From the NCBI RefSeq assembly GCF_900091595.1, contig NZ_FMCW01000001.1, forward strand, positions 95,706-159,705: 64,000 bases of DNA, in the 5' to 3' direction. The translations under genes and the position numbers were made by a program. Below are positions 1 through 64,000 of the stretch, one piece after another. Each line of letters opens with the position of its first letter. Positions within the stretch are counted from its first letter, which is position 1. The notes beneath the pieces are model-generated. The model did no database searches. It was not told the DNA's origin and saw only the letters and a program-made list of their open reading frames with translations. The stretch comes from Micromonospora haikouensis (GTDB taxonomy: Bacteria > Actinomycetota > Actinomycetes > Mycobacteriales > Micromonosporaceae).

Positions 1-105
1 TGCCGATTCCGGGTGACGCGGCCCAGGGGCGGCGTGGCGTCGCCGCCTGACCGGCGGCCCTCTACAGTCGACGGGGTCTGTTGATCTTGCGGCGAGAGGG
101 TGCGG

Positions 106-954
106 ATGCGGATCGGCATCAACACGTGGGCGTGGGCGGCCCCGCTGACCGACGGGGCGCTCGCCCGGCTTGCCCCCCGGATCAGGGCGTGGGGCTTCGA
201 CGCCATCGAGCTGACCGTCCAGGCGCCCGGCGACTGGGATCCCGCGTCAGCGGCCGACCTGCTCGCCGGTTTGGAGCTGACCCCCGCCGTCTGCGCGGGC
301 CTGCTGCCCGAGCACGACCTGCTCGCCGACGACGAGGAGGTCGTGCGGCGTACGGAAGGATTCGTCCGGCACTGCGTGCGGGTCGCGGGGCGGGTGGGCG
401 CCGCCGTGGTGGCGGGCCCGCTCTACGCCCCGGCCGGCCGGCGGTGGCTGCTCGACGCGGACGCCCGGCGGGCCGCCACCGCCCGCCTCGTGGCGCGGCT
501 GCGGCCGCTCGCCGACGAGGCCGCCGGGCAGGGCGTGACGATCGCCCTCGAACCGCTCAACCGGTTCGAGACGAGCCTGCTCAACACCGTCGAGCAGGCG
601 CTGGAGGTGGTGGACGGCGTCCCCGGGCTGGGCCTCGCGCTGGACACCTTCCACCTGAACATCGAGGAACGCGACCTGCCGGCCGCGATCCGGCTGGCGG
701 GCGGCCACCTCGCGCACGTCCAGGTGTGCGGCAACGACCGGGGAGCGCCCGGCGGCGACCACCTCGACTGGCCGGGGATGTTCGACGCCCTGACCGGCAT
801 CGGCTACTCCGGCCAGGTGAACATCGAGTCGTTCACCGCCGAGGCCCTGGCCGTGCCGATGTCCGTGTGGCGGCCCCTCGCCGCCGGCCCCGACGCGCTC
901 GCCGTCGAGGGGCTGGCGTTCCTGCGTGGCCTGACCGGGCGTAATCTCCGGTAA
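106..954 (+). CDS. sugar phosphate isomerase/epimerase (AP endonuclease 2-like TIM barrel)
   Basis: A 282-residue TIM-barrel protein of the xylose isomerase-like family. It starts MRIGINTWAW, the usual first strand, and carries the metal-site type motifs IALEPLNRFE (about residue 147), LALDTFHLNIEE (about 183) and a terminal NIESF. Such enzymes isomerise or epimerise small sugars or inositols in the cytoplasm; the substrate cannot be read from sequence. I chose the ATG at 106 because GAGAGGG ends five bases before it; an in-frame GTG lies at 100. The helicase-like gene follows after 17 bases, so the two are probably co-transcribed, with no obvious shared function. Confidence 0.85.
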   Translation: MRIGINTWAWAAPLTDGALARLAPRIRAWGFDAIELTVQAPGDWDPASAADLLAGLELTPAVCAGLLPEHDLLADDEEVVRRTEGFVRHCVRVAGRVGAAVVAGPLYAPAGRRWLLDADARRAATARLVARLRPLADEAAGQGVTIALEPLNRFETSLLNTVEQALEVVDGVPGLGLALDTFHLNIEERDLPAAIRLAGGHLAHVQVCGNDRGAPGGDHLDWPGMFDALTGIGYSGQVNIESFTAEALAVPMSVWRPLAAGPDALAVEGLAFLRGLTGRNLR

Positions 955-971
955 CCACGGGGGGAGAGTCG

Positions 972-2285
972 ATGCTCAGGCTGGAGGTGCCGCCGTCCGT
1001 CGAGGCGGAGCGGGTCGTCAACGCGGTGCTGGCCGACCTGCGCACCGGTGACCACCGGGGCGTCGTCGTCGACTCGCCGCCCGGTGCCGGCAAGTCGACC
1101 CTCGTCGTCCGCGCCGCCGTCGAGCTGGCCGCCGCCGGGGAGCCGCTGATCATCGTCGCGCAGACCAACGAGCAGGTCGACGACCTCATCGACCGGCTCG
1201 CCCGCAAGGCCCCCGGGCTGCGCATCGGCCGGCTCTCCGCCACGGAATACAAGCCGACCGACCGGGTGAAGGGCCACCCGACGGTCAAGGTGGCGGCGAA
1301 GGTCGCCGACCTCGGCGAGCCGGCCGTCGTCATCGGTACGGCCGCCAAGTGGGCCATGGTCACCGAGGGCTGCTGGCCGTGGGCGATCGTGGACGAGGCG
1401 TACCAGATGCGGTCTGACGCGTTGTTGCGCGTGGCCGGCAGGTTCGAGCGGGCCCTGTTCGTGGGGGATCCCGGGCAGCTCGACCCGTTCTCCACGGTCG
1501 AGACCATGCGCTGGACGGGCCTGACCTGGGACCCGATGCAGTCCGCGGTGGCGGTGCTGCTGCGGCACAACCCGCAGTTGCCGGTGCACCGGCTGCCGGT
1601 GTCGTGGCGGCTGCCTGCGTCGGCGGCGCCGGTGGTCGCTGCGGCGTTCTACCCGTTCACCGGGTTCCGGGCGGGCACTGGCAGCGACGACCGGGTGCTC
1701 GCGTTCACCGACGCCGGGCCGGGGGACGCCGTCGACGCGGCGGTGGAGCTGGCGGCGTCGACGGGCTGGGCGCTGTACGAGCTGCCGGAGCGGCACACCC
1801 CGCGTACCGACTCCGAGGCCGCCGCCGCGTGCGCCGCGCTGGCGCTGCGGGTGCTGGCGCGCGGCGCGGTCGCCGTCTCCGAGCACGCGCCGGCCGGCGC
1901 GCCGGTCACCGCCGACCGGATCGCCGTGGGGGCCGCGCACCGCGACCAGGTCGCCGCCATCCGCGCACACCTGGGCGCGGCCGGGGCGGGCATCACCGTG
2001 GACACCGCCAACCGGCTCCAGGGCCGCGAGTACGACGTGACGATTGTGCTGCACCCGTTGTCGGGCCGGCGGGACGCGACCGCCTTCCACCTGGAGTCGG
2101 GGCGGCTGTGCGTGCTGGCGTCCCGGCACCGGCACGCGTGTGTAGTGGTGGCGCGGGCGGGCATCGCGGAGCTGCTGGACGCGCACCCGTCGACCGAGCC
2201 GGTGCACCTCGACGTGCCGGTGAAGTTCCCCGACGGCTGGCAGGCCAACCAGGCGATCCTCGACCATCTGCACGGCCCTGCCTAG
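972..2285 (+). CDS. compact superfamily 1 helicase-like ATPase
   Basis: A 437-residue P-loop protein. Walker A PPGAGKST lies near residue 36, motif Ia-like VAQTNEQVDD near 60, Walker B IVDEAYQM near 139 (DEAY instead of DExQ), motif III-like GDPGQLDPF near 160, and a C-terminal RLQGREYDVTIVL block near 350 resembling helicase motif V. The order matches DNA2/NAM7 or UvrD-type helicases, but there is no nuclease or zinc domain and the protein is short for the superfamily. Start ATG follows GGGGGAGAG. The substrate (RNA or DNA) and role are unknown; a DNA repair or defence role is possible but unsupported by its neighbours. Confidence 0.75.
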   Translation: MLRLEVPPSVEAERVVNAVLADLRTGDHRGVVVDSPPGAGKSTLVVRAAVELAAAGEPLIIVAQTNEQVDDLIDRLARKAPGLRIGRLSATEYKPTDRVKGHPTVKVAAKVADLGEPAVVIGTAAKWAMVTEGCWPWAIVDEAYQMRSDALLRVAGRFERALFVGDPGQLDPFSTVETMRWTGLTWDPMQSAVAVLLRHNPQLPVHRLPVSWRLPASAAPVVAAAFYPFTGFRAGTGSDDRVLAFTDAGPGDAVDAAVELAASTGWALYELPERHTPRTDSEAAAACAALALRVLARGAVAVSEHAPAGAPVTADRIAVGAAHRDQVAAIRAHLGAAGAGITVDTANRLQGREYDVTIVLHPLSGRRDATAFHLESGRLCVLASRHRHACVVVARAGIAELLDAHPSTEPVHLDVPVKFPDGWQANQAILDHLHGPA

Positions 2286-2345
2286 CCCGACCCGGCGGGC
2301 TTCAATGGGACGATCCGAGGTACGGGGTGCTCAGCGCCTTGTCTC

Positions 2346-2468
2346 TTACCTGGCCAGGAGCACGCCGTCGGGGAACGTCCGGGTCTCCATCACGGTCAGG
2401 TTCACCCAGTTGTCCAGGGCCGTGAAGAACGGCGTGCCGCCACCCATCAGGGCCTGCGGAGCGCCACA
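2346..2468 (-). pseudogene. C-terminal remnant of a dihydrofolate reductase-like (RibD C-terminal) protein
   Basis: Read on the minus strand, a 40-codon stretch ending in TAA at 2346-2348 encodes GAPQALMGGGTPFF, then NWVNLTVMETRTFPDGV and LLAR. This matches the usual end of the dihydrofolate reductase-like RibD C-terminal family (GGG..LF....L.L.e.RTFPnGVv.LrY). Upstream of about 2468 the frame loses family character and no start or nucleotide-binding part exists, so only the last exon-sized piece is left. It lies 45 bases from repeat element copy A, which may mark the break point. Recognition is by eye; a profile search would settle it. Confidence 0.65.
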
Positions 2469-2512
2469 CGCAGACGCGCAGAGAGCGCGCCATCCCCACC
2501 GCCACCCGGGCA

Positions 2513-2566
2513 GTTAAGAAGGGGCCCTTCCTCTACCGAATGCGTTAACAAGGTGCCCTTCCTTGC
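2513..2566 (-). repeat. 54-bp palindromic element, copy A (at the 3' end of the kinase-like gene)
   Basis: First of three copies of the same element (others at 43702-43755 and 51584-51637). In the sense of the adjacent gene it reads GCAAGGAAGGGC..., a core TTGTTAACGCATTC, then GAAGGGCCCCTTCTTAAC. The two ends are imperfect inverted repeats of about 17 bases and each contains a GGGCCC palindrome. It begins 13 bases beyond the stop codon of the kinase-like gene at 2579, in the same orientation as the other two copies relative to their upstream genes. Confidence 0.8.
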
Positions 2567-2578
2567 ATCTGGGCGGGG

Positions 2579-3997
2579 TCAGGGCACACCGAGGGCCGCG
2601 GTTGCCCACAGCGCCATGCCGGCCAGGGCGAGCAGCGCTGCCGCGAGCAGGCACCAGAGGAGCACCTGGCGCGGTGACGCTCCCGGTGACCTCGTCCGGG
2701 CCGCCGGGACGGCGGGAGCACCGGCGTTCGGCGGGCTCACCGGCCACCTGCCCACGGCGGTGACCGGAGCGGCCGAGGCCGCGCACCCGATGGGGTTCTC
2801 GTCGAGGTGGGCCTGCATGGCCCGCGCCGCGAGCCGCAGACACCACAGGCCCCGGTCGGGCCGCAGGTCCTCGAAGGTGGTGCAGGTCAGGGCCTGGGCG
2901 ATCAGGGAGACCCGGGCCTGCCTGCGCCACGTGGCCGTGCCACCGGGCCCCGCGTAGGCGGTCCCCACCTCGTCGGCGATCCGGACGAGTTCCGCGACGG
3001 GTCCGGGCAGCGCGCCCGGTCGCCCCCGCTGCGGGTGGACGAGGTAGTCGATCAGCGCCTCGGACTCGTCGCGGGTGAGTTCAGGGACGTACCGGAGCAC
3101 GGTGGCCAGCAGCAGGGCGGCGACGTCGCGGGTCAGCGGGGCGTCCGCGTCGACGGCGCTCACCCCGACCAGCGAGAACCGTTCGGGGTGCGACCGGCCG
3201 TCTGCCCCGCAGGGCACGAGCACGTTGCCGCCGTGCAGGTCGCCGTGGGCGAAGCCGGCATGGAAGTCGACCGGCTGGCGGTGGTGCGGCGACGCGGGGT
3301 CGACGGGCCGCAGCGGGTTCGGCAGGGGCCGCGAGTCGATGAGCAGCGACTCGGCGCCGCTGTGGAACCCGAAGATGCTCAATGCGTGATGGATCTTCTC
3401 CCATGCGCCGGCCGCCCGCAGTTCCCGTTCGAGGTACGGGCCGAGCGTCGTCTGGCGCGTCGGCGGGCCGGCGGTCGGTGCGACCTTGTTCCACTCGTGC
3501 AGCACCGCCTCCAGCACGGCCCGGAAGGCGGCGAGCAGGTCGTCGCCGTCCAGCTCGTCCAGGCCCCGCACCCGGGCGTCGTCGTCGGTCGGCTCCTGGA
3601 AGTCGCTGGTCGGCTCCTGGAACATCAGCCGGCGGCCGTCGCGCAGGTCGATCGGCGGGAAGATCTGCTCGGCCAGGTGCTGCCGGGCGAAGTCGTTGAC
3701 GGTGGCGCGCGCGGTGGCCCGTGACCACTGCGGGCCGCGCACCTCCCGGTGCCGCGAGCGGGCCGGCAGGACCTTGACGAAGACCTTCCGGCTGGGCTCC
3801 CGGCCCGGCGGCGCCGGCTCGGTGAGCCGCGCGACGAAGAGTGTGCCGCCGCCGTAGCCCCGGTCCAGGCGGGTCTGCGGCGGGACGCTGATCTCCCGGT
3901 CGCACTGCTGCCCGAAGTCCTCCAGCGCCGCCCTGAGCGTGGGGTCGGGTACGTAAGGTTCGAGGGGTTCGCCCATGTCCGCCGTCGGGCCCTTCAC
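2579..3997 (-). CDS. aminoglycoside phosphotransferase/choline kinase-like protein with C-terminal membrane anchor
   Basis: A 472-residue protein. Around residue 250 it has HGDLHGGN, the Brenner-type catalytic loop (HxDxxxxN) of the phosphotransferase kinase-like fold, followed by a DxD-type VDADAPLTRDVA in the place of the DFG motif. FVKVLPA near residue 95 may carry the ATP-binding lysine. A proline- and alanine-rich linker leads to a strongly hydrophobic segment at about 443-465, so the kinase domain is probably tethered to the inner face of the membrane. Residues FQEPTSD/FQEPTDD are a short internal duplication. A second in-frame ATG exists 21 bases downstream (3976). No substrate or partner gene is evident. 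Confidence 0.7.
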   Translation of the reverse strand: MKGPTADMGEPLEPYVPDPTLRAALEDFGQQCDREISVPPQTRLDRGYGGGTLFVARLTEPAPPGREPSRKVFVKVLPARSRHREVRGPQWSRATARATVNDFARQHLAEQIFPPIDLRDGRRLMFQEPTSDFQEPTDDDARVRGLDELDGDDLLAAFRAVLEAVLHEWNKVAPTAGPPTRQTTLGPYLERELRAAGAWEKIHHALSIFGFHSGAESLLIDSRPLPNPLRPVDPASPHHRQPVDFHAGFAHGDLHGGNVLVPCGADGRSHPERFSLVGVSAVDADAPLTRDVAALLLATVLRYVPELTRDESEALIDYLVHPQRGRPGALPGPVAELVRIADEVGTAYAGPGGTATWRRQARVSLIAQALTCTTFEDLRPDRGLWCLRLAARAMQAHLDENPIGCAASAAPVTAVGRWPVSPPNAGAPAVPAARTRSPGASPRQVLLWCLLAAALLALAGMALWATAALGVP

Positions 3998-4139
3998 GAG
4001 TGAAAGTGAATGTGGACGATCGGGATGCGTCGTCCAAGAAGGGTGTCGCGCGCGGAGTAGAAGCTACCTCAGGGCGGGGCGAATCGGGGGGATACTCGCA
4101 GCGAGCTGCCAACGTACTTAAAAGTGGCTCCGGTCGGGC

Positions 4140-5048
4140 TCAGCCGGCGTACTGGTCGCCGAACTCGCGGACGCCGTCGACGTCGACGGTGATCCGGCTG
4201 TTGTCGGCCCAGGTGCCGGTGGCGGCCCGCCAGCTCGGGTCGTCCCGCTCGTCGACGGCGGTCCAGTTCTGCCGGTGGAAGCGGAGCTGGATCGGCCCGC
4301 TCGACTCGCCGGGGGCGAGGGTCCCGCCGGTGAAGGTGAGCCGGACGTATCCGGGTACGGGCGTGCCCGGCACCGGGTACCGCGTCGCGGTGGGGACCGG
4401 CGTGGGGCTGCTCCCCGGGGGCGGGGGCGGCGGCGCGGGCGGCGGGAAGTAGAACGGTTGCCGCTGGATCCTGTCGCAGCCCAGCGCCGCCCAGTCGCAC
4501 TCCGTCACGAGGGACGTGTTGCCGCCCTCGAAGCGCACGTGGTAGTCCACCCGCACGGTGCGCAGGTCGAGCGGCTGCGTGCCGGTGTTGACGACCTGCG
4601 CGACGAACTGGACCTGGTTGTCCGTGGGTGCCCAGTCGAGGTTGAGGTAGCTGACCTTCGCCCGGCCGTACGCGGTGCGCAGGTCGGTGGTCGCCGACGT
4701 GTCGGAGTATCCGCCCAGGGTGTGGGCCTGGATGGCCACCTGGTATTCGGTGCCCGGCGGCAGGGCGGTCAGCGTGATCGAGGGCGTCTGCGTGCTGCCC
4801 AGTCCCCGGTACGTGTTGGGGCCCAGCGGCACCAGCACCTCGTACGTGATGGGTTCGGTGCCACCCGGCTCGCCCACCCACGCCGACGGCGCCCAGGTGA
4901 GGGTGAGCTGGTGCGGCTCGTTGGCCACGACGACCGGCGCGCCGGGCGTGGTGAGGGCCGGGCCGTCGTCGGCGCGGGCGGCGGTGACGGCGAGCAGGCT
5001 CAGCAGGCCGGCGACGGCGGCTGCGGCGGTGACGCGACGGGCACGCAT
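4140..5048 (-). CDS. secreted fibronectin type III - CBM3 protein
   Basis: A 302-residue exported protein: signal peptide about 1-26 ending ARADD, a fibronectin type III domain at about 32-128, then a family 3 carbohydrate-binding module from about 130. CBM3 marks are VVNTGTQPLDL, CDWAALGCD, LTFTGGTLAPGESSG and the end WADNSRITVDVDGV. The module is split by a proline-rich insert at about 201-225 (runs of P, then SPTPVPTATRYPVPGTPVPG) where other CBM3s have a short loop. There is no catalytic domain, so it probably binds cellulose or another beta-glucan outside the cell. A TAGGCT hexamer seven bases before the ATG and no Shine-Dalgarno suggest a leaderless mRNA. Confidence 0.8.
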   Translation of the reverse strand: MRARRVTAAAAVAGLLSLLAVTAARADDGPALTTPGAPVVVANEPHQLTLTWAPSAWVGEPGGTEPITYEVLVPLGPNTYRGLGSTQTPSITLTALPPGTEYQVAIQAHTLGGYSDTSATTDLRTAYGRAKVSYLNLDWAPTDNQVQFVAQVVNTGTQPLDLRTVRVDYHVRFEGGNTSLVTECDWAALGCDRIQRQPFYFPPPAPPPPPPGSSPTPVPTATRYPVPGTPVPGYVRLTFTGGTLAPGESSGPIQLRFHRQNWTAVDERDDPSWRAATGTWADNSRITVDVDGVREFGDQYAG

Positions 5049-5055
5049 GACCGGT

Positions 5056-5061
5056 AGCCTA
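5056..5061 (-). promoter_or_regulatory. leaderless -10 hexamer TAGGCT of the CBM3 gene
   Basis: TAGGCT on the minus strand, seven bases before the ATG at 5048. No ribosome binding site lies between them. Confidence 0.5.
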
Positions 5062-5148
5062 TTGGTCGATGGTCGTCGATGAACATGGCCGACCGGTCCG
5101 ATGCCTCCGTCCGACCGTCCAGGGGCGGCGGGGCCGCGCCCACGCCCC

Positions 5149-5154
5149 TACGAT
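5149..5154 (+). promoter_or_regulatory. leaderless -10 hexamer TACGAT of the GNAT gene
   Basis: TACGAT followed by six bases (CGGTCG) and the ATG at 5161. It supports that ATG over the in-frame ATG at 5101. Confidence 0.5.
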
Positions 5155-5160
5155 CGGTCG

Positions 5161-5730
5161 ATGTTCCGTCCGACCTATCCGATCCGCACCGCCCGGCTGG
5201 CCCTGCGCCCGGTCGCGCTGGACGACCTCGACGACGTGCACGCCTACCAGAGCCGACCCGACGTCACCCGCTGGATGCTCGACGCCGGGCCACGCACCCG
5301 CGCGCAGGCGCTCGCCTCGGTGACCGCCATGGCGGGCGAGGACGCGCTGCGCGCCGAGGGCGACTGCCTGGCCCTCGCCGTGGTCGCCGACGCGCGGGTG
5401 ATCGGGACCGTCGAGCTGGTCTGGCGCAGCGCGGCCGACCGCACCGCCGAACTCGGGTACGTCCTGCACCCCGACCACCACGGGCGCGGGCTGGCCACGG
5501 AGGCCGCCACGGCCCTGCTGGACTGGGGGTTCGGCGAGTTCGGGCTGCACCGGGCCTACGCGCGGTGCCACGCCCGCAACGAGGCGTCGGCCCGGCTGAT
5601 GGCGCGGCTCGGCATGCGCCAGGAGGCGCGCCACGTCGAGAGCTACCTGTTCCGCGGGGAGTGGGCCGACCGGCTCGTCTTCGCGATCCTGGCCCGGGAG
5701 TGGCGGGAGCGCCGACCGCCGCAGGAGTGA
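5161..5730 (+). CDS. GNAT family N-acetyltransferase (RimJ/RimL type)
   Basis: A 189-residue protein starting IRTARLALRPVALDD, typical of RimJ/RimL-like acetyltransferases. The acetyl-CoA loop is HPDHHGRGLATEAA (about residue 104, the Q/RxxGxG/A element), followed by RAYARCHARNEASARLMARLGM, the conserved asparagine-alpha4 region. These enzymes transfer acetyl from acetyl-CoA to an amine, often a protein N-terminus or a small molecule; the target is unknown. A 60-base upstream extension to an ATG at 5101 is open but has no family character. Confidence 0.85.
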   Translation: MFRPTYPIRTARLALRPVALDDLDDVHAYQSRPDVTRWMLDAGPRTRAQALASVTAMAGEDALRAEGDCLALAVVADARVIGTVELVWRSAADRTAELGYVLHPDHHGRGLATEAATALLDWGFGEFGLHRAYARCHARNEASARLMARLGMRQEARHVESYLFRGEWADRLVFAILAREWRERRPPQE

Positions 5731-5756
5731 TCGACTGATCACCCTCGGTCAACGGG

Positions 5757-6941
5757 GTGAACCATCGATGGTCACCGTCCGTACCCATCGCCGTGAAGAC
5801 GACCGAGCTGCGAGCGGGGCCGACAGTCAGGGTGGCGGAGACGATCCGGGCGGTGAGCGCCGACCTCGGGCCGTCCTGGGCGGCGACCGCCGCCGCCGTC
5901 GACCGGGCCGCCGCCAACTTCCTGGACACCGTGAGTGACCGCCTGCCCGGCCTGCTGCCCGAGCGGGACCACACCGTGGTCTTCGCCGCGCTGGGCCGGC
6001 TTGCCGGCGGCGTCGACGACACGGCCGGGCGGGCCGCCGCGCTGGCGGTCCTGGCCCGGGCCCACCGCGGCGTCGGCCTGCTGCCGCAGCACGCCGACCT
6101 GCTCGGCGACGCCCTGCTCGCCGCCGTCGCCCGGGAGAACCGGGCACACTGGACGGCCGCCCTCGCCACCGGCTGGGAACGCGGGCTGCGTCGGGCGGTC
6201 ACCGCCGTGCGCCGGGCCGCCGCCCGAGTCGGCGACGGGCCGGCGTGGTGGCGGGCCGAGGTGGTCGCCCACGACCGGGCCGCCGACGGCGTGGCCGTGC
6301 TCACCGTACGCCCGCGCCGGCCGCTGCCGTACCGGCCGGGGCAGGCGGTGCCGGTCTGCGCCCCGAGCCGGCCCGGCGCCTGGCGGTGGTACTCCCCGGC
6401 GAATGCGCCCCGCCCCGACGGCACGATGGAGTTGCACGTGCGCGCCGTCGCCGCCGGCACCGTCTCCGGCGCCCTCGTCGACGGGGTGCGCCCCGGCGAG
6501 CCGCTGCTGCTCGGCCCGCCGTGCGGGATCAGCCTGCTGCTCGACCCCAGCCCCTGGCACGACCTGCTGCTCGTCGCCGGCGGCACCGGACTGGCGCCCC
6601 TGCGCGCCCTCGTCGAGCAGCTCGCCGCCGCCCCGGACGGTCGGCGGGTGACCCTGGTCGCCGGGGCGCGCACCCCGGCCGACCTCTACGACCGGGCCAC
6701 CCTCGCCGAGCTGGAGGCCGCCCACGGGTGGCTGACGGTGGTGCCCGCGTACTCCCACGACCCGGCGGCCGGCCCCGCCGAGCAGGGCGACGCGCTCACC
6801 ATCGCCCTGCGCCACCACACGGGCGACCAGGAGGTGCACCTGTGCGGGCCGCCGCCGATGGTGGCCGGCGCGCGGCTGCGGCTGCTCGCCGCCGGGGTGC
6901 CCGCCGACCGCATCCACCTGCCCGACACCTTCGACCGCTGA
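5757..6941 (+). CDS. flavohemoglobin-like globin - FAD/NAD(P) oxidoreductase
   Basis: A 394-residue fusion. Residues about 20-140 align by pattern with the globin domain of flavohemoglobins: RAHRGVGLLPQHADLLGDALLAAV matches the segment that contains the proximal histidine (about residue 103). From about 160 follows a ferredoxin reductase-like module with the FAD motif WRWYSPANAP (usually RxYS), the NAD-binding LVAGGTGLAPLRALV (about 280) and the end CGPPPMV. Flavohemoglobins oxidise nitric oxide to nitrate with NAD(P)H. The globin part is diverged, so NO dioxygenase activity is inference. The start is uncertain: GTG at 5757 or GTG at 5793; neither has a clear ribosome binding site. Confidence 0.75.
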   Translation: MNHRWSPSVPIAVKTTELRAGPTVRVAETIRAVSADLGPSWAATAAAVDRAAANFLDTVSDRLPGLLPERDHTVVFAALGRLAGGVDDTAGRAAALAVLARAHRGVGLLPQHADLLGDALLAAVARENRAHWTAALATGWERGLRRAVTAVRRAAARVGDGPAWWRAEVVAHDRAADGVAVLTVRPRRPLPYRPGQAVPVCAPSRPGAWRWYSPANAPRPDGTMELHVRAVAAGTVSGALVDGVRPGEPLLLGPPCGISLLLDPSPWHDLLLVAGGTGLAPLRALVEQLAAAPDGRRVTLVAGARTPADLYDRATLAELEAAHGWLTVVPAYSHDPAAGPAEQGDALTIALRHHTGDQEVHLCGPPPMVAGARLRLLAAGVPADRIHLPDTFDR

Positions 6942-6959
6942 CGGCCCCGGCCGGACGCG

Positions 6960-6994
6960 CCGGCGGCGGGCCTGCCGTGGCAGCCCGCCGCCGG
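6960..6994. terminator. bidirectional hairpin between convergent genes
   Basis: Perfect 12-base arms CCGGCGGCGGGC (6960-6971) and GCCCGCCGCCGG (6983-6994) with an 11-base loop, in the 63-base gap between the flavohemoglobin-like gene and the convergent aldo/keto reductase. Confidence 0.65.
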
Positions 6995-7004
6995 GTTCGC
7001 CCGC

Positions 7005-7856
7005 TCAGGCGGGCACGTAGTCGAACGTGTCGGGGTTCGGGCCCTGCCGGCCCGCCTCGCCCCGGTCCAGGCCGGTGACCCGCTCCATCGTCGCGTCGTC
7101 CAGCTCGAAGTCGAAGATCTGGAAGTTCTCCGCCATCCGCTTCGGGTTGACCGACTTGGGGAAGACGATGTCGCCGCGCTGCACGTGCCAGCGCAGCACC
7201 ACCTGGGGCACGGTGCGCCCGACCTCCTCGGCGATGTCGACGAGGGTCGGGTCGTCGAGCACCGCGCCCTGGGCGATCGGCGACCACGCCTCGGTGAGGA
7301 TGTTGTGCGCGTGGCCGTACGCCCGCACCTCCTCGTTGCCGAGGTAGGGGTGCACCTCGATCTGGTTGACCGCCGGCACCACGTCGGCCTCGGCGGCCAG
7401 CCGCTCCAGGTGCGGCACCTGGAAGTTGGACACGCCGATCGAGCGGGCCCGGCCGTCGCGCCGGAACTCCTCCAGCACCTTCCAGGTGGAGACGAAGTCG
7501 CCGTCGTAGAGGGTCGGCAGCGGCCAGTGGATCAGGAACAGGTCGATGTGGTCCATCTTCAGCGCGGCGAGGGTGGAGTCGAACGCGCGGCGGGCGTCGT
7601 CGGGGCGGTGGAAGCCGTTGTTCAGCTTGCTGGTGACGAAGACCTCGTCCCGGTCCAGGCCGGAGGCGCGCACCGCCTGGCCCACCTCGGCCTCGTTGCC
7701 GTACATCTCGGCGGTGTCGATGTGCCGGTAGCCGATCTCCAGGGCCCGCCCGACGGCCTCGGCGGTGTCCTCCGGCGCGATCTGGTAGACCCCGAAGCCG
7801 AGCTGGGGGATGGTGTTGCCGTCGTTGAGCGCGATGTCGGGAACCGTGTTCGCCAT
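7005..7856 (-). CDS. aldo/keto reductase (2,5-diketo-gluconate reductase type)
   Basis: A 283-residue NAD(P)H-dependent carbonyl reductase of the AKR5-like group. The catalytic tetrad is visible: D and Y in RHIDTAEMYGNEAEVG, K in FVTSKLNN and H in LFLIHWPL. The cofactor-phosphate binding end PKSVNPKRMAENFQIFDF is also present. The ATG at 7856 is chosen because the protein then begins MANTVPDIAL as in the family and GGGAGAG lies upstream; the frame stays open to 7922. A second member of the family lies at 23911-24696. The physiological substrate is unknown. Confidence 0.85.
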   Translation of the reverse strand: MANTVPDIALNDGNTIPQLGFGVYQIAPEDTAEAVGRALEIGYRHIDTAEMYGNEAEVGQAVRASGLDRDEVFVTSKLNNGFHRPDDARRAFDSTLAALKMDHIDLFLIHWPLPTLYDGDFVSTWKVLEEFRRDGRARSIGVSNFQVPHLERLAAEADVVPAVNQIEVHPYLGNEEVRAYGHAHNILTEAWSPIAQGAVLDDPTLVDIAEEVGRTVPQVVLRWHVQRGDIVFPKSVNPKRMAENFQIFDFELDDATMERVTGLDRGEAGRQGPNPDTFDYVPA

Positions 7857-7917
7857 GTCGGCCGTCTCTCCCATCGTCAGGGGCCCGGGGCGCGCGGAGG
7901 TCGCGCGGCCGGGCCGT

Positions 7918-7991
7918 GCCACCCGGTTGTCCTACCCCGCCCCGGTCGCCATCTCACGACCGGGCGGGGTGATCCGCGACAACCGGGTGGC
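7918..7991. repeat. 74-base nested palindrome
   Basis: Outer perfect 14-base arms GCCACCCGGTTGTC (7918-7931) and GACAACCGGGTGGC (7978-7991) enclose an inner stem, ACCCCGCCCCGGTCG against CGACCGGGCGGGGT (one bulged base), around the loop CCATCTCA. It lies between the end of the endonuclease gene (8003) and the start region of the aldo/keto reductase, both minus strand. It may end endonuclease transcription, but it is larger than a normal terminator. Confidence 0.7.
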
Positions 7992-8002
7992 CCCGGGCGG
8001 GG

Positions 8003-9205
8003 TCAGCCCCAGATGGCGGTGGCCCACTCCGGGTGGTCGACGAACGGGTTGCGGTTGCCCTGCCAGCGATCGTAGATGACCTGGTTGCGGCGTTTCTCGA
8101 AGGTGTCCGGCGGGTCGGCCAGGTTCCAGGCGAGCAGCACCGACAGCTTCCCGTGGTACGGGGACGTGCCGTTGGACACCGAGTTGTTGATCTCCAGATT
8201 CGGCCAGCCGTCGTCACCCTCGTACCGGATCGCCATATACATGATCATCCGGGCGACGTCGCCCTTGACCGCGTTGCGCGGCTCGAACGAGTCGGCGTCG
8301 GAGTAGCAGCCGGTGCACTCGGACACCCCGCTGCCCCCGGCGTCGAAGTCCTTGTTGCCGCGCGTCGAGTTGACCGAGACGTCCTCGGGGCGCAGGTGGT
8401 GCACGTCGGTGCCGGGGCCGGTGGCGGTGCCGAAGTCGCCGTGCGACTTGGCCCAGACGTGCTCGCGGTTCCAGTCGTTGGCGTCGCCGCCGTTGCTGGT
8501 CTTGCTCTGCGAGCGGCCGCTGTAGAGCAGCAGCACGTTGTTGGCGTTGGCCGGGTCCTGGTCGGTGTCCTTCAACGCCTCCCACACCTGGTCGTAGTTG
8601 AGCTTCGTCTGCGTCCTGATGATGGCGTGCAGGGAGCTGCGCAGCGCGGTGCCGGTCTTGCCGATCGCGCTGGCGTAGTACGTCGAGTCGTACGGGCCAC
8701 CGCCGCCGGTGGGGCTGGGCGACGGGTTGGGCGACGCGGTGGGCGTCGGCGTCGGGCCCGGGGTGGCGCCGCCGAGGCTCATCGCGGTCGGGTTCTTCAG
8801 CCCGCCGTGGCTGAAGTACGCGGTCAGCGTCCCGGTGGCGGTGACCTGCCGCCCGCGCAGCCCCGGGTTGGTCAGCAGCCCGAAGGTGCTGCGGTAGGCG
8901 GCCGTCACCTGGACGTAGAGCATCCTGCCCGTGCCGGTCTCGGCGGCGCTGTCGGCGAGGGCGATCGCCGTGTCCGCCGTGTAGCCGGAGGTGATCACCG
9001 TGGTCGTGGCCGTCGGCTGCCCGACGACGTACCCGGTGACGGTGGCCGTGCGGCCGTCCTGGGCGGCCAGCGCCTGTGCCACGGTCAGCGTGGTCGCCGC
9101 CGACGCGGAGGTGCTCGCCACGACGGGTGTCAGCACCGCGACGGCCAGTGCGAACGCCGTGATCAGCCGCCCGGATCGCGAGCGGGTGATGCTCTTTGTA
9201 TTCAT
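8003..9205 (-). CDS. secreted endonuclease I family nuclease
   Basis: A 400-residue exported protein. The signal peptide (about 1-37) ends STSASAA; an OB-fold-like module (TVAQALAAQDGRTATVTGYV, DUF6359-like) spans about 38-145; a linker rich in P, T and S (about 147-172) leads to an endonuclease I catalytic domain with NREHVWAKSHG, DVHHLRPEDVSVNS and RGNKDF. These are the beta-beta-alpha metal motif of bacterial extracellular DNases, so it probably degrades extracellular DNA, for nutrients or competition. Start ATG at 9205 has no ribosome binding site but a TAACAT hexamer eight bases upstream. The region ahead contains GGGAAACTTTAC, resembling promoter-proximal dyads of secreted hydrolases. 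Confidence 0.85.
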   Translation of the reverse strand: MNTKSITRSRSGRLITAFALAVAVLTPVVASTSASAATTLTVAQALAAQDGRTATVTGYVVGQPTATTTVITSGYTADTAIALADSAAETGTGRMLYVQVTAAYRSTFGLLTNPGLRGRQVTATGTLTAYFSHGGLKNPTAMSLGGATPGPTPTPTASPNPSPSPTGGGGPYDSTYYASAIGKTGTALRSSLHAIIRTQTKLNYDQVWEALKDTDQDPANANNVLLLYSGRSQSKTSNGGDANDWNREHVWAKSHGDFGTATGPGTDVHHLRPEDVSVNSTRGNKDFDAGGSGVSECTGCYSDADSFEPRNAVKGDVARMIMYMAIRYEGDDGWPNLEINNSVSNGTSPYHGKLSVLLAWNLADPPDTFEKRRNQVIYDRWQGNRNPFVDHPEWATAIWG

Positions 9206-9213
9206 GGTCAGCG

Positions 9214-9219
9214 ATGTTA
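9214..9219 (-). promoter_or_regulatory. possible leaderless -10 hexamer TAACAT of the endonuclease gene
   Basis: TAACAT on the minus strand, eight bases before the ATG at 9205; slightly longer spacing than the other examples in the window. Confidence 0.35.
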
Positions 9220-9350
9220 TCGGCGCTGGCGTGAACAGCGGGAGAGCGCCGGGAAACTTTACGGGGGTGAAACCGCTGCCCACGGCCGCGTGCCTGGGGC
9301 CCGCCCTCCACGCCCCGCTCTGGCACCGCCGCGCGCCCTTGATCGACTCC

Positions 9351-9363
9351 ATGTCGGCGACAT
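9351..9363. repeat. ATGTCGGCGACAT palindrome
   Basis: A 13-base palindrome with a central G, in the noncoding stretch ahead of the DUF234 remnant. The same core occurs twice more at 30548-30564 and 30592-30604. Confidence 0.5.
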
Positions 9364-9437
9364 CGCGTGATCATTCGCCCTCGGATGCCGCCACCTGACC
9401 GTCATGGCCTTGGTATCGCCCCTGATGCCCTCAAGCT

Positions 9438-9800
9438 TGGCGGGGGCGGGCGATCGAACCCGCCGTCCGGGAGGCGTTGCGCCGGCTGCCCGCCGACCGG
9501 CTGCCGGAGGGAACGTCGGCCGTCGGCGGGTTCTGGACCCGGACGAACAACCCCGAGATCGACCTCGTCGGCGCGGACCGGGAGCCGGTGGCCCGGCGGG
9601 TGACCTTCGTAGGCTCGATCAAGTGGCTGGAGCGGCGTGCGTTCGACGGTCACGACCTCGGGCGGCTGGTGCTGCACCGGTCGCTGCTGCCCGGCGCGGA
9701 CGAGCGGACGGAACTGGTCGCGGTGTCGCGCGCCGGGGTCGACGTGGACGGGGTGCGGGCGCTGTCGGCGGAGGATCTGCTGACCGCCTACCGCGATTGA
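9438..9800 (+). pseudogene. C-terminal fragment of an archaeal-type AAA ATPase (DUF234)
   Basis: An open stretch beginning WRGRAIEPAVREAL and continuing with FWTRTNNPEIDLVGAD, VTFVGSIKWLE and SAEDLLTAYRD to a TGA at 9798. This is the DUF234 C-terminal domain found after the ATPase and winged-helix parts of archaeal-type AAA proteins of about 460 residues. The ATPase part is missing: a stop codon closes the frame at 9423 and the sequence ahead is unrelated and contains the ATGTCGGCGACAT palindrome. The only in-frame start is a weak TTG at 9477. I read it as a deletion remnant. Confidence 0.7.
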
Positions 9801-9887
9801 ACTCCTCGCCCCCGCGCGCCGTACCACTGCGCGAGGATGTGGTGCGGCGGGTCGGCCGCACCGCTGCCGAGCTGCGGGAGGCCTGCC

Positions 9888-10550
9888 GTGCGAGTTGGTG
9901 AGCAGTCGACGGATCCCATCGACCAAGTGCTGGGTGAGGTGCCGGTCCCGGCGTCCCTGACACCCGAGGACGTCCGGCTCGCGGTCCGGGCGGTGGTGGT
10001 GCACACCGCGGAGGAGTGGCCGTCGGGGGCGTTGTGCCGCAACGACGGAGCGTCGTACCCCTGCCGGTTGCACCGGTGGGGCCGGCGGGTGCTGGAGGCC
10101 CACGGCCTCAACGGGCGTCAGATCGACGCCCTGATCCGGCACGGGAACCCGTTCGTGCACGTGCCGTTCCCGTTCACGGCGACCGGTCCGTCGCGCGCCG
10201 ACCGGCCCGCCGCCCACCCGGCGGCCACGCAGTCCGGGCGGGGCGCGACGCCCCCGGGCCGCGCCGCCAACCCGGGCGGTCGTACGCCCATGCCGCCGGG
10301 CCGGGTCTCCGCGTCCGGCGGACGGATGCCGACGCCGCCGGGGCGGATGCCGACGCCCCCGGGACGCATGCCGACACCGCCGGGGCGGGTGCCCACTCCG
10401 CCGGGGCGGGTGCCGACACCCCCTGGACGGGTGCCCCCTGCGCCTGGGCGGGTCTCCGTGCCCACCGGGCGGCCCGTGGTCCGGCCCGGCCTGCCCAGCC
10501 GGCCGGTGCCGCCCAACGCCGCCGCGCCGCGCTGGCCTCGGGCGAGCTGA
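9888..10550 (+). CDS. uncharacterised CRND/HRWGRRVL family protein with proline-rich heptad tail
   Basis: A 220-residue protein of a family I cannot name. The N-terminal 75 residues contain AVRAVVVH, CRND and PCRLHRWGRRVL, followed by IDALIRHGNP; the two cysteines and HRWGRRVL are shared with the paralogue at 16041-16379. The C-terminal half is low complexity: about six copies of GR(M/V)PTPP encoded by 21-base units at about 10322-10448. GTG at 9888 is preferred because GGGAGG lies six bases upstream; an ATG at 9837 is in frame. No signal peptide. The tail could be a flexible spacer or ligand for proline-binding modules; function unknown. Confidence 0.7.
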   Translation: MRVGEQSTDPIDQVLGEVPVPASLTPEDVRLAVRAVVVHTAEEWPSGALCRNDGASYPCRLHRWGRRVLEAHGLNGRQIDALIRHGNPFVHVPFPFTATGPSRADRPAAHPAATQSGRGATPPGRAANPGGRTPMPPGRVSASGGRMPTPPGRMPTPPGRMPTPPGRVPTPPGRVPTPPGRVPPAPGRVSVPTGRPVVRPGLPSRPVPPNAAAPRWPRAS

Positions 10551-10565
10551 CGGCGAACGCGTCGC

Positions 10566-10604
10566 GTCGGCCCGGTCGTGGGTGCACCCCGCGACCGGGC
10601 CGAC
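10566..10604. terminator. hairpin after the CRND family gene
   Basis: Perfect 13-base arms GTCGGCCCGGTCG (10566-10578) and CGACCGGGCCGAC (10592-10604), 16 bases after the stop codon at 10550. Confidence 0.6.
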
Positions 10605-10623
10605 GTCGTGCGGGCAGGGGCCT

Positions 10624-10684
10624 GCTCGATCACGGATCGAGTGGCCTCCTGCGCCCCGCGAGGCCACTCGTTCCCCGATCGAGC
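10624..10684. repeat. nested inverted repeat
   Basis: Outer arms GCTCGATC (10624-10631) and GATCGAGC (10677-10684) enclose inner arms CGAGTGGCCTC (10638-10648) and GAGGCCACTCG (10660-10670). It lies in the 254-base gap between the CRND family gene and the DUF6642 gene, after a separate terminator-like hairpin. Confidence 0.6.
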
Positions 10685-10804
10685 GCGATCTTGCGCTGCG
10701 ACGACGCGAGGGGGCGGCGAGCTCGCAGCCGACTCCTACGGAGGGTGATCCCCGAGGTGGCGGCGGCTGGCGGTAACGTCAGCGGGGGCTCGGGGAGGTG
10801 GCTG

Positions 10805-11446
10805 GTGGCGCGCGGTGGTGTCTTCTGTGTCGAGGGGCAGTGGCACCGTGACCTCAACGAGCGCGGTTCGGTCCTGCCTACCCTGGAACTCCTCGAACGG
10901 CTGGGCAAGATCCGCTTTATCCACAAGGACGCGGCGACCCGCGACGAACTGTTCTACTTCCTCGACCGCTGGCTGCTCAAGCAGTACGCCGACTACCGGG
11001 TCGGCTTCTTCGCCATGCACGGCGAGCCGAGCCGCCTCTGCCTCACCGACTGGGACTCGGTCGACCTCTCCGACGTCGCCGAGCGGATGGCCGGCCGCTG
11101 CGACGGCCGCCGGCTCTACTTCGGCAGCTGCTCGGTGCTGCGGGCGTCCGACGCCGCGCTGCGCGACTTCCTCGACGAGACCGGCGCGGCGCTGATCTGC
11201 GGGTTCACCCGGGAGGTCGACTGGGTGGAGTCGGCGGCGTTCGAGACCGTGCTGCTCGACGTGCTGGCCAACGGGCAGCGGCACAACGCCGCCGAGCTGC
11301 GGATGGGCTCGGCGCACTGGGCGCCGCTGGCGGCGTACCTGGGCTTCCGGGTGATCTACGCCAACGGCCGGGCCTGGCGGCCCACGGTGCGTCCCCGGGT
11401 GCCCGCCCAGCCGGCGGCCAGGCGGAGCACCGCCCGGCCCAGCTGA
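10805..11446 (+). CDS. DUF6642 family protein
   Basis: A 213-residue cytoplasmic protein. It begins VARGGVFCVEGQWHRDL and contains FIHKDAATRDELFYFLDRW, YFGSCSVL and ICGFTREVDWVESAAFE, which I recognise as the actinobacterial DUF6642 family. The GFT.EVDWVE..A block resembles the C-terminal part of caspase-like or CHAT-type folds, and GSC could be a nucleophile cysteine, but this is speculation. GTG at 10805 is supported by GGGGAGG about seven bases upstream. The last 20 residues are proline and arginine rich. Neighbours give no clue. Confidence 0.65.
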   Translation: MARGGVFCVEGQWHRDLNERGSVLPTLELLERLGKIRFIHKDAATRDELFYFLDRWLLKQYADYRVGFFAMHGEPSRLCLTDWDSVDLSDVAERMAGRCDGRRLYFGSCSVLRASDAALRDFLDETGAALICGFTREVDWVESAAFETVLLDVLANGQRHNAAELRMGSAHWAPLAAYLGFRVIYANGRAWRPTVRPRVPAQPAARRSTARPS

Positions 11447-11469
11447 CGGCGCTGCTGGTAGAAACGGGT

Positions 11470-11934
11470 ATGGCACGCAGCATCGCGAGCAACACCCGGG
11501 TCGACCGGGCCGCCCTGATCGACTTCATCCGTCCCCGGCACCGGGTCCTGCTGATGACCACCCGGTCCGACGGCCGGCCCCAGTCCTCCCCGGTGGCGTG
11601 CGGGGTGGACCCCGAGGGCCGGCTGGTGATCTCGACCTACCCCGAGCGGGCGAAGGCCCGCAACGTCCGGCGGGACCCGCGCGTCTCGGCCTGCGTGCTC
11701 TCCGACGACTGGGACGGGCCGTGGGTGCAGGTGGACGGCACCGCCGAGGTGCTCGACCTGCCCGAGGCGCTGGAGCCGCTGGTCGCGTACTTCCGCGGCA
11801 TCTCCGGCGAGCACCCCGACTGGGACGAGTACCGGGCGGCGATGGTCCGGCAGGGCAAGTCGCTGATCCGGGTCACCATCGACGGCTGGGGCCCGATCGC
11901 CACCGGCGGCTTCCCGGCCCGCCTCGCCGACTGA
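11470..11934 (+). CDS. PPOX-class F420-dependent oxidoreductase
   Basis: A 154-residue split-barrel flavin/F420 protein. RVLLMTTRSDGRPQSSPVACGVDPEGRLVISTY near the start is the typical strand pair of pyridoxamine 5'-phosphate oxidase-like proteins that bind coenzyme F420 or FMN, followed by RDPRVSACVL and the closing RVTIDGWGPI. Such enzymes reduce varied small molecules in actinomycetes; the substrate is unknown. Start ATG; no strong ribosome binding site. It is convergent with the NAD(P)-binding protein gene, with only 11 bases between stops. Confidence 0.85.
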   Translation: MARSIASNTRVDRAALIDFIRPRHRVLLMTTRSDGRPQSSPVACGVDPEGRLVISTYPERAKARNVRRDPRVSACVLSDDWDGPWVQVDGTAEVLDLPEALEPLVAYFRGISGEHPDWDEYRAAMVRQGKSLIRVTIDGWGPIATGGFPARLAD

Positions 11935-11945
11935 AGCCGGCGGGC

Positions 11946-12590
11946 TCAGTAGCCGGCGGTGAAGCGCATGTTCTCGAAGCGCGGGTTCTCGATCTCGTCG
12001 ACGACGGCGACGGCCAGGTCCTCGTAGCTCAGGGCCGCGCGGCCCCGCTCGTCGGTCACCGGCTCGTCGAGGCCGGTGCGGTAGTGGCCGGTGCGCTCAC
12101 CGGGGTGGAACTCCAGCGGCGGCGGGGAGACGTACGTCCAGGTGACCCCGTCGGCAGCCGAGCGGTACCAGGCCAGGGCGTCGGCCTGGCCCAGGGCGGG
12201 CTCCCGGTACTCCTCCGGGAAGTCCGGTTCCTCCAGGTACGGGGTGCCGCGGGGCGTCAGCAGGGTCGCCCCGCCGCCGACGTGGATGATCCGGGGCGGG
12301 TTCGGCACCTCCCGCAGCACGGTGACGAGGTTCTCGGCCGCGTCCCGCCACAGCGCCCGGCCCTCGTCGCCGCCCACGGCGACCACCATCACGTCGGCGG
12401 CCGGGGCCAGCTCCCGCACGCTGTGCGCCGAGGTGACGTCCCCGGTCACCAGGTCGACCCCGGCCGGCAGGTAGCTGGTCGCCTCGGGGCGGCGTACGGC
12501 TGCGGTCACCCGGTGGCCCCGGGCGACCGCCTCGGCGGTGATCCGCGACCCCGCCGTGCCCCCGGCGCCGAACACCACGACGTTGCTCAT
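11946..12590 (-). CDS. NAD(P)H-binding protein (atypical SDR, NmrA/YhfK-like)
   Basis: A 214-residue Rossmann protein. The dinucleotide motif VVVFGAGGTAGSRI (GxGGxxG) stands at residues 4-17 and TAAVRRPEA follows strand 2, suggesting NADP preference. DVTSAHSVRELAPAADVMVVAVGG and WTYVSPPP.EFHPGERTG match the atypical SDR group of NmrA-like and YwnB/YhfK-like proteins, which act as reductases or redox sensors. The usual YxxxK pair is not obvious. Start supported by a leaderless-type promoter. Confidence 0.85.
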   Translation of the reverse strand: MSNVVVFGAGGTAGSRITAEAVARGHRVTAAVRRPEATSYLPAGVDLVTGDVTSAHSVRELAPAADVMVVAVGGDEGRALWRDAAENLVTVLREVPNPPRIIHVGGGATLLTPRGTPYLEEPDFPEEYREPALGQADALAWYRSAADGVTWTYVSPPPLEFHPGERTGHYRTGLDEPVTDERGRAALSYEDLAVAVVDEIENPRFENMRFTAGY

Positions 12591-12596
12591 GGCCCC

Positions 12597-12602
12597 AGGC
12601 TA
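12597..12602 (-). promoter_or_regulatory. leaderless -10 hexamer TAGCCT of the NAD(P)-binding protein gene
   Basis: TAGCCT, six bases (GGGGCC), then the ATG at 12590. Confidence 0.5.
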
Positions 12603-12696
12603 GGAGCCGGCCGGGCCCGGCGGTGCCGTTCCGGCGATCCCGGCCGCGCTTCCCCGGCGTCGACGACGGGGCGGGCGGCGGGCCCACGGGCCCGGC

Positions 12697-13929
12697 TCAG
12701 TCGACCAGGGCGGAGTAGACGAGCTGGCGCAGCTGGGGCCGCAGCGGATGGGTGCTCGACGGCATGAGCTGGGTGAACAGCATGGCGGTGACCTCCTCCG
12801 CCGGGTCGACCCAGAACGCGGTGCTGGCCATCCCGCCCCAGTAGTATTCGCCGGCGCTGCTCGGCACCCGGGACGGGACCGGGTTCTGCACCACGGCGAA
12901 GCCGAGGCCGAAGCCGATGCCGTCGAGGACCGTCTCGGCGAAGCCGGTCGGCGAGTATGAGGCCAGGTCGCGGCCGTCGGGCAGGTGGTTGCGGGTCATG
13001 AAGCGCACCGTGCGGGGCCCGAGCAGGCGTACGCCGTCCAGCTCCCCGCCGCGCAGCAGGAACTGGGTGAACCGGTGGTAGTCGGCGGCGGTGGAGACCA
13101 GCCCGCCGCCACCGGAGAGGAAGTCGGGTGCGGTCAGCGCGAGCCGGCCGAGCGCGTCGGCGCGGATGGCCTGCCCGGTCGCCGGATGCGGGAAGTAGAG
13201 CGCGGCGAGCCGCTTGGCGTCGGCCTCCTCGACCCACCAGCCTGTGTCGGTCATGCCCAGCGGCCGGAAGACGCGTGCGGCGAGGAACTCGTCGAGCCGC
13301 TGCCCGGAGACGACCTCGATCAGCCGGCCGAGCACGTCGGTGGAGACCCCGTAGTTCCAGCCGGTGCCGGGCTGGAACAGCAGCGGCAGCCGGGCCAGCC
13401 CCTGGCTGGCGGCGGCCAGGTCGGCCCCGACGGGCACGCCGAGGTCGAAGCCGGCCGCCCGGTAGAGGCCGTCGACGACGGAGACCTGGGCGAAGCCGTA
13501 CGTCAGGCCGGACATGTGGGTCAGCAGGTGCCAGATCCGGATCGGCTCGACCGCCGGCACCGTGTGCGGCTTGGTCACCGGCCCCTTGTCGTAGACCCGG
13601 ACGTCGGCGAACTCGGGCAGCCAGCGGCCGATCGGGTCGGTGAGCTCGAAGCGGCCCTCCTCCCAGAGCATCATCGCCGCGACGGAGGTGATCGGCTTGG
13701 TCATCGAGTAGACGCGCCAGATGGTGTCCGGTTCGACCGGCAGCCCGGCCTCCCGGTCGCGCATGCCGTAGGTGGCGGAGTGGGCGATCTCGCCCCGGCG
13801 GGTGACGACGATCTGCCAGCCGGCGAGCCGGCCGTCGTCGACGTACCTGCCGAAGTGTTCGTCGATCCGCGCCAGCCGGGCGGGGTCGAAGCCGATGCGG
13901 TCGGGGTCGGTGCGCAGGGCCAGGCTCAC
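12697..13929 (-). CDS. serine hydrolase, beta-lactamase/esterase family (class C-like)
   Basis: A 410-residue cytoplasmic protein of the beta-lactamase-related family that includes EstB-type esterases and penicillin-binding protein homologues. YSMTKPITS near residue 74 carries the SxxK catalytic serine and lysine; WNYGVSTDVLGRLIEVVSG near 182 holds the YxN-type tyrosine (Y-x-V here); GGMASTAFWVDP near 365 replaces the KTG-type strand. No signal peptide, so a beta-lactamase role is unlikely; ester hydrolysis is more likely. Start GTG at 13929, leaderless pattern. It is divergent from the pentapeptide gene, with 66 bases between the two starts. Confidence 0.85.
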   Translation of the reverse strand: MSLALRTDPDRIGFDPARLARIDEHFGRYVDDGRLAGWQIVVTRRGEIAHSATYGMRDREAGLPVEPDTIWRVYSMTKPITSVAAMMLWEEGRFELTDPIGRWLPEFADVRVYDKGPVTKPHTVPAVEPIRIWHLLTHMSGLTYGFAQVSVVDGLYRAAGFDLGVPVGADLAAASQGLARLPLLFQPGTGWNYGVSTDVLGRLIEVVSGQRLDEFLAARVFRPLGMTDTGWWVEEADAKRLAALYFPHPATGQAIRADALGRLALTAPDFLSGGGGLVSTAADYHRFTQFLLRGGELDGVRLLGPRTVRFMTRNHLPDGRDLASYSPTGFAETVLDGIGFGLGFAVVQNPVPSRVPSSAGEYYWGGMASTAFWVDPAEEVTAMLFTQLMPSSTHPLRPQLRQLVYSALVD

Positions 13930-13935
13930 CCACCG

Positions 13936-13941
13936 AACCTA
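13936..13941 (-). promoter_or_regulatory. leaderless -10 hexamer TAGGTT of the serine hydrolase gene
   Basis: TAGGTT, six bases (CGGTGG), then GTG at 13929. It shares the short divergent region with the promoter at 13984-13989. Confidence 0.5.
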
Positions 13942-13983
13942 CTAGCCGGTACGCGCCGCGCGGAAGACGTCGGTGGCCGCCGT

Positions 13984-13989
13984 TAGGCT
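13984..13989 (+). promoter_or_regulatory. leaderless -10 hexamer TAGGCT of the pentapeptide gene
   Basis: TAGGCT, six bases (GGCCGG), then GTG at 13996. Confidence 0.5.
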
Positions 13990-13995
13990 GGCCGG

Positions 13996-14589
13996 GTGCC
14001 GGAGCCCACCGAGGACGCGACCTTCCGCCACGACGACTGGTACGCCGAGGATCTGGCCGACCGGCACTTCGTGCGCTGCGAGTTCTTCCACGTCGACCTG
14101 ACCGAGGCGGTCAGCCGGGGTGCGGTCTTCACCGAGTGCGTCTTCGGCAACGTGGCGTTCAACGCCTCCCGCCACGTCGACTCGGCCTTCACCCGCTGCG
14201 TGTTCAAGCGGTGCAACCTGTTCGAGGCCGAGTTCACGGGCTGCAAGCTGGTCGGCAGCAGCTTCGAGCAGTGTGACCTGCGGCCGTTGCGGGTCGACGG
14301 CGGCGACTGGTCGTTCGTGGCGCTGCCCGGCGCCGACCTGCGCGGGGTGCGCTTGACCGACGTCCGGATGCGCGAGGCGGACCTGGCCGGCGCCGATCTG
14401 ACCGACGCCACGGTGACCGGCGTCGACCTCTCCGGCGCCCAGTTGCACGGCTCCCGCCTGCTGCGCGCCGACCTGCGGGGCAGCGACCTGTCGGCGCTGG
14501 ATCCGACGACGGTGCAGCGGGCCGGCGCGCTGATCGACGCCGAGCAGGCGGTGCTGCTGGCGCGGGCCCTCGGCTTCCAGGTGGGCTGA
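13996..14589 (+). CDS. pentapeptide repeat protein
   Basis: A 197-residue protein made mostly of A(D/N)LXX-type pentapeptides: HFVRCEFFHVDLTEA, then FTRCVFKRCNLFEAEFTGCKL and ADLRGVRLTDVRMREADLAGADLTDA. These form a right-handed quadrilateral beta helix. The N-terminal half is cysteine rich at the repeat edges (C.F.rC.L), the C-terminal half uses the classic ADL form. Members of this type include DNA-mimicking gyrase protectors (Qnr, MfpA) and many proteins of unknown role; the size is close to MfpA, but nothing here proves gyrase binding. The protein ends in a short helix, ALIDAEQAVLLARALGF. Confidence 0.85.
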   Translation: MPEPTEDATFRHDDWYAEDLADRHFVRCEFFHVDLTEAVSRGAVFTECVFGNVAFNASRHVDSAFTRCVFKRCNLFEAEFTGCKLVGSSFEQCDLRPLRVDGGDWSFVALPGADLRGVRLTDVRMREADLAGADLTDATVTGVDLSGAQLHGSRLLRADLRGSDLSALDPTTVQRAGALIDAEQAVLLARALGFQVG

Positions 14590-14599
14590 CCGGCGGCTC

Positions 14600-14619
14600 A
14601 ACCGGGGCCCGCCCCGGTT
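14600..14619. terminator. hairpin after the pentapeptide gene
   Basis: Arms AACCGGGGC (14600-14608) and GCCCCGGTT (14611-14619) with a two-base loop, 11 bases after the stop codon. Confidence 0.55.
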
Positions 14620-14977
14620 CGTGGACTTCGCCGCTTTCGCGCTTAACGTGACCTCCAGTACGCTCAGCGCAGCCGGCGGCGCCACCACCGCCTCGGCGCG
14701 TCGCGGTGCGCCCTGCCTGTCTCGCCACGACGTCGGCGCCCGTCCGGCTGACCCCCGCCGAGGTTCCCGCGCCCGTCCGGTGAACCGGCACCGTGGCGCA
14801 GTCCGCCCGGTCGCCGGTGACCCGGTCGTGCGCCGGTCCCTACCGGACGGTAACGAAGTGGAAACGCCCGGCGGGACACCCCTGGCGTCCGGGCGGGGGT
14901 GGTGCCAACGTGATACGGCTCACGCCGGTGTGCGGCGGTCGCCGGGACCGGGACACCGGGTGGGGAGTGGAGGCCAG
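14620..14977. other. 358-base noncoding stretch
   Basis: No gene with coding character on either strand. It presumably holds the promoter of the membrane-anchored protein at 14978. I see a weak half-site pair GTGATACGGCTCAC (14909-14922) about 55 bases before that start, and no convincing -10/-35 pair. Confidence 0.4.
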
Positions 14978-15919
14978 GTGGCGCAGGAAGACCTCACGCG
15001 GGGCGTCGGCCCTGGTGGGCGCGGGGTGACCGACCCGCCGCACCGGGTCGGGGAGCTGGCCGACGGCCGGACGCGCTCGGAGCAGCGCCGGCTGGCCCGG
15101 GCCCGGCAGCGCCGACGGTGGGCGGTCGAGGGCCTGGTGGTGCTCGCCTGTCTCGTCGCCCTCGGGGTGTACGCCGCCGCGCCGGGCGGCCCCGCCGCCG
15201 GGCCGGACGACGAGGCCGTGCTGCCGGCCCCCGCGGGCCGGCCCAGCGGCGGGTTCCCGGTGGTGGACCGCCCGGGCTCGCCGGCCGACGCGGCCACTCC
15301 CGGCCTGCGTCCCCGGCAGCGGACCCCGACCGCCCCGCCGCCGTCGCCGTCGAGCCCGGTGGCGCCGCAGCCGGCGGCGGTCCACCTCGACGTCGCCCAG
15401 GCCGACGTGCCGGCCGACGTCGACCTGACCGCGGCGGGCACCCGGGACTGGGTCCACTGGGGACTGCGGGGGGCCGACTCGACGGTCCGCAAACGCGACG
15501 GCTCGGGGGAGATCGCCGACGAGGGCGGCCGTGGTGACCGGGTCGGCCACGACGTCAGCCCGGAGACGTTCAGCTGGCGCGACGGTTCGCCGGTGACGTC
15601 GTCCACGGCGACCACGACCGGCGTCTCCGCCTGCGGCGTCGGCAGCGGCTTCGCGCTCGCCGTGGACGGCGGGGGCGAGGCCCGCACCGTGCGCCTCTAC
15701 GCCGGCCTGTGGATGGCGCGCGGCCGGCTGGAGGCGCGGCTGTCCAGCGGCGGCGAAACGACCGTCCGCCGGCTGGAGGATCCGCACACCACGCACACCG
15801 CCGAGTTCACCGTGCGGTTCCGGGCCCCGAAGGGGGCGAAGCTGCTGCTCACCTGGACCGTCGAGGCCACCTTCGGCGGTTGCGGCAACGTCAACCTGCA
15901 GGCGGTGGCGCTGCGCTGA
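14978..15919 (+). CDS. membrane-anchored extracellular beta-sandwich protein
   Basis: A 313-residue protein with a charged cytoplasmic N-terminus (TRSEQRRLARARQRRR), one transmembrane helix at about 49-68 (LVVLACLVALGVYAAA), a proline-rich linker to about 135, then a C-terminal all-beta domain. That domain begins DLTAAGTRDWVHWGL and contains a FSWRDGSPVTSSTATTTGV run, RLYAGLWMARGRLEARL and an end TFGGCGNVNLQAVAL; the DW.HWGL...S..RK pattern recurs in secreted proteins of unknown function. Two cysteines (VSACGVG and GGCGNV) may form a disulfide. GTG at 14978 has GTGGAGG upstream. Probably a cell-surface binding protein; the ligand is unknown. Confidence 0.65.
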   Translation: MAQEDLTRGVGPGGRGVTDPPHRVGELADGRTRSEQRRLARARQRRRWAVEGLVVLACLVALGVYAAAPGGPAAGPDDEAVLPAPAGRPSGGFPVVDRPGSPADAATPGLRPRQRTPTAPPPSPSSPVAPQPAAVHLDVAQADVPADVDLTAAGTRDWVHWGLRGADSTVRKRDGSGEIADEGGRGDRVGHDVSPETFSWRDGSPVTSSTATTTGVSACGVGSGFALAVDGGGEARTVRLYAGLWMARGRLEARLSSGGETTVRRLEDPHTTHTAEFTVRFRAPKGAKLLLTWTVEATFGGCGNVNLQAVALR

Positions 15920-16040
15920 GCCGGTTCCGGGTGGTCGGCGCCTACCCGGCGGTCGGGACAGTTTGTCCGTCATGCCGCCTCTGGACGGTCGTAGGTTGTC
16001 CGCTGACCTGGTCCGTCCGTCCTCTGTGGAGGCTTGCCCG

Positions 16041-16379
16041 ATGAGCAGCACCGCCACCCCCACCCGTGCCGTCCGTTCCACCGCCGTCCCCGGCGCCCGC
16101 GAGGAGTCCGGGGAGGGGCTGTGGGACATTCCGCTGCCGCCGTACGTGACGGGGGAGGACGCCCAGTTCGCGGTGCGGGCGGTCGTGGTGCACGCCCCCC
16201 GGCGCTGGTCCGGCGGGACGGTCTGCCGCAACGACGCCAGCCCGCACCCCTGCCGGCTGCACCGCTGGGGCCGGCGGGTGCTCGCCCTGCGCGGCCTGCG
16301 GGCCGCCGAGATAGACCTGCTGATCGAGCGGGGCGACCCGGCCGCCACGGTGCGCCCGCCGGACCGCCCCGGCGCCTGA
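16041..16379 (+). CDS. uncharacterised CRND/HRWGRRVL family protein, short paralogue
   Basis: A 112-residue protein closely related to the N-terminal half of the protein at 9888-10550: AVRAVVVHAPRRWSGGTVCRND, PCRLHRWGRRVLALRGL and EIDLLIERGDP line up without gaps. The first 35 residues are variable and rich in T, A and E. It lacks the proline-rich tail of its paralogue. ATG at 16041 follows GGAGG by eight bases. The two cysteines and histidine could bind metal. Function unknown. Confidence 0.7.
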   Translation: MSSTATPTRAVRSTAVPGAREESGEGLWDIPLPPYVTGEDAQFAVRAVVVHAPRRWSGGTVCRNDASPHPCRLHRWGRRVLALRGLRAAEIDLLIERGDPAATVRPPDRPGA

Positions 16380-16408
16380 CGCGCCCGTCGATCCGTGGGA
16401 CGCCCGTG

Positions 16409-16449
16409 GGCCCGGGCCCCTTCCTCCGCACCCGGAAGGGGCCCGGGCC
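16409..16449. terminator. strong hairpin after the short CRND paralogue
   Basis: Perfect 16-base arms GGCCCGGGCCCCTTCC (16409-16424) and GGAAGGGGCCCGGGCC (16434-16449) around the loop TCCGCACCC, 30 bases after the stop codon. The GGGGCCC/CCTTCC content resembles the arms of the 54-bp element, but the central GTTAACGCATTC is absent. Confidence 0.65.
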
Positions 16450-16635
16450 GGTCTGACAGGTGACGCCTGCACCCGTTCGGGGCCTACGGCGCAACGCTGC
16501 ATGCGCTGATGCTGCCATGGAGAATTCTGCCGGCCAACCCCATCGGGCGAAGGTTAGTGCCGAATCGGCAGGTGCCGGGGGTTCCCGGCGGCGCAGGCGG
16601 GCGGGTTCGCCCCGGTCCTGCACCCGTCGGCCGGG

Positions 16636-17361
16636 TCAGGCGGTCCTCGGTGCGGGGCCGGTCGGCTCCTCCGGGTCGGCGCGGTAGTGCGGGTTGCGCC
16701 GCACCACGAGCGGCGCCGCGAGGGCGGCCAGCGCGCCGCCGAGCAGCGGGAAGACGACGAACACCCAGAGCTGCCGCAGGGCCGTGCCACCCTCGAACAC
16801 CGCCGGGCCGAACGACCGGGCCGGGTTGACCGAGGCGCCGTCGAGGGTCAGGCCGACGGCGATGCAGGCCGCGAGGGCCAGCCCGATCGCCAGCCCCGCG
16901 AACCCGGCATGCTCGGCCCGACTGGTCACCACCAGCACGACGAGGACGAACAGGAAGCTCAGCACCGTCTCCAGCACCGCCGTGCCGCCCAGGTTGATGT
17001 GCGCGCCGTAGCCGTTGGTGCCGAGCGCGCCGGTCTGGTCCACCACGCCGCCCCACCGGGTCAGCCCCCAGATGATCAGGCCGGACACCGTGGCACCGGC
17101 GAACTGCGTGATCCAGTACGCCACCGCGCCGACCGGGGAGATCTTTCCCGACAGCAGCACCCCCAGGGTCACCGCCGGGTTGACGTGGCAGCCCGAGAGC
17201 GGGCCGATCGTGTAGACCAGCGCCAGCACGATGAAGCCGAAGGTCAGGGCGACCACCACCACGCCGCCCTGGACCTGGGCGAAGACCGCGCTGCCCACGC
17301 CGAAGAAGACCAGCAACAGGGTGCCGACGAACTCGGCCGCGTACCGCCTCGCGTCGTCCAT
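16636..17361 (-). CDS. aquaporin/MIP family channel
   Basis: A 241-residue membrane protein with six hydrophobic helices and both pore signatures, HVNPAVT (about residue 64) and SVNPARS (about 186). It conducts water or small uncharged solutes across the cytoplasmic membrane. The residue after the second signature is S (NPARS), followed by FGPAVFEGG, as in orthodox water channels of the AqpZ type; glycerol facilitators have NPARD. ATG at 17361 is preferred; the frame stays open far upstream without family character. A leaderless-type promoter precedes it. Confidence 0.9.
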   Translation of the reverse strand: MDDARRYAAEFVGTLLLVFFGVGSAVFAQVQGGVVVVALTFGFIVLALVYTIGPLSGCHVNPAVTLGVLLSGKISPVGAVAYWITQFAGATVSGLIIWGLTRWGGVVDQTGALGTNGYGAHINLGGTAVLETVLSFLFVLVVLVVTSRAEHAGFAGLAIGLALAACIAVGLTLDGASVNPARSFGPAVFEGGTALRQLWVFVVFPLLGGALAALAAPLVVRRNPHYRADPEEPTGPAPRTA

Positions 17362-17367
17362 GGCTTC

Positions 17368-17373
17368 AGCGTA
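17368..17373 (-). promoter_or_regulatory. leaderless -10 hexamer TACGCT of the aquaporin gene
   Basis: TACGCT, six bases (GAAGCC), then the ATG at 17361. Confidence 0.5.
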
Positions 17374-17599
17374 GGGAGCATCCGGGCAGCTCGGAGCCGG
17401 TTCCGCCGCAAGGGGTGATCGAACTCGTTCCATTTGACGGATGCGGCCGCAGCGGGCACGGTGGGTGCAGGGGCGCGCTCCGAGCAGCCCCGTTCCGCCC
17501 GGTGACGGCCCTGCCGTCACCCGAGCTCCCCCGTGTGATCGTCCGCGGGCTGAGCCCGGTCTGCACCGACCGCGACCGAGAATCCACGAGGAGTGCCCC

Positions 17600-17878
17600 A
17601 TGCTGACCATGACCGACAACGCCGTGCTGGTGATCCGCGACCTGGCCGCCCAGGAGGACGTCGCCGAGGGCGGCGGCCTGCGCATCGCCGCCGACACCGA
17701 CGCGGGCTCGCTCACCATCGAACTGGTGCCCGAGCCCGTCCAGGGCGACCAGGTGGTCGACCACCAGGGCGCCCGGATCTTCCTCGACTCCGACGCCGCC
17801 GACCTGCTCACCGACACCTCGGTCGACGCCACCGTCGACGACGAGGGGGTCGTGCAGTTCGGCTTCACCGAGAAATAG
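17600..17878 (+). CDS. HesB/IscA-like protein without cysteines
   Basis: A 92-residue protein with the A-type Fe-S carrier fold pattern: LTMTDNAVLVIRDL, GGLRIAADTDAGSLTIELVPEP, DHQGARIFLDSDAADLL and a final VQFGF. All three cysteines that hold the cluster in IscA/SufA/ErpA are absent, so it cannot act as a standard Fe-S carrier. Such cysteine-less homologues are common in actinobacteria and their role is not established. ATG at 17600 follows CGAGGAGT. It overlaps the convergent beta-protein gene by 14 bases at the stops. Confidence 0.75.
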   Translation: MLTMTDNAVLVIRDLAAQEDVAEGGGLRIAADTDAGSLTIELVPEPVQGDQVVDHQGARIFLDSDAADLLTDTSVDATVDDEGVVQFGFTEK

Positions 17879-18938
17879 CCGGCCCCTCGCCGCGCCGGCC
17901 CGCCGCGCGCGCGGGCCGTACGGTGGGGCGGCGTTCGCCGCCGTCCCGGAGCTGGTGCAGCACGTGGGCCAGGTGGTGCGAGGTGCTCCAGGCCGCCCAG
18001 TTCGTCGTCGAGCCGGCCCCGGCCACCCGCCGGGCCCGACGCAGGATCTCGTGGTCACCCCACGAGAAGGCCGCCCCGGCCGCCGGCCAGTGCGCCGCCG
18101 ACACCAGCGTCCGGCACAGGTCGGCCACCCGCTCGTCGCCCCGGCCGCCCCGCCGCGACCAGCGGTAGAGCCACCACTCCCGGTCGGTGGTGTAGCGGAC
18201 GGTCGGCAGGCGGTCGGAGAGCGGCTCGCCGCCGGGCACCGCGCAGCCGACCGCGTAGTCGCCGTACCGGACGCCGAGGTCGGCCAGCCGACGCCAGAGC
18301 AGCCAGTCCCAGCGTTCCAGGCGGACCGGCTCGTCGGTGGGAAACCCGGACCCGGTCGGCGGCAGCCCACCGGCCGCCACCGTCACCGACCGCCAGGCGT
18401 GCCGCCGCGCCCAGTCCACCAGCCGCCGGACGCGCGGCTCGGCCAGCCGGACGTCCGCCGGGCAGCAGACGTCCCCGGCGTCGACGAGGAGTTCGCACTG
18501 CTCGGGCACGAGCCGGGTGAGCCGCCAGATCCGTTCCACCGAGGCCGTCGCGGCGTCCGGACCGTGCCGGTCGCTGCGGGCCCGCAGCCGCACCACCAAC
18601 CGCCCGGCGTACGCCCGGGCCGCCACGCCGTGCGCGGCCAGCCGCGCGTCGCTGTCCGCGAGCCCGGCCACCGGCACCAGCGGCACGTTCCACCGGGCCA
18701 GCTCGGCGTCGGGCCCGTCGGGCAGGGCGGTGACGTCGACCGCCGGCAGCAGCCCGGCCGGGAGCCGGGTGAACGCCTCCGCGAGGGCGCGGTCCAGGAT
18801 GGACACGTCGAGGACCGGGGCGATCAGGGCGGCCGTGGCGCTGTCGAGGTGGCGGAGCGCCTCCAGTTCGCCGCGGTGGCAGGCGAGGATGGGATGGTAG
18901 ACCGGTTCCGCCGCCCGGCTCCCGTGGGCGGGCACCAT
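17865..18938 (-). CDS. phage T4 beta protein-like family (PF14350 type)
   Basis: A 357-residue protein beginning VYHPILACHRGELEALRHL and containing VPLVPVAGL, ELLVDAGDV, VRYGDYAVG and a terminal WSTSHHLAHVLHQL. The order of strand motifs along a TIM-barrel-like fold is that of the 'beta family protein' group named after phage T4, which occurs in many bacteria without a settled biochemical role; in some genomes it lies near defence genes. None is seen here. Start ATG at 18938 with a leaderless promoter; it is divergent from the sulfotransferase. Confidence 0.65.
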   Translation of the reverse strand: MVPAHGSRAAEPVYHPILACHRGELEALRHLDSATAALIAPVLDVSILDRALAEAFTRLPAGLLPAVDVTALPDGPDAELARWNVPLVPVAGLADSDARLAAHGVAARAYAGRLVVRLRARSDRHGPDAATASVERIWRLTRLVPEQCELLVDAGDVCCPADVRLAEPRVRRLVDWARRHAWRSVTVAAGGLPPTGSGFPTDEPVRLERWDWLLWRRLADLGVRYGDYAVGCAVPGGEPLSDRLPTVRYTTDREWWLYRWSRRGGRGDERVADLCRTLVSAAHWPAAGAAFSWGDHEILRRARRVAGAGSTTNWAAWSTSHHLAHVLHQLRDGGERRPTVRPARAAGRRGEGPAISR

Positions 18939-18943
18939 ACTTC

Positions 18944-18949
18944 AATGTA
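18944..18949 (-). promoter_or_regulatory. leaderless -10 hexamer TACATT of the beta-protein gene
   Basis: TACATT, five bases (GAAGT), then the ATG at 18938. Confidence 0.45.
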
Positions 18950-19013
18950 GCGACACATCGGCGCTCGTCACAGGGTCAACGGCAAATGCCGGGCGTCCGG
19001 CCAGGGGCGATCG

Positions 19014-19019
19014 TACGAT
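19014..19019 (+). promoter_or_regulatory. leaderless -10 hexamer TACGAT of the sulfotransferase gene
   Basis: TACGAT, six bases (CCCCGG), then the ATG at 19026. Confidence 0.5.
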
Positions 19020-19025
19020 CCCCGG

Positions 19026-19919
19026 ATGCCCGACCAGCCCTTTCGTTACCGATCGTCCGAAGAAGACAGCGCCCGCTGGGCCGGATTCCCGTTCCGCGAC
19101 GGCGACATCGTCATCAGCACCCGGTCCAAGAGCGGCACCACCTGGATGCAGATGATCTGCGCCCTGCTGGTGTTCGGCACGCCCGACCTGCCGGCCCCGC
19201 TGTCGCAGCTCTCGCCCTGGCTGGACTGGCTGGCCGAACCCCGCGACGAGGTGTACGCCCGGCTCGCCGCCCAGCGGCACCGCCGGTTCGTCAAGACCCA
19301 CACCCCGCTCGACGGGGTGCCCCTGGACGACCGGGCGCACTACGTGGTGGTGGCCCGGCACCCGCTGGACATGGCGGTCTCGCTCTGGCACCAGAGCGGC
19401 AACCTCGACCGGGCGCGGCTGGCGGAGCTGACCGGCCGGCCCGCCCCGGCGGGGCCGCCCGCCCCGCGTACCCCGTTGGTGGAGTCGTTGCGACGGTGGG
19501 TGGACCGCGAGGTCGACCCGCGCGCGGAGCTGGACTCGCTCCAGGGGGTGTTGTGGCACCTGGGCGACGCCTGGGGCCGTCGCGACCGGCCCAACGTGAC
19601 CCTCGTGCACTACGACGACCTGGTGGCCGACCTGGCGGGGCAGATGCGCGCACTGGCCGGGCGGCTCGGCGTCGAGGTGGCGCAGCCGCGCTGGCCGGAG
19701 CTGGTCGAGGCGGCCACCTTCGACCGGATGCGCGAGCGGGCGGACCTGCTGGTCCCGGATCCGGCGGGCGTGCTGAAGGACCGGAACGCCTTCTTCCGGC
19801 GCGGCCGTTCGGGGCAGGGCCGGGAACTGCTGGACGCGGCGACGCTGGCCCGCTACCGGGCGCGGACCGTCGCCCTCGCCCCACCGGACCTGCTGGCCTG
19901 GCTGCACCGCGACCGCTGA
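19026..19919 (+). CDS. sulfotransferase (PAPS-dependent, cytosolic SULT type)
   Basis: A 297-residue enzyme with the 5'-phosphosulfate loop STRSKSGTTWMQM (about residues 37-49), the 3'-phosphate site VVVARHPLDMAVSLWH (about 107-122; R and S positions conserved) and a C-terminal LKDRNAFFRRGRSGQGRELL in the place of the RKGxxGDWK motif. FVKTHTPLDGVPLDD matches the acceptor-side strand. It moves sulfate from PAPS to a hydroxyl or amine of a small molecule. No biosynthetic cluster is adjacent, so the acceptor is unknown. Confidence 0.85.
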   Translation: MPDQPFRYRSSEEDSARWAGFPFRDGDIVISTRSKSGTTWMQMICALLVFGTPDLPAPLSQLSPWLDWLAEPRDEVYARLAAQRHRRFVKTHTPLDGVPLDDRAHYVVVARHPLDMAVSLWHQSGNLDRARLAELTGRPAPAGPPAPRTPLVESLRRWVDREVDPRAELDSLQGVLWHLGDAWGRRDRPNVTLVHYDDLVADLAGQMRALAGRLGVEVAQPRWPELVEAATFDRMRERADLLVPDPAGVLKDRNAFFRRGRSGQGRELLDAATLARYRARTVALAPPDLLAWLHRDR

Positions 19920-20221
19920 GGCGCGCCGGGTGGCCGCGCGGGCGGCCCGAGTCCGTGATCGGAGGGCGCTCGGTGGCCGGCCCCGGACAGGAGCGCACGG
20001 CGCCGCCGCGACCCGGGGGTCGTAACGTCGCCGCGCTCCGGCCGTCTCCCACCACCGCAGCCGTACGGCGGTACGCCGGCGGGGACCTGGCTCGACCGAA
20101 CGGGTGCGTCGGTCGAGGTGTCGATGCCCGGTCCGGGCGGGTCCAAACCTCGGATCAGTGGGAAATTCCACCATCCGTCGTTCCCGGCGTGACGCGGGGC
20201 GGGACGGGGTATGTGCGGGCC
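19920..20221. other. 302-base intergenic stretch ahead of the cupin gene
   Basis: No gene. It contains repeated GATC/CGGACC-type words and, 60 bases before the cupin start, a partial dyad GTGGGAAATTCCAC (20159-20172) that could be an operator. I see no strong -10/-35 pair. Confidence 0.35.
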
Positions 20222-20614
20222 ATGGAGCATTTCACGATCGCGACCGTCGCCGAGAAGAGCCCGGATTTCCGGCGGGTGCTGTGGACCGGTGAGCACACCC
20301 AACTGGTGATCATGACGATCCCGCCGGGCGGCGAGATCGGCGAGGAGGTCCACGAGGGCATCGACCAGATCCTCACCTTCGTCAGCGGCACCGGCGAGGC
20401 CCGCGTCGCCGGGGAGAAGAAGGAGGTCGCCCAGGGCGACCTCGTGGTGGTGCCGGCCGGCACGAAGCACAACTTCGTCAACACCGGCCCCAACCCGCTG
20501 GTGCTCTACACCGTCTACGGGCCGCCCGAGCACGCCGACCAGGCCGTTCACCACACCAAGGAGGAGGCCGACGCGGCGGAGGCGGCCGGCGAGGACGAGC
20601 CGCCCACCTCCTGA
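20222..20614 (+). CDS. small cupin domain protein
   Basis: A 130-residue single-domain cupin. Motif 1 is GGEIGEEVHEGIDQILTFVSG (glutamates and a histidine in metal-ligand positions: E..E.H), motif 2 is GDLVVVPAGTKHNFVNTG. The jelly-roll probably binds one divalent metal. The last 25 residues are acidic and alanine rich. The ATG at 20222 overlaps no other gene and is chosen because MEHFTIATVAEKSPDFRRVLWTG is family-like. The reaction is unknown; relatives include metal-dependent oxygenases, isomerases and sugar-binding proteins. Confidence 0.8.
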   Translation: MEHFTIATVAEKSPDFRRVLWTGEHTQLVIMTIPPGGEIGEEVHEGIDQILTFVSGTGEARVAGEKKEVAQGDLVVVPAGTKHNFVNTGPNPLVLYTVYGPPEHADQAVHHTKEEADAAEAAGEDEPPTS

Positions 20615-20748
20615 GCCGACGGCCGGGGCCGGCCCGCCCGCACGCCGCGCCGGCCCCGCCGCCCGGTCCGCGCCGTGCCGCCTGACCGGTCCGCCGCCCG
20701 GGTCGGGTCCCGCTGCCTGATCCGGGCCGGCGCGGGTACCCCGGCCGG

Positions 20749-22533
20749 GTGGAACAGCCGCCCATCTCCGACTACGCGTTCCTGTCCGACTGCCGCTCCG
20801 GCGCGCTGGTGGGCCGGGACGGCTCGGTCGACTGGTGGTGCCCGGACCGGTTCGACGGGTCCGCCGTCCTCGCCCGGGTGCTGGACCCGGCGGCCGGGCA
20901 CTGGCGGCTCGCCCCGCTCGCGCCGTCACGCGTCGAGCGGGCGTACCGGCCGGACACGCTGGTGCTGCGCACCGTCCACCACACCCCCTCCGGCAGCGTC
21001 GCGGTCACCGACGCGCTCGCCGCCGAGGCCGGCGCGCGCGGCCACGAGCTGGGCATGAACTCCCCGGCCGTGCTGCTGCGGGTCGTCGAGGGGCTCACCG
21101 GCCGGGTCCGGATGGGCCTGGACCTCGCGCCCCGGCCGGAGCACGGCCTGCTCACGCCGTACCTGCACGAGCAGGCCGACGGCAGCGTGCTGGCCGCCGC
21201 CGGCCCGGCGGTGCTGGTGCTGGCCGGGACCGGGCCCGCCCTGCGCGCGGACCGCGACCGGGTCCGGCAGGAGTTCGCGGTCGCGGCCGGTGAGACCGTC
21301 GGCTTCACCCTCGCGTACGCCCCGGCGTACGGCGACCCGCCGGTGCGCCTCGACCCGGTCGCCGCGCTCACCGACACGACCCGGGCGTGGCAGGCGTTCC
21401 GCGAGTCCCACCACTACGAGGGCGAGTACGTCCCGCAGGTGCGGCACAGCGCGGTGGTGCTCACCGGCCTCACGTACGCGCGCAGTGGCGCGGTCGCCGC
21501 GGCCCTGACCACGTCGCTGCCGGAACGCCTCGGCGGCGACCGCAACTACGACTACCGGTTCTCCTGGCTGCGCGACTTCGCGGCGACGATGCGCGCCCTG
21601 TGGGTGGCGGCCTGCCCGGAGGAGGCGTCGCGCCTGTTCGCCTGGGCGGCCCGCTCGATCGGCCGCATCGGCGACGCGCCGGTGCCCGTGCTGTTCGGGC
21701 TGGAGGGGGAGCGGGACCTCTCCGAGCACGACTGCCCCCACCTGCGGGGATACGCCGACAGCCGGCCCGTCCGCCTCGGCAACGACGCCTGGCGGCAGCG
21801 GCAGCTCGACGTGCCCGGCGAGGTGATCTCGGCGGTCTGGCGGCTGCACGAGCAGCTCGGCGACACGCTCGCCGACGAGCTGGCGGAGATGGTGGTCGGC
21901 CTCGCCGACCAGGTGGCCGCGACGTGGCGGCTGCCGGACCGGGGGATGTGGGAGACCCGGGACGCCGACCGGCACTACCTGTCGTCCAAGGTGCTCTGCT
22001 GGGTGGCGCTGAACCGGGCGGTGGCGCTGGCCCCGCAGCTCGGCGGGCGGGCCGACCCGCGCCGCTGGGCGGCGACCCGCGACGAGATCCGCGCGACCGT
22101 GCTCCGGGAGGGCTGGAACGAGCGGGTCGGCGCGTACACGGGGGCTTTCGGCTCGCCGGAGCTGGACGCCTCGGCGCTGCTGCTGCCCCTGGTGCGCTTC
22201 GTCGACGCGACCGATCCCCGGATGCGCGCCACCATCGAGGCGGTCGAGCGCGAGCTGGGCGCCGGCAACGGCCTGGTGCGGCGCTGGTCCACCGACCCCG
22301 CCGGCTTCCTGCTGTGCTCGTTCTGGCTGGTCGAGTGCCTGGTGCTGACCGGCGAACGGGACCGGGCCCGGCGGCTGTTCGAGCAGCTCCTCGGGCACGC
22401 CAACGACGTGGGGCTGCTGCCCGAGCAGATCGACCCGGGCACCGGCGCCCACCTGGGCAACACGCCGCAGGCGCTGTCGCACATCGGGCTGGTCAACGCC
22501 GCGTGGCGGCTGACCGACCCGACCACGAGCTGA
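20749..22533 (+). CDS. glycoside hydrolase family 15 protein (trehalase/glucoamylase type)
   Basis: A 594-residue cytoplasmic enzyme in the form seen for actinobacterial GH15 trehalases: an N-terminal beta-sandwich (ISDYAFLSDCRSGALVGRDGSVDWWC) followed by an (alpha/alpha)6 barrel. Barrel motifs include RNYDYRFSWLRD (about residue 265), RQRQLDVPGEV (about 346), DRGMWETRDADRHY and EQIDPGTGAHLGNTPQALSHIGL near the C-terminus, which includes the region of the catalytic base. It likely hydrolyses trehalose or a short alpha-glucan to glucose. GTG start at 20749; a TACCCC hexamer six bases upstream may be a weak leaderless promoter. Confidence 0.85.
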   Translation: MEQPPISDYAFLSDCRSGALVGRDGSVDWWCPDRFDGSAVLARVLDPAAGHWRLAPLAPSRVERAYRPDTLVLRTVHHTPSGSVAVTDALAAEAGARGHELGMNSPAVLLRVVEGLTGRVRMGLDLAPRPEHGLLTPYLHEQADGSVLAAAGPAVLVLAGTGPALRADRDRVRQEFAVAAGETVGFTLAYAPAYGDPPVRLDPVAALTDTTRAWQAFRESHHYEGEYVPQVRHSAVVLTGLTYARSGAVAAALTTSLPERLGGDRNYDYRFSWLRDFAATMRALWVAACPEEASRLFAWAARSIGRIGDAPVPVLFGLEGERDLSEHDCPHLRGYADSRPVRLGNDAWRQRQLDVPGEVISAVWRLHEQLGDTLADELAEMVVGLADQVAATWRLPDRGMWETRDADRHYLSSKVLCWVALNRAVALAPQLGGRADPRRWAATRDEIRATVLREGWNERVGAYTGAFGSPELDASALLLPLVRFVDATDPRMRATIEAVERELGAGNGLVRRWSTDPAGFLLCSFWLVECLVLTGERDRARRLFEQLLGHANDVGLLPEQIDPGTGAHLGNTPQALSHIGLVNAAWRLTDPTTS

Positions 22534-22558
22534 CCCGGCCCGCCCTGCGGGTCGGCCG

Positions 22559-23749
22559 TCAGGCCACGACCGGGGCCGCCGAGACGTCCACCGTCTCCGG
22601 ATACTTCAGCCCGGCGCCGGTGTTGAGCACCACCACCCGCTCGCCGGCCCGGATCCAGCCGCCCTCGCGCAGGTGCCGGGCGGCGGTCAGGCAGGCTGCC
22701 CCCTCCGGGCAGAGCAGCAGCCCCTCGTCCGCGCCGAAGTGCCGCAGGTCGGCCAGGAGTTCCGCGTCGTCCACCGCGATCGCGGTGCCGGCGCTGGCCC
22801 GCAGCGCGGCCAGGATCAGCTCGTCGCCGAGGGGCGCCGGCACGGTGATCCCGTACGCGACGGTGCGCGCGTCGGCCCACGGCCGCGCCCGGTCCTCCCC
22901 GGCGGCGAAGGCGCGCACGATCGGCGCGCAGCCGGTCGACTGCACGGCGACCAGCCGGGGCGGCCGGTCCGTGACCCAGCCCAGCCCGTGCAGCTCCTGC
23001 ATCGCCTTGTGGATGCCGATCAGCCCCACCCCGCCGCCCGTCGGGTAGACGATCACGTCGGGCACCTGCCAGCCGAGCTGCTCGACGATCTCGTACCCCA
23101 TGGTCTTCTTGCCCTCCAGCCGGTATGGCTCGCGCAGCGTGCCGGCGTCGAAGACCGCGCCGCCGGCCGACGCCACGAGCGCGGCCACGTGCCGGCCGGC
23201 GTCGCTGATCAGCCCGTCGACCAGGCGCAGGTCGCCCCCGGCGGCCAGCACCTCCCGCCGGCAGATGGCCGGCGCGTCCAGCGGCATCACGATGGTCGAC
23301 GCGAGGCCGGCGCGGGCCGCGTACGTCGCCCAGGCCGCGCCCGCGTTGCCGTTGGTCGGCATGGCGATCCGTCGTACGCCCAGCTCCCGGGCCCGGCTCA
23401 CGCCGACCGCGGCGCCCCGCGCCTTGAACGACCCCGTCGGGGTGAGCCCCTCGTCCTTGACGATCAGGTCGGGGATGCCGATCCGGGCCCCGTACGCCGG
23501 GGCGCGCAGCAGCGGCGTCCAGCCCTCGCCCAGCGTGGTGACGTGCCGGGGGTCGGCCACGGGCAGCAGCTCCCGGTAGCGCCATAGGTCGGCCGGGCGC
23601 AGCGCGAACCGCTCCGGGGTGACTGCGGCGGCCACGGCCGCGAGGTCGTAGCGCGCCAGCAGGGGCGACCCGCAGGCGCACAGGTTCTGCGGCTCCGTGG
23701 CCGGGTACGCCCGCCCGCAGCGCGGGCACTCCAGGTGCGTCAGGTACAC
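22559..23749 (-). CDS. threonine synthase-like PLP enzyme
   Basis: A 396-residue fold type II PLP enzyme. An N-terminal zinc-ribbon-like segment (LECPRCGRAYP...LCACGSP) is followed by the PLP lysine in TPTGSFKARGAAV (about residue 100), the substrate loop PTNGNAGAAW and the phosphate-binding loop YPTGGGVGLIGI. It converts O-phosphohomoserine to threonine, or is a close relative acting on another beta- or gamma-substituted amino acid. The start at GTG 23749 is my choice: VYLTHLECPRCG is where the family begins and GGGAGAG lies six bases upstream. The frame remains open to a GTG at 23809. Confidence 0.8.
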   Translation of the reverse strand: MYLTHLECPRCGRAYPATEPQNLCACGSPLLARYDLAAVAAAVTPERFALRPADLWRYRELLPVADPRHVTTLGEGWTPLLRAPAYGARIGIPDLIVKDEGLTPTGSFKARGAAVGVSRARELGVRRIAMPTNGNAGAAWATYAARAGLASTIVMPLDAPAICRREVLAAGGDLRLVDGLISDAGRHVAALVASAGGAVFDAGTLREPYRLEGKKTMGYEIVEQLGWQVPDVIVYPTGGGVGLIGIHKAMQELHGLGWVTDRPPRLVAVQSTGCAPIVRAFAAGEDRARPWADARTVAYGITVPAPLGDELILAALRASAGTAIAVDDAELLADLRHFGADEGLLLCPEGAACLTAARHLREGGWIRAGERVVVLNTGAGLKYPETVDVSAAPVVA

Positions 23750-23910
23750 GGTGCGCTCTCCCGCTGTCGGCTCGCGGCGCGAGCGGTAGTCCTCCAGGCG
23801 GTCGGCCACCCCCGCATTCTCCGCCGAACCGGGCGGTCGCGCAGCCGGTGCGCCGCGCCGCGCGGGCCGCGGCGGGCATGGCCGGCCCGATCAGGGGTAG
23901 GACAGCGGCC

Positions 23911-24696
23911 ATGGATACCCTCGACCAGCCCACCGCTCTGCTTTCCGGCGACGTGCGGATGCCGCTGCTCGGCTTCGGCACCTGGCAGGCCACCGGCGAG
24001 GCCGGGCACGCGGCGGTGCTCGCGGCCCTCGACGCCGGCTACCGGCACGTCGACACCGCCACCATGTACGGCAACGAGGCGGAGGTGGGCCGGGCGGTCC
24101 GCGACAGCGGCCTGCGCCGGGAGGACGTCTTCGTCACCACGAAGCTGCCGCCCGACCGGGTGGGTCGGGAGCGCGAGACGATCGAGGCCAGCCTGCGCGC
24201 CCTGGGCCTCGACCACGTCGACCTCTGGCTGATTCACTGGCCGCCGTCGGCGGCGTCGGACAGCATCCCGGTGTGGCGGGAACTGCTCGCCGCGCGGGAC
24301 GAGGGCCTGACCCGCGCCGTCGGGGTGAGCAACTACGGCACCGCGCAGCTCGACGAGCTGATCCAGGCCACCGGGGAGGTCCCGGCGGTCAACCAGATCC
24401 GTTGGGGTCCCGCGCTGTACGACCGGCGGCGGCACGCCGAGCACCGGGACCGGGGCGTGGTGCTGGAGGGGTACAGCCCGTTCAAGACCACCGACCTGTC
24501 CGACCCGGTGCTGACCCGGATCGCCGCCGCGCACGACGTGTCGCCGGCCCAGGTGGTGCTGCGCTGGCACGTCGACCACGGGATCGTGGTGATCCCGAAG
24601 TCGGCCACCCCGGAGCGGATCCGCGCCAACGCCGACATCTGGGGCTTCTCGCTGACCGCCGAGGAGATGCGCGACATCGACGCCCTCGGCGGCTGA
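23911..24696 (+). CDS. aldo/keto reductase (2,5-diketo-gluconate reductase type), second copy
   Basis: A 261-residue relative of the protein at 7005-7856. Tetrad residues appear in RHVDTATMYGNEAEVG, FVTTKLPP and LWLIHWPP, and the cofactor site in IPKSATPERIRANADIWGF. It is shorter between the IHWPP strand and the VGVSNYG loop. It reduces a carbonyl with NADPH; the substrate is unknown. ATG at 23911 is the family start; the frame is open upstream to 23848. It is followed by a strong hairpin shared with the convergent cellulase gene. Confidence 0.85.
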   Translation: MDTLDQPTALLSGDVRMPLLGFGTWQATGEAGHAAVLAALDAGYRHVDTATMYGNEAEVGRAVRDSGLRREDVFVTTKLPPDRVGRERETIEASLRALGLDHVDLWLIHWPPSAASDSIPVWRELLAARDEGLTRAVGVSNYGTAQLDELIQATGEVPAVNQIRWGPALYDRRRHAEHRDRGVVLEGYSPFKTTDLSDPVLTRIAAAHDVSPAQVVLRWHVDHGIVVIPKSATPERIRANADIWGFSLTAEEMRDIDALGG

Positions 24697-24739
24697 CGTC
24701 CACCACCCGGGGGCGGGGTTGGGGGCCGGCCCACGGCGC

Positions 24740-24767
24740 GGGGGCGGCCCGAGACCGGGCCGCCCCC
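24740..24767. terminator. bidirectional hairpin between aldo/keto reductase and cellulase genes
   Basis: Perfect 12-base arms GGGGGCGGCCCG (24740-24751) and CGGGCCGCCCCC (24756-24767) with loop AGAC, between two convergent stops. Confidence 0.7.
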
Positions 24768-24783
24768 GTCGTGCGGTGGCTGG

Positions 24784-25902
24784 TCAGGAGCGGGTGCAGG
24801 TCATGCCGTTGAGGGTGAAGCTGCTCGGCGACGAGTACGCGCCGCTCAGCGTGCCCTGGTAGCCGAAGGTGGCCGTGCCGCCCGGGGCGAGCGTGCCGTT
24901 GTGGCTGATGTTGCGGGCCGTCACGGCCGAGCCGCTCTGGGACACGGTGGCGTTCCACGAGCCGGTGATCTGCTGCCCGCCCGGCAGGTTGTAGTTGAGC
25001 GTCCAGCCGTTGAGCGTCGCCGTGCCCGTGTTGGTGATCTGCACGTCGGCGGTGAAGCCGTTGTTCCACGAGTTGGCCGTGTACTTCACCGCGCAGGCGC
25101 CGGTGCCCGGGGGAGGCGTCGGGTTGGTGGTGGGCGGGGTGCCGCCGGTGTTGACGCTCTGCGAGAAGTTCGTCACGGCCAGTCCGGCGCCGCCCTGCCA
25201 GGGCTCGAAGCCGGCCTGGATGCTGGTCAGGTACCAGGAGTTGGTGATCGCGCCGCGGTTGCGGGTGTCGTTGATGAAGTGCAGCACGTCGAAGCTCAGG
25301 CTGGGGATCGCCGACGACGCGACGTAGGAGATCACGTTGTTGCCGCCGTTGTTGCCGCGCCAGACCTCCCAGTTGCGGCCGGCGATGTTGGCGTTGCCCA
25401 CCGGGGAGCCGATCGGCTGGATCGGGCCCTGCCGGTTGAGCCAGATCATGATCTCCATCTGGTTCACCCCGTCCCGCTTGGGGCTCGGGTCCAGCCAGAT
25501 GTCGTACGAGGCGTTGTAGATGGCCCCGCTGACGTAGCGGTAGTTGATGCTGCCGGGGGCGCTGCTGATCTGGCTGACCTGCACCGGCAGGTTGGTCCCC
25601 GGCGAGCAGTTCGTGTAGTGGCAGCCGACGAAGATCGACGGGTACGCGGTCGGCGCGCCGTTGGTCGGGCTGCTGCCGTTGAGGGTGGTGATCTCGAAGC
25701 CCGTGCTGGTGGCGTTGATGCACTGCTGGGCGGTGGTGCCCCAGCGGTTGTTCTGCACGACGTACTTGCCGCCGATGACCGTCGAGCCGAACTGCTCGCA
25801 GATCTGGGTGTCGGCGGAGGCGGTGCCGCCGACGGCGACGGCGACGATCGAGGCGGCCGCGAGGAGGCCGGCGGCCGCGAGTGCGCGGAGTGGACGCTTC
25901 AT
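24784..25902 (-). CDS. secreted GH12 endo-beta-1,4-glucanase with CBM2
   Basis: A 372-residue exported cellulase: signal peptide about 1-31 (ends GGTASAD), GH12 domain to about 245, a linker of G, T and P, then a family 2 cellulose-binding module (about 272-372). The catalytic nucleophile is the E of NQMEIMIWLN (about 148) and the acid/base the E of GFEPWQGG (about 233). CBM2 marks are WNNGFTADVQITNTGTATLNGWTL and the two terminal cysteines (GACAV and MTCTRS). It cleaves beta-1,4-glucans outside the cell. ATG at 25902 follows AAGGAG. A CebR-type operator lies just downstream of its probable promoter. Confidence 0.95.
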   Translation of the reverse strand: MKRPLRALAAAGLLAAASIVAVAVGGTASADTQICEQFGSTVIGGKYVVQNNRWGTTAQQCINATSTGFEITTLNGSSPTNGAPTAYPSIFVGCHYTNCSPGTNLPVQVSQISSAPGSINYRYVSGAIYNASYDIWLDPSPKRDGVNQMEIMIWLNRQGPIQPIGSPVGNANIAGRNWEVWRGNNGGNNVISYVASSAIPSLSFDVLHFINDTRNRGAITNSWYLTSIQAGFEPWQGGAGLAVTNFSQSVNTGGTPPTTNPTPPPGTGACAVKYTANSWNNGFTADVQITNTGTATLNGWTLNYNLPGGQQITGSWNATVSQSGSAVTARNISHNGTLAPGGTATFGYQGTLSGAYSSPSSFTLNGMTCTRS

Positions 25903-25968
25903 GATGCTCCTTGCTGCGACGGCGAAACGCTCGGGACGGGTCGGGACGGGACGGGTCGGTGTGCGGTG

Positions 25969-25982
25969 CGGGAGCGCTCCCA
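25969..25982. promoter_or_regulatory. CebR-type operator
   Basis: On the cellulase sense strand TGGGAGCGCTCCCG, 13 of 14 bases identical to the palindrome TGGGAGCGCTCCCA bound by the cellobiose-responsive LacI-family repressor CebR of Streptomyces. It lies 67 bases before the start codon, downstream of a possible promoter (TTGCGC, 16 bases, TAAATG at about 25996-26023), where a bound repressor would block transcription. cebR itself is not in this window. Confidence 0.75.
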
Positions 25983-26008
25983 CGCTCCGCCGACACATTT
26001 ACATGTTT

Positions 26009-26034
26009 GAAACCGTTGCGCAAATGAAACGGTT
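26009..26034. promoter_or_regulatory. possible regulator site: direct repeats TGAAACCG / TGAAACGG
   Basis: TGAAACCG (from 26008) and TGAAACGG (from 26025) repeat with a 17-base period, and AACCGTT/AACGGTT (26011-26017, 26028-26034) form a 7-base inverted repeat. It overlaps the probable -35 region of the cellulase gene and the stop codon of the IclR gene. It could be a binding site for that IclR protein or a second cellulase regulator. Confidence 0.35.
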
Positions 26035-26863
26035 AAGCTAGCGGAGGATCGCCGTTCGGCCCGTCGAACGGCGGCCACGAATCCCCGGCCAGCAGGGGTC
26101 GCCCCGCGCCCACCCGCGCGGCCGCCTCGACCAGCGCGGCGGCCATCCGCGCCCGGGTCTGCGGCCCCAGCCGCGCGACCGGCGCGCAGAGCGCGATCGC
26201 CTCCGTCGCCGGCTGCTGCAGCGGCACCGCCACCGCGACGGCCGCCAGCCCCGGGTCGCACTCCTGCGCCTCCGCCGCCCAGCCCCGCTCGCGCACCGCC
26301 GCCAGCTCGGCGCGCAGCCACGCCGACCCCGTCGCCGTGCTCGCCGTCCGGGCCGGCAGCGGCCAGCTCAGCAGCCGGTCCACCGCGTCGTCCGGCCGCT
26401 GCGCGAGCAGCGCCCGGCCCGCCGCCGTGGCGTGCGCCGGCAGCCGGCAGCCGATCGGGTGGTACGCGCGCAGCGCGTGCGGCGACTCCCGCCGGGCCAG
26501 CAGCACCACCGACCCGCCGTCGAGCCGGAACAGCTGCGCGGTCTCGCCGAACCGGGCCGTCAGCCGGTCGAGCACGCCGCCCAGCAGGCCCGTCGCGCCG
26601 TCGCGCCCCAGGTACGCCGCGCCGACCTCCAGGGCCCGCAGGCCGAGCGCGAACCGGCCGCCGCCGTCGTCGGTCTCCACCCAACCCCGCGACAGCAGGG
26701 TGCGCAGGAGCGCGTGCAGGCTGCTCTTGGGGATGCCGAGCGTCCGGCTCAGCTCGCCCAGTGGGCGCGGGCCGCCGGCCGCCGCCAGCGCCTCCAGCAC
26801 GTCCAGCGTGCGACCGGCCGACTTCACCGCCCGGTGCGCGTCGTCCGCCGTCACCCCCGACAC
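26033..26863 (-). CDS. IclR family transcriptional regulator
   Basis: A 276-residue protein with an N-terminal winged helix (TLDVLEALAAAGGPRPLGELSRTLGIPKSSLHALLRTL, about residues 17-60) and a C-terminal IclR effector domain (RESPHALRAYHPIGCRLPAHATAAGRALLA). IclR proteins bind small metabolites, often acids from sugar or aromatic catabolism. It lies immediately upstream of the cellulase gene on the same strand and may regulate it or the divergent flavin monooxygenase. GTG at 26863 or GTG at 26854 could be the start. Confidence 0.85.
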   Translation of the reverse strand: MSGVTADDAHRAVKSAGRTLDVLEALAAAGGPRPLGELSRTLGIPKSSLHALLRTLLSRGWVETDDGGGRFALGLRALEVGAAYLGRDGATGLLGGVLDRLTARFGETAQLFRLDGGSVVLLARRESPHALRAYHPIGCRLPAHATAAGRALLAQRPDDAVDRLLSWPLPARTASTATGSAWLRAELAAVRERGWAAEAQECDPGLAAVAVAVPLQQPATEAIALCAPVARLGPQTRARMAAALVEAAARVGAGRPLLAGDSWPPFDGPNGDPPLA

Positions 26864-27083
26864 TTTAGTGGTCGTCGATGGATCGGCGCACCGACGGAAC
26901 GGCGTTCACCTCGCGGAACAACTTCTTCGCCCAGCCGGCCGGTCCGTGGGCCGTCCCCCGGCAATCGACGCAACCCGTCGAGGGTCGACCCGCCCGAGAC
27001 GAACGGCCCTGGCGTGCGTCGATCGCACCGAGTAGTGTCTTGCCTCCAACGCGTGCCGCTACCCCCCGGAGGCGTACACCACG

Positions 27084-28190
27084 ATGGGTGGCTCCCCCCT
27101 GCGCATCCTCGTCGTCGGTGCGGGCATCGCCGGTCTGGCCGTGGCCCGGGCACTGCGGAGGGTGGGCCTCCGGCCCGACGTCACCGAGCGCCTGCCGGCC
27201 TCGGCCCTCGTCGACACCGGTCTCTACCTGCCCGGCAACGCGGCCCGCGCCCTGCGCGGGCTCGACCTCGACGGCCCCGTGCGTCCCCTCGGGCAGGTCA
27301 TCCGCCGGCAGTGCTTCCTCGACGCCGCCGGCGACCCGCTCTGCGAGGTCGACCTGGGCTCGCTCTGGGCGGACGTCGGCGAATGCCGCGCGCTGCCCTG
27401 GTCGGAGCTGCACCGGGTGCTGCTCACCGGGGCCGGCGGCGAGGTCCGCCACGACGTCGAGGTGCGGGAGGTCGAGCTGTTGCCGGCCGCCGTCGGCATC
27501 ACCTTCGCCGACGGCACCACCGCCGAGTACGACCTGGTGATCGGCGCCGACGGCCCCCGCTCGGCGGTGCGCGCCCTCGCCGCGCTCGGCGGGCCGCCCC
27601 GCCCGGCCGGGCACGTCGTCTACCGCGGCGTCGTCCGGGGCGGCCCGCGCGTCGACGAGTGGACCGCCCTGCTCGGCCAGCAGGCCGGCTTCCTCGTCGT
27701 GCCGCTCGGGGCCGGCCGGCTCTACTGCTACGCCGACGAGGTGGGCACCGCCGCCCCCGCCGACCCCATCACGCGGCTGACCGAGCTGTTCGGCGCGTAC
27801 GCCGGCCCGGTGCCCGAGGTGCTCGACGCCCTGGAGCAGGTGCACGTCGGCATCACCGAGGAGGTCGAGCTGGGCCGGTGGTCCCGGGGGCGGGTGCTGC
27901 TCGTCGGCGACGCCGCGCACGCCACCGCGCCCACCCTGTCGCAGGGCACCGCCATGGCCCTGGAGGACGCCGTCGTGCTGGCCGAGTCGCTGACCACCAC
28001 CGACACGGTCGAGGAGGCGCTGGTCGCGTACGAGAGCCGCCGTCGGCCGCGTACCCAGTGGGTGCGGGACCGGACCCGGGACCGCAACCGCACCCGCGAC
28101 GTGCCGCCGGCCCTGCGCGACCCGTTCCTGCGCCGGCGCGGGGCGGAGATCTTCGGCGCGCACTACGGGTTGCTGGTCAAGCCGGTGTGA
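27084..28190 (+). CDS. FAD-dependent monooxygenase (PHBH/aromatic hydroxylase family)
   Basis: A 368-residue flavoprotein with the three group A motifs: GxGxxG in RILVVGAGIAGLAVA (residues 8-22), the DG motif in LVIGADGPRSAVRAL (about 153) and GD in VLLVGDAAHATAPTLSQGTAMALEDAVVLA (about 270). It uses NAD(P)H and oxygen to hydroxylate or epoxidise a small molecule, or acts on a pigment. It stands alone between a divergent IclR gene and ctaD. ATG at 27084, with GGAGG about 17 bases upstream, is the family start. Confidence 0.85.
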   Translation: MGGSPLRILVVGAGIAGLAVARALRRVGLRPDVTERLPASALVDTGLYLPGNAARALRGLDLDGPVRPLGQVIRRQCFLDAAGDPLCEVDLGSLWADVGECRALPWSELHRVLLTGAGGEVRHDVEVREVELLPAAVGITFADGTTAEYDLVIGADGPRSAVRALAALGGPPRPAGHVVYRGVVRGGPRVDEWTALLGQQAGFLVVPLGAGRLYCYADEVGTAAPADPITRLTELFGAYAGPVPEVLDALEQVHVGITEEVELGRWSRGRVLLVGDAAHATAPTLSQGTAMALEDAVVLAESLTTTDTVEEALVAYESRRRPRTQWVRDRTRDRNRTRDVPPALRDPFLRRRGAEIFGAHYGLLVKPV

Positions 28191-28394
28191 GCGGGGCCGT
28201 GGGTCGCCCCGGCGCGCGCGGGGCGGTCGGTCGCGCCTCGGTCGCGCCCGCGCGAGCGCGCGCGAACGGGGCGTGATCGTAGCCGGCCACCCCACGCGGC
28301 ACCCCCACCTGCCGGGGACTATCCTCCTTGCGGATGACGGCTCGCAGATAACCAGGGCGTGCCGAGCGGGACAACCCAGAACCGGAGGCCACTC

Positions 28395-30152
28395 GTGACC
28401 ACCGTCGCACCCAAGCCGGTCGTGACCCGGCCCTGGCCGGTCCGAGAGCCGGTCAAGGGGTCGGCAATCGCGCGGCTGCTGCGCACCACGGACGCGAAGC
28501 AGATCGGGATCATGTACATGGTCACCGCGTTCGCGTTCTTCATGATCGGCGGCCTGATGGCGCTGATCATGCGGGCCGAGCTGGCCCGCCCGGGGCTGCA
28601 GTTCCTGTCGCCGGAGCAGTACAACCAGCTGTTCACGATGCACGGCACGATCATGCTGCTGTTCTTCGCGACGCCGATCGTGTTCGCCTTCGCGAACTAC
28701 GTGGTGCCGCTGCAGATCGGCGCCCCGGACGTGTCGTTCCCGCGGCTGAACTCCTTCGCGTACTGGCTCTACCTGTTCGGCGGCACGATGGCGACCGCCG
28801 GCTTCATCACCCCGGGTGGCGCGGCCGACTTCGGCTGGACCGCGTACACCCCGCTGAGCACCGCCGAGCACTCGCCGGGCGTCGGCGCGAACATGTGGGT
28901 CGTCGGCCTGGCCATCTCCGGTCTGGGCACCATCCTCGGCGCGGTCAACCTGATCACCACGATCCTGACCCTGCGCGCCCCCGGCATGACGATGTTCCGG
29001 ATGCCGATCTTCACCTGGAACATGCTGGTCACCAGCCTGCTGGCGATCCTGATCTTCCCGCTGCTGGCCGCCGCGCTCTTCGCGCTCGCCGCCGACCGGC
29101 TGCTCGGCGCGCACGTCTACGACCCGGCCACCGGCGGCCCGATGCTGTGGCAGCACCTCTTCTGGTTCTTCGGCCACCCCGAGGTGTACATCATCGCGCT
29201 GCCGTTCTTCGGCATCATCACCGAGGTCATCCCGGTCTTCTCCCGCAAGCCGATCTTCGGCTACAAGGGGCTGGTCGCCGCGACCATCGCCATCGCCGCC
29301 CTGTCGATGAGCGTCTGGGCGCACCACATGTTCTCCACCGGCCAGGTGCTGCTGCCGTTCTTCAGCTTCCTGAGCTACCTGATCGCCGTGCCGACCGGCA
29401 TGAAGTTCTTCAACTGGATCGGCACCATGTGGCGGGGCCAGATCACTTTCGAGACGCCGATGCTCTTCGCCATCGGCTTCCTGGTGACCTTCCTCTTCGG
29501 CGGCCTCACCGGCGTGATCCTGGCCAGCCCGCCGCTGGACTTCCACGTGCACGACTCGTACTTCGTGGTGGCGCACTTCCACTACGTGCTCTTCGGCACG
29601 ATCGTGTTCGCCGTCTTCGCCGGCATCTACTTCTGGTTCCCGAAGATGTTCGGCCGGATGCTCGACGAGCGCCTGGGTAAGATCCACTTCTGGCTGACGA
29701 TGATCGGCTTCCACACCACGTTCCTGGTGCAGCACTGGCTGGGCAACGAGGGCATGCCCCGGCGGTACGTCGACTACGCGCCCCAGGACGGCTTCACCAC
29801 GCTCAACATGATCTCCACGATCGGGGCGTTCATCACCGGCATCTCGACCCTGCCGTTCATCTGGAACTGCTGGAAGTCGTACAAGACCGGCCCGGTGGTC
29901 GAGGTCGACGACCCGTGGGGCCACGGCAACTCGCTGGAGTGGGCGACCACCTCGCCGCCCCCGCTGCGCAACTTCGACCGGATGCCCCGGATCCGCTCCG
30001 AGCGCCCCGCGTTCGACGCGAAGTTCCCCGAGCTGGCCGCCGGCCAGAGCCTCGCCGGCCCGCCGGAGGGCGGCTCCAAGCCGCTGACCAGCGAATCCGA
30101 CAACGGGGCCAGCTACCAGGAGGACAAGGCGGGCAACCTCGACCAGCGCTGA
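28395..30152 (+). CDS. ctaD: cytochrome c oxidase subunit I
   Basis: A 585-residue, 12-helix haem-copper oxidase subunit. Motifs: the first haem a ligand in [12 protein letters not shown], the CuB site with the His-Tyr crosslink [10 protein letters not shown] (about residue 260), the CuB histidines in WAHHMFSTG, and the haem ligands in [16 protein letters not shown]. It reduces oxygen to water and pumps protons as part of the aa3 oxidase bound to the bcc complex. The GTG at 28395 follows GGAGG; the upstream extension has no family character. The other subunits (ctaC, ctaE, qcr) are not next to it. The C-terminal tail (about 545-585) is hydrophilic. Confidence 0.97.
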
Positions 30153-30173
30153 CCCGCCCCGGTCAACCCGTAC

Positions 30174-30209
30174 GACGGGCGCCGCACCCCCAGGGGTGCG
30201 GCGTCCGTC
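30174..30209. terminator. ctaD terminator
   Basis: Ten-base perfect stem GCCGCACCCC (30181-30190) / GGGGTGCGGC (30193-30202) with loop CA, extended by GACGG/CCGTC, 22 bases after the ctaD stop codon. Confidence 0.75.
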
Positions 30210-30383
30210 GCCGTCCGGGCCCTTCCACCCGAGGCCAGGCGCTGCCCCGAACGCGCTGTCCCACCGCGCTGCCCCCACGGCCTGCCCCGCCGCGTGCCCT
30301 GCGGGCTGCGCGCGCCACCTCCCGCCACCCGCCTCCCACCACCCGCCTCCTGACGAGGGGCGAGCACTGGGCGCCCCCACTGC

Positions 30384-30443
30384 GGTGATCAAGAGGTTCA
30401 CGTCACCGTTGAGATCAACTTTGACACTCTTCTCTTGATCACC
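30384..30443. repeat. 60-base inverted-repeat element GGTGATCAAGAG...CTCTTGATCACC
   Basis: Perfect 12-base arms at 30384-30395 and 30432-30443 around 36 bases that contain a second small dyad, GTTGAGATCAAC. The interior is A/T richer than the surroundings. It resembles a dispersed element of Micromonospora genomes that I recall but cannot verify here. Confidence 0.6.
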
Positions 30444-30547
30444 GGGACGACTGGGCGGCGCGCGACGGCTGGAGCGTCCCGCCGGGATTAGGCCCGGCTA
30501 ACCCGCCCCCGCCTGCCCCGTCCCGGCCAGCCCGCTTGGGCCGCTCG

Positions 30548-30564
30548 CCATGTCGGCGACATGG
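30548..30564. repeat. CCATGTCGGCGACATGG palindrome
   Basis: Perfect 8-base arms around one central G. Followed by GCGGGG, as is the sister copy at 30592-30604. Confidence 0.55.
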
Positions 30565-30591
30565 CGGGGTTGGAGGGGGTGGGATACCGCT

Positions 30592-30604
30592 ATGTCGCCG
30601 ACAT
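30592..30604. repeat. ATGTCGCCGACAT palindrome
   Basis: The same 6-base arms as at 9351-9363 and 30548-30564 with central C; GGCGGGG follows, so this and the previous copy form a direct repeat 43 bases apart. Confidence 0.55.
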
Positions 30605-30679
30605 GGCGGGGCGATCAGGCGCGGGGCGGCGGTGCCGACCGGCCCCCACCGTGCACGCCGTGTCACCGTGCCCAGCGGG

Positions 30680-32056
30680 TCAACCGGTGACGCCGGGGCC
30701 GGCGGAGGCCGATGCAGCAGGAGCCGGTGACGCGGGGACCGGTTCGGCCGGAAGCGGCGGGATCGGGTCCGACGCGGGAGCCGGGGCGGCCACCGTCGGA
30801 GTGGCCACGGTCGGGGTGGCCACGGTCGGGGTGGCCACGGTCGGGGTGGCCACGGTCGGGGTGGCCACGGTCGGAGTGGCCATCGTCCGAGTGGTGCGGC
30901 GGCGCAGTTCGGCGGGGAGCACGGCGGCGGCGACCAGCAGCCCGATCGCGCCGGTGACCACGAAGCCCCACGGCGGGGCGGAAGCGTCGATGACCGCGCC
31001 GGCCAGCGGCGCACCGAGGGCGATGCCGACCGTCACCGCCGAACCGTGCAGGCCCATCGCCTCGCCCCGCACGTCGGCGGGGACGAGCCGGCTGACCGTG
31101 TCGGCCGTCGCGGCGAGCGTCGGCGCGCAGAGCATCCCGGCCGGGACGAGGGCGAGGCAGAGCAGCCACCAGTGCGCCCCGCCGAGCCCGACGGGGATGG
31201 TGCACAGGCTGAGCACCGCGACCAGGGCCAGGGGCGAGACCGGGCGGCTGACCGCGCCGTACGCGAAGCCGCCGACCAGCGACGCGACCGCCCACGCGGC
31301 GAGCACCACCCCGGTCCAGCCGACCTCGCCGCCGGCACGCAGCACGGCGACCACCGCGACGTCGGTGCCCCCGAGCACCAGGGTCGTGGCGAGGCTCACG
31401 GCGAGGACGGCGACCAGCCTGCCGGTCAGCCACTCCCGGCCGGGCACCCGTCGCCGCTGCGTGGCGGGCTCGTCGGCGGCGCGGGTGGGCGGGTCGAGCA
31501 GCCAGAGGGTGACGCCGGCGGCGACGATGCCCGCGCCGACCGCGTAGAGGGTGACCCGGGCGGACACGGCGGTGGACATCGCCACGGCGAGGGCCGGGCC
31601 GACCATGAACGACAGCTCCATCGACATCGAGTCCAGCGCGTACGCTGGGCGGCGGTGCTCGGGCGGCGCGAGCGCGGCGATGGACTGCCGGATCACCGAG
31701 AAGATCGGCAGGGCGAGCAGGCCGGCGACGAACGCCGCCGGCAGCAGCACCGGGTACGGCAGCGTCGGCGCGGTGGACCAGAAGATCGCCTCGGCGACGG
31801 TGGTCAGCACGAGCACCGGCCGCAGGCCGCGCCGGTCGACGAGCCGGCCGAGCAGCGGGCCGCCGAGCGCCGCGCCGACGGTCATCGCCGCACCGACCAG
31901 GCCGGCCGCGCCGTAGCCCCGGCCGAGGTCGAGCACCACGTGGAAGGTGATGGTCACTCCGGTCGCGGTGAGCGGGACGCGGGCGAGCACGGACACCAGC
32001 AGCAGCGACCGGAGGCCGGGCAGGGCGAGCGCCTGCCGGTAGGGCGACATGTTCAC
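30680..32056 (-). CDS. MFS transporter with TVATP-repeat tail
   Basis: A 458-residue 12-helix major facilitator. The loop 2-3 signature GPLLGRLVDRRGLRPVL (about residue 68) and an internal repeat around 270 are present. It resembles drug/proton antiporter-like permeases; the substrate is unknown. The C-terminal 70 residues after RRRTTRT are cytoplasmic and unusual: about six copies of the pentapeptide TVATP, encoded by 15-base units at about 30788-30886, followed by an alanine- and proline-rich end. GTG at 32056 has GGAGG twelve bases upstream; an ATG follows two codons later. Confidence 0.85.
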   Translation of the reverse strand: MNMSPYRQALALPGLRSLLLVSVLARVPLTATGVTITFHVVLDLGRGYGAAGLVGAAMTVGAALGGPLLGRLVDRRGLRPVLVLTTVAEAIFWSTAPTLPYPVLLPAAFVAGLLALPIFSVIRQSIAALAPPEHRRPAYALDSMSMELSFMVGPALAVAMSTAVSARVTLYAVGAGIVAAGVTLWLLDPPTRAADEPATQRRRVPGREWLTGRLVAVLAVSLATTLVLGGTDVAVVAVLRAGGEVGWTGVVLAAWAVASLVGGFAYGAVSRPVSPLALVAVLSLCTIPVGLGGAHWWLLCLALVPAGMLCAPTLAATADTVSRLVPADVRGEAMGLHGSAVTVGIALGAPLAGAVIDASAPPWGFVVTGAIGLLVAAAVLPAELRRRTTRTMATPTVATPTVATPTVATPTVATPTVATPTVAAPAPASDPIPPLPAEPVPASPAPAASASAGPGVTG

Positions 32057-32122
32057 GACGGTGGGACACCTCCGCCCGACATCCTCGACCGGGGGTGTGA
32101 CACCCGCCAGCGGATTACCCGC

Positions 32123-32704
32123 TCAGGTGGCCGTGATCACCGGCGTGCCGGTCATCACCACCCCGGCGCCGTCCATCGCCCGGAGGGCGACGTCCAGGGT
32201 CGCGGGCGCCACGGCGGCGGTGAGGTCGAGCAGCACGGTGGTGGCGAACCCCTCCCGGGCGGCGTCCAGGGCGGTGGCCCGGACGCAGTGGTCGGTGGCG
32301 ACGCCGACCACGTCGACCCGGGCGACCCCGCGGGCGCGCAGCCAGTCGGCGAGGCGCTCGCCGTCTGCGGCGTGCCCCTCGAAGCCGGAGTATGCCGCCG
32401 CGTGCTCGCCCTTGTGGAAGATCGCCTCGATCCGGTCGGTGGCCAGCTCGGGGTGGAACTCCGAGCCGGGCGTGCCGACGACGCAGTGCGCGGGCCAGGA
32501 GTCGACGTAGTCGGGCGGGTTGCCGAAGTGCGCGCCCGGGTCCACGTGGTAGTCCTTCGTCGCCACCACGTGGTCCCAGCGGTCGGGCTCGGTGGCCAGC
32601 AGCCGGGAGATCCCCGCCGCGACGCCGGCACCGCCGGCCACCGCGAGGGAGCCGCCCTCGCAGAAGTCGTTCTGCACGTCGACGATGATCAGCGCGTTCG
32701 CCAT
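32123..32704 (-). CDS. pncA: nicotinamidase
   Basis: A 193-residue cysteine amidase. The catalytic triad is visible as D10 of IIVDVQNDFCEGGSL, K of HKGEHAAAYSGFEG (about 95) and C of VGVATDHCVRATALDA (about 138); the metal site is D and H of KDYHVDPGAHF. It converts nicotinamide to nicotinate. ATG at 32704 follows AAGGAG. It lies 44 bases after pncB on the same strand, so both steps of the Preiss-Handler NAD salvage route are in one operon. Confidence 0.93.
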   Translation of the reverse strand: MANALIIVDVQNDFCEGGSLAVAGGAGVAAGISRLLATEPDRWDHVVATKDYHVDPGAHFGNPPDYVDSWPAHCVVGTPGSEFHPELATDRIEAIFHKGEHAAAYSGFEGHAADGERLADWLRARGVARVDVVGVATDHCVRATALDAAREGFATTVLLDLTAAVAPATLDVALRAMDGAGVVMTGTPVITAT

Positions 32705-32748
32705 GCCAGGGGTGCTCCTTCGCGGTAGGTCGGTGGCGGGCGGGGCGG

Positions 32749-34035
32749 TCAGCCGGCGGGGACGACGGTCACCGGGACCGCCGGGTCGCCGGCGGAGAGC
32801 TTGAGGCCCTCCCAGGGGATCGAGATGAGGCACTGCCGCAGGTGTTCCCGCGACTCGTCCAGCGTGGGCGGCTCGACCGGCTCGCCGCCGGCCACGTACG
32901 TCCGCTGCAGCAGCCGGTCGTGCGGCTGCCGGTCGGGCACGCCCTGCGGCACGATGACCTCCTCGGTCGCCGTGCCGGTGGGCTTGTGCCGGCGTACCGC
33001 GACCTTCCGGCCGCCGATGGTGGCCTTGTGCTCGGAGCGCTTGACCACCGGCCGCCCGGCCACCTCGACCAGCTTGTAGACCAGCCCGGCGGTGGGCGCG
33101 CCGGAGCCGGTGACGACGGCCGTGCCCGCCCCGTACATGTCGACGGGCTCGGCGGCGAGCGCGGCGATGGCGTACTCGTCGAGGTCGCCGGAGACGATGA
33201 TCTTCGTCTCGGTGGCGCCGAGCGAGTCGAGCAGCTCGCGGGACTGCTGGGCGATCACCGCGAGGTCGCCGGAGTCGATCCGGACGGCCCGCAGCTCGGG
33301 CCCGGCCACGGCGATGGCGTTGCGGATGCCCTGGCTGATGTCGTACGTGTCGACCAGCAGCGTGGTGTCCTCGCCCAGCGTGGCGACCTGCGAGGCGAAC
33401 GCGGCCCGCTCGTCGTCGTGCAGCAGGGTGAACGCGTGCGCGGCGGTGCCGGCGGTCGGGATGCCGTAGCGCTGGCCGGCGGCCAGGTTGGAGGTGAACC
33501 GGAACCCGGCGAGGTAGGCGGCCCGCGCCGCGGCGACGGCCGCCTCCTCGTGGGCCCGCCGGGAGCCCATCTCGATCAGCGCGCGGCCCCGCGCGGCGGT
33601 GACCATCCGGGCGGCGGCCGCGGCGACCGCGCAGTCGTAGTTGAGCACCGACAGCACCAGCGTCTCCAGCACGACGCACTCGGCGAAGCCGCCGGAGACG
33701 GTGAGGATCGGCGAGCCGGGGAAGAACAGCTCGCCCTCGGCGTATCCGTCGATGTCGCCGGTGAAGCGGTAACGGGCCAGCCAGTCGGCGCCGGTGTCGT
33801 CGACGACGCCGGTGCGGCGCAGGAAGTCGACCTCGTCGGCGGAGAAGCGGAAGTCGCGGATCATGTCGATCAGCCGGGCGGTGCCTGCCACCACCCCGTA
33901 GCGGCGGCCGGTGGGCAGCCGACGGCTGAAGACCTCGAAGACGCACGGGCGGTCGGCGGTGCCGTCGGCCAGGGCGGCGCTGACCATGGTCAGCTCGTAG
34001 TGGTCGGTCAGCAGCGCGGGGCGAAAGGTGCTCAC
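32749..34035 (-). CDS. pncB: nicotinate phosphoribosyltransferase
   Basis: A 428-residue enzyme beginning ALLTDHYELTMVSAAL and FEVFSRRLPTGRRYGVVAG, with VRIDSGDLAVIAQQSRELLD and IIVSGDLDEY forming the PRPP site. It joins nicotinate and PRPP to nicotinate mononucleotide with ATP hydrolysis. The start is GTG 34035, with a TAGGCT hexamer six bases upstream; the promoter lies in the 16 bases after the luxR stop. pncA follows. The gene sits at one edge of a block shared with M. tuberculosis (pncB1 divergent from clpS), but here two genes are inserted between. Confidence 0.95.
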   Translation of the reverse strand: MSTFRPALLTDHYELTMVSAALADGTADRPCVFEVFSRRLPTGRRYGVVAGTARLIDMIRDFRFSADEVDFLRRTGVVDDTGADWLARYRFTGDIDGYAEGELFFPGSPILTVSGGFAECVVLETLVLSVLNYDCAVAAAAARMVTAARGRALIEMGSRRAHEEAAVAAARAAYLAGFRFTSNLAAGQRYGIPTAGTAAHAFTLLHDDERAAFASQVATLGEDTTLLVDTYDISQGIRNAIAVAGPELRAVRIDSGDLAVIAQQSRELLDSLGATETKIIVSGDLDEYAIAALAAEPVDMYGAGTAVVTGSGAPTAGLVYKLVEVAGRPVVKRSEHKATIGGRKVAVRRHKPTGTATEEVIVPQGVPDRQPHDRLLQRTYVAGGEPVEPPTLDESREHLRQCLISIPWEGLKLSAGDPAVPVTVVPAG

Positions 34036-34041
34036 CTGCCC

Positions 34042-34047
34042 AGCCTA
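34042..34047 (-). promoter_or_regulatory. leaderless -10 hexamer TAGGCT of pncB
   Basis: TAGGCT, six bases (GGGCAG), then GTG at 34035. It starts four bases beyond the stop codon of the LuxR gene, so any -35 box would be inside that gene. Confidence 0.45.
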
Positions 34048-34051
34048 GAGT

Positions 34052-36808
34052 TCACCTCCCCGGCTCGCCCTCCTGGCCCGGGAAGGGCCGCCCACCGGCG
34101 GGGCCGGGGAGGGGCCGGCCGCCTGCGGAGCCCGGGGAGAGCCGCCCGCTGGCGGAGCCGGGCAGCCAGCGCAGGGCGGCACGGAGCTCGGCCCGGCCGG
34201 TCACGCCGAGCTTGTGGTAGATCCGGTGCAGGTGGTTGTCGACCGTGCGGCTGGACAGGAAGAGCCGCTCCCCGATGGCGCGGCTGGTGACCCCCTCGGC
34301 GGCGAGCCGGGCAACCTCCCACTCCCGGTCGGTCAGGGCGGGTTCCCCGAGCCGCAGCGCGGGGGTGTCGACCTGGTCACACAGCCCGAGCAGCTCGCCG
34401 AGGCGCTCGTGCGCGGCGAGCGCCGCGCCGGAGCGGCCCGCGCGCAGCCGGTGCACCGCGGTCGCGGCCGCCTCGGCGGCCCAGACCCGCAGGTCCAGCG
34501 CGGCGAGGCCGTCGGCGACCGCGAGCAGGTCGTCGGCCGGGCCGGCGACGGCGGCCCGGGCGTACCGGGCCAGCAGCGGCGGCAGCGGGCCGTCGACCCG
34601 TTCGCTGAGCTCGGCGAGCCGCTGGGCGACCGTCCGCCGGCCGCCGTCGGTGCAGGTCGGTCCCACGGGCGTGGCGGCGGCGTCCAGCCGCACCAGGTCG
34701 TGCAGGACGAGCAGCTCGTGGCCGGTGAGCCCGTCGTCGCGGAGCCGGTCGGCGAGGGCGGCGAGGTGCTTGGTCGCGCCGGCCGGGTCGCCGCACACGG
34801 CGAGCACCGCGCCCCGGGCCTGCTCCAGCCAGGGGTAGAGCACCGCCATCCCGGGGGCGTGGGTGCGGTCCGCCTCGGCCATCGCCTCGGCGGCGTGCGC
34901 GGCGTCGCCCCGCAGTACCGCCGCCTGCGCCCGCTCGGCGTGTGCCAGGCCCGCGTACACCCGGCTGGTGGCGAGCACCGCGCACGCCTCCAGGGCCGTC
35001 TTCAGCGCCGTGCCGCTGCTGCCGCGCAGCCGTGCCGCGTACGCCCGGAGGATGGCCAGGTAGCCGGTGCCGAGCCGGAAGTCACCCGCCCCGGCCAGGT
35101 CGGCGAACTCGTCGGCCACGATGGCGTCGATGCCGGCCAGGTCGCCGGCGAGCGCGAGCCGGGTGCCCCGGGCCAGCTCCAGCGCGAGCTGGAGGTAGGG
35201 CATGTCGCCGCGCCAGCGGGCCGCCTCGGCCTGCACCTGCTCGATGGCCGCGCCGCTGCGGGCGAACTGCCCCTGCGCGGCTTGGAGGTGGGCGAGGGTA
35301 CAGCGGGCCAGCTCGCGGGCGGCCACGCCGGCGGCCGGGCGGTCCAGCACCGCCTGGGCCAGCCGCACCGCCTGCGCCGTGTCCAGCCGGTGCAGCCGCA
35401 TGATCGCCTCGAAGGCGCGCACCCGGGCCCGGTCGGTGGCGTCGGTCAGCTCCGCGCCGCGCGCCGCGATCTCGTCGACGGTGGACTCCCGGCTGAGCCC
35501 CCAGTAGCTGACCATCCCGCGGACGGTCAGCCACCGCACGCACCTCGCCTGCTCCGTCGCGTCCGGCGCGACGGAGTCGAGCATCGCGATCGCCTCCTCC
35601 GGCCGGTCGGCGAACATCAGGAGGGTGGCCAGCAGCTCCGCGGCGTCGAAGCCGCCGTCGGCGTCCAGCGCCGCCCGGGCCAGCCGGGTCGCCAGGGGTA
35701 CGTCGTACCGGGTGAACGCCTGCGCGGCCGCGCCGAGCAGCAGCGCCGGGTCCTGTGCGGTGCCGGAGTCGAGCCGCCAGACCGCCACCCGCAGCAGGTC
35801 GTCGCGGCGGCGGGCCCCCACCGCCTCCAGCAGCTCGGCCAGGCGGGCCTGCAGGCGGCGGGTGCGGCTGACGGGGCAGCGGCGGCGCATCATCTCCCCG
35901 TAGAGCGGGTGCGCCAGCCGCACGTCGATCCGGCGGTCGTTGTGCTCCACCGCGATCAGCCCGCGTTCCTCGGCGGTCTCCACGTCGGCCGGCTCCACCG
36001 CCTGGTCGAGCAGGTGCAGACCGAGCGGCTCGCCGAAGGCGACCAGCTCCAGCACCGCCCGCACGCCCGGCGTGAGCCGCCCGATGCGGGTGTCGATGAG
36101 GTCGGTGAGGCTGGGGGCCAGCGCCAGCCGCCCGGTCCACCGCCAGACGCCGTACGTGCGGGTCAGCTCGTCGGCCGGCGCGGCCATGACCAGCTCGCGC
36201 AGCAGCAGCGGGTTGCCGCCGGAGAGCCGCCACAGCCGGTCGGCGGAGCCCGCGTCGACGGGGCCGCCGAGGATGGCGGCGAGCAGCCCGACGGTGTCGG
36301 AGCGCCCCAGCGGGGCCAGCTCCACGTGGTCGACCAGGCCGTCGGTCCACAGCGCCCGGATGGGCAGCGGCAGTTGCTCGCCGTCGCGCAGCGTCCCGAT
36401 CACCGTGGTGTTCTCGGCGCGGGCGACCAGGTGCACCAGCGCGGCCGAGGGCGGGTCGAGCAGGTGCGCGTCGTCGACGGCCAGGACGATGCGCCGCCCG
36501 GCGGCCTGCTGTTGCAGCTGGCCGACCGCCCAGCGCAGCACGCCGGCGGGGGAGAGCCCCTGCGGCGGCTCGGCGGGAAGCACCTGGACCATGCCGCCGA
36601 AGGGCAGGGCGGCGGTGGTGGCGCTGGCCGAGACCGACCAGACGGCGTGCCCGTCGGCGGGGACGGCGGCGAGCGCCTCGCGCAGCAGCCGGCTCTTGCC
36701 GACCCCGGCGGAGCCGCTGAGGAAGAGCCCGCGTTCGGCCGCGCCGGTCGCCGCGACCAGCAGGTGGTCGAGCTCGGCGCGGCGGCCGACGAATTCCCAC
36801 CGACTCAT
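34052..36808 (-). CDS. large LuxR (LAL-type) ATP-binding regulator
   Basis: A 918-residue regulator: N-terminal AAA domain (FVGRRAELDHLL, Walker A GSAGVGKS about residue 33, Walker B VLAVDDAH about 112), a long TPR-like helical middle, and a C-terminal LuxR helix-turn-helix (LTDREWEVARLAAEGVTSRAIGERLFLSSRTVDNHL, about 815-850). LAL proteins are ATP-dependent activators controlled by small ligands. The last 35 residues are imperfect GR(L/P)xPG(S/P) repeats. A TATGCT hexamer six bases upstream supports ATG 36808. The target is unknown; pncB-pncA lies directly downstream. Confidence 0.88.
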   Translation of the reverse strand: MSRWEFVGRRAELDHLLVAATGAAERGLFLSGSAGVGKSRLLREALAAVPADGHAVWSVSASATTAALPFGGMVQVLPAEPPQGLSPAGVLRWAVGQLQQQAAGRRIVLAVDDAHLLDPPSAALVHLVARAENTTVIGTLRDGEQLPLPIRALWTDGLVDHVELAPLGRSDTVGLLAAILGGPVDAGSADRLWRLSGGNPLLLRELVMAAPADELTRTYGVWRWTGRLALAPSLTDLIDTRIGRLTPGVRAVLELVAFGEPLGLHLLDQAVEPADVETAEERGLIAVEHNDRRIDVRLAHPLYGEMMRRRCPVSRTRRLQARLAELLEAVGARRRDDLLRVAVWRLDSGTAQDPALLLGAAAQAFTRYDVPLATRLARAALDADGGFDAAELLATLLMFADRPEEAIAMLDSVAPDATEQARCVRWLTVRGMVSYWGLSRESTVDEIAARGAELTDATDRARVRAFEAIMRLHRLDTAQAVRLAQAVLDRPAAGVAARELARCTLAHLQAAQGQFARSGAAIEQVQAEAARWRGDMPYLQLALELARGTRLALAGDLAGIDAIVADEFADLAGAGDFRLGTGYLAILRAYAARLRGSSGTALKTALEACAVLATSRVYAGLAHAERAQAAVLRGDAAHAAEAMAEADRTHAPGMAVLYPWLEQARGAVLAVCGDPAGATKHLAALADRLRDDGLTGHELLVLHDLVRLDAAATPVGPTCTDGGRRTVAQRLAELSERVDGPLPPLLARYARAAVAGPADDLLAVADGLAALDLRVWAAEAAATAVHRLRAGRSGAALAAHERLGELLGLCDQVDTPALRLGEPALTDREWEVARLAAEGVTSRAIGERLFLSSRTVDNHLHRIYHKLGVTGRAELRAALRWLPGSASGRLSPGSAGGRPLPGPAGGRPFPGQEGEPGR

Positions 36809-36814
36809 CCGGGC

Positions 36815-36820
36815 AGCATA
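36815..36820 (-). promoter_or_regulatory. leaderless -10 hexamer TATGCT of the LuxR gene
   Basis: TATGCT, six bases (GCCCGG), then the ATG at 36808. Confidence 0.45.
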
Positions 36821-37006
36821 TCGACCGTCATTCGTCCGTGCGGGCACCGTCACGCGGAGAGTTGAGTAACCGGTCGACTACCGGTGAGTATCCGACGGGT
36901 GCGAACAAGCTGTCCGAAAAGCGTAGCCTTTCTGCATCCGGGTGCCACCGCCGGATGATCCACGCGGCCGGGTCCCCCCGCGGCCGCCCGCACCGGGAGG
37001 CCGCTG

Positions 37007-38566
37007 ATGAAGCCGGGCCCTATCCCCGGGGTCGACGTGCCCGACGAGCCGGGCGGTCCCGCCGCCCCGCCGCGTCGCGTCCCGCTGCCCACCCGGCTCG
37101 GGGTCACCGAGCCGCCGGCGGGCGAGCCCATCGCCGTGGTCGCCGCCGGCCCGGCCGGCGCCGCGCGCCGGGACGTGCTCGCCGCCCTGCTGGGGCTCGC
37201 CCCGGAGCGGCTCGCCGTGCCACCCGGGAGCTGGCTGCTGGTCGACCACGCCCGGGTGTCGACGCGGGCCGCGTACGTGCCGGGCTACCGGCAGCCGCAC
37301 GCGTACGCGCCGGACGGCTCGGCGGCGGGCCCGGCGCTGGCCCGACCGCCGCGCCGGGTCGAGCTGACCGTCGCCGAGCCGCTGCTGCGGCGCTTCGCCG
37401 TGGTCGACACGCCCGACACCGGGACCCTCGGCCTCGCCGGCGGGCGGCTGCTGCTCGACGCGGTCGGCCGGGCCGGGGCGTTGCTCTTCGTGATCGCCGC
37501 CGACCAGGCGTTCACCGCCGCCGAGCGGCACCTGTTGGCCGAGGTCGCCGGCTCGTCGGCAGAGGTCTTCGTCGTCGTCACCCCGGGGCTGTCGGGCTGG
37601 GCCGCGCCGCCCGCGCCGGCTGACTCGCCCGAGTCGCCCGGGCCGCCCGAGCTGGCCGGGCCGCCGTCCGAGCTGGCCGGGGCGGTGGATCCGGCCGGGG
37701 CGGTGGTCGCCGCGCACCGCGCCGCGCTGCTCGCCGCCGTGCCCGGGCTGGCCCGCGCGCGGTGGTACCCGGCCCGCCCGGACGACACCGAGGCGCTGCG
37801 CCGGGCCATCGTGGGGTGGGCCGCCGACGAGGGGCTGCGCCGGGGCAGCGCCCAGCCGCCGGAGCCGCCCGGCGCGCACGACCGGGTGCCGGTGCTGCCC
37901 GGCGTGGAGGCGACCGACTGGGCCGGGCAGCTCGAGCGGCAGGCCCGGTCCTGCGCCCAGCGGATCCGGCAGGACGTCGCCCTGGAGCTGGCCGACATGC
38001 ACCTGCGGGTGGTGCAGGAGATCGTCTTCGGGGTCGGGTGCGCCGGGCTGCCGCAACTGCTCGACCGGGAGCTTGAGGCGCTCTCCCTGCTCGCCACCGC
38101 CCTGTGCGACCAGGCCGTGCGGGGCATCTGCGACGATGCCGCCGAGCGGGTCCTCGGCGGCCCGGTCTCCGACGGCGTACGGCGGCGGATCGTCGAGGCC
38201 GTGCGGTTCGGGCTCGACGACCATCCGGCGGGCCAGGGCCTCGACCGGGTGCTGCTGGTCACCAGCACCGCCGGGGTGGCGGAGCTGGCCGGCCCCGGCG
38301 CGGCCGACGCGCTGCGCGGCTACCCGGGCGCGGAGCGCGCCGAGGTGCTCCCGCCGGTCGCCGTGGCGCTCTCCGGCCCGTGCTGGCAGCGCTGGCGCGG
38401 CCCCGGCAACGACGACCCGGGCGGTGCCCGGGCCTGGGCGCAGCGGGCGCTGCGCGAGGTCGAGCTGGAGCTGACCCGGGAGGTGTCCCGGCGGTTCGAG
38501 GCGGTCCGCCTCTCGCTCGGCACGGTGCTGGCCGATGCCCTCGACCACGGCATCCTGCTCGCCTGA
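37007..38566 (+). CDS. dynamin/GTPase-like protein with degenerate P-loop
   Basis: A 519-residue protein. The first 230 residues follow a GTPase pattern: a strand [22 protein letters not shown] in the P-loop position but without the GKS/T, a G3-like VVDTPDTG (about 132) and [19 protein letters not shown] (about 160), typical of dynamin-like proteins. A proline-rich insert (about 205-225) precedes a long helical C-terminal part ([19 protein letters not shown] onwards). With no P-loop lysine it should bind GTP poorly. It may act as a structural partner, or this is a fast-evolving member. ATG at 37007 follows GGGAGG. It lies upstream of clpS. Confidence 0.55.
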
Positions 38567-38693
38567 CGGCGGGCCCGCCGCGCGGCGGCGGTGCCCGGCC
38601 GGGCCGGCCCGGTGCGCCGGCGCGGCGGCGGATCCGGGCCCGTCCGGCGTTCCGGTTCATCGCTTCCCCGCGACCGGTGGCACGATGGGGGGC

Positions 38694-38984
38694 ATGGCGG
38701 CTCCGCAGGTTGCGCCGGTCGAGACCCCGGACACCGAAGAGGTGCCGGTCTCCGACCGGCCATGGGTGACGATCGTGTGGGACGACCCGGTCAACCTGAT
38801 GTCGTACGTGACCTGGGTCTTCCAGAAGCTGTTCGGCTACAGCCGGGAGAGGGCCGAGAAGCTCATGCTGGACGTGCACCACAAGGGGCGGGCGGTGGTC
38901 TCCAGCGGGGCCCGGGAGCGGATGGAGCACGACGCGGCGCAGCTGCACGCGTACGGGCTGTGGGCCACGGTGGAGAGGTCGTGA
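38694..38984 (+). CDS. clpS: ATP-dependent Clp protease adaptor ClpS
   Basis: A 96-residue N-end rule adaptor. [27 protein letters not shown] is the ClpS core, with the DDPVN loop and M of the substrate pocket, and [16 protein letters not shown] carries the ClpC/ClpA contact. The N-terminal extension of about 20 residues is flexible. It delivers proteins with destabilising N-termini to ClpC1-ClpP. The start is ATG 38694 (a second ATG nine bases earlier is possible). The DUF2017 gene follows at once; GTGA lies at the junction. Confidence 0.95.
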
Positions 38985-38986
38985 GC

Positions 38987-39481
38987 ATGTTCCGTCGCCG
39001 GGGCGAGCGGTATGTCGCCACGCTGGCCGTGGACGAGGTCCGGGTGCTGCGCAAGGTGGCCTCCGAGGTGGTGGGACTGCTCACCGAGGGCTTCGACCAC
39101 ACCGACCCGGTGGTCGGCCGGCTCTTCCCCGAGGTCTACCCGGACGACTCGGCGGGCACGGCCGAGTTCCGCAAGTACACCGAGGGCGACCTGAAGACCG
39201 GCAAGATCGACCAGGCCGGGGCGGTCCTCGCCGCGCTGCCCGACTCCGCCGGTGGCGAGGTGCAGCTCGACGCCGAGGCGGCCGAGGCGTGGCTGCGGGC
39301 CCTCAACGACGCCCGCCTCGCGATGGGCGTCCGGCTGGAGATCAAGGACGGCACGGACCTCGGCGCGGAGCTGGACGAGGCGGTGGCCGCCGACCCGTCG
39401 TCGAGCCGGGTGTTCCAGCTTTCGGTCTACGCCTATCTCGGCTATCTCCAGGAATCCCTGCTCAACGCCATGATCGACTGA
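38987..39481 (+). CDS. DUF2017 domain protein
   Basis: A 164-residue helical protein with VRVLRKVASEVVGLL, FPEVYPDDSAGTAEFRKYTEGDL and AWLRALNDARLAMGVRLEI, matching the DUF2017 family, which always lies next to clpS in actinobacteria (Rv1332 in M. tuberculosis). Its function is not known; the constant linkage suggests a role with ClpS or the Clp protease. ATG 38987 has GGAGAGG eight bases upstream; a GTG at 38981 that overlaps the clpS stop is an alternative. Confidence 0.88.
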   Translation: MFRRRGERYVATLAVDEVRVLRKVASEVVGLLTEGFDHTDPVVGRLFPEVYPDDSAGTAEFRKYTEGDLKTGKIDQAGAVLAALPDSAGGEVQLDAEAAEAWLRALNDARLAMGVRLEIKDGTDLGAELDEAVAADPSSSRVFQLSVYAYLGYLQESLLNAMID

Positions 39482-39522
39482 CCGTGACCCGCGCCACCTC
39501 GCTGCGGGCGTCGGCGAGGGGC

Positions 39523-39528
39523 TACGCT
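39523..39528 (+). promoter_or_regulatory. leaderless -10 hexamer TACGCT of mec
   Basis: TACGCT, seven bases, then GTG at 39536. Confidence 0.45.
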
Positions 39529-39535
39529 GGGCGGC

Positions 39536-40024
39536 GTGCTGAGCATCGACCGGTCGATCATCGACGCGATCGTCGCCCACGCGCGTCGGGACCACCCGGA
39601 CGAGGCGTGCGGCGTGGTCGCCGGCCCCGCCGGCCGTGACACCCCGACCCGGCACATCCCGATGGAGAACGCCGCCCGCTCCATGACGTTCTACGAGTTC
39701 GACTCGATGGAGCACCTGCGGGTGTGGCGGGAGATGGACGACCGTGACGAGGAGCCGGTGGTGATCTACCACTCGCACACCGCCACGGAGGCCTACCCCT
39801 CCCGCACCGACGTCGCCTTCGCCGGCGAGCCGGGGGCTCACTACCTGCTCGTCTCCACCCGCGAGCCCGACACCGAGGAGATCCGGTCCTTCCGGATCGT
39901 CGACGGCGTGGTGACCGAGGAGCCGGTGGAGATCGTGGACGCCGCCGTGGACCCGCACGCCGTCCAGTCCTACATGTTCGGGCAGAGCCCGGCGACGGTC
40001 GACTACGAGTGTTCCGACCGCTGA
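39536..40024 (+). CDS. mec: Mec-type JAMM/Mov34 metallopeptidase
   Basis: A 162-residue JAMM domain protein. Zinc ligands and base are E23 (DEACGVV), H79 and H81 (YHSHTATEAYPSRTD) and D92, the complete JAMM motif. In M. tuberculosis Mec (Rv1334) releases cysteine from the CysO-cysteine adduct; relatives such as QbsD trim residues after the Gly-Gly of a sulfur carrier. Here it precedes cysO (76 bases) and cysM. The long C-terminal extension of CysO in this genome makes the trimming role attractive. GTG start with leaderless promoter. Confidence 0.92.
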   Translation: MLSIDRSIIDAIVAHARRDHPDEACGVVAGPAGRDTPTRHIPMENAARSMTFYEFDSMEHLRVWREMDDRDEEPVVIYHSHTATEAYPSRTDVAFAGEPGAHYLLVSTREPDTEEIRSFRIVDGVVTEEPVEIVDAAVDPHAVQSYMFGQSPATVDYECSDR

Positions 40025-41446
<1,422 letters not shown>

Positions 41447-41498
41447 CGACGGGCCAGTCGACGGGCCCTGCGGGCCGCTGACGGGCGGGTCGACGCTG

Positions 41499-41531
41499 AC
41501 GGGCCGTGACCGGGTGACCGGCGCGGCCCGT
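41499..41531. terminator. hairpin after cysM
   Basis: Arms ACGGGCCG (41499-41506) and CGGCCCGT (41524-41531), 52 bases after the cysM stop codon. Confidence 0.45.
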
Positions 41532-41563
41532 TCGTCGTCACTGACCCGGAGACGGGCCGGGGG

Positions 41564-41579
41564 TGTCACGTTCGTGACA
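41564..41579. promoter_or_regulatory. dyad TGTCACG-TT-CGTGACA
   Basis: Perfect 7-base arms with a two-base centre, 133 bases before the MBL-fold gene and after the cysM hairpin. Possible operator; the halves GTCAC/GTGAC are those of Crp-type sites but in the opposite order. Confidence 0.4.
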
Positions 41580-41711
41580 ACTTCCAGCAGATGATTCTTG
41601 CGCCGGGGTGCGTCAGCGTAGGCTGCGCAGCGTGTCGTACGCGTCGGTAAAGATCATCGACGGAGCGGCGGCCGACGTGACGACTACGGTATGTGACAGC
41701 GGGACGACTCC

Positions 41712-42458
41712 ATGAGACTGACCGTCCTGGGCTGTGCCGGGAGCTTTCCCGGACCAGACTCCCCGTGCTCGGCCTACCTGGTCGAGGCCGAGGGTTTCCG
41801 GCTGCTGGTCGACTTCGGCTCCGGCGCGCTCTCCACCCTCCAGCGCTACGCCGGGCTGCACGCCCCGGACGCCATCATCCTCACCCACCTGCACTGCGAC
41901 CACATGCTCGACGCCGCCTCGTACGTGGTGGTGCGGCGGTACGCCCCGGACGGCCCGTACCCGGCCCTGCCCGTCTACGCCCCCTCCGGCGCACCGGACC
42001 GGCTCGCCCTGGCCTACGGCCAGGAGGACAGCACCGTCGAGGACGTCTACCAGTTCTACGGCCTCCAGCCCGGCACCTTCCCGATCGGCCCGTTCACCGT
42101 CACCGTCGACCGGATGAACCACCCGATCGAGACGTACGGCGTGCGGCTGGAGCACGACGGCCGGGTGCTCTGCTACTCCTCCGACACCGCGCCCTGCGAG
42201 GCGCTGCTGCGGCTGGCCCAGGACGCCGATCTCTTCCTCTGCGAGGCCAGCTACCTCGACGGGGTGGAGAACCCGCCGGACCTGCACCTGACCGGCCGGG
42301 AAGCCGGCGAGGCGGCCACCAAGGCCGGCGTGGGGCGGCTGCTGCTGACCCACCTGGTCGCCGCGTGGGGCAGCGAGGCGCACACCGTCGAGGCGGCCGG
42401 CACGGCGTACGACGGGCCGCTGGAAGTGGTCCGCGCCGGCGCCTGCTACGACGTCTGA
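41712..42458 (+). CDS. MBL-fold metallohydrolase (Rv1339-like cyclic nucleotide phosphodiesterase)
   Basis: A 248-residue metallo-beta-lactamase fold protein beginning MRLTVLGCAGSFPG, with the metal motif LTHLHCDHMLDA (HxHxDH), D in CYSSDTAPCEAL and final H in LLTHLVAAWG. Its place before rph and rdgB corresponds to Rv1339 of M. tuberculosis, reported to degrade cyclic AMP. The hydrolysis of a phosphodiester (cAMP or a tRNA 3' end, as in RNase Z relatives) is inferred. The rhomboid and murI genes that precede it in M. tuberculosis are absent. Confidence 0.85.
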   Translation: MRLTVLGCAGSFPGPDSPCSAYLVEAEGFRLLVDFGSGALSTLQRYAGLHAPDAIILTHLHCDHMLDAASYVVVRRYAPDGPYPALPVYAPSGAPDRLALAYGQEDSTVEDVYQFYGLQPGTFPIGPFTVTVDRMNHPIETYGVRLEHDGRVLCYSSDTAPCEALLRLAQDADLFLCEASYLDGVENPPDLHLTGREAGEAATKAGVGRLLLTHLVAAWGSEAHTVEAAGTAYDGPLEVVRAGACYDV

Positions 42459-42556
42459 CCCGCCGGGCGGCACCGCCGCCGGGTTGTGCCGTACTGTTCG
42501 CCGGGCCGTCAGCGGCCCGTCGCCTGGCGCATCCGTGCCGCCCGCACGGTGAGGCC

Positions 42557-43705
42557 ATGCGGATCGCCCTCGTGACCGAGTCGTTTCCCCCGGACGTCAA
42601 CGGCGTGGCGCACTCCGTCGTGCGCAGCGCCGAGCACCTGCTGCACCGGGGGCACCAGCCGCTGGTCATCGCGCCCGCCCCGCCGGCCGCGCGCCGGGCG
42701 GCGGCCGACCGCCAGCCGTACCCCGTGGTGCGCATCCCGAGCGTGCCGCTGCCCCGCTACCGGGGGTTCCGGGTCGGGGTGCCCGGCGGGCGGCTCGCGG
42801 AGGCGCTGCTGGCCCACCGGCCGGACGTGGTGCACCTCGCCAGCCCGTTCGTGCTGGGGGCCCGCGCCGCCACCCTGGCCGCCCGGCACGGGCTGCCCAC
42901 CGTCGCCGTCTACCAGACCGACGTCGCCGCGTACGCCCGCGCGTACCGGGTCGGCTGGGGTGAGGCGGCGGCCTGGCGTCGGCTCCGGGAGATCCACAAC
43001 GCGGCCGGGCGGACCCTCGCCCCGTCCACCCGGGCCGCCGCCGACCTCATCGCCAACGGCGTCGAGCGGATCTGGCTGTGGCGGCGCGGCGTCGACGCGG
43101 AGCGCTTCCGGCCGGACCACCGCTGCCCGGCGCTGCGCCGGTCGCTCGCCCCGGACGGCCGGGTCCTCGTCGGGTACGTCGGCCGGCTGGCCCCGGAGAA
43201 GCGGGTCGACCTGCTCGCGGCCACCGCGCGGCTGCCCGGCGTACGGGTGGTGGTGGCCGGCGACGGCCCGGCCCGCCGGCACCTCGAACGGGCCCTGCCC
43301 GGGGTGACCTTCCTCGGCGTGCAGCAGGGCGCGGCGCTGGCCCGCCTCTACGCCAGCCTCGACGTGTTCGTGCACACCGGGCCGCACGAGACCTTCGGCC
43401 AGACGATCCAGGAGGCGGCGGCCAGCGGGGTGCCGGTCGTCGCACCCGCCAGCGGCGGCCCGGTGGACCTCGTCCAGCCCGGCGTCACCGGCCTGCTGGT
43501 GTCGCCCGGCGACCCGGTGGCGCTGGCCGACGCCGTCGCGGAGCTGGCCGCGGACCCCGCCCGCCGGGCCGCGTACGGGGCCGCCGCGCGGGCCCTCGTC
43601 GCGCGGCGGAGCTGGTCGGCCGTCGGCGACGAGCTGATCGGCCACTACCGGGCGGTGCGGTCCGCCGGGGAGCCGGCCGACGTCCTGCCGGCCGCCTGGA
43701 TGTAA
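42557..43705 (+). CDS. GT4 family glycosyltransferase (MgtA/PimB-like)
   Basis: A 382-residue GT-B enzyme. The N-terminal IALVTESFPPDVNGVAHSVV and C-terminal VGRLAPEKRVDLLAA and HTGPHETFGQTIQEAAASGVPVVAP (EX7E nucleotide-sugar site, about residue 280) are typical of the mannosyltransferases MgtA and PimB of actinobacteria. It likely uses GDP-mannose to mannosylate a membrane lipid or lipoglycan. It is not part of the M. tuberculosis block, where the MBL gene precedes rph directly. Its stop codon TAA (43703-43705) is the second to fourth base of repeat copy B, so the repeat defines the end of the protein. Confidence 0.85.
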   Translation: MRIALVTESFPPDVNGVAHSVVRSAEHLLHRGHQPLVIAPAPPAARRAAADRQPYPVVRIPSVPLPRYRGFRVGVPGGRLAEALLAHRPDVVHLASPFVLGARAATLAARHGLPTVAVYQTDVAAYARAYRVGWGEAAAWRRLREIHNAAGRTLAPSTRAAADLIANGVERIWLWRRGVDAERFRPDHRCPALRRSLAPDGRVLVGYVGRLAPEKRVDLLAATARLPGVRVVVAGDGPARRHLERALPGVTFLGVQQGAALARLYASLDVFVHTGPHETFGQTIQEAAASGVPVVAPASGGPVDLVQPGVTGLLVSPGDPVALADAVAELAADPARRAAYGAAARALVARRSWSAVGDELIGHYRAVRSAGEPADVLPAAWM

Positions 43706-43755
43706 GGAGGGGCCCCCTGTTAACGCATTCTGTTGTACAGGGGTCCCTTCCTAAC
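43702..43755 (+). repeat. 54-bp palindromic element, copy B (supplies the stop codon of the glycosyltransferase)
   Basis: In the gene sense: GTAAGGAGGGGCCCC, core CTGTTAACGCATTCTG, then CAGGGGTCCCTTCCTAAC. Its first bases G-TAA hold the stop codon of the preceding gene. The same orientation relative to the upstream gene as copies A and C. Confidence 0.85.
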
Positions 43756-43868
43756 CGCTGGGCCGGCGGGCGCGCCGATCGCGCTGGGCCGGCGGGCGCG
43801 CCGATCCGGCGTGCGCCGACGCGAGCGCGCAGGGCGGGACCCGCGGCGGCCCCGTCCGCCGCACCGCA

Positions 43869-43874
43869 TAGGGT
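43869..43874 (+). promoter_or_regulatory. leaderless -10 hexamer TAGGGT of rph
   Basis: TAGGGT, six bases (GCAGGG), then the ATG at 43881. The GCAGGG could also be read as a weak ribosome binding site, but it directly abuts the start codon. Confidence 0.45.
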
Positions 43875-43880
43875 GCAGGG

Positions 43881-44606
43881 ATGGCGCGACCTGACGGGCG
43901 GCGGCCCGACCAACTCCGACCGGTGACCCTGAGCCGGGGCTGGAGCACCCACCCGGAGGGCTCCGTGCTCGTCGAGTTCGGCGGGACGCGGGTGCTCTGC
44001 ACCGCCAGCGTCACCGAGGGGGTGCCCCGCTGGCGCAAGGGCTCCGGGCTCGGCTGGGTGACCGCCGAGTACGCGATGCTGCCCCGCGCCACGAACACCC
44101 GCTCCGACCGGGAGAGCGTCCGGGGCAAGGTCGGCGGGCGCACCCACGAGATCTCCCGGCTGATCGGCCGCAGCCTGCGGGCCGCCATCGACCTCAAGGC
44201 CCTCGGCGAGAACTCCGTCGTCCTCGACTGCGACGTGCTCCAGGCCGACGGCGGCACCCGCACCGCGGCCATCACCGGGGCGTACGTGGCGCTGCACGAC
44301 GCGGTGACCTGGCTGGCCGCCCGCAAGGCGCTGGCCGGCAAGCCGGAGAAGGTGATGCACCGCTCCGTCGCCGCCGTCAGCGTCGGCGTGATCGCCGGCG
44401 AGGCCCGGCTGGACCTCTGCTACGAAGAGGACGTGGCCGCCGAGGTCGACATGAACGTGGTCTGCACCGGGACCGGCGAGTTCGTCGAGGTGCAGGGCAC
44501 GGGCGAGTCCGGCGTCTTCGCCCGCGACCAGCTCGACGCCCTGCTCGACCTGGCCGTCGCCGGCTGCGCGGAGTTGGCCGACGCCCAGCGGAAGGCACTC
44601 TCATGA
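43881..44606 (+). CDS. rph: ribonuclease PH
   Basis: A 241-residue phosphorolytic exoribonuclease: [27 protein letters not shown], the phosphate-binding [27 protein letters not shown] and [23 protein letters not shown]. It trims tRNA 3' ends with phosphate to give nucleoside diphosphates, acting as a hexamer. Its stop overlaps the rdgB start by four bases (ATGA). Confidence 0.97.
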
Positions 44607-45220
44607 CGAAGGTCCTGCTCGCCACCCGTAACCGCAAGAAGCTCGTCGAGCTGCAGCGGATCCTCGACGGCGCGCTCGGCGCGCACCGGGTCGCCCTGCT
44701 CGGCCTCGACGACGTCGAGGAATACCCGGAGCTGCCCGAGACCGGCCTGACCTTCGGCGAGAACGCGCTGATCAAGGCGCGGGAGGGCTGCCGGCGCACG
44801 GGCCTGCCGACCATCGCCGACGACTCCGGCCTCGCCGTGGACGCGCTCAACGGCATGCCGGGGGTGTTCAGCGCCCGCTGGTCCGGCAAGCACGGCGACG
44901 ACCGGGCCAACCTGGAGCTGGTGCTCGACCAGATCGCCGACCTGCCCGACGAGCACCGGGGCGCGTCCTTCGTCTGCACCGTGGCCCTGGTGCTGCCCGG
45001 CGGCAAGGAGCACCTGGTCGACGGCCGCCAGGCCGGTCGGCTGCTGCGCGCGCCGCGCGGCGAGGGCGGCTTCGGGTACGACCCGATCTTCCTCGGCGAC
45101 GGCCAGGACCGCACCAACGCGGAGCTGACCCCGCAGGAGAAGGACGCGATCAGCCACCGGGGCAAGGCGCTGCGCGAGCTGGCGAAGCTGGTCGCGAAGG
45201 TGCTGCCGCCGGCGGCCTGA
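44603..45220 (+). CDS. rdgB: dITP/XTP pyrophosphatase (Ham1)
   Basis: A 205-residue nucleotide pyrophosphatase: [40 protein letters not shown] and [11 protein letters not shown]...[16 protein letters not shown]. It hydrolyses dITP, ITP and XTP to monophosphates and pyrophosphate, keeping deaminated purines out of nucleic acids. It overlaps rph by four bases, as in other actinobacteria. Confidence 0.96.
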
Positions 45221-45254
45221 CGGCGGGGCGGGCGGCGGTCGGCCGGGGAGCGAC

Positions 45255-46175
45255 GTGCCTGGTGTGCTGACGGGCTTCGCCGTCATCGGTGCCGTCATCG
45301 GCGTCGGCTACCTGGTGGGCCGCCTCGGCGTGCTCGGGCCGGGGGCGTCCACCGTGCTGTCCCGGGTGGCGTTCTTCGTCGCGGCCCCGGCGCTGCTGTT
45401 CGACACGGTCGCCCACGCCGACCTGCGCGAGGTCTTCTCGGCCGCCCTGGTCGTCACGGTCGCGGGCACCACCGTCGTGGCGACGGTGTTCGTGCTGGTC
45501 GCGCGGCTGCTGTGGCGGCGTCCGGCGGCGGAGGCCACGATCGGGGCGCTCACGTCGTCGTACGTGAACGCGGCGAACATCGGCATCCCCGTCGCGGTGT
45601 ACGTCCTCGGCGACGCGTCGTTCATCGCGCCGGTCATCATGTTCCAGCTCGTCGTGATGACACCGGTCGCCTTCGCCGTGCTGGACACGGCGGTCGGTGG
45701 TCGGCGGTCGGTGGCCCGGTCGGTGGTCGCGCCGCTGGCCAATCCGGTCACGGTGGGCTGCGCCCTGGGCCTGGCCGTCAACCTGACCGGCTGGCTGCCG
45801 CCGGAGCCCGTGCTGCGGCCGGTGGAGCTGGTGGCGGCGATGGCCGTGCCCGCCGCCCTGCTGTCGTACGGGCTGTCGCTGCACGGCGCGCCCCGGCCCG
45901 GCTCCGGGGACACCGGGCGGGACGTGTGGCTGGCCGTCGCGCTGAAGACCCTGGCCCAGCCCGTCGTCGCGTACCTCGTGGCGCGGTACGCGCTGGGGCT
46001 GCCGCAGCCGACGGTGCTGGCCTGCACGGTCACGGCCGCGCTGCCGACCGCGCAGAACGTCTTCGTCTACGCGGTCCGCTACGACCGGGGCGTCGTGCTG
46101 GCCCGGGACGCGGTGCTGCTGTCCACCGTGGCGGCGGTGCCGGTCCTTATCGGCGTGGCGATCCTCGGGAGCTGA
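45255..46175 (+). CDS. AEC family transporter (auxin efflux carrier-like)
   Basis: A 306-residue membrane protein of about ten helices in two repeats. The start FAVIGAVIGVGYLVGRLGVLG and the unwound helix segment SSYVNAANIGIPVAVYVLG (N..N.G.P) are typical of AEC carriers; the second repeat has TVTAALPTAQNVFVYAVRY. It exports small organic acids or other anions by sodium- or proton-linked transport. GTG at 45255, with GGGGAG a few bases upstream. It may ride on the rph-rdgB transcript (34 bases gap). Confidence 0.85.
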   Translation: MPGVLTGFAVIGAVIGVGYLVGRLGVLGPGASTVLSRVAFFVAAPALLFDTVAHADLREVFSAALVVTVAGTTVVATVFVLVARLLWRRPAAEATIGALTSSYVNAANIGIPVAVYVLGDASFIAPVIMFQLVVMTPVAFAVLDTAVGGRRSVARSVVAPLANPVTVGCALGLAVNLTGWLPPEPVLRPVELVAAMAVPAALLSYGLSLHGAPRPGSGDTGRDVWLAVALKTLAQPVVAYLVARYALGLPQPTVLACTVTAALPTAQNVFVYAVRYDRGVVLARDAVLLSTVAAVPVLIGVAILGS

Positions 46176-46271
46176 GGCGGCGCGGGCGAGGCGGCGCGGG
46201 GCGGGGGCGGCCGGGCAAGGCGCGGGCCGGCGCGGCCAGGCGGGACGGGCGGCCGGGCGGGACGGCGACGC

Positions 46272-47810
46272 TCAGCCCAGCGGGCCGATCTGCCGCTCGA
46301 TCGCCGCCCGCAGCTCCGGCCCGGCCACCACGGCGCGGGCGGCCTCCATCAGCGGGGCGAGGAAGACGTCCGGCCCCGGCTCACCTGCGGCTCCGCCGAG
46401 CGCCGCGAGGGCCGCCCGCCCGGCCGGGGACGGCGTGAGCGGGGCGCGCAGCTGGAGGCCCCGCACGGCGGCCAGCAGCTCCACGGCGAGCAGGCTGGTC
46501 AGGTTGTCCAGCACGGTGCGCAGCTTCTTGGTCGCCGCCCAGCCCATCGACACGTGGTCCTCCTGCATGCCGCTGGTCGGCAGCGAGTCCACCGAGGCGG
46601 GCGCGGCGAGCCGGCGGTTCTCCGCGACGATCCCGGCGGCCGTGTACTGGGCGATCATCAGCCCGGAGTTGACCCCGGCGTCGGGGGAGAGGAACGCCGG
46701 CAGGTCCCGGTTGCGGGTGACGTCGAGCAGCCGGTCGACCCGCCGCTCGGCGATCGCCCCCACCTCGGCGGCGGCGATGGCCAGGAAGTCGGCGGCGAAG
46801 CCGAGCGGCGCGCCGTGGAAGTTGCCGGTCGACTCGACCCGGCCGTCGGGCAGCACGACCGGGTTGTCCACCACGGACACCAGCTCCCGGTCGGCGACCG
46901 CGCGGACGAAGTCGAGCGTGTCGCGGGCGGCCCCGGCCACCTGCGGCGCGCAGCGCATCGAGTACGCGTCCTGCACGGCGTGCGCCAGGTCGTCGCGGTG
47001 CGAGTCCATCACGGCGGAGTCCTGGAGCAGCCGGTGGATGTTCGCGGCCGACACGGACTGGCCGGGGTGCGGCCGGATCGCGTGCAGCTCCGGCAGGAAC
47101 GGCCGCTCCGAGCCGAGCATCGCCTCGATGGCCAGCGCGGCCGTCACGTCGGCCATGGTGAACAGGTGGGCCGCGTCGCGGATCGCCAGCAGCAGCATGC
47201 CGAGCATGCCGTCGGTGCCGTTGATCAGCGCGAGCCCCTCCTTCGCGGCCAGCTCGACCGGGGCCAGCCCGGCCGCGTCCAGCGCGTCGGCGGCGGGCAG
47301 GCGCTCGCCGGCCGGGCCGAGCACCCAGCCCTCGCCGAGCAGCACCAGCGCGCAGTGCGCGAGCGGGGCCAGGTCGCCGGACGCGCCGAGCGAGCCGTGC
47401 TCCGGCACCCACGGGGTGACGTCGGCGTTGAGCAGGTCCACCAGGGCCTCGGCGACGAGCGGGCGGACCCCGGAGCGGCCCAGCGCCAGCGAGCGGACCC
47501 GCAGCAGCATCATTGCCCGGACCACCTCGCGGGGCATCGGCGCGCCCACCCCGGCGGCGTGCGAGCGGATCAGCGCGTGCTGCAGCTCGGCCCGCCGATC
47601 GGGCGCGACGAACGTGTTGGCCAGGGCCCCGAACCCGGTGGAGACGCCGTACACGGGGCGGCCGGCGGCCTCGATGCCGTCCACGATGGACCGGCTGGTG
47701 GCCATCGCCGCCACGGTGGACGGGTCGAGGACGACCTTCGCGGCGCCGCGCGCCACGGCGAGCACGTCGGCGGGGGAGACCCCGGTGGGCTGGACGGTCA
47801 CGATCGACAT
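46272..47810 (-). CDS. hutH: histidine ammonia-lyase
   Basis: A 512-residue aromatic amino acid ammonia-lyase. The MIO cofactor triad Ala-Ser-Gly stands in [18 protein letters not shown] (about residue 142), and [16 protein letters not shown] provides the catalytic tyrosine loop. It removes ammonia from histidine to give urocanate, the first step of the pathway. ATG 47810 overlaps the end of hutI by 13 bases. It is the last gene of the hut operon here. Confidence 0.95.
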
Positions 47811-48979
47811 TGCGGCACTCCGTTGTGCAGGACCTGGCGGATCAGGGGAACACCGGGCCGGTAGGCCAGGTGCAGGTGGGACGGGGCGTCGAGGACGATC
47901 AGGTCGGCCCGCGCGCCGGGCCGCAGCACCCCGACGTCGTCGCGGCGCAGCGCCCGCGCGCCCCCGGCGGTCGCGGCCCACACGGCCTCCGCCGGGGTCA
48001 TCCGCATCTCGCGTACGGCGAGCGCGACGCAGAACGGCATCGACGAGGTGTACGACGACCCGGGGTTGCAGTCGGTGGCCAGCGCCACGGTCGCGCCTGC
48101 GTCGAGCAGCCGCCGCGCGTCCGGGTACGGCGACCGGGTGGAGAACTCCGCCCCCGGCAGCAGGGTGGCCACGGTCGGCGAGCCGGCGAGCGCGTCGACG
48201 TCGGCGTCGGACAGGTGGGTGCAGTGGTCGACGCTGGCCGCGCCCAGCTCCACCCCGAGCTGCACCCCCGGGCCGGGGCCGAGCTGGTTGGCGTGCAGCC
48301 GCACCCCCAGCCCGGCGGCCTGCCCGACGGTGAGGATCGCCCGCGCGTGGTCGGCGTCGAACGCGCCCCGCTCGCAGAACACGTCGACCCAGCGGGCGTA
48401 CGGCGCGGCCGCGGCGAGCATCGGCCCGCAGACCAGGCCCACGTAGTCGTCGGGGCGGCCCGCGTACTCGGCGGGGACGACGTGCGCGCCGAGGAACGTC
48501 GTCTCGGCGGTCACCTCGGCGGCGATCCGGAGCGACCGGGCCTCGTCGGCGACGGTGAGGCCGTACCCGCTCTTGGTCTCGATCGTGGTGGTGCCCTGCC
48601 GCATCGCCTCGCCGACCAGTCGGCGCACGGTGGCCCGCAGTTGGCCGTCGGAGGCGGCGCGGGTCGCGCCGACCGTGGCGCGGATGCCCCCGCCCGTGTA
48701 CGGCTCGCCGGCCATCCGGGCGGCGAACTCGGCGGCCCGGTCCCCGGCGAAGACCAGGTGGGCGTGGCTGTCCACGAAGCCCGGCAGGACCGCGCCGCCC
48801 TGCGCGTCGACGCGGCGGTCGGCGGCGGGCGCGTAGCGCGCCGGCCCGACCCAGGCGACCCGCCCGTCCTCGATCAGCACGGCGGCGTCGCGGCGCAGGC
48901 CCAGCGGGCCGCCGTCGCCGGTGCCGGCCACGTTGGTGACCAGCTCGCCGATGTCGTCGACCAGCAGGCTGCCGATCAC
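47798..48979 (-). CDS. hutI: imidazolonepropionase
   Basis: A 393-residue amidohydrolase-fold enzyme with zinc ligands in [17 protein letters not shown] (about 67-80), H in [11 protein letters not shown] (about 175), H in LHANQLG and the catalytic D in [19 protein letters not shown] (about 315). It opens 4-imidazolone-5-propanoate to N-formimidoylglutamate. The start is GTG 48979, four-base overlap (GTGA) with the stop of hutF, which indicates translational coupling. Confidence 0.95.
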
Positions 48980-50364
48980 CGGGTCACCGCCCCGATGGCG
49001 GCGCGCAGCGCGGCCGGCACGTCCACGGTCAGGTGCCGCCCGTCGGCGACGACCTGCCGGCCGTCGACGACCACCGAGGCGACGTCGGCGGCGGTCGCCG
49101 CGAAGAACGCACCGACCGGCGGCACCCCGGCGGTGCGGACGCTGTCCAGGCGCACGGTCACCAGGTCGGCGCGGGCCCCGACGGCGAGCCGGCCGGCGTC
49201 GGCCCAGCCCAGCGCGGCGTGCCCGGCCACGGTCGCGGCGGTCAGCAGCTCCGCCGGGGCGAAGTGCCCCCGGCGGCGGGTGCGCAGCCGCTCGTCCAGC
49301 TCCACCGCCCGCGCCTCCTCGAACGGGTCGACGACGGCGTGGCTGTCGCTGCCCAGGCTCAGGGCGATGCCCGCGTCGGCGAGCCGCCGCGCCGGCCCGA
49401 TCCCGTCGGCCAGGTCCCGTTCCGTGGTCGGGCAGAGGCAGACGCCGGTGCCGGCGTCGCCGAGCAGCGTCACGTCGGCGCTGGTGAGGTGGGTGGCGTG
49501 CACGGCGGTCGTGGCCGGGGTGAGCGCCCCCCGGTCGGCCAGCAGCCGGGTCGGGGTGACCCCGTGCGCGGCCCGGCAGGCGTCGTTCTCGGCCGGCTGC
49601 TCGGACAGGTGCACGTGCAGCGGCACCCCCTCGTTGCGGGCGGCGAAGGTGGCGATCTGGTCGGCCGGCACCGCCCGCACCGAGTGCAGCGCCGCCCCGA
49701 TCCGGGCGTGCGGCCGGCCCTGTCGCGCGGCGGTCAGCCGGTCGTGCCGGTCGGACCACCCGTCGACGTCGCCGTCGCCGAAGCGCCGCTGTGGGCCGGC
49801 GAGCGGCGCGCCGTCCACGGTGGCGGTCAGGTAGAGCGTGTCGAGCAGGGTGAGCCGGACGCCGGCCTGGGCGGCGGCCTCGATCAGGGCCGCGCCCATC
49901 GCGTTCGGGTCGGCGTAGCGGGCCCCGTCGGGGCCGTGGTGCAGGTAGTGGAACTCGCCGACGCAGGTGATCCCCGCGAGGGCCATCTCGGCGTACGCGG
50001 CGCGGGCCAGGGCCAGGTAGCTGTCCGGGTCGAGGCGGGCGGCCACCTCGTACATCCGGTCGCGCCAGCTCCAGAAGTCGCCCCGCCCGCCCTGTCCGCC
50101 CGGCCCGCCGTCCGCGCCCTGGGTGCGCCCGCGCAGGGCGCGGTGGAACGCGTGCGAGTGGGCGTTGGCCAGGCCGGGCAGGGTCAGCCCGGGCAGCCGT
50201 ACGGCGTCGGCCAGCACCTCGACCCCGGCGGTGGGCGCGCCGCCGGCCGACAGCGGGGCGACGGCGGTGAGCCGGCCGCCGTCGGCCTCGATCAGCACGT
50301 CGGCGGTGGGCCCGGGCCGGTCGGGCAGCCACGCGTACTCGGCGAGCCAGCGGGTGGCGGTCAT
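48976..50364 (-). CDS. hutF: N-formimidoylglutamate deiminase
   Basis: A 462-residue amidohydrolase. [22 protein letters not shown] holds the first zinc histidines, [31 protein letters not shown] the late histidine and [21 protein letters not shown] the catalytic aspartate; the ARTERDL-like stretch is typical of HutF. It converts N-formimidoylglutamate to N-formylglutamate and ammonia, so the five-enzyme route is used and a deformylase must follow. ATG 50364 lies 16 bases after the M20 amidohydrolase stop. Confidence 0.93.
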
Positions 50365-50380
50365 CGTCGCGCCTGTCCGG

Positions 50381-51622
50381 TCATCGGCACGTCAGCTCCG
50401 TCAGCACCCGGGCCAGGGCGGTCACCCCGGCGGCGCAGTCGGCGTCGGTGGCCGCCTCGGCGGGGGAGTGCGACACCCCGGTCGGGTTGCGCACGAACAG
50501 CATCGCCGTGGGCAGGTGCCCGGCGAGGACGCCCGCGTCGTGGCCCGCCCCGGTGGGCAGCACCGGCGCGCCGAGCAGCGCGGCGAGCCGCCCGCCGAGG
50601 TCGCCGTCGAAGCCGACCAGCGGCGTCGCCGACTCCTCGGTCACCGTCACCTCCGTGCCGTCGCGGCCGGCCCGCTCGGCGGCCTTCGCCCGGACCGCCT
50701 CGACCAGGCCGGCGACGGTCTCCGGGTCGGCGGCGCGGGCGTCCAGCCAGCCGGTCACCCGCGCCGGGATCGCGTTGGTGGCGTTCGGCTCGACCCGGAC
50801 CCGGCCCACCGTGGCGTGCGCGCCGCGCAGCCGGGCCTCCTTGTTGGCCGCGAGCACCGTGAACGCGTACGTGAGCATGGGGTCGCGGCGGTCGGCCATC
50901 CGGGTCGTACCGGCGTGGTTGCCCTCGCCGTGGAAGTCGAAGCGCCAGCGGCCGTGCGGCCAGATGGCGCTGGCGACCGCGACGGGCGCGCCCTGGTCGA
51001 CCAGCGCGCGGCCCTGCTCGACGTGCAGCTCCACGAAGCACGACCAGCCGCCGAGCAGGTCGGGGCGGGGGCCCGCCGGCCGGTCGCCCAGCGCCTCGGC
51101 CAGGCTCACCCCGTCGGCGTCGCGCAGCCCGGCCGCGCGGTCGGCGTCGAGCGCGCCGGTGAGCAGCCTCGACCCCAGGCAGGGTACGCCGAACCGGGCC
51201 CCCTCCTCCTCGGCGAACGCGGCCACCACGAGGGGCCGGGACGGGGTGACCCCGGCGGCGCGCAGCTCGTCCACGGCGAGGAACGCGCTGACGATGCCGA
51301 GCGGCCCGTCGTACGCGCCGCCGTGCGGCACCGAGTCGAAGTGGCTGCCCGTCAGCACCGCCTGCGGCGCGTCGGGCTCGCCCCAGCGGGCGAAGAGGTT
51401 GCCGTTGCCGTCCACGGTCACCGGCATGCCCCGGCGGTCGGCCTGCGCCCGGAACCAGTCGCGCAGCGCCAGCTCGGGGGCCGTGAACGCGTACCGCAGG
51501 TAGCCGCCGCTGCCGGCGTCACGCCCGATCGGCGCGATCTCGTCCCACAGCTCCCGGAACCGCCGCTCGGTGCCGTGGTGGTGGTTAGGAAGGGGCCCTT
51601 CACCTGCAGAATGCGTTAACAA
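50381..51622 (-). CDS. M20 family amidohydrolase (allantoate amidohydrolase-like), probable N-formylglutamate hydrolase of the hut pathway
   Basis: A protein of up to 413 residues with M20 metal ligands: H in [14 protein letters not shown] in [10 protein letters not shown] in [10 protein letters not shown] in [14 protein letters not shown] and H in VSHSPAE. The dimerisation region has [11 protein letters not shown]. Families named allantoate amidohydrolase or N-carbamoyl amino acid hydrolase share this. No hutG exists in the operon, so it may remove formate from N-formylglutamate. Start problem: no ATG or GTG lies near the family N-terminus ([20 protein letters not shown]); the only candidate is TTG 51622 inside repeat copy C, preceded by AGGAGGGG, and this would add about 18 repeat-encoded residues. 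Confidence 0.82.
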
Positions 51623-51637
51623 GGGGCCCCTCCTTGC
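51584..51637 (-). repeat. 54-bp palindromic element, copy C (ends hutU and precedes the amidohydrolase)
   Basis: In the gene sense: GCAAGGAGGGGCCCC, core TTGTTAACGCATTCTGC, then GAAGGGCCCCTTCCTAAC. It encodes the last residues (QGGAPC) and the stop codon (TAA at 51618-51616) of hutU. In the next frame it is open ([15 protein letters not shown]) into the amidohydrolase. Confidence 0.85.
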
Positions 51638-53313
51638 GCCTCGGCCATCGGGACGCGGACGCCGGTGCGGTCGGCGACCTCGCGGGCGGCGTCGTAGCCG
51701 GCGTCGACGTGCCGGATGACGCCCATCGCCGGGTCGTTGGTGAGCACCCGTTCGATCTTCTGCCCGGCCAGGGCGGTGCCGTCGGCGACGCAGACCTGGC
51801 CGGCGTGGATGGACCGGCCGATGCCGACCCCGCCGCCGTGGTGGATGGACACCCAGGACGCCCCGCTGGCCGTGTTGACCAGCGCGTTGAGCAGCGGCCA
51901 GTCGGCGATCGCGTCGGAGCCGTCGGCCATCGCCTCGGTCTCCCGGTAGGGGCTGGCGACGCTGCCGCAGTCGAGGTGGTCGCGGCCGATCACCACCGGC
52001 GCGGACAGCTCGCCGGAAGCGACCATCTCGTTGAACCGCACCCCGGCGCGGTCGCGCTCGCCGTAGCCGAGCCAGCAGATCCGCGCCGGCAGGCCCTGGA
52101 ACGCGACCCGCTCGCCGGCCAGCCGGATCCACCGGGCCAGCGACTCGTTCTCGGGGAACAGGTCGAGGATCGCCCGGTCGGTGGCGGCGATGTCGGCCGG
52201 GTCGCCGGAGAGCGCCGCCCAGCGGAACGGGCCCTTGCCCTCGCAGAACAGCGGCCGGATGTACGCCGGCACGAAGCCGGGGAAGTCGAACGCCCGCTCG
52301 TACCCGCCGAGGCGCGCCTCGCCCCGGATCGAGTTGCCGTAGTCGAAGACCTCCGCGCCGGCGTCGAGGAAGCCGACCATCGCCTCCACGTGCCTCGCCA
52401 TCGACGCCCGTGCCCGGTCGGTGAACTCGGCCGGCTTCGCCTTCGCGTAGTCGGGCGCGTCGGCCAGCTCCACCCCCTCCGGCACGTACGACAGCGGGTC
52501 GTGCGCGCTGGTCTGGTCGGTGACGACGTCGATCGCCACGCCCCGGCGCAGCAGCTCGGGGAAGACCGTGGCCGCGTTGCCGACGACGCCGACCGACAGC
52601 GCCCGGCGGTCCCGCTTCGCGGCGAGCACCCGCTCGACGGCGTCGTCGAGGGAGTCGGCGACCTCGTCGAGGTAGCGGTCGCGCACCCGGCGGTCCAGCC
52701 GGGACCGGTCGACGTCGACGATCAGGCACGCGCCGCCGTTCATGGTGACCGCGAGGGGCTGCGCCCCGCCCATCCCCCCGCAGCCGGCGGTGAGGGTCAG
52801 CGTGCCGGCGAGGGTGCCGTCTCCGTGCTGCTGCCCGTCGCCGCGGGCGCCGGCGAACTTCGCGGCGACGGCGGCGAACGTCTCGTAGGTGCCCTGGAGG
52901 ATGCCCTGGGTGCCGATGTAGATCCACGAGCCGGCCGTCATCTGCCCGTACATGGTCAGGCCGAGGGACTCCAGGCGGCGGAACTCCGGCCAGGTGGCCC
53001 AGTCGCCGACCAGGTTGGAGTTGGCCAGCAGCACCCGGGGGGCCCACTCGTGGGTGCGCAGGACCCCGACCGGTCGGCCGGACTGCACCAGCATCGTCTC
53101 GTCGTCGCGCAGGTCGGTGAGCGTGCGCACCAGCGCGTGGTACGACGGCCAGTCCCGCGCCGCCCGCCCGGTGCCGCCGTAGACGACCAGGTCGTCGGGG
53201 CACTCGGCCACCTCCGGGTCGAGGTTGTTCATCAGCATCCGCAGGGCGGCCTCCTGCGGCCACCCCCGGGCGGTGAGCGCGGCCCCCCGGGCGGCGCGGA
53301 CGGGCTGGGGCAT
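51616..53313 (-). CDS. hutU: urocanate hydratase
   Basis: A 565-residue urocanase: an N-terminal region beginning with [32 protein letters not shown], the NAD-binding [17 protein letters not shown] (about 175), the catalytic cysteine in [17 protein letters not shown] (about 430) and [21 protein letters not shown]+ acts as electrophile in adding water to urocanate. Its last residues (QGGAPC) and stop codon come from the repeat, so the native end has been replaced. ATG start 53313 lies 13 bases after the rpiR-type regulator stop. Confidence 0.95.
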
Positions 53314-53326
53314 CTCGTCTCTCCTC

Positions 53327-54184
53327 TCAGCCGAGGAACAACTGGCGGCGGGCGGCGGAGGACTCGAACGCCTCCAGCCGGCGCTGGGTCTCGGCGGGCG
53401 CGGCGTCGCAGATGGCCTGAAGGACCACCATCGCCAGGGTCATCGGTGCGGTGTGCAGGTCGAACACGAGGTCGGTGCCGACGGCGGCCGGGAGCACCAC
53501 CTCGGCGTGCTCGGTCGCGGGGCTGACCGGCGAGTCGGTGATGGCCACCACCGTCAGCCCGGCGGCCCGCGCCTCGGCCAGCGCGTCGAGGGTCTCCCGG
53601 GGGTAGCGGGGCAGCACGAAGGCCAGCAGGGCGGTCGCGCCGGCCGCCGCGGCCTGCTCCAGGCGGTCGGCGAGCAGGCTGCCGCCGTCGTCGAGCACCC
53701 GCACGTCGGGGTGCACCTTGGCGGCGAAGAACGCGAAGTACGCCGCCAGCGGCGCGGCGGCCCGCAGCCCGAGCACCGGCAGGGGGCGGCTCGCGGCGAG
53801 CAGCTTGCCGACGGCGGCGATCCGGTCGGTGTCGGCAAGCTCGCCGGCCAGTCGCTCCAGGTTGGCCACCTCGGTGCCGACGGCGCGTTGCAGTTCGTTG
53901 CCGCCGCCGGAGGGCTCGCCGGCACCGGCGGCGCCGGTCAGCTCCCGCAGCCGGCGGCGCAGCGCCGGGTAGCCGTCGTGGCCGAGCGCCACGGCGAACC
54001 GGGTCACCGACGGCTGGCTGACGCCGGCCAGCTCGGCCACCTCGGCCGCCGAGAGGTACGCCGCGGCGGCGGCGTGCTGCACCAGGCTGTGCGCGATGCG
54101 CCGCTGCGTCGGGGTGAGCCGGACGCCCTGGAAGAGGTCGAGCACCCGGTCGGCGGACGCCCCGACCGTGCCTCCTTCATTCAT
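53327..54184 (-). CDS. RpiR/MurR family transcriptional regulator of the hut operon
   Basis: A 285-residue protein with an N-terminal RpiR helix-turn-helix ([41 protein letters not shown], about residues 16-57) and a C-terminal SIS domain ([46 protein letters not shown]). SIS domains usually bind phosphosugars; here, as first gene of the hut operon, the ligand is probably a pathway intermediate. ATG 54184 follows a TAGGGT -10 by six bases. The dyad TGAAAGTTTTCA fills the spacer between its -10 and -35, so it is probably self-repressing. Confidence 0.88.
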
Positions 54185-54190
54185 GGCCCG

Positions 54191-54219
54191 ACCCTATGCA
54201 TGAAAACTTTCAGGGGCAA
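54191..54219 (-). promoter_or_regulatory. hut operon promoter with embedded operator
   Basis: On the minus strand: TTGCCC (54214-54219) as -35, 17 bases, TAGGGT (54191-54196) as -10, six bases, ATG. The spacer contains the dyad TGAAAGTTTTCA (54201-54212; arms TGAAA/TTTCA), the likely site of the RpiR-type regulator. Confidence 0.6.
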
Positions 54220-54289
54220 CCCCGCGACGGCCTCCCGCGTCGTGCCGCCTCGGTACTATCCGCACGGCGGGTGAACAGAGGAGTGGGGC

Positions 54290-56311
54290 ATGCAGCCGGA
54301 AGGTCCGTACAGGTTCACCGAGGCGTCGGGCGTCTGCCAGGTCGGCAGCGCCTGGTGGGCGGTGGACAGTCAGGACCGGCTGCTGACCGTCGCCGTGCTG
54401 GAGGGCGCCGCCGCCGCCGACCAGCCCTGGCGGGAGGCGTTCACCAACGCGGCGGACACCCTCGCGCAGACCCCGGGCGGCCCCCGCTACGTCAACGCCG
54501 ACTTCGCCGCGGCCCGCCCCTGGGTGGCCTATCCGGCCGAGGTGGAGAACGCCGCCGACAAGCTCTTCGGCCTGCTCGGCATGCCGCTTCGCTCGCCCCA
54601 CCTGGAGCCCGTCGGCGACCTGGCCACCCGGGCGATGCCGGCGACCACCCCGGTCGCCCCGGCCACCCCGACCTCGGGCGTGCCCAGCTCGGCCGTGCCC
54701 GCCTCCGGCCAGCCCGCCTCGGGCGTCCCTGCCTCGGGCGTCCCTGCCTCGGGCGTCCCGGCTTCCGGCGTCCCCGCCTCGGGCGTCCCGATCTCGGGCC
54801 CGCCCGGCTCGGGGATCCCCAGCTCCGGGGTGCCCGTGTCCGGGGCGCCCAGCTCGGGGGCGCCGCCGGTCTGGGCGGCGCACGCCACCGGTTCGCCGGT
54901 CGTCGCGACCCCACCGGCGGACCCGCCGGCCGCCCACCCCGGGCCCGCCGACCCCGGGCCGCCGCACGACCCGTTCGCGTCGCCCGCCCGGCGCATCCAG
55001 CCGTCCCCGCCGCCCCGCCCGCGCACCGGGCTGCGGCTCGGCGTCGCGGCGCTGGCCCTGGCCGTGCTCGCCGCGGGCGGCGGGCTCGCCGTCTGGGCCG
55101 TCACCCGGGGCGCGGACGCCCCGCCGCCGGCCGGCCCCGCCGGGGCGTTCCCGACCGCCACCCCCGCCGCCGGCTTCCGCCCGTGGAGCCAGGCGGCCCC
55201 CTACAGCGCGCAGGAACGGGCGCTCGCCACCGCCGCGCCGGGGCTCGTCTTCGTCGAGGCCGTCTTCAACGGATACCTGCGCGACGGGCGGACCGGGGCG
55301 CTGCTCAACCCGACGCCCGTCACGTTCCAGCGGCGGTGCAGCGGCTTCGTGGTCGACCCCGCCGGGCACGTGCTCACCAACGGCCAGTGCGTCGCCCCCG
55401 ACGAGCCGGTCGCCCGGGAGCGGGCCCTCTACACCCTCGGCCGCATCCTCGTCGCCGGGAAGAAGCTCACCCCGGGCGCGCTCGACGGCTGGGTCCGGTC
55501 GCGGACGGCCGGCACCCGGTTCACCGGCAAGGAACCGGACCGCCCCCCGTCGAGCCAGGTCTTCGTGCAGCTCAACCAGGCCACCGGCGGGCTGACCGGC
55601 ACCCCCGCGATCGCCGGCGAGGTGGTCCGCACCCGCGCCGCCGACGCCGGGGACCTGGCCCTGGTCAAGGTCGCCCGGCCCGACCTGCCCGGCGTCGAGC
55701 TGGGCGACGCCGCCGCGCTGACGCCGGGCGGCGTGGTGGTGGTCGCCGGCTACCACACCGTCGACGCCGACTTCCGCGACGCCACCTACACGCTGCGCTC
55801 GAAGACCGTGCAGGTCACCGCCACCGACACCGGCCAGGGCGCCGTGCCGCTGTTCCGGATCGGCGACGACATCGGCATCTACTCCCACGGCGGCGTCGCC
55901 CTCGACCCGGCCGGCCGGGTCGTCGGCGTGCTCACCAACGACCGGTCCGGGGCGGGCGGGGCCAACCGGGCCGTCGTGCCGGTCACCGCCGCCCGGGAGC
56001 TGCTCGCCGAGGCCGGGGTCGCGCCCACGCTCGGCGACGCCGACCGGCTCTACCGGCGCGGGCTCGACGCGTACTTCACCGGACGGGACGCCACGGCGGT
56101 GTCCCAACTGGACGCCGTTGCCCGGGGCGGCAACGGCAACGAGCTGGCCGAGGCGTACCGGCGGAGCGCGGCCGACCGGCAGCAGCTCACGGCGGCGGCA
56201 CCGGAGCAGTCCAACCTGCCCACGGTGCTGTTCTCGGGGCTCGGCGGCGCCCTGCTCGCCACGCTCGCGATCGGCGTGGTGCTGCTGGCGAGGCGCCGAT
56301 CGCGCCGCTGA
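54290..56311 (+). CDS. membrane-anchored trypsin-like pseudo-protease
   Basis: A 673-residue protein. Residues 1-110 are an N-terminal cytoplasmic domain (YRFTEASGVCQVGSAWWAVD). About 123-195 are tandem S-G-V-P-A pentapeptides (15-base units, about 54671-54865). A transmembrane helix lies at about 245-268, a trypsin/DegP-like domain at about 310-575 outside, and a second helix at about 643-665. Catalytic residues are altered: the histidine of LTNAH is Q (LTNGQCV, about 361), the aspartate remains (DLALVKV, about 454), and the GNSGG serine is lost (YSHGGVALD, about 531). It is therefore probably a binding or scaffold protein. ATG 54290; GAGGAG upstream. Confidence 0.75.
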   Translation: MQPEGPYRFTEASGVCQVGSAWWAVDSQDRLLTVAVLEGAAAADQPWREAFTNAADTLAQTPGGPRYVNADFAAARPWVAYPAEVENAADKLFGLLGMPLRSPHLEPVGDLATRAMPATTPVAPATPTSGVPSSAVPASGQPASGVPASGVPASGVPASGVPASGVPISGPPGSGIPSSGVPVSGAPSSGAPPVWAAHATGSPVVATPPADPPAAHPGPADPGPPHDPFASPARRIQPSPPPRPRTGLRLGVAALALAVLAAGGGLAVWAVTRGADAPPPAGPAGAFPTATPAAGFRPWSQAAPYSAQERALATAAPGLVFVEAVFNGYLRDGRTGALLNPTPVTFQRRCSGFVVDPAGHVLTNGQCVAPDEPVARERALYTLGRILVAGKKLTPGALDGWVRSRTAGTRFTGKEPDRPPSSQVFVQLNQATGGLTGTPAIAGEVVRTRAADAGDLALVKVARPDLPGVELGDAAALTPGGVVVVAGYHTVDADFRDATYTLRSKTVQVTATDTGQGAVPLFRIGDDIGIYSHGGVALDPAGRVVGVLTNDRSGAGGANRAVVPVTAARELLAEAGVAPTLGDADRLYRRGLDAYFTGRDATAVSQLDAVARGGNGNELAEAYRRSAADRQQLTAAAPEQSNLPTVLFSGLGGALLATLAIGVVLLARRRSRR

Positions 56312-56389
56312 TCCGCCGCCGCGCCGGGCGCGCTCCAGGCCCGCCGCGCCGCCGTGCCGGCCGCGCCCCGTGCCGTCGCGCCGGGGCGG

Positions 56390-57274
56390 TCAGCGGGTCG
56401 AGGCGTCCCGGCCCCACGCGCCGCGCGGGTGCCGGCGGGCGCGCAGCGCGGCGGCGAGCGTGACGGCCACGTAGACCACCGCGGCCGGCGCGAGCCAGGG
56501 GCGGGGCAGCACCACGTCGCGCAGCCAGGACGACGGGACCGACGGCCGGATCCCGGCATGCGAGGCGCGCAGCATGGCGTTGCCGGCCCGCACCCGGGCC
56601 AGCGTGCGGACCAGGTCCCGCAGCGTCCGGGGGGTCTGCACGAGCGACGCCACCGACGACACCTCGCGCTTCTCGGCCGAGGCGAACCGGGAGTCCAGGA
56701 AGAGGTCGTCGGCGATCTCGGCCGGGAACCGGTCGAAGCGCTCCCGTCCCGCCGCCGACACGCCCAGCACGCCCCGGCCGAACAGCGCGTCCGCGAAGAT
56801 CGGCAACCGGGTGTTGATCGCGTAGTAGGCGCGCACCAGCAGCGGCCGGCCGGTGGTGACCATCTCCCGGCGGGGCGTCACGGCCAGCGGCGGGTCCACC
56901 GGGGCGGTCAGCGTGGCGGCCATCGCCGGCAGCGCGCCGGGGCCGAGGACCACGTCGGCGTCCAGATAGAACCGGGGGAAGCCGCGCACCACCGCGTCCC
57001 CGGCGTTCAGCGCGCCCGCCTTGCCCGCCTCGGCCAGCTCCACCACGCGTACGCCGGGCCGCGCGGCGGCCACCCGCGCCGTGTCGTCGGTGCAGCCGTT
57101 GGCCACCACGACGACGTCCAGCTCGACGCCGGCGTCGATGCCCGCGTCGGCGAGCAGCGCGTCCAGGCAGCCGCCGATGACGTTCGCCTCGTCGTGGGCG
57201 GCGATCACCACACCGATCGGGCCGGGGCGGGGTGGGGGGCTCGACACGGCTGACCAGCTTGCCGGACGGGACAC
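56390..57274 (-). CDS. GT2 family glycosyltransferase
   Basis: A 294-residue GT-A enzyme: IGVVIAAHDEANVIGGCLDALL, VVVVANGCTDDTA, EAGKAGALNAGDAVV and the metal motif FYLDADVVLG (DxD, about residue 105). A hydrophobic helix at about 255-275 anchors the C-terminus. It transfers a sugar from a nucleotide donor to a lipid-linked or polymer acceptor. It is divergent from the polysaccharide operon (about 120 bases between starts). GTG 57274 or an in-frame GTG at 57247 could be the start. Confidence 0.82.
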   Translation of the reverse strand: MSRPASWSAVSSPPPRPGPIGVVIAAHDEANVIGGCLDALLADAGIDAGVELDVVVVANGCTDDTARVAAARPGVRVVELAEAGKAGALNAGDAVVRGFPRFYLDADVVLGPGALPAMAATLTAPVDPPLAVTPRREMVTTGRPLLVRAYYAINTRLPIFADALFGRGVLGVSAAGRERFDRFPAEIADDLFLDSRFASAEKREVSSVASLVQTPRTLRDLVRTLARVRAGNAMLRASHAGIRPSVPSSWLRDVVLPRPWLAPAAVVYVAVTLAAALRARRHPRGAWGRDASTR

Positions 57275-57394
57275 CGCGCCGCAAGGCGGGGTCGCGCCGC
57301 CCGCGCGCCCCGCCGGGCGGCCGTGGGGTCAGCGGGCGGGGCCCCCGCGTTGGTATCGTCCTGGTGTTTTGCTCCTTACCGACGGTTGGACAAG

Positions 57395-58870
57395 GTGGAC
57401 AGTCCCGCGCCGCTCACCGCCCCCGGCACCCGGCTCGGGGGCGGCGCTCCGGAGCGGCTCGACCGGGCCGCCGGCCACCTCGCCACCGCCGCGCTGGCGC
57501 TGATCGCGGTCAAGCCCCTGCTCGACATCGGCGAGCGGGACGCGGGCGGCGGCGTCGACCTGGGCGTCCTGCTCAGCGCCGTCGGGGCGGGCTGCATGCT
57601 GGCGGCCCTCACGGCGGCGGTCCTCGCGGCCCGCCGGCTGCCGCCGCGCCCCGTGCAGGCGATGCTGCTCGCCCTCGCCCTGCTGCTGGTCGTCTCCGGA
57701 TTCAGCTACCTGGCGGCCGGGCCGCGCGCCGACCTGCTGGCCCTGTTCGACATCCGTCGCTACCCCATCTACGGCCCGCGGCTCGACCCCGCCACGGCGA
57801 TCCCCGCCGAGGCGGTGCGCCTGCTGGTCAGCTTCGCCCCGGTGGCGCTGATCGGGATGGCGCTGATGCGCCCGGCCCGGTTCCCCGTCCGCCGCCTGGC
57901 CGTGGTGGCGGCCGTCGTGCTGGCCGGCGCGGTCGGCCATTGCGCGCTGGCCTGGCTCCAGGTCGCCGGCGTCGTGCCCTACTCGTTCTACTTCGAGCTG
58001 CCGGGCCAGAAGATCGGCCGGGCGTCGGGGGGCTACTACCACCCGATGTCGCTCGGGCGGCTGCTGATGTTCTCGGTCTTCCTCTGCTATGTGCTCGGCG
58101 ACCGGCTGCGCCTGCCCGGCGACCGGCTGCGCCTGACCCCGCTGCGCCGGTACGCGCTGGTCGGCCTCTTCGTGGCCACCGGCGCGGTGTCGCTGCACCG
58201 GCTCACCATCGGCTGCCTGCTGGTGATCGTGGCCGCCTTCGAGGCGCGGCGGCTGGGGGCCCTGCGGGCCACGCTGCGCACCCGCGTCGGCCGGCGGCGG
58301 GTCGTGGCCGTGGCCGCCGGCCTGGTCGCGGCCGGCGGGGTCGCCGTCGCGCTCGCGGGCGACGCCGTCCGGGAGCGGGCCGGGGTGGCGCTGACGGAGG
58401 TCGGCTCGCTGGACGTGCGCTCCGACACGTTCATGCACGGCCGGGGTGCCATCTGGAACGACGTCGCCCGCGTCCTGCACCGGTCCACGCCGGACGTCTG
58501 GCTCTTCGGGTTCGGCTACGAGCCGTGGGACATGCACAACGACCTGCTGCGCGTCCTCGTCGTCTGGGGCGTCGTCGGCCTCGTCGCGGTCGTCGGGACC
58601 GTCGCCGGCCTCCACGTCGTCGTCCGGCGGCGGTGCGCCGATCCGGCGCAGCGCTGGGCGCTCGGCGTGCTGTACGCGGTCTTCGTGCTCTTCGGGCTCA
58701 CGCAGAAGCCGATGGCGTACCCGTACTTCATGTGGCTGTTCCTCTTCGGGCAGCTGGTGATCCTGTCGCTGGGCGGCGCGCCGGGCGACGACACGGTCAC
58801 GGCCGATGTCGAACGGGGGGAGGAGGGGCGGCTCGATGAGGCATCCACTGCCGGCGTCCGTCCAGGGTGA
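57395..58870 (+). CDS. O-antigen ligase/polymerase-like membrane protein
   Basis: A 491-residue membrane protein of about eleven helices. The large loop between helices includes GQKIGRASGGYYHPMSLGRLLMF (about residue 210), and GRGAIWNDVARVLHRSTPDVWLFGFGYEPWDMHNDLLRVLVVWGVVGL (about 350-395) is the Wzy/WaaL-type segment with the conserved HN...L. Such proteins polymerise or ligate undecaprenyl-linked glycan repeats on the outer face of the membrane. GTG 57395 is chosen; the ORF is open upstream. It overlaps the next gene by 35 bases and opens a five-gene overlapping operon. Confidence 0.8.
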   Translation: MDSPAPLTAPGTRLGGGAPERLDRAAGHLATAALALIAVKPLLDIGERDAGGGVDLGVLLSAVGAGCMLAALTAAVLAARRLPPRPVQAMLLALALLLVVSGFSYLAAGPRADLLALFDIRRYPIYGPRLDPATAIPAEAVRLLVSFAPVALIGMALMRPARFPVRRLAVVAAVVLAGAVGHCALAWLQVAGVVPYSFYFELPGQKIGRASGGYYHPMSLGRLLMFSVFLCYVLGDRLRLPGDRLRLTPLRRYALVGLFVATGAVSLHRLTIGCLLVIVAAFEARRLGALRATLRTRVGRRRVVAVAAGLVAAGGVAVALAGDAVRERAGVALTEVGSLDVRSDTFMHGRGAIWNDVARVLHRSTPDVWLFGFGYEPWDMHNDLLRVLVVWGVVGLVAVVGTVAGLHVVVRRRCADPAQRWALGVLYAVFVLFGLTQKPMAYPYFMWLFLFGQLVILSLGGAPGDDTVTADVERGEEGRLDEASTAGVRPG

Positions 58871-59696
58871 GCAGGACGCGGACGGGGCACCGCACGCGGG
58901 CGACGACGCGGCCGTGGTGCCGACGTTCTCGGTCTGCATCGTGGTCCGCGACCGCGCCGAACTGCTGATCGACGCCGTGCGCAGCGTGCTCGCCAACCAT
59001 CACCGCGACTTCGAGCTGGTCGTCGTCGACGACGGCTCGGCCGTCCCGGTCACCCGGGTCCTGGCGGAGGCGGGCGTGTCCGCCGACCGGCGGGTCCGGG
59101 TGCTCAGCCTGCCGCCGAGCGGCATCGCCCGCGCCCGCAACGTCGCCCTGCGCGCCGCGACCGGCCGCTACATCACGGTGCTGGACTCCGACGACGAGCT
59201 CTCCGCCGACGCGCTGGGCCGGCTGCACGACCTGCTCACCGCCACCGGCGGCGCCTGGGTCTACGTCGACTACCACGAGGTGCGCGGCGACGCCTCCCGG
59301 CGCATCCGGCTGCCCGAATACACTTCGGCGCGCACCATGCTGCTGGGCGTGCTGACCCGCCCCCGGCTGCCGTTCAAGCACTCCGGCACCACCATCGACC
59401 GGCGGGTGCTGGAGCACATCGGCGGGTACGACGAGAGCTTCCGCCTCTTCGAGGACGTGGAGCTGATGCTGCGGGCGCTGCGCGCCGGCGTGCACCCCCG
59501 GCACCTGCCCCACCCGGTGGTCCGGTTCCGCCGGCACGACGGCAACATCACCCGGGGCCGCCTCGGCGGGCTGGTCTTCTGGTTCCGGCTGGTCGACATG
59601 TACCGCCCGTCGCGGGCGCCCGGCGTGGCGCTGGGCATCAAGGCGCTGCGCACCCTCAGCGAGACGGGCAAGTGGCTTGTCAGCCTCGGCCGTTGA
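58836..59696 (+). CDS. GT2 family glycosyltransferase
   Basis: A 286-residue GT-A enzyme without membrane helices: FSVCIVVRDRAELLIDAVRSVL, LVVVDDGSAVPV, RARNVALRAATGRYITVLDSDDEL (DxD-type DSDD, about 125) and GYDESFRLFEDVELMLRAL (the acceptor-side E/D base). It adds one sugar to the lipid-linked repeat. ATG 58836 follows GGAGGAGGGG and lies inside the preceding gene's end, indicating coupled translation. Confidence 0.85.
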   Translation: MRHPLPASVQGEQDADGAPHAGDDAAVVPTFSVCIVVRDRAELLIDAVRSVLANHHRDFELVVVDDGSAVPVTRVLAEAGVSADRRVRVLSLPPSGIARARNVALRAATGRYITVLDSDDELSADALGRLHDLLTATGGAWVYVDYHEVRGDASRRIRLPEYTSARTMLLGVLTRPRLPFKHSGTTIDRRVLEHIGGYDESFRLFEDVELMLRALRAGVHPRHLPHPVVRFRRHDGNITRGRLGGLVFWFRLVDMYRPSRAPGVALGIKALRTLSETGKWLVSLGR

Positions 59697-61161
59697 CGCC
59701 GGGCGCGGCGGCGAACCGCGGCGCGGGCGGGAGCCGGGCTCCGGCCCCGGGCCGCACCCGAAGCCCGGGCGCGGGCCGGGAGAACGGCCCGGGCGCGGGC
59801 GGGCAGCCACCATGCTGGCCCAGGTCGGCCTGCTGGGGCTGAGCCAGGCCGGCGTCACCGTCGCCGCGTTCGGCAGCCAGGTCCTGCTCGCCCGCACGCT
59901 CACCCGGGAGGACTTCGGCTCGTTCACCGCCGTGCTGGCCGTGGTGTCGTTGACCGCTCCGGTGGCCGTCTTCGGCGTGTCCGAGCTGTGGTTGCAGGTG
60001 TTCGGGCAGGAGGGCGCGCGGGCGTACCGCTGGGTGGGGCCGTCGCTGCGGCTGGCCGGCGCGGTATGCGCGGCGCTGCTGCTCGGCGTGCTGGCCTGGA
60101 GCGCCGCCGAGCTGCCCGACACCACGGCGGCGGCGGTGCGGGCCCTGCTCGCCACCGTCGTGGTGGCCCAGGCGGCGCTCGCCCTGGCCGGTGCGGTGCG
60201 GCAGCTGCGCGGCGACTACCGGGGGCTGTCCGCCCTCCAGCTGGCCCCCCACCTGGGCCGGGTGCTGGTCACCGGCGCGGTCTGGGCGGCCGGGCTGTCG
60301 GTCGTCGCTGCGGCGGCCGGGTACGCGGTCGTCGCCGTGGCGACGGTCGCCGCCTGCCTGCTGGCCTCCCGCGAGTTCCGGCGCGGCGCGATGCCGCTGG
60401 AGGGCCACCCGGCCCCCACCGCCCGCGCCACCGCCCCCGCCGCCCCCGCCGCCCCCGCGGACGTCGACACCGGCCCCCGGCCGCGCGAGCTGCTGGGGGC
60501 GGCCACCCCGTACGTGCTCGGCAACGTCTGCTACCTGCTCGGCATCCACTTCGGCACGGTGCTCGCCGCCGAGCTGCTCGGCGGGGCGGAGGCGGCCCTG
60601 CTCGCCGTGCCGATGGCCGTGCTCACCGCCGTCTACCTGGTGCCCCGGGTCGTCTACCAGCAGTATCTGCTGGGCAAGCTGCACCGCTGGGCCGGCTCGG
60701 ACGCGGAGGCGGTGCTGCTGGCGTACCGCTGGGGCAGCGCCGGGATGGTCGCGCTCGGCGCGGTCGTCGCGGCGGCGGTGGCGGTCGGCGGCCTGGTGGC
60801 CCTGCCGCTGGTGTTCGGCCCGGCATACCGCGACGCCGCGCCGGTGCTGGCGGTGCTGGCGCTGGCGGTGCCGTTCCGGTTCGGCGGCGCCGCCGTGGCC
60901 GCGCTGCTGACCAGCGGCGGGCTGCTGCGCCGCAAGGTGATGTACCAGGCCGTGGGCGCCGTGGTGCTGCTTGCGGCGCTGGCGGTGGCCGTCCCGGCGT
61001 GGGGCGTGCGCGGTGCCGCCGGGGCGACCGTGCTGGCGGAGGCGGTACTCTGCTGCCTGCTCTGGGTCGCCGCCCGGCGGGGCGTCGTGGGCGACGCCCC
61101 GCTGCCCACCTGGCGCGACCTGCGCAGGCGCCTGAGCAGGGAGGCTCCCCGTGCGTCCTGA
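59677..61161 (+). CDS. polysaccharide flippase (Wzx/MOP superfamily)
   Basis: A 494-residue membrane protein of 12-14 helices. It begins AQVGLLGLSQAGVTVAAFGSQVLLARTLTREDFGSFTAVLAVVSLTA, the MOP-type first bundle (LAR.L..EdFG), and RELLGAATPYVLGNVCYLLGIHFGTVLAAELLGG opens the second. It would flip undecaprenyl-linked repeats to the outer face for the polymerase. A proline/alanine segment lies at about 245-262. TTG 59677 overlaps the GT2 stop; ATG 59812 is an alternative that loses a basic N-terminus of 45 residues. The stop overlaps the next start by 11 bases. Confidence 0.8.
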   Translation: MSASAVDAGRGGEPRRGREPGSGPGPHPKPGRGPGERPGRGRAATMLAQVGLLGLSQAGVTVAAFGSQVLLARTLTREDFGSFTAVLAVVSLTAPVAVFGVSELWLQVFGQEGARAYRWVGPSLRLAGAVCAALLLGVLAWSAAELPDTTAAAVRALLATVVVAQAALALAGAVRQLRGDYRGLSALQLAPHLGRVLVTGAVWAAGLSVVAAAAGYAVVAVATVAACLLASREFRRGAMPLEGHPAPTARATAPAAPAAPADVDTGPRPRELLGAATPYVLGNVCYLLGIHFGTVLAAELLGGAEAALLAVPMAVLTAVYLVPRVVYQQYLLGKLHRWAGSDAEAVLLAYRWGSAGMVALGAVVAAAVAVGGLVALPLVFGPAYRDAAPVLAVLALAVPFRFGGAAVAALLTSGGLLRRKVMYQAVGAVVLLAALAVAVPAWGVRGAAGATVLAEAVLCCLLWVAARRGVVGDAPLPTWRDLRRRLSREAPRAS

Positions 61162-62320
61162 ACCGGCACCCACCCGTCCCGCGCCGGCCGCCGTGGCCCG
61201 CCGGCCCCTGGTCGTCGGCTACTACGGCATGGAGAACGTCGGCGACAACGCGTTCTGCATCGTCATGGACTGGGCGACGCGGGTCTACTGGGGAGCCGAG
61301 GAGCCCGTCTTCGCCGCACCACCCATGGTGGACCTGCCGCCGGAGCGCACCGGCATGGACCCGCGCTGGTACCGCTCGCGGGGCACCGCCGACCGGGCCG
61401 GCTGGGTGCTCAACAAGGCCGCCCTGCTGCGCCGCTCCACCATGCTGGTCTTCGGCGGCGGGTCGGTGTTCCGCGAGATGGGGCCGCTGAGCGAGAAGAA
61501 GGTCTTCTCGCTGTTCTCCGGGGTGTCCGGGCACCCGATGGCCGCCGTCGGGGTCTCCGTCGGCCCGTTCGTCTCCGCCGCCTCCGAGCGCCGGCTGCTG
61601 CGCGTCCTGCGCCGGGTCGCCTTCATCGGCGTACGCGACATCGCCTCCGCCGAGGTCCTCGAACGGGCCGGCTACCCGGGCGTGCTGGTGCCCGCCGGTG
61701 ACCTCGCCGGCCTGCTGCCCGAGGCGCTCGGCGAGCCGGTCCCGCCGCGCCGGCCGCGCCCCACCGGCCGGGCCCGCCTCGGCGTGACCCTGCTCGGCGT
61801 CGACCACGAGGCCGCCGACGCCGACGTGCGCCACCGCGAGGACACCCTGGTCGAGGGGGTACGCGCGCTGGTGCGCGCCGAGCCCGTCGACGTCACCGTG
61901 TTCGTGTTCAACACCCACCCGCTGCACGGCGACGAGCGGGTCAGCGAGCGGCTGCGGGCCGCCGTCGCGGGGCACTGCGACGTGCGGGTCGTCACCGCCC
62001 GCGACGGCGTGCGGGCCTGCTGGGACGAGATGAAACGCTGCGACCTCGGGCTGCACATGCGGCTGCACGGGGCCGTCTTCGCCTACCTGGCGGGGGTGCC
62101 GTTCACCCTCGTGCCGTACCAGCAGAAGTGCGACGACTTCCTCGACGAGATCGGGCAGCCGGCGGCGCTGCGCACGCCCCGGGTGCCCGGCGACGCGGCG
62201 GCGGTGGCCCGCACGCTGACCGGCCTGCTCACCACCGAGGAGGTGCCGGAGCTGCCCCGCGCGATCTACGCCGAGCGCGCCCGGCGCAACTTCACCGCCG
62301 CCCCCTGGGCCCGTGGGTGA
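61151..62320 (+). CDS. polysaccharide pyruvyl transferase family protein
   Basis: A 389-residue protein of the pyruvyltransferase fold (PF04230): VVGYYGMENVGDNAFCIVMDWA (about 23-44), MLVFGGGSVFREMGPLS (about 100), PMAAVGVSVGPF and GLHMRLHGAVFAYLAGVPFTLVPYQQKCDDFLDEIG near the C-terminus. Members attach pyruvate ketals from phosphoenolpyruvate to exopolysaccharide or teichuronic sugars, giving acidic glycans (CsaB, PssM type). The substrate sugar is unknown. It overlaps both neighbours (11 and 8 bases). Confidence 0.82.
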   Translation: MRPEPAPTRPAPAAVARRPLVVGYYGMENVGDNAFCIVMDWATRVYWGAEEPVFAAPPMVDLPPERTGMDPRWYRSRGTADRAGWVLNKAALLRRSTMLVFGGGSVFREMGPLSEKKVFSLFSGVSGHPMAAVGVSVGPFVSAASERRLLRVLRRVAFIGVRDIASAEVLERAGYPGVLVPAGDLAGLLPEALGEPVPPRRPRPTGRARLGVTLLGVDHEAADADVRHREDTLVEGVRALVRAEPVDVTVFVFNTHPLHGDERVSERLRAAVAGHCDVRVVTARDGVRACWDEMKRCDLGLHMRLHGAVFAYLAGVPFTLVPYQQKCDDFLDEIGQPAALRTPRVPGDAAAVARTLTGLLTTEEVPELPRAIYAERARRNFTAAPWARG

Positions 62321-63545
62321 CGGCGGCCGGAGCCTCGATCGGGCGTCGCTGCCCCACCCTGACGCCGCCGCCGGGGCCGTGGCCGGTGCGCCCACCCGAC
62401 CCCGGCCGGTTCCGGCGGTGACCCGGCCGCGCCCGCTCACCGCCGCCGGCCTGCTGGTGGCGGCGGCGCTGGTCGTCGCCACCGTCCTGCTCGCCGGCAT
62501 GGCCGCCGTCGGCACCGGCCGCGCCGGGGACCCGGGCGGGGCCGGGGCCGCCCGGTCCGCCCCGGCCTACACCCCGTCGGCGGCCGGCACGCTGCGCGGC
62601 CTCGCCCCGGCCGGGACGCTGATCGGCACGGCCGTCGACCCGAGGGGCCTGAACCTCGACCCCGCCTACCCGGGGGTCCTCGCCGCCGAGTTCAACGCGG
62701 TCACCGCCGAGAACGCGATGAAGTGGCGCAACCTGGAGCCCTCGCCCGGCGTGTACGCCTGGGCGGGCGGCGACCAGATCGTCGACCTGGCCCACCGCAA
62801 CGGCCAGGCCGTCTACGGCCACACCCTGGTCTGGCACAACGACGTGCCGGACTGGGTGTCCCCGGACTGGCCGGCGCAGCGGCTGCGGGAGGTGCTGCGC
62901 CGGCACGTGACCGCCGTCGTCGCGCACTACCGGGGCCGGGTGTGGGCCTGGGACGTGGTCAACGAGGTGCTCGCCGAGGACGGCTCCCTGCGCGACACCC
63001 TCTGGCTGCGCAAGCTCGGCCCCGGCTACGTCGCCGACGCGTTCCGCTGGGCCCGGCAGGCCGACCCCGACGCCAGGCTGTTCGTCAACGAGTACGGCAC
63101 CGAGGGGCGGACCGCGAAGGCCGACGCGCTGCTGGACCTGGTGCGGCGGCTGCGGGCCGACGGCGTACCGGTCGACGGGGTGGGCTTCCAGGGGCACCTG
63201 GACGCCGAGCGTCCGCCCGACGACGTCCGGGGCAACCTGCGCCGCTTCGCCGCGCTGGGCGTGCGCGTCGCCGTCACCGAGCTGGACGTGCGGGTGCGGC
63301 TCCCCGCGACGGCGGAGGGGCTGCGCCGCCAGGCCGCCGTGTACCGGGAGGTGCTGCGCGCCTGCCTGGACGTGGCCGCCTGCGCGTCGGTCACCGTGTG
63401 GGGCTTCACCGACGCCCGCAGCTGGATCCCCGGCTACCACCGCGGCTTCGGCGCGGCCTGCCTCTTCGACGCCGACTTCCGGCCGAAGCCGGCCCACGCG
63501 GCGCTGCTCGACGAGCTGGCGGCCCGGCGGCGCACCGGCGGCTGA
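62313..63545 (+). CDS. membrane-anchored GH10 endo-beta-1,4-glycanase (xylanase family)
   Basis: A 410-residue protein with a cytoplasmic N-terminus, one signal-anchor helix at about 43-66 (LLVAAALVVATVLLAG) and an extracellular GH10 domain (about 95-405). The acid/base glutamate is in WAWDVVNEV (about 216), the nucleophile in AVTELDV (about 323); EFNAVTAENAMKW, GHTLVWHND and a terminal SVTVWGFTDARSW are GH10 signatures. There is no binding module. GTG 62313 overlaps the pyruvyltransferase stop by eight bases, so it is translated with the polysaccharide assembly genes rather than as a stand-alone plant-wall enzyme. Likely role: cutting a beta-1,4-linked (xylan-like) own polymer. Confidence 0.88.
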   Translation: MGDGGRSLDRASLPHPDAAAGAVAGAPTRPRPVPAVTRPRPLTAAGLLVAAALVVATVLLAGMAAVGTGRAGDPGGAGAARSAPAYTPSAAGTLRGLAPAGTLIGTAVDPRGLNLDPAYPGVLAAEFNAVTAENAMKWRNLEPSPGVYAWAGGDQIVDLAHRNGQAVYGHTLVWHNDVPDWVSPDWPAQRLREVLRRHVTAVVAHYRGRVWAWDVVNEVLAEDGSLRDTLWLRKLGPGYVADAFRWARQADPDARLFVNEYGTEGRTAKADALLDLVRRLRADGVPVDGVGFQGHLDAERPPDDVRGNLRRFAALGVRVAVTELDVRVRLPATAEGLRRQAAVYREVLRACLDVAACASVTVWGFTDARSWIPGYHRGFGAACLFDADFRPKPAHAALLDELAARRRTGG

Positions 63546-63573
63546 CGCCGCGCGGGACGTGGGCCGCCGACGG

Positions 63574-64000
63574 TCAGTCCCACCAGAACGACCAGTTCTG
63601 CATGCCCCGGATCTCCTGCGCGTACGCGGCCAGCGAGCCGCTGCCCTGCCGGACGTTGTCGGGGCAGAAGGCGAGGTGCTCGGCGGCGACGCGCAGGGCG
63701 TGCTCGGGCGTGGTGGGCGGGGCGGCCACGCTGAGGTGGAGGGTGTCGAAGCCGACCCCGATCACCAGCGCGCCGAAGCGCTCCGCCCAGCTGCGCAGCA
63801 CCGCCGTGAGCTGGCCGCCGGAGTCGAGGTGGTGCACCGGCCCCGTCCAGCCGGTGGCGGCCGGCGCGTCCGCGCCGCCGGCGGCCGGCACCAGCCCCAG
63901 CCGGGTCTCCCCGAGGTATTCGGTGTCGCTGAGCAGGAAGTCCACCAGGTCGTCGGCGACGTCGCCGACCGGTTCCTCCGGCTCGCCGGGCGCGGCCAGG
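63574..64000 (-). CDS. DUF4253 domain protein, 5'-truncated by the window edge
   Basis: The last 142 codons or so of a minus-strand gene; the frame is open through base 64000, so the N-terminus is outside. The visible part has LRSWAERFGALVIGVGFDTLHLSVAAPP, ALRVAAEHLAFCPDNVRQG and an end YAQEIRGMQNWSFWWD, the DUF4253 family (small cytoplasmic proteins of unknown function). It is convergent with the GH10 gene, with 28 bases between stops. Confidence 0.75.
   Translation of the reverse strand, partial: LAAPGEPEEPVGDVADDLVDFLLSDTEYLGETRLGLVPAAGGADAPAATGWTGPVHHLDSGGQLTAVLRSWAERFGALVIGVGFDTLHLSVAAPPTTPEHALRVAAEHLAFCPDNVRQGSGSLAAYAQEIRGMQNWSFWWD

What the first reader, a model, noticed from the sequence alone, without database searches (positions are those of the whole stretch)
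57395..63545. Polysaccharide assembly operon translationally coupled to a membrane-anchored GH10 glycanase
Five genes overlap by 35, 20, 11 and 8 bases: Wzy/ligase-like protein, GT2, Wzx-like flippase, pyruvyl transferase-like enzyme and a type II membrane-anchored GH10 with both catalytic glutamates and no binding module. GH10 enzymes are normally secreted plant xylan degraders. Cellulose operons carry a dedicated glucanase (BcsZ), which gives a precedent for a trimming enzyme. Inference: the cell makes a pyruvylated glycan with beta-1,4-xylosyl or similar links, and the GH10 edits or releases it.
Basis: partly seen in the sequence, partly recalled or inferred. Interest (0 to 1): 0.75.

Follow-up and report, generated by a model that had tools for sequence, protein, structure and literature searches.

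The report
Switchable glycan cassette with built-in glycanase
Some soil bacteria of the genus Micromonospora carry an exchangeable gene set, predicted to build a surface sugar polymer, that includes a relative of plant-xylan-cutting enzymes inherited together with the other genes; this enzyme is predicted to sit in the cell membrane and likely trims the bacterium's own polymer.

Summary
In detail: five + strand genes overlap by 35, 20, 11 and 8 nt, ending in a GH10 with intact catalytic residues, one predicted transmembrane helix and no binding module. In 14 related loci the PVT-GH10 overlap is kept (4-nt GTGA in 11, 8 nt in 2, unreadable in 1). The GH10 is not a stray xylanase: its orthologues (21 of 151 Micromonospora genomes) all sit in this locus, group apart from the genome's four other GH10s, and recur in the same kind of locus in Catellatospora and two unnamed genera. 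The locus behaves like a serotype cassette: GT2, GH10 and a trypsin-like protease diverge together, the flanking hut, initiating-transferase and LCP genes much less so. Against an obligatory role: 9 of 30 loci with the same GT2 lack GH10, and deleting a GH10 of a Sphingomonas EPS cluster had no visible effect. Most likely it is an accessory, outward-facing editor of the cell's own glycan. A xylan-like, pyruvylated product is a guess; the genome encodes a UDP-xylose synthase, but that is nearly genus-wide. Glycanases in Wzx/Wzy clusters are known, so this is a new variant of a known kind.

The parts
54290..56311 (+). Trypsin-like serine protease, two hydrophobic segments (250-268 and C-terminal 646-664); diverges together with the cassette
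   Evidence: PF13365 42.3 bits; hydropathy; distance to GH10 r = 0.91, 18 loci
56390..57274 (-). Divergent GT2 glycosyltransferase with one hydrophobic segment; hit in the 13 group-A loci readable there, in Catellatospora and Rhizocola
   Evidence: PF00535 48 bits
57395..58870 (+). Wzy/WaaL-fold membrane glycan polymerase or ligase, 491 aa, 9 hydrophobic segments
58836..59696 (+). GT2 glycosyltransferase
   Evidence: PF00535 86.9 bits
59677..61161 (+). Wzx-like flippase, 10 hydrophobic segments
   Evidence: PF13440 21 bits, under the cut-off of 23
61151..62320 (+). Polysaccharide pyruvyl transferase-family protein
   Evidence: PF04230 79 bits; TIGR03609 CsaB 100.4 bits, under its cut-off of 213.1
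62313..63545 (+). GH10 glycanase, predicted type II membrane anchor
   Evidence: PF00331 345.5 bits; AF2 pLDDT 88.9; XynAS9 fold match
62442..62513 (+). Predicted transmembrane helix of the GH10 (residues 44-67)
62964..62966 (+). Codon of E218, GH10 acid/base glutamate (role by family knowledge)
   Evidence: E in 92 of 92 aligned GH10s
63279..63281 (+). Codon of E323, GH10 nucleophile glutamate (role by family knowledge)
   Evidence: E in 92 of 92 aligned GH10s

Best explanation
The GH10 gene is a co-inherited member of an exchangeable gene cassette predicted to make a cell-surface glycan by a Wzx/Wzy-type route, and its product is predicted to be held in the cytoplasmic membrane facing outward, where it likely cuts the cell's own newly exported glycan. 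Steps shown: overlapping genes, conserved overlaps, fixed position, common divergence with GT2, polymerase and protease, intact catalytic residues. Steps inferred: a lipid-linked repeat unit is started by a polyprenyl-phosphate sugar transferase (encoded next door in relatives, by a paralogue elsewhere here), extended by the two GT2s, pyruvylated, flipped by the Wzx-like protein and polymerised by the WaaL-fold protein; a convergent LCP enzyme would tie it to peptidoglycan. The GH10, matched to that cassette's glycan, would then trim, release or turn over chains. It is accessory: some loci do without it.
For: Orthologues in 21 of 151 genomes, all 21 in this locus. PVT>GH10 4-nt overlap in 11 of 14. 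Named genomes: 14 of 14 nearest relatives in the locus; of the other 66 loci, 63 show none of the glycan-assembly markers in the DNA held (exceptions L145, L158, and L122). Catellatospora has the cassette away from hutU; in Rhizocola the GH10 lies about 12 kb from it. GH10 distances track GT2 (r = 0.88, 20 loci) and the protease (0.91, 18) better than PGT (0.44, 15), LCP (0.48, 20) or hutU (0.65, 12). Long N-terminal tail plus a strongly hydrophobic helix in most operon-group entries, against short classical signal peptides in 15 other relatives printed. dN/dS 0.12-0.24 in five pairs. LCP gene beside the locus in 30 of 30. Published glycanases that act on the glycan of a neighbouring cluster in the same family of bacteria (PMC12691653).
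Against: 9 of 30 loci with the orthologous GT2 lack GH10 and keep GT2, PGT and LCP. Deleting the GH10 prmN of the Sphingomonas promonan cluster had no visible effect (PMC11340318). Operon-clade support is SH-aLRT 93, under 95, and the Rhizocola row outside the operon falls inside it. Within group A alone PGT also tracks GH10 (r = 0.88, 8 loci). W174 is lost in 3 of 21 operon-group rows, so not all copies need be fully xylanase-like. No transcript, activity or glycan data.
Confidence: 0.6

Rival explanations
1. The GH10 is an ordinary xylan-degrading enzyme, cell-anchored, that was captured into the operon and still acts on plant xylan.
For: Closest solved structures are xylanases XynAS9 and Cex; E133, N134, K137, H170, W174 agree with XynAS9 in the window protein; an expansin gene lies nearby.
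Against: One branch tied to this locus, with conserved gene overlap; the genome has four other GH10s, each with 124-150 residues after the matched stretch; the expansin stays where GH10 is absent, in 7 of 9 loci, so it belongs to the site.
Confidence: 0.13
2. The GH10 works as a transglycosidase: being of a retaining family, it moves cut chains onto another surface acceptor instead of hydrolysing them.
For: GH10 is a retaining family (recalled); the operon group differs from most relatives at 220 (L, 21 of 21; 220 is two residues after E218) and 262 (G, 19 of 21; three after the invariant N259), with the catalytic set unchanged.
Against: An LCP ligase gene already flanks the locus in 30 of 30 loci; the place of 220 and 262 in the cleft was not measured.
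Confidence: 0.1
3. The GH10 acts on the cassette's glycan, but only late, to dissolve a matrix and free spores or cells, as GimA and GimB do in Actinoplanes.
For: Same-family precedent: GimA and GimB (GH5) hydrolyse the sporangium matrix, and the imp cluster that makes it lies beside gimB (PMC12691653).
Against: GH10 overlaps the pyruvyl transferase gene, which implies production with the assembly proteins, while gimA and gimB are separately switched on at dehiscence and carry signal peptides; that paper found no GimA/GimB homologues in Micromonospora.
Confidence: 0.1
4. The GH10 attacks glycans of competitors or of an unrelated envelope polymer, and its linkage to the cassette is incidental.
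For: 9 of 30 loci do without it.
Against: Its distances track the cassette genes and it recurs in the cassette in several genera.
Confidence: 0.07

Closest known systems
Promonan cluster of Sphingomonas sp. LM7 with GH10 PrmN and GH16 PrmQ (PMC11340318)
   Same: A gene annotated GH10 inside a Wzx/Wzy glycan cluster.
   Different: Gram-negative exporter with Wza and Wzz; prmN deletion had no visible effect; GH16 prmQ deletion gave rugose colonies. Sequence relation of PrmN to this GH10 not tested here.
Actinoplanes missouriensis imp cluster with adjacent gimB (GH5), and wps-1 with WpsE (GH26) (PMC12691653, PMC13390465)
   Same: Same bacterial family; a glycanase encoded in or beside a Wzx/Wzy-type cluster; GimA and GimB were shown to hydrolyse the matrix.
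   Different: Other GH families, GimA/GimB with signal peptides; linked to sporangia; the words GH10 and pyruvyl did not occur in the main texts searched.
BcsZ endoglucanase of cellulose operons (recalled)
   Same: A trimming glycanase in the operon of the glycan's own synthesis.
   Different: GH8, single-protein synthase pathway (recalled); the operon here has separate polymerase and flippase genes.
GH10 xylanases of known structure, e.g. XynAS9 (3wuf) and Cex (2exo)
   Same: Fold (target TM-score 0.96) and catalytic residues, 46-48% identity.
   Different: Here a predicted membrane anchor, no binding module, fixed place in a glycan cassette.

Membership tests
Glycoside hydrolase family 10 | PF00331 above curated cut-off | tested here: met
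   345.5 bits against 22.1
Glycoside hydrolase family 10 | Two catalytic glutamates and conserved N, H, Q, W residues around them | tested here: met
   E218, E323, N217, H170, Q293, H295, W363, W371 the same in 92 of 92 aligned rows
Glycoside hydrolase family 10 | TIM-barrel fold of the family | tested here: met
   Foldseek 3wuf target TM 0.96, rmsd 1.2
Endo-beta-1,4-xylanase (activity) | Cleaves beta-1,4-xylan | not testable with these tools
   Needs an assay
Wzx/Wzy-dependent glycan pathway | Wzy polymerase | tested here: inconclusive
Wzx/Wzy-dependent glycan pathway | Wzx flippase | tested here: inconclusive
   PF13440 21 bits, cut-off 23; 10 hydrophobic segments
Wzx/Wzy-dependent glycan pathway | Initiating polyprenyl-phosphate sugar transferase | tested here: inconclusive
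   Directly after GH10 in 8 of 14 A and 7 of 7 B loci, but not beside the window's copy; three PGT matches elsewhere in the genome, best 61% identity
Wzx/Wzy-dependent glycan pathway | Wzz chain-length regulator in the cluster | tested here: not met
   Three PF02706 hits in the genome, none on the window's contig
CsaB pyruvyl transferase (TIGR03609) | Equivalog cut-off 213.1 bits | tested here: not met
   100.4 bits; member of the wider PF04230 only
Dedicated cluster glycanase like BcsZ or GimB | Acts on the glycan made by its own cluster | not testable with these tools
   Only co-inheritance and position shown

The most novel reading that the evidence does not exclude
Micromonosporaceae carry a serotype-like switching locus that makes a pyruvylated, xylan-like wall glycan, and cassettes bring their own matched GH10 that edits or re-attaches the chains: a bacterium making, and cutting with a xylanase, its own xylan-type polymer.
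Probability: 0.18. Interest if true: 0.82.

Novelty: new variant of a known kind. Interest (0 to 1): 0.58.

Why it matters
GH10 genes are named xylanases and read as signs of biomass degradation. Here one group of GH10 is tied to predicted glycan synthesis, so such a reading would overstate plant degradation in these bacteria. If the enzyme cuts the cell's own glycan, its products would give a way into the structure of a surface polymer for which I found no description, and the swapped cassettes are natural variants with which to map which polymerase, glycosyltransferase and glycanase belong together. Xylose is a diagnostic sugar of Micromonospora cells (PMC11960110, passages); which genes place it there can be tested from the UDP-xylose synthase and cassette genes named here.

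Tried and rejected
Stray xylanase: rejected as the main reading after mapping 80 named loci and 20 family-level loci. Expansin as proof of a plant-wall island: it stays at the site in 7 of 9 loci without GH10, so it is not specific. The cassette as source of the genus's diagnostic xylose: a UDP-glucuronate decarboxylase is encoded in the genome (313.9 bits to UXS1, next family 133.9), and 149 of 151 genomes have a match at E 1.4e-186 or better (G090 2.7e-37 and G137 2.8e-109 are weaker), whereas the cassette genes are in 21-30 of 151, so the cassette cannot be the sole source. NF008872 (ArnA-type) found no UXS above its cut-off. My gene caller first missed the LCP gene beyond the window's end; a direct search found it in the three closest loci, so my note that those loci lack LCP is superseded, as is my note that the G104 copy is broken (it reads N in part). 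The pyruvyl transferase has no solved relative at E 0.01. Searches for prior reports; among the listings I looked at, only the promonan paper, read in part, joined a GH10 with a Wzx/Wzy cluster (other listed papers were not opened); the library holds open-licence papers only. The distance comparisons use different numbers of loci and near relatives, so they rank linkage and are not a formal test.
Full report

2. The GH10. E218, E323 and the other family residues are intact. The model (pLDDT 88.9) shows a helix at 44-67, a low-confidence linker to about residue 88 and a confident barrel; the closest solved folds are the xylanases XynAS9 and Cex, 46-48% identity. Of the 50 nearest proteins printed, most have a strongly hydrophobic helix, usually after a long tail and without a typical cleavage site; at least 8 entries lack the segment or start late. 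The 15 other relatives printed (Streptomyces and others) have short, classical signal peptides (read by eye and hydropathy, no signal-peptide program). The genome's other four GH10 genes each have 124-150 residues after the matched stretch; this one has none.

3. Conservation in the genus. In 151 genomes (150 drawn plus the window's) the GH10 orthologue (57% identity or more) is in 21: 20 full rows plus G104, whose copy is partly unreadable. The close pyruvyl transferase (75% or more) is in 14, and in 14 of 14 the GH10 follows it: group A. PVT>GH10 overlap: 4 nt (GTGA) in 11, 8 nt in 2, unreadable in 1; GT2>Wzx 20 nt and Wzx>PVT 11 nt in 14 of 14; Wzy>GT2 4 nt in 11, 35 nt in 2, 16-nt gap in 1. 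In the other 7 (group B) the GH10 lies at the same kind of site, downstream of an orthologous GT2 and of a protein with a sub-threshold Wzy_C match, and directly upstream of an initiating sugar-phosphate transferase (PGT; PF02397, TIGR03025 401.6 bits over 295.55); in 6 of 7 an opposite-strand set with flippase and GT4 (with epimerase, dehydratase and nucleotidyltransferase genes in 5) lies between GT2 and GH10. The PGT follows GH10 in 8 of 14 A loci and is absent there in 6, including the window's. A convergent LCP gene lies beside the locus in 14 of 14 A, 7 of 7 B and 9 of 9 C loci.

4. Copies without GH10. The orthologous GT2 (54% identity or more) is in 30 genomes: the 21 above and 9 more. 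In those 9 (group C) the same site reads hutU, protease, GT2, PGT, LCP with no GH10 match. These genomes carry another Wzy and flippase set beside a hutH-type gene, with a pyruvyl transferase in 6 of the 9; G077 has that set and also a GH10 at the main site. So GH10 is accessory.

5. Beyond the genus. A scan of named genomes gave 80 loci (the best of 482 relatives). The 14 nearest (13 named Micromonospora or Verrucosispora, one Catellatospora bangladeshensis) all have GH10 in the assembly locus. Of the other 66, two (Dactylosporangium, Virgisporangium) have GH10 beside a GT4, Wzy and flippase set; one (Rhizocola) has the cassette about 12 kb away; 63 show none of the glycan-assembly markers in the DNA held, up to 10 kb each side and less at contig ends (G191 equated with Rhizocola by equal contig length). 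The markers come from this locus, so unrelated glycan genes would be missed. In a draw of 250 family genomes the 14 with the best GH10 hits comprise 13 in the locus, two of them in further unnamed genera, and Rhizocola; of the 20 regions fetched there, 4 had GH10 in the locus, 3 had it beside a related set, 1 was Rhizocola and 12 had none of the glycan-assembly markers. Catellatospora holds GT2m, Wzy, GT2, Wzx, PVT, GH10, PGT and a protease in a 21 kb stretch without hutU.

6. Tree and co-divergence. In a quick tree of 92 GH10s the 21 operon rows (copies from 19 of the 21 genomes above, one further Micromonospora, Catellatospora) fall on one side of a branch (SH-aLRT 93) with the Rhizocola row inside; the genome's four other GH10s form another group (98). 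The GT2 tree puts the A rows with Catellatospora on one branch (98), whereas the PGT tree mixes A, B and C (at least 4 changes of the A label forced by well-supported branches). Mean distances A-A against A-C are 0.22/0.43 for GT2 and 0.37/0.51 for the protease, but 0.13/0.16 for PGT, 0.24/0.26 for LCP, 0.07/0.07 for hutU; GH10 correlates with GT2 at 0.88 and protease at 0.91, with PGT 0.44, LCP 0.48, hutU 0.65. Within A the contrast is weaker: GT2 0.90, Wzy 0.93, protease 0.91, PVT 0.85, PGT 0.88 (8 loci), LCP 0.77, hutU 0.64 (11 loci). The simplest reading, an inference, is a serotype-like locus whose middle is exchanged as a block and whose flanks are not. dN/dS of GH10 is 0.12-0.24 in five close pairs, like its neighbours (0.07-0.35).

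7. Residues. The operon group has L220 (21 of 21) where 48 of 69 others have F, and G262 (19 of 21) where 61 of 69 have N; W174 is G in 3 of 21; N134 is S in 1 of 21. This fits a kept catalytic centre with a changed neighbourhood; the cleft was not measured and the substrate cannot be read from it.

8. Substrate. Nothing here shows the glycan's sugars. The genome encodes a UDP-xylose synthase upstream of three LCP-like genes (tblastn), and the enzyme is in 149 of 151 genomes, in line with xylose as a diagnostic whole-cell sugar (PMC11960110, passages read). That makes a xylose-containing glycan possible, not shown, and the cassette is too rare to be the general source.

9. Known cases. Glycanases in or beside Wzx/Wzy clusters are known: PrmQ (GH16) and PrmN (GH10) in Sphingomonas (PMC11340318, passages and Discussion read; prmN deletion without visible effect), GimB (GH5, with its paralogue GimA; single deletions without phenotype, the double mutant failing to release spores) and WpsE (GH26) in Actinoplanes (PMC12691653, passages incl. 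abstract; PMC13390465, abstract, section 5 and first part of the Discussion). What I did not find in print is a GH10 group tied to such a cassette, its exchange as part of it, and the predicted membrane anchor. I therefore rate it a new variant of a known kind.

Noticed in passing
window 54290-56311 (and the same site in relatives): A membrane-associated (predicted) trypsin-like protease upstream diverges in step with the glycan cassette (r = 0.91 with GH10, 18 loci), as if it were part of it; its role is unknown.
   Followed up: partly
G000 contig C18, L236 10081-14974: UDP-xylose synthase directly upstream of three LCP-like glycopolymer transferase genes, the synthase found in 149 of 151 genomes: a candidate for the diagnostic wall xylose of Micromonospora.
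   Followed up: partly
L074 14230-15261 (beyond the window's end) and relatives: An EXLX1-type expansin gene a few kb downstream of the locus, kept in 7 of 9 loci where GH10 is absent.
   Followed up: partly
L095-L104: A second Wzy-flippase(-pyruvyl transferase) set beside a hutH-type gene in 10 genomes, paralogous to the window's cassette and without GH10.
   Followed up: partly
window 63574-64000 (-) and L074 11280-12080: A DUF4253 gene stands after GH10 in the window's genome, where relatives have the initiating transferase; in G006 a two-component system stands there.
   Followed up: no
window 46272-54184: Aromatic amino acid lyase, amidohydrolases, M20 peptidase, urocanase and RpiR-type regulator: a histidine-use (hut) block (name recalled), stable neighbour of the switching site.
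   Followed up: no
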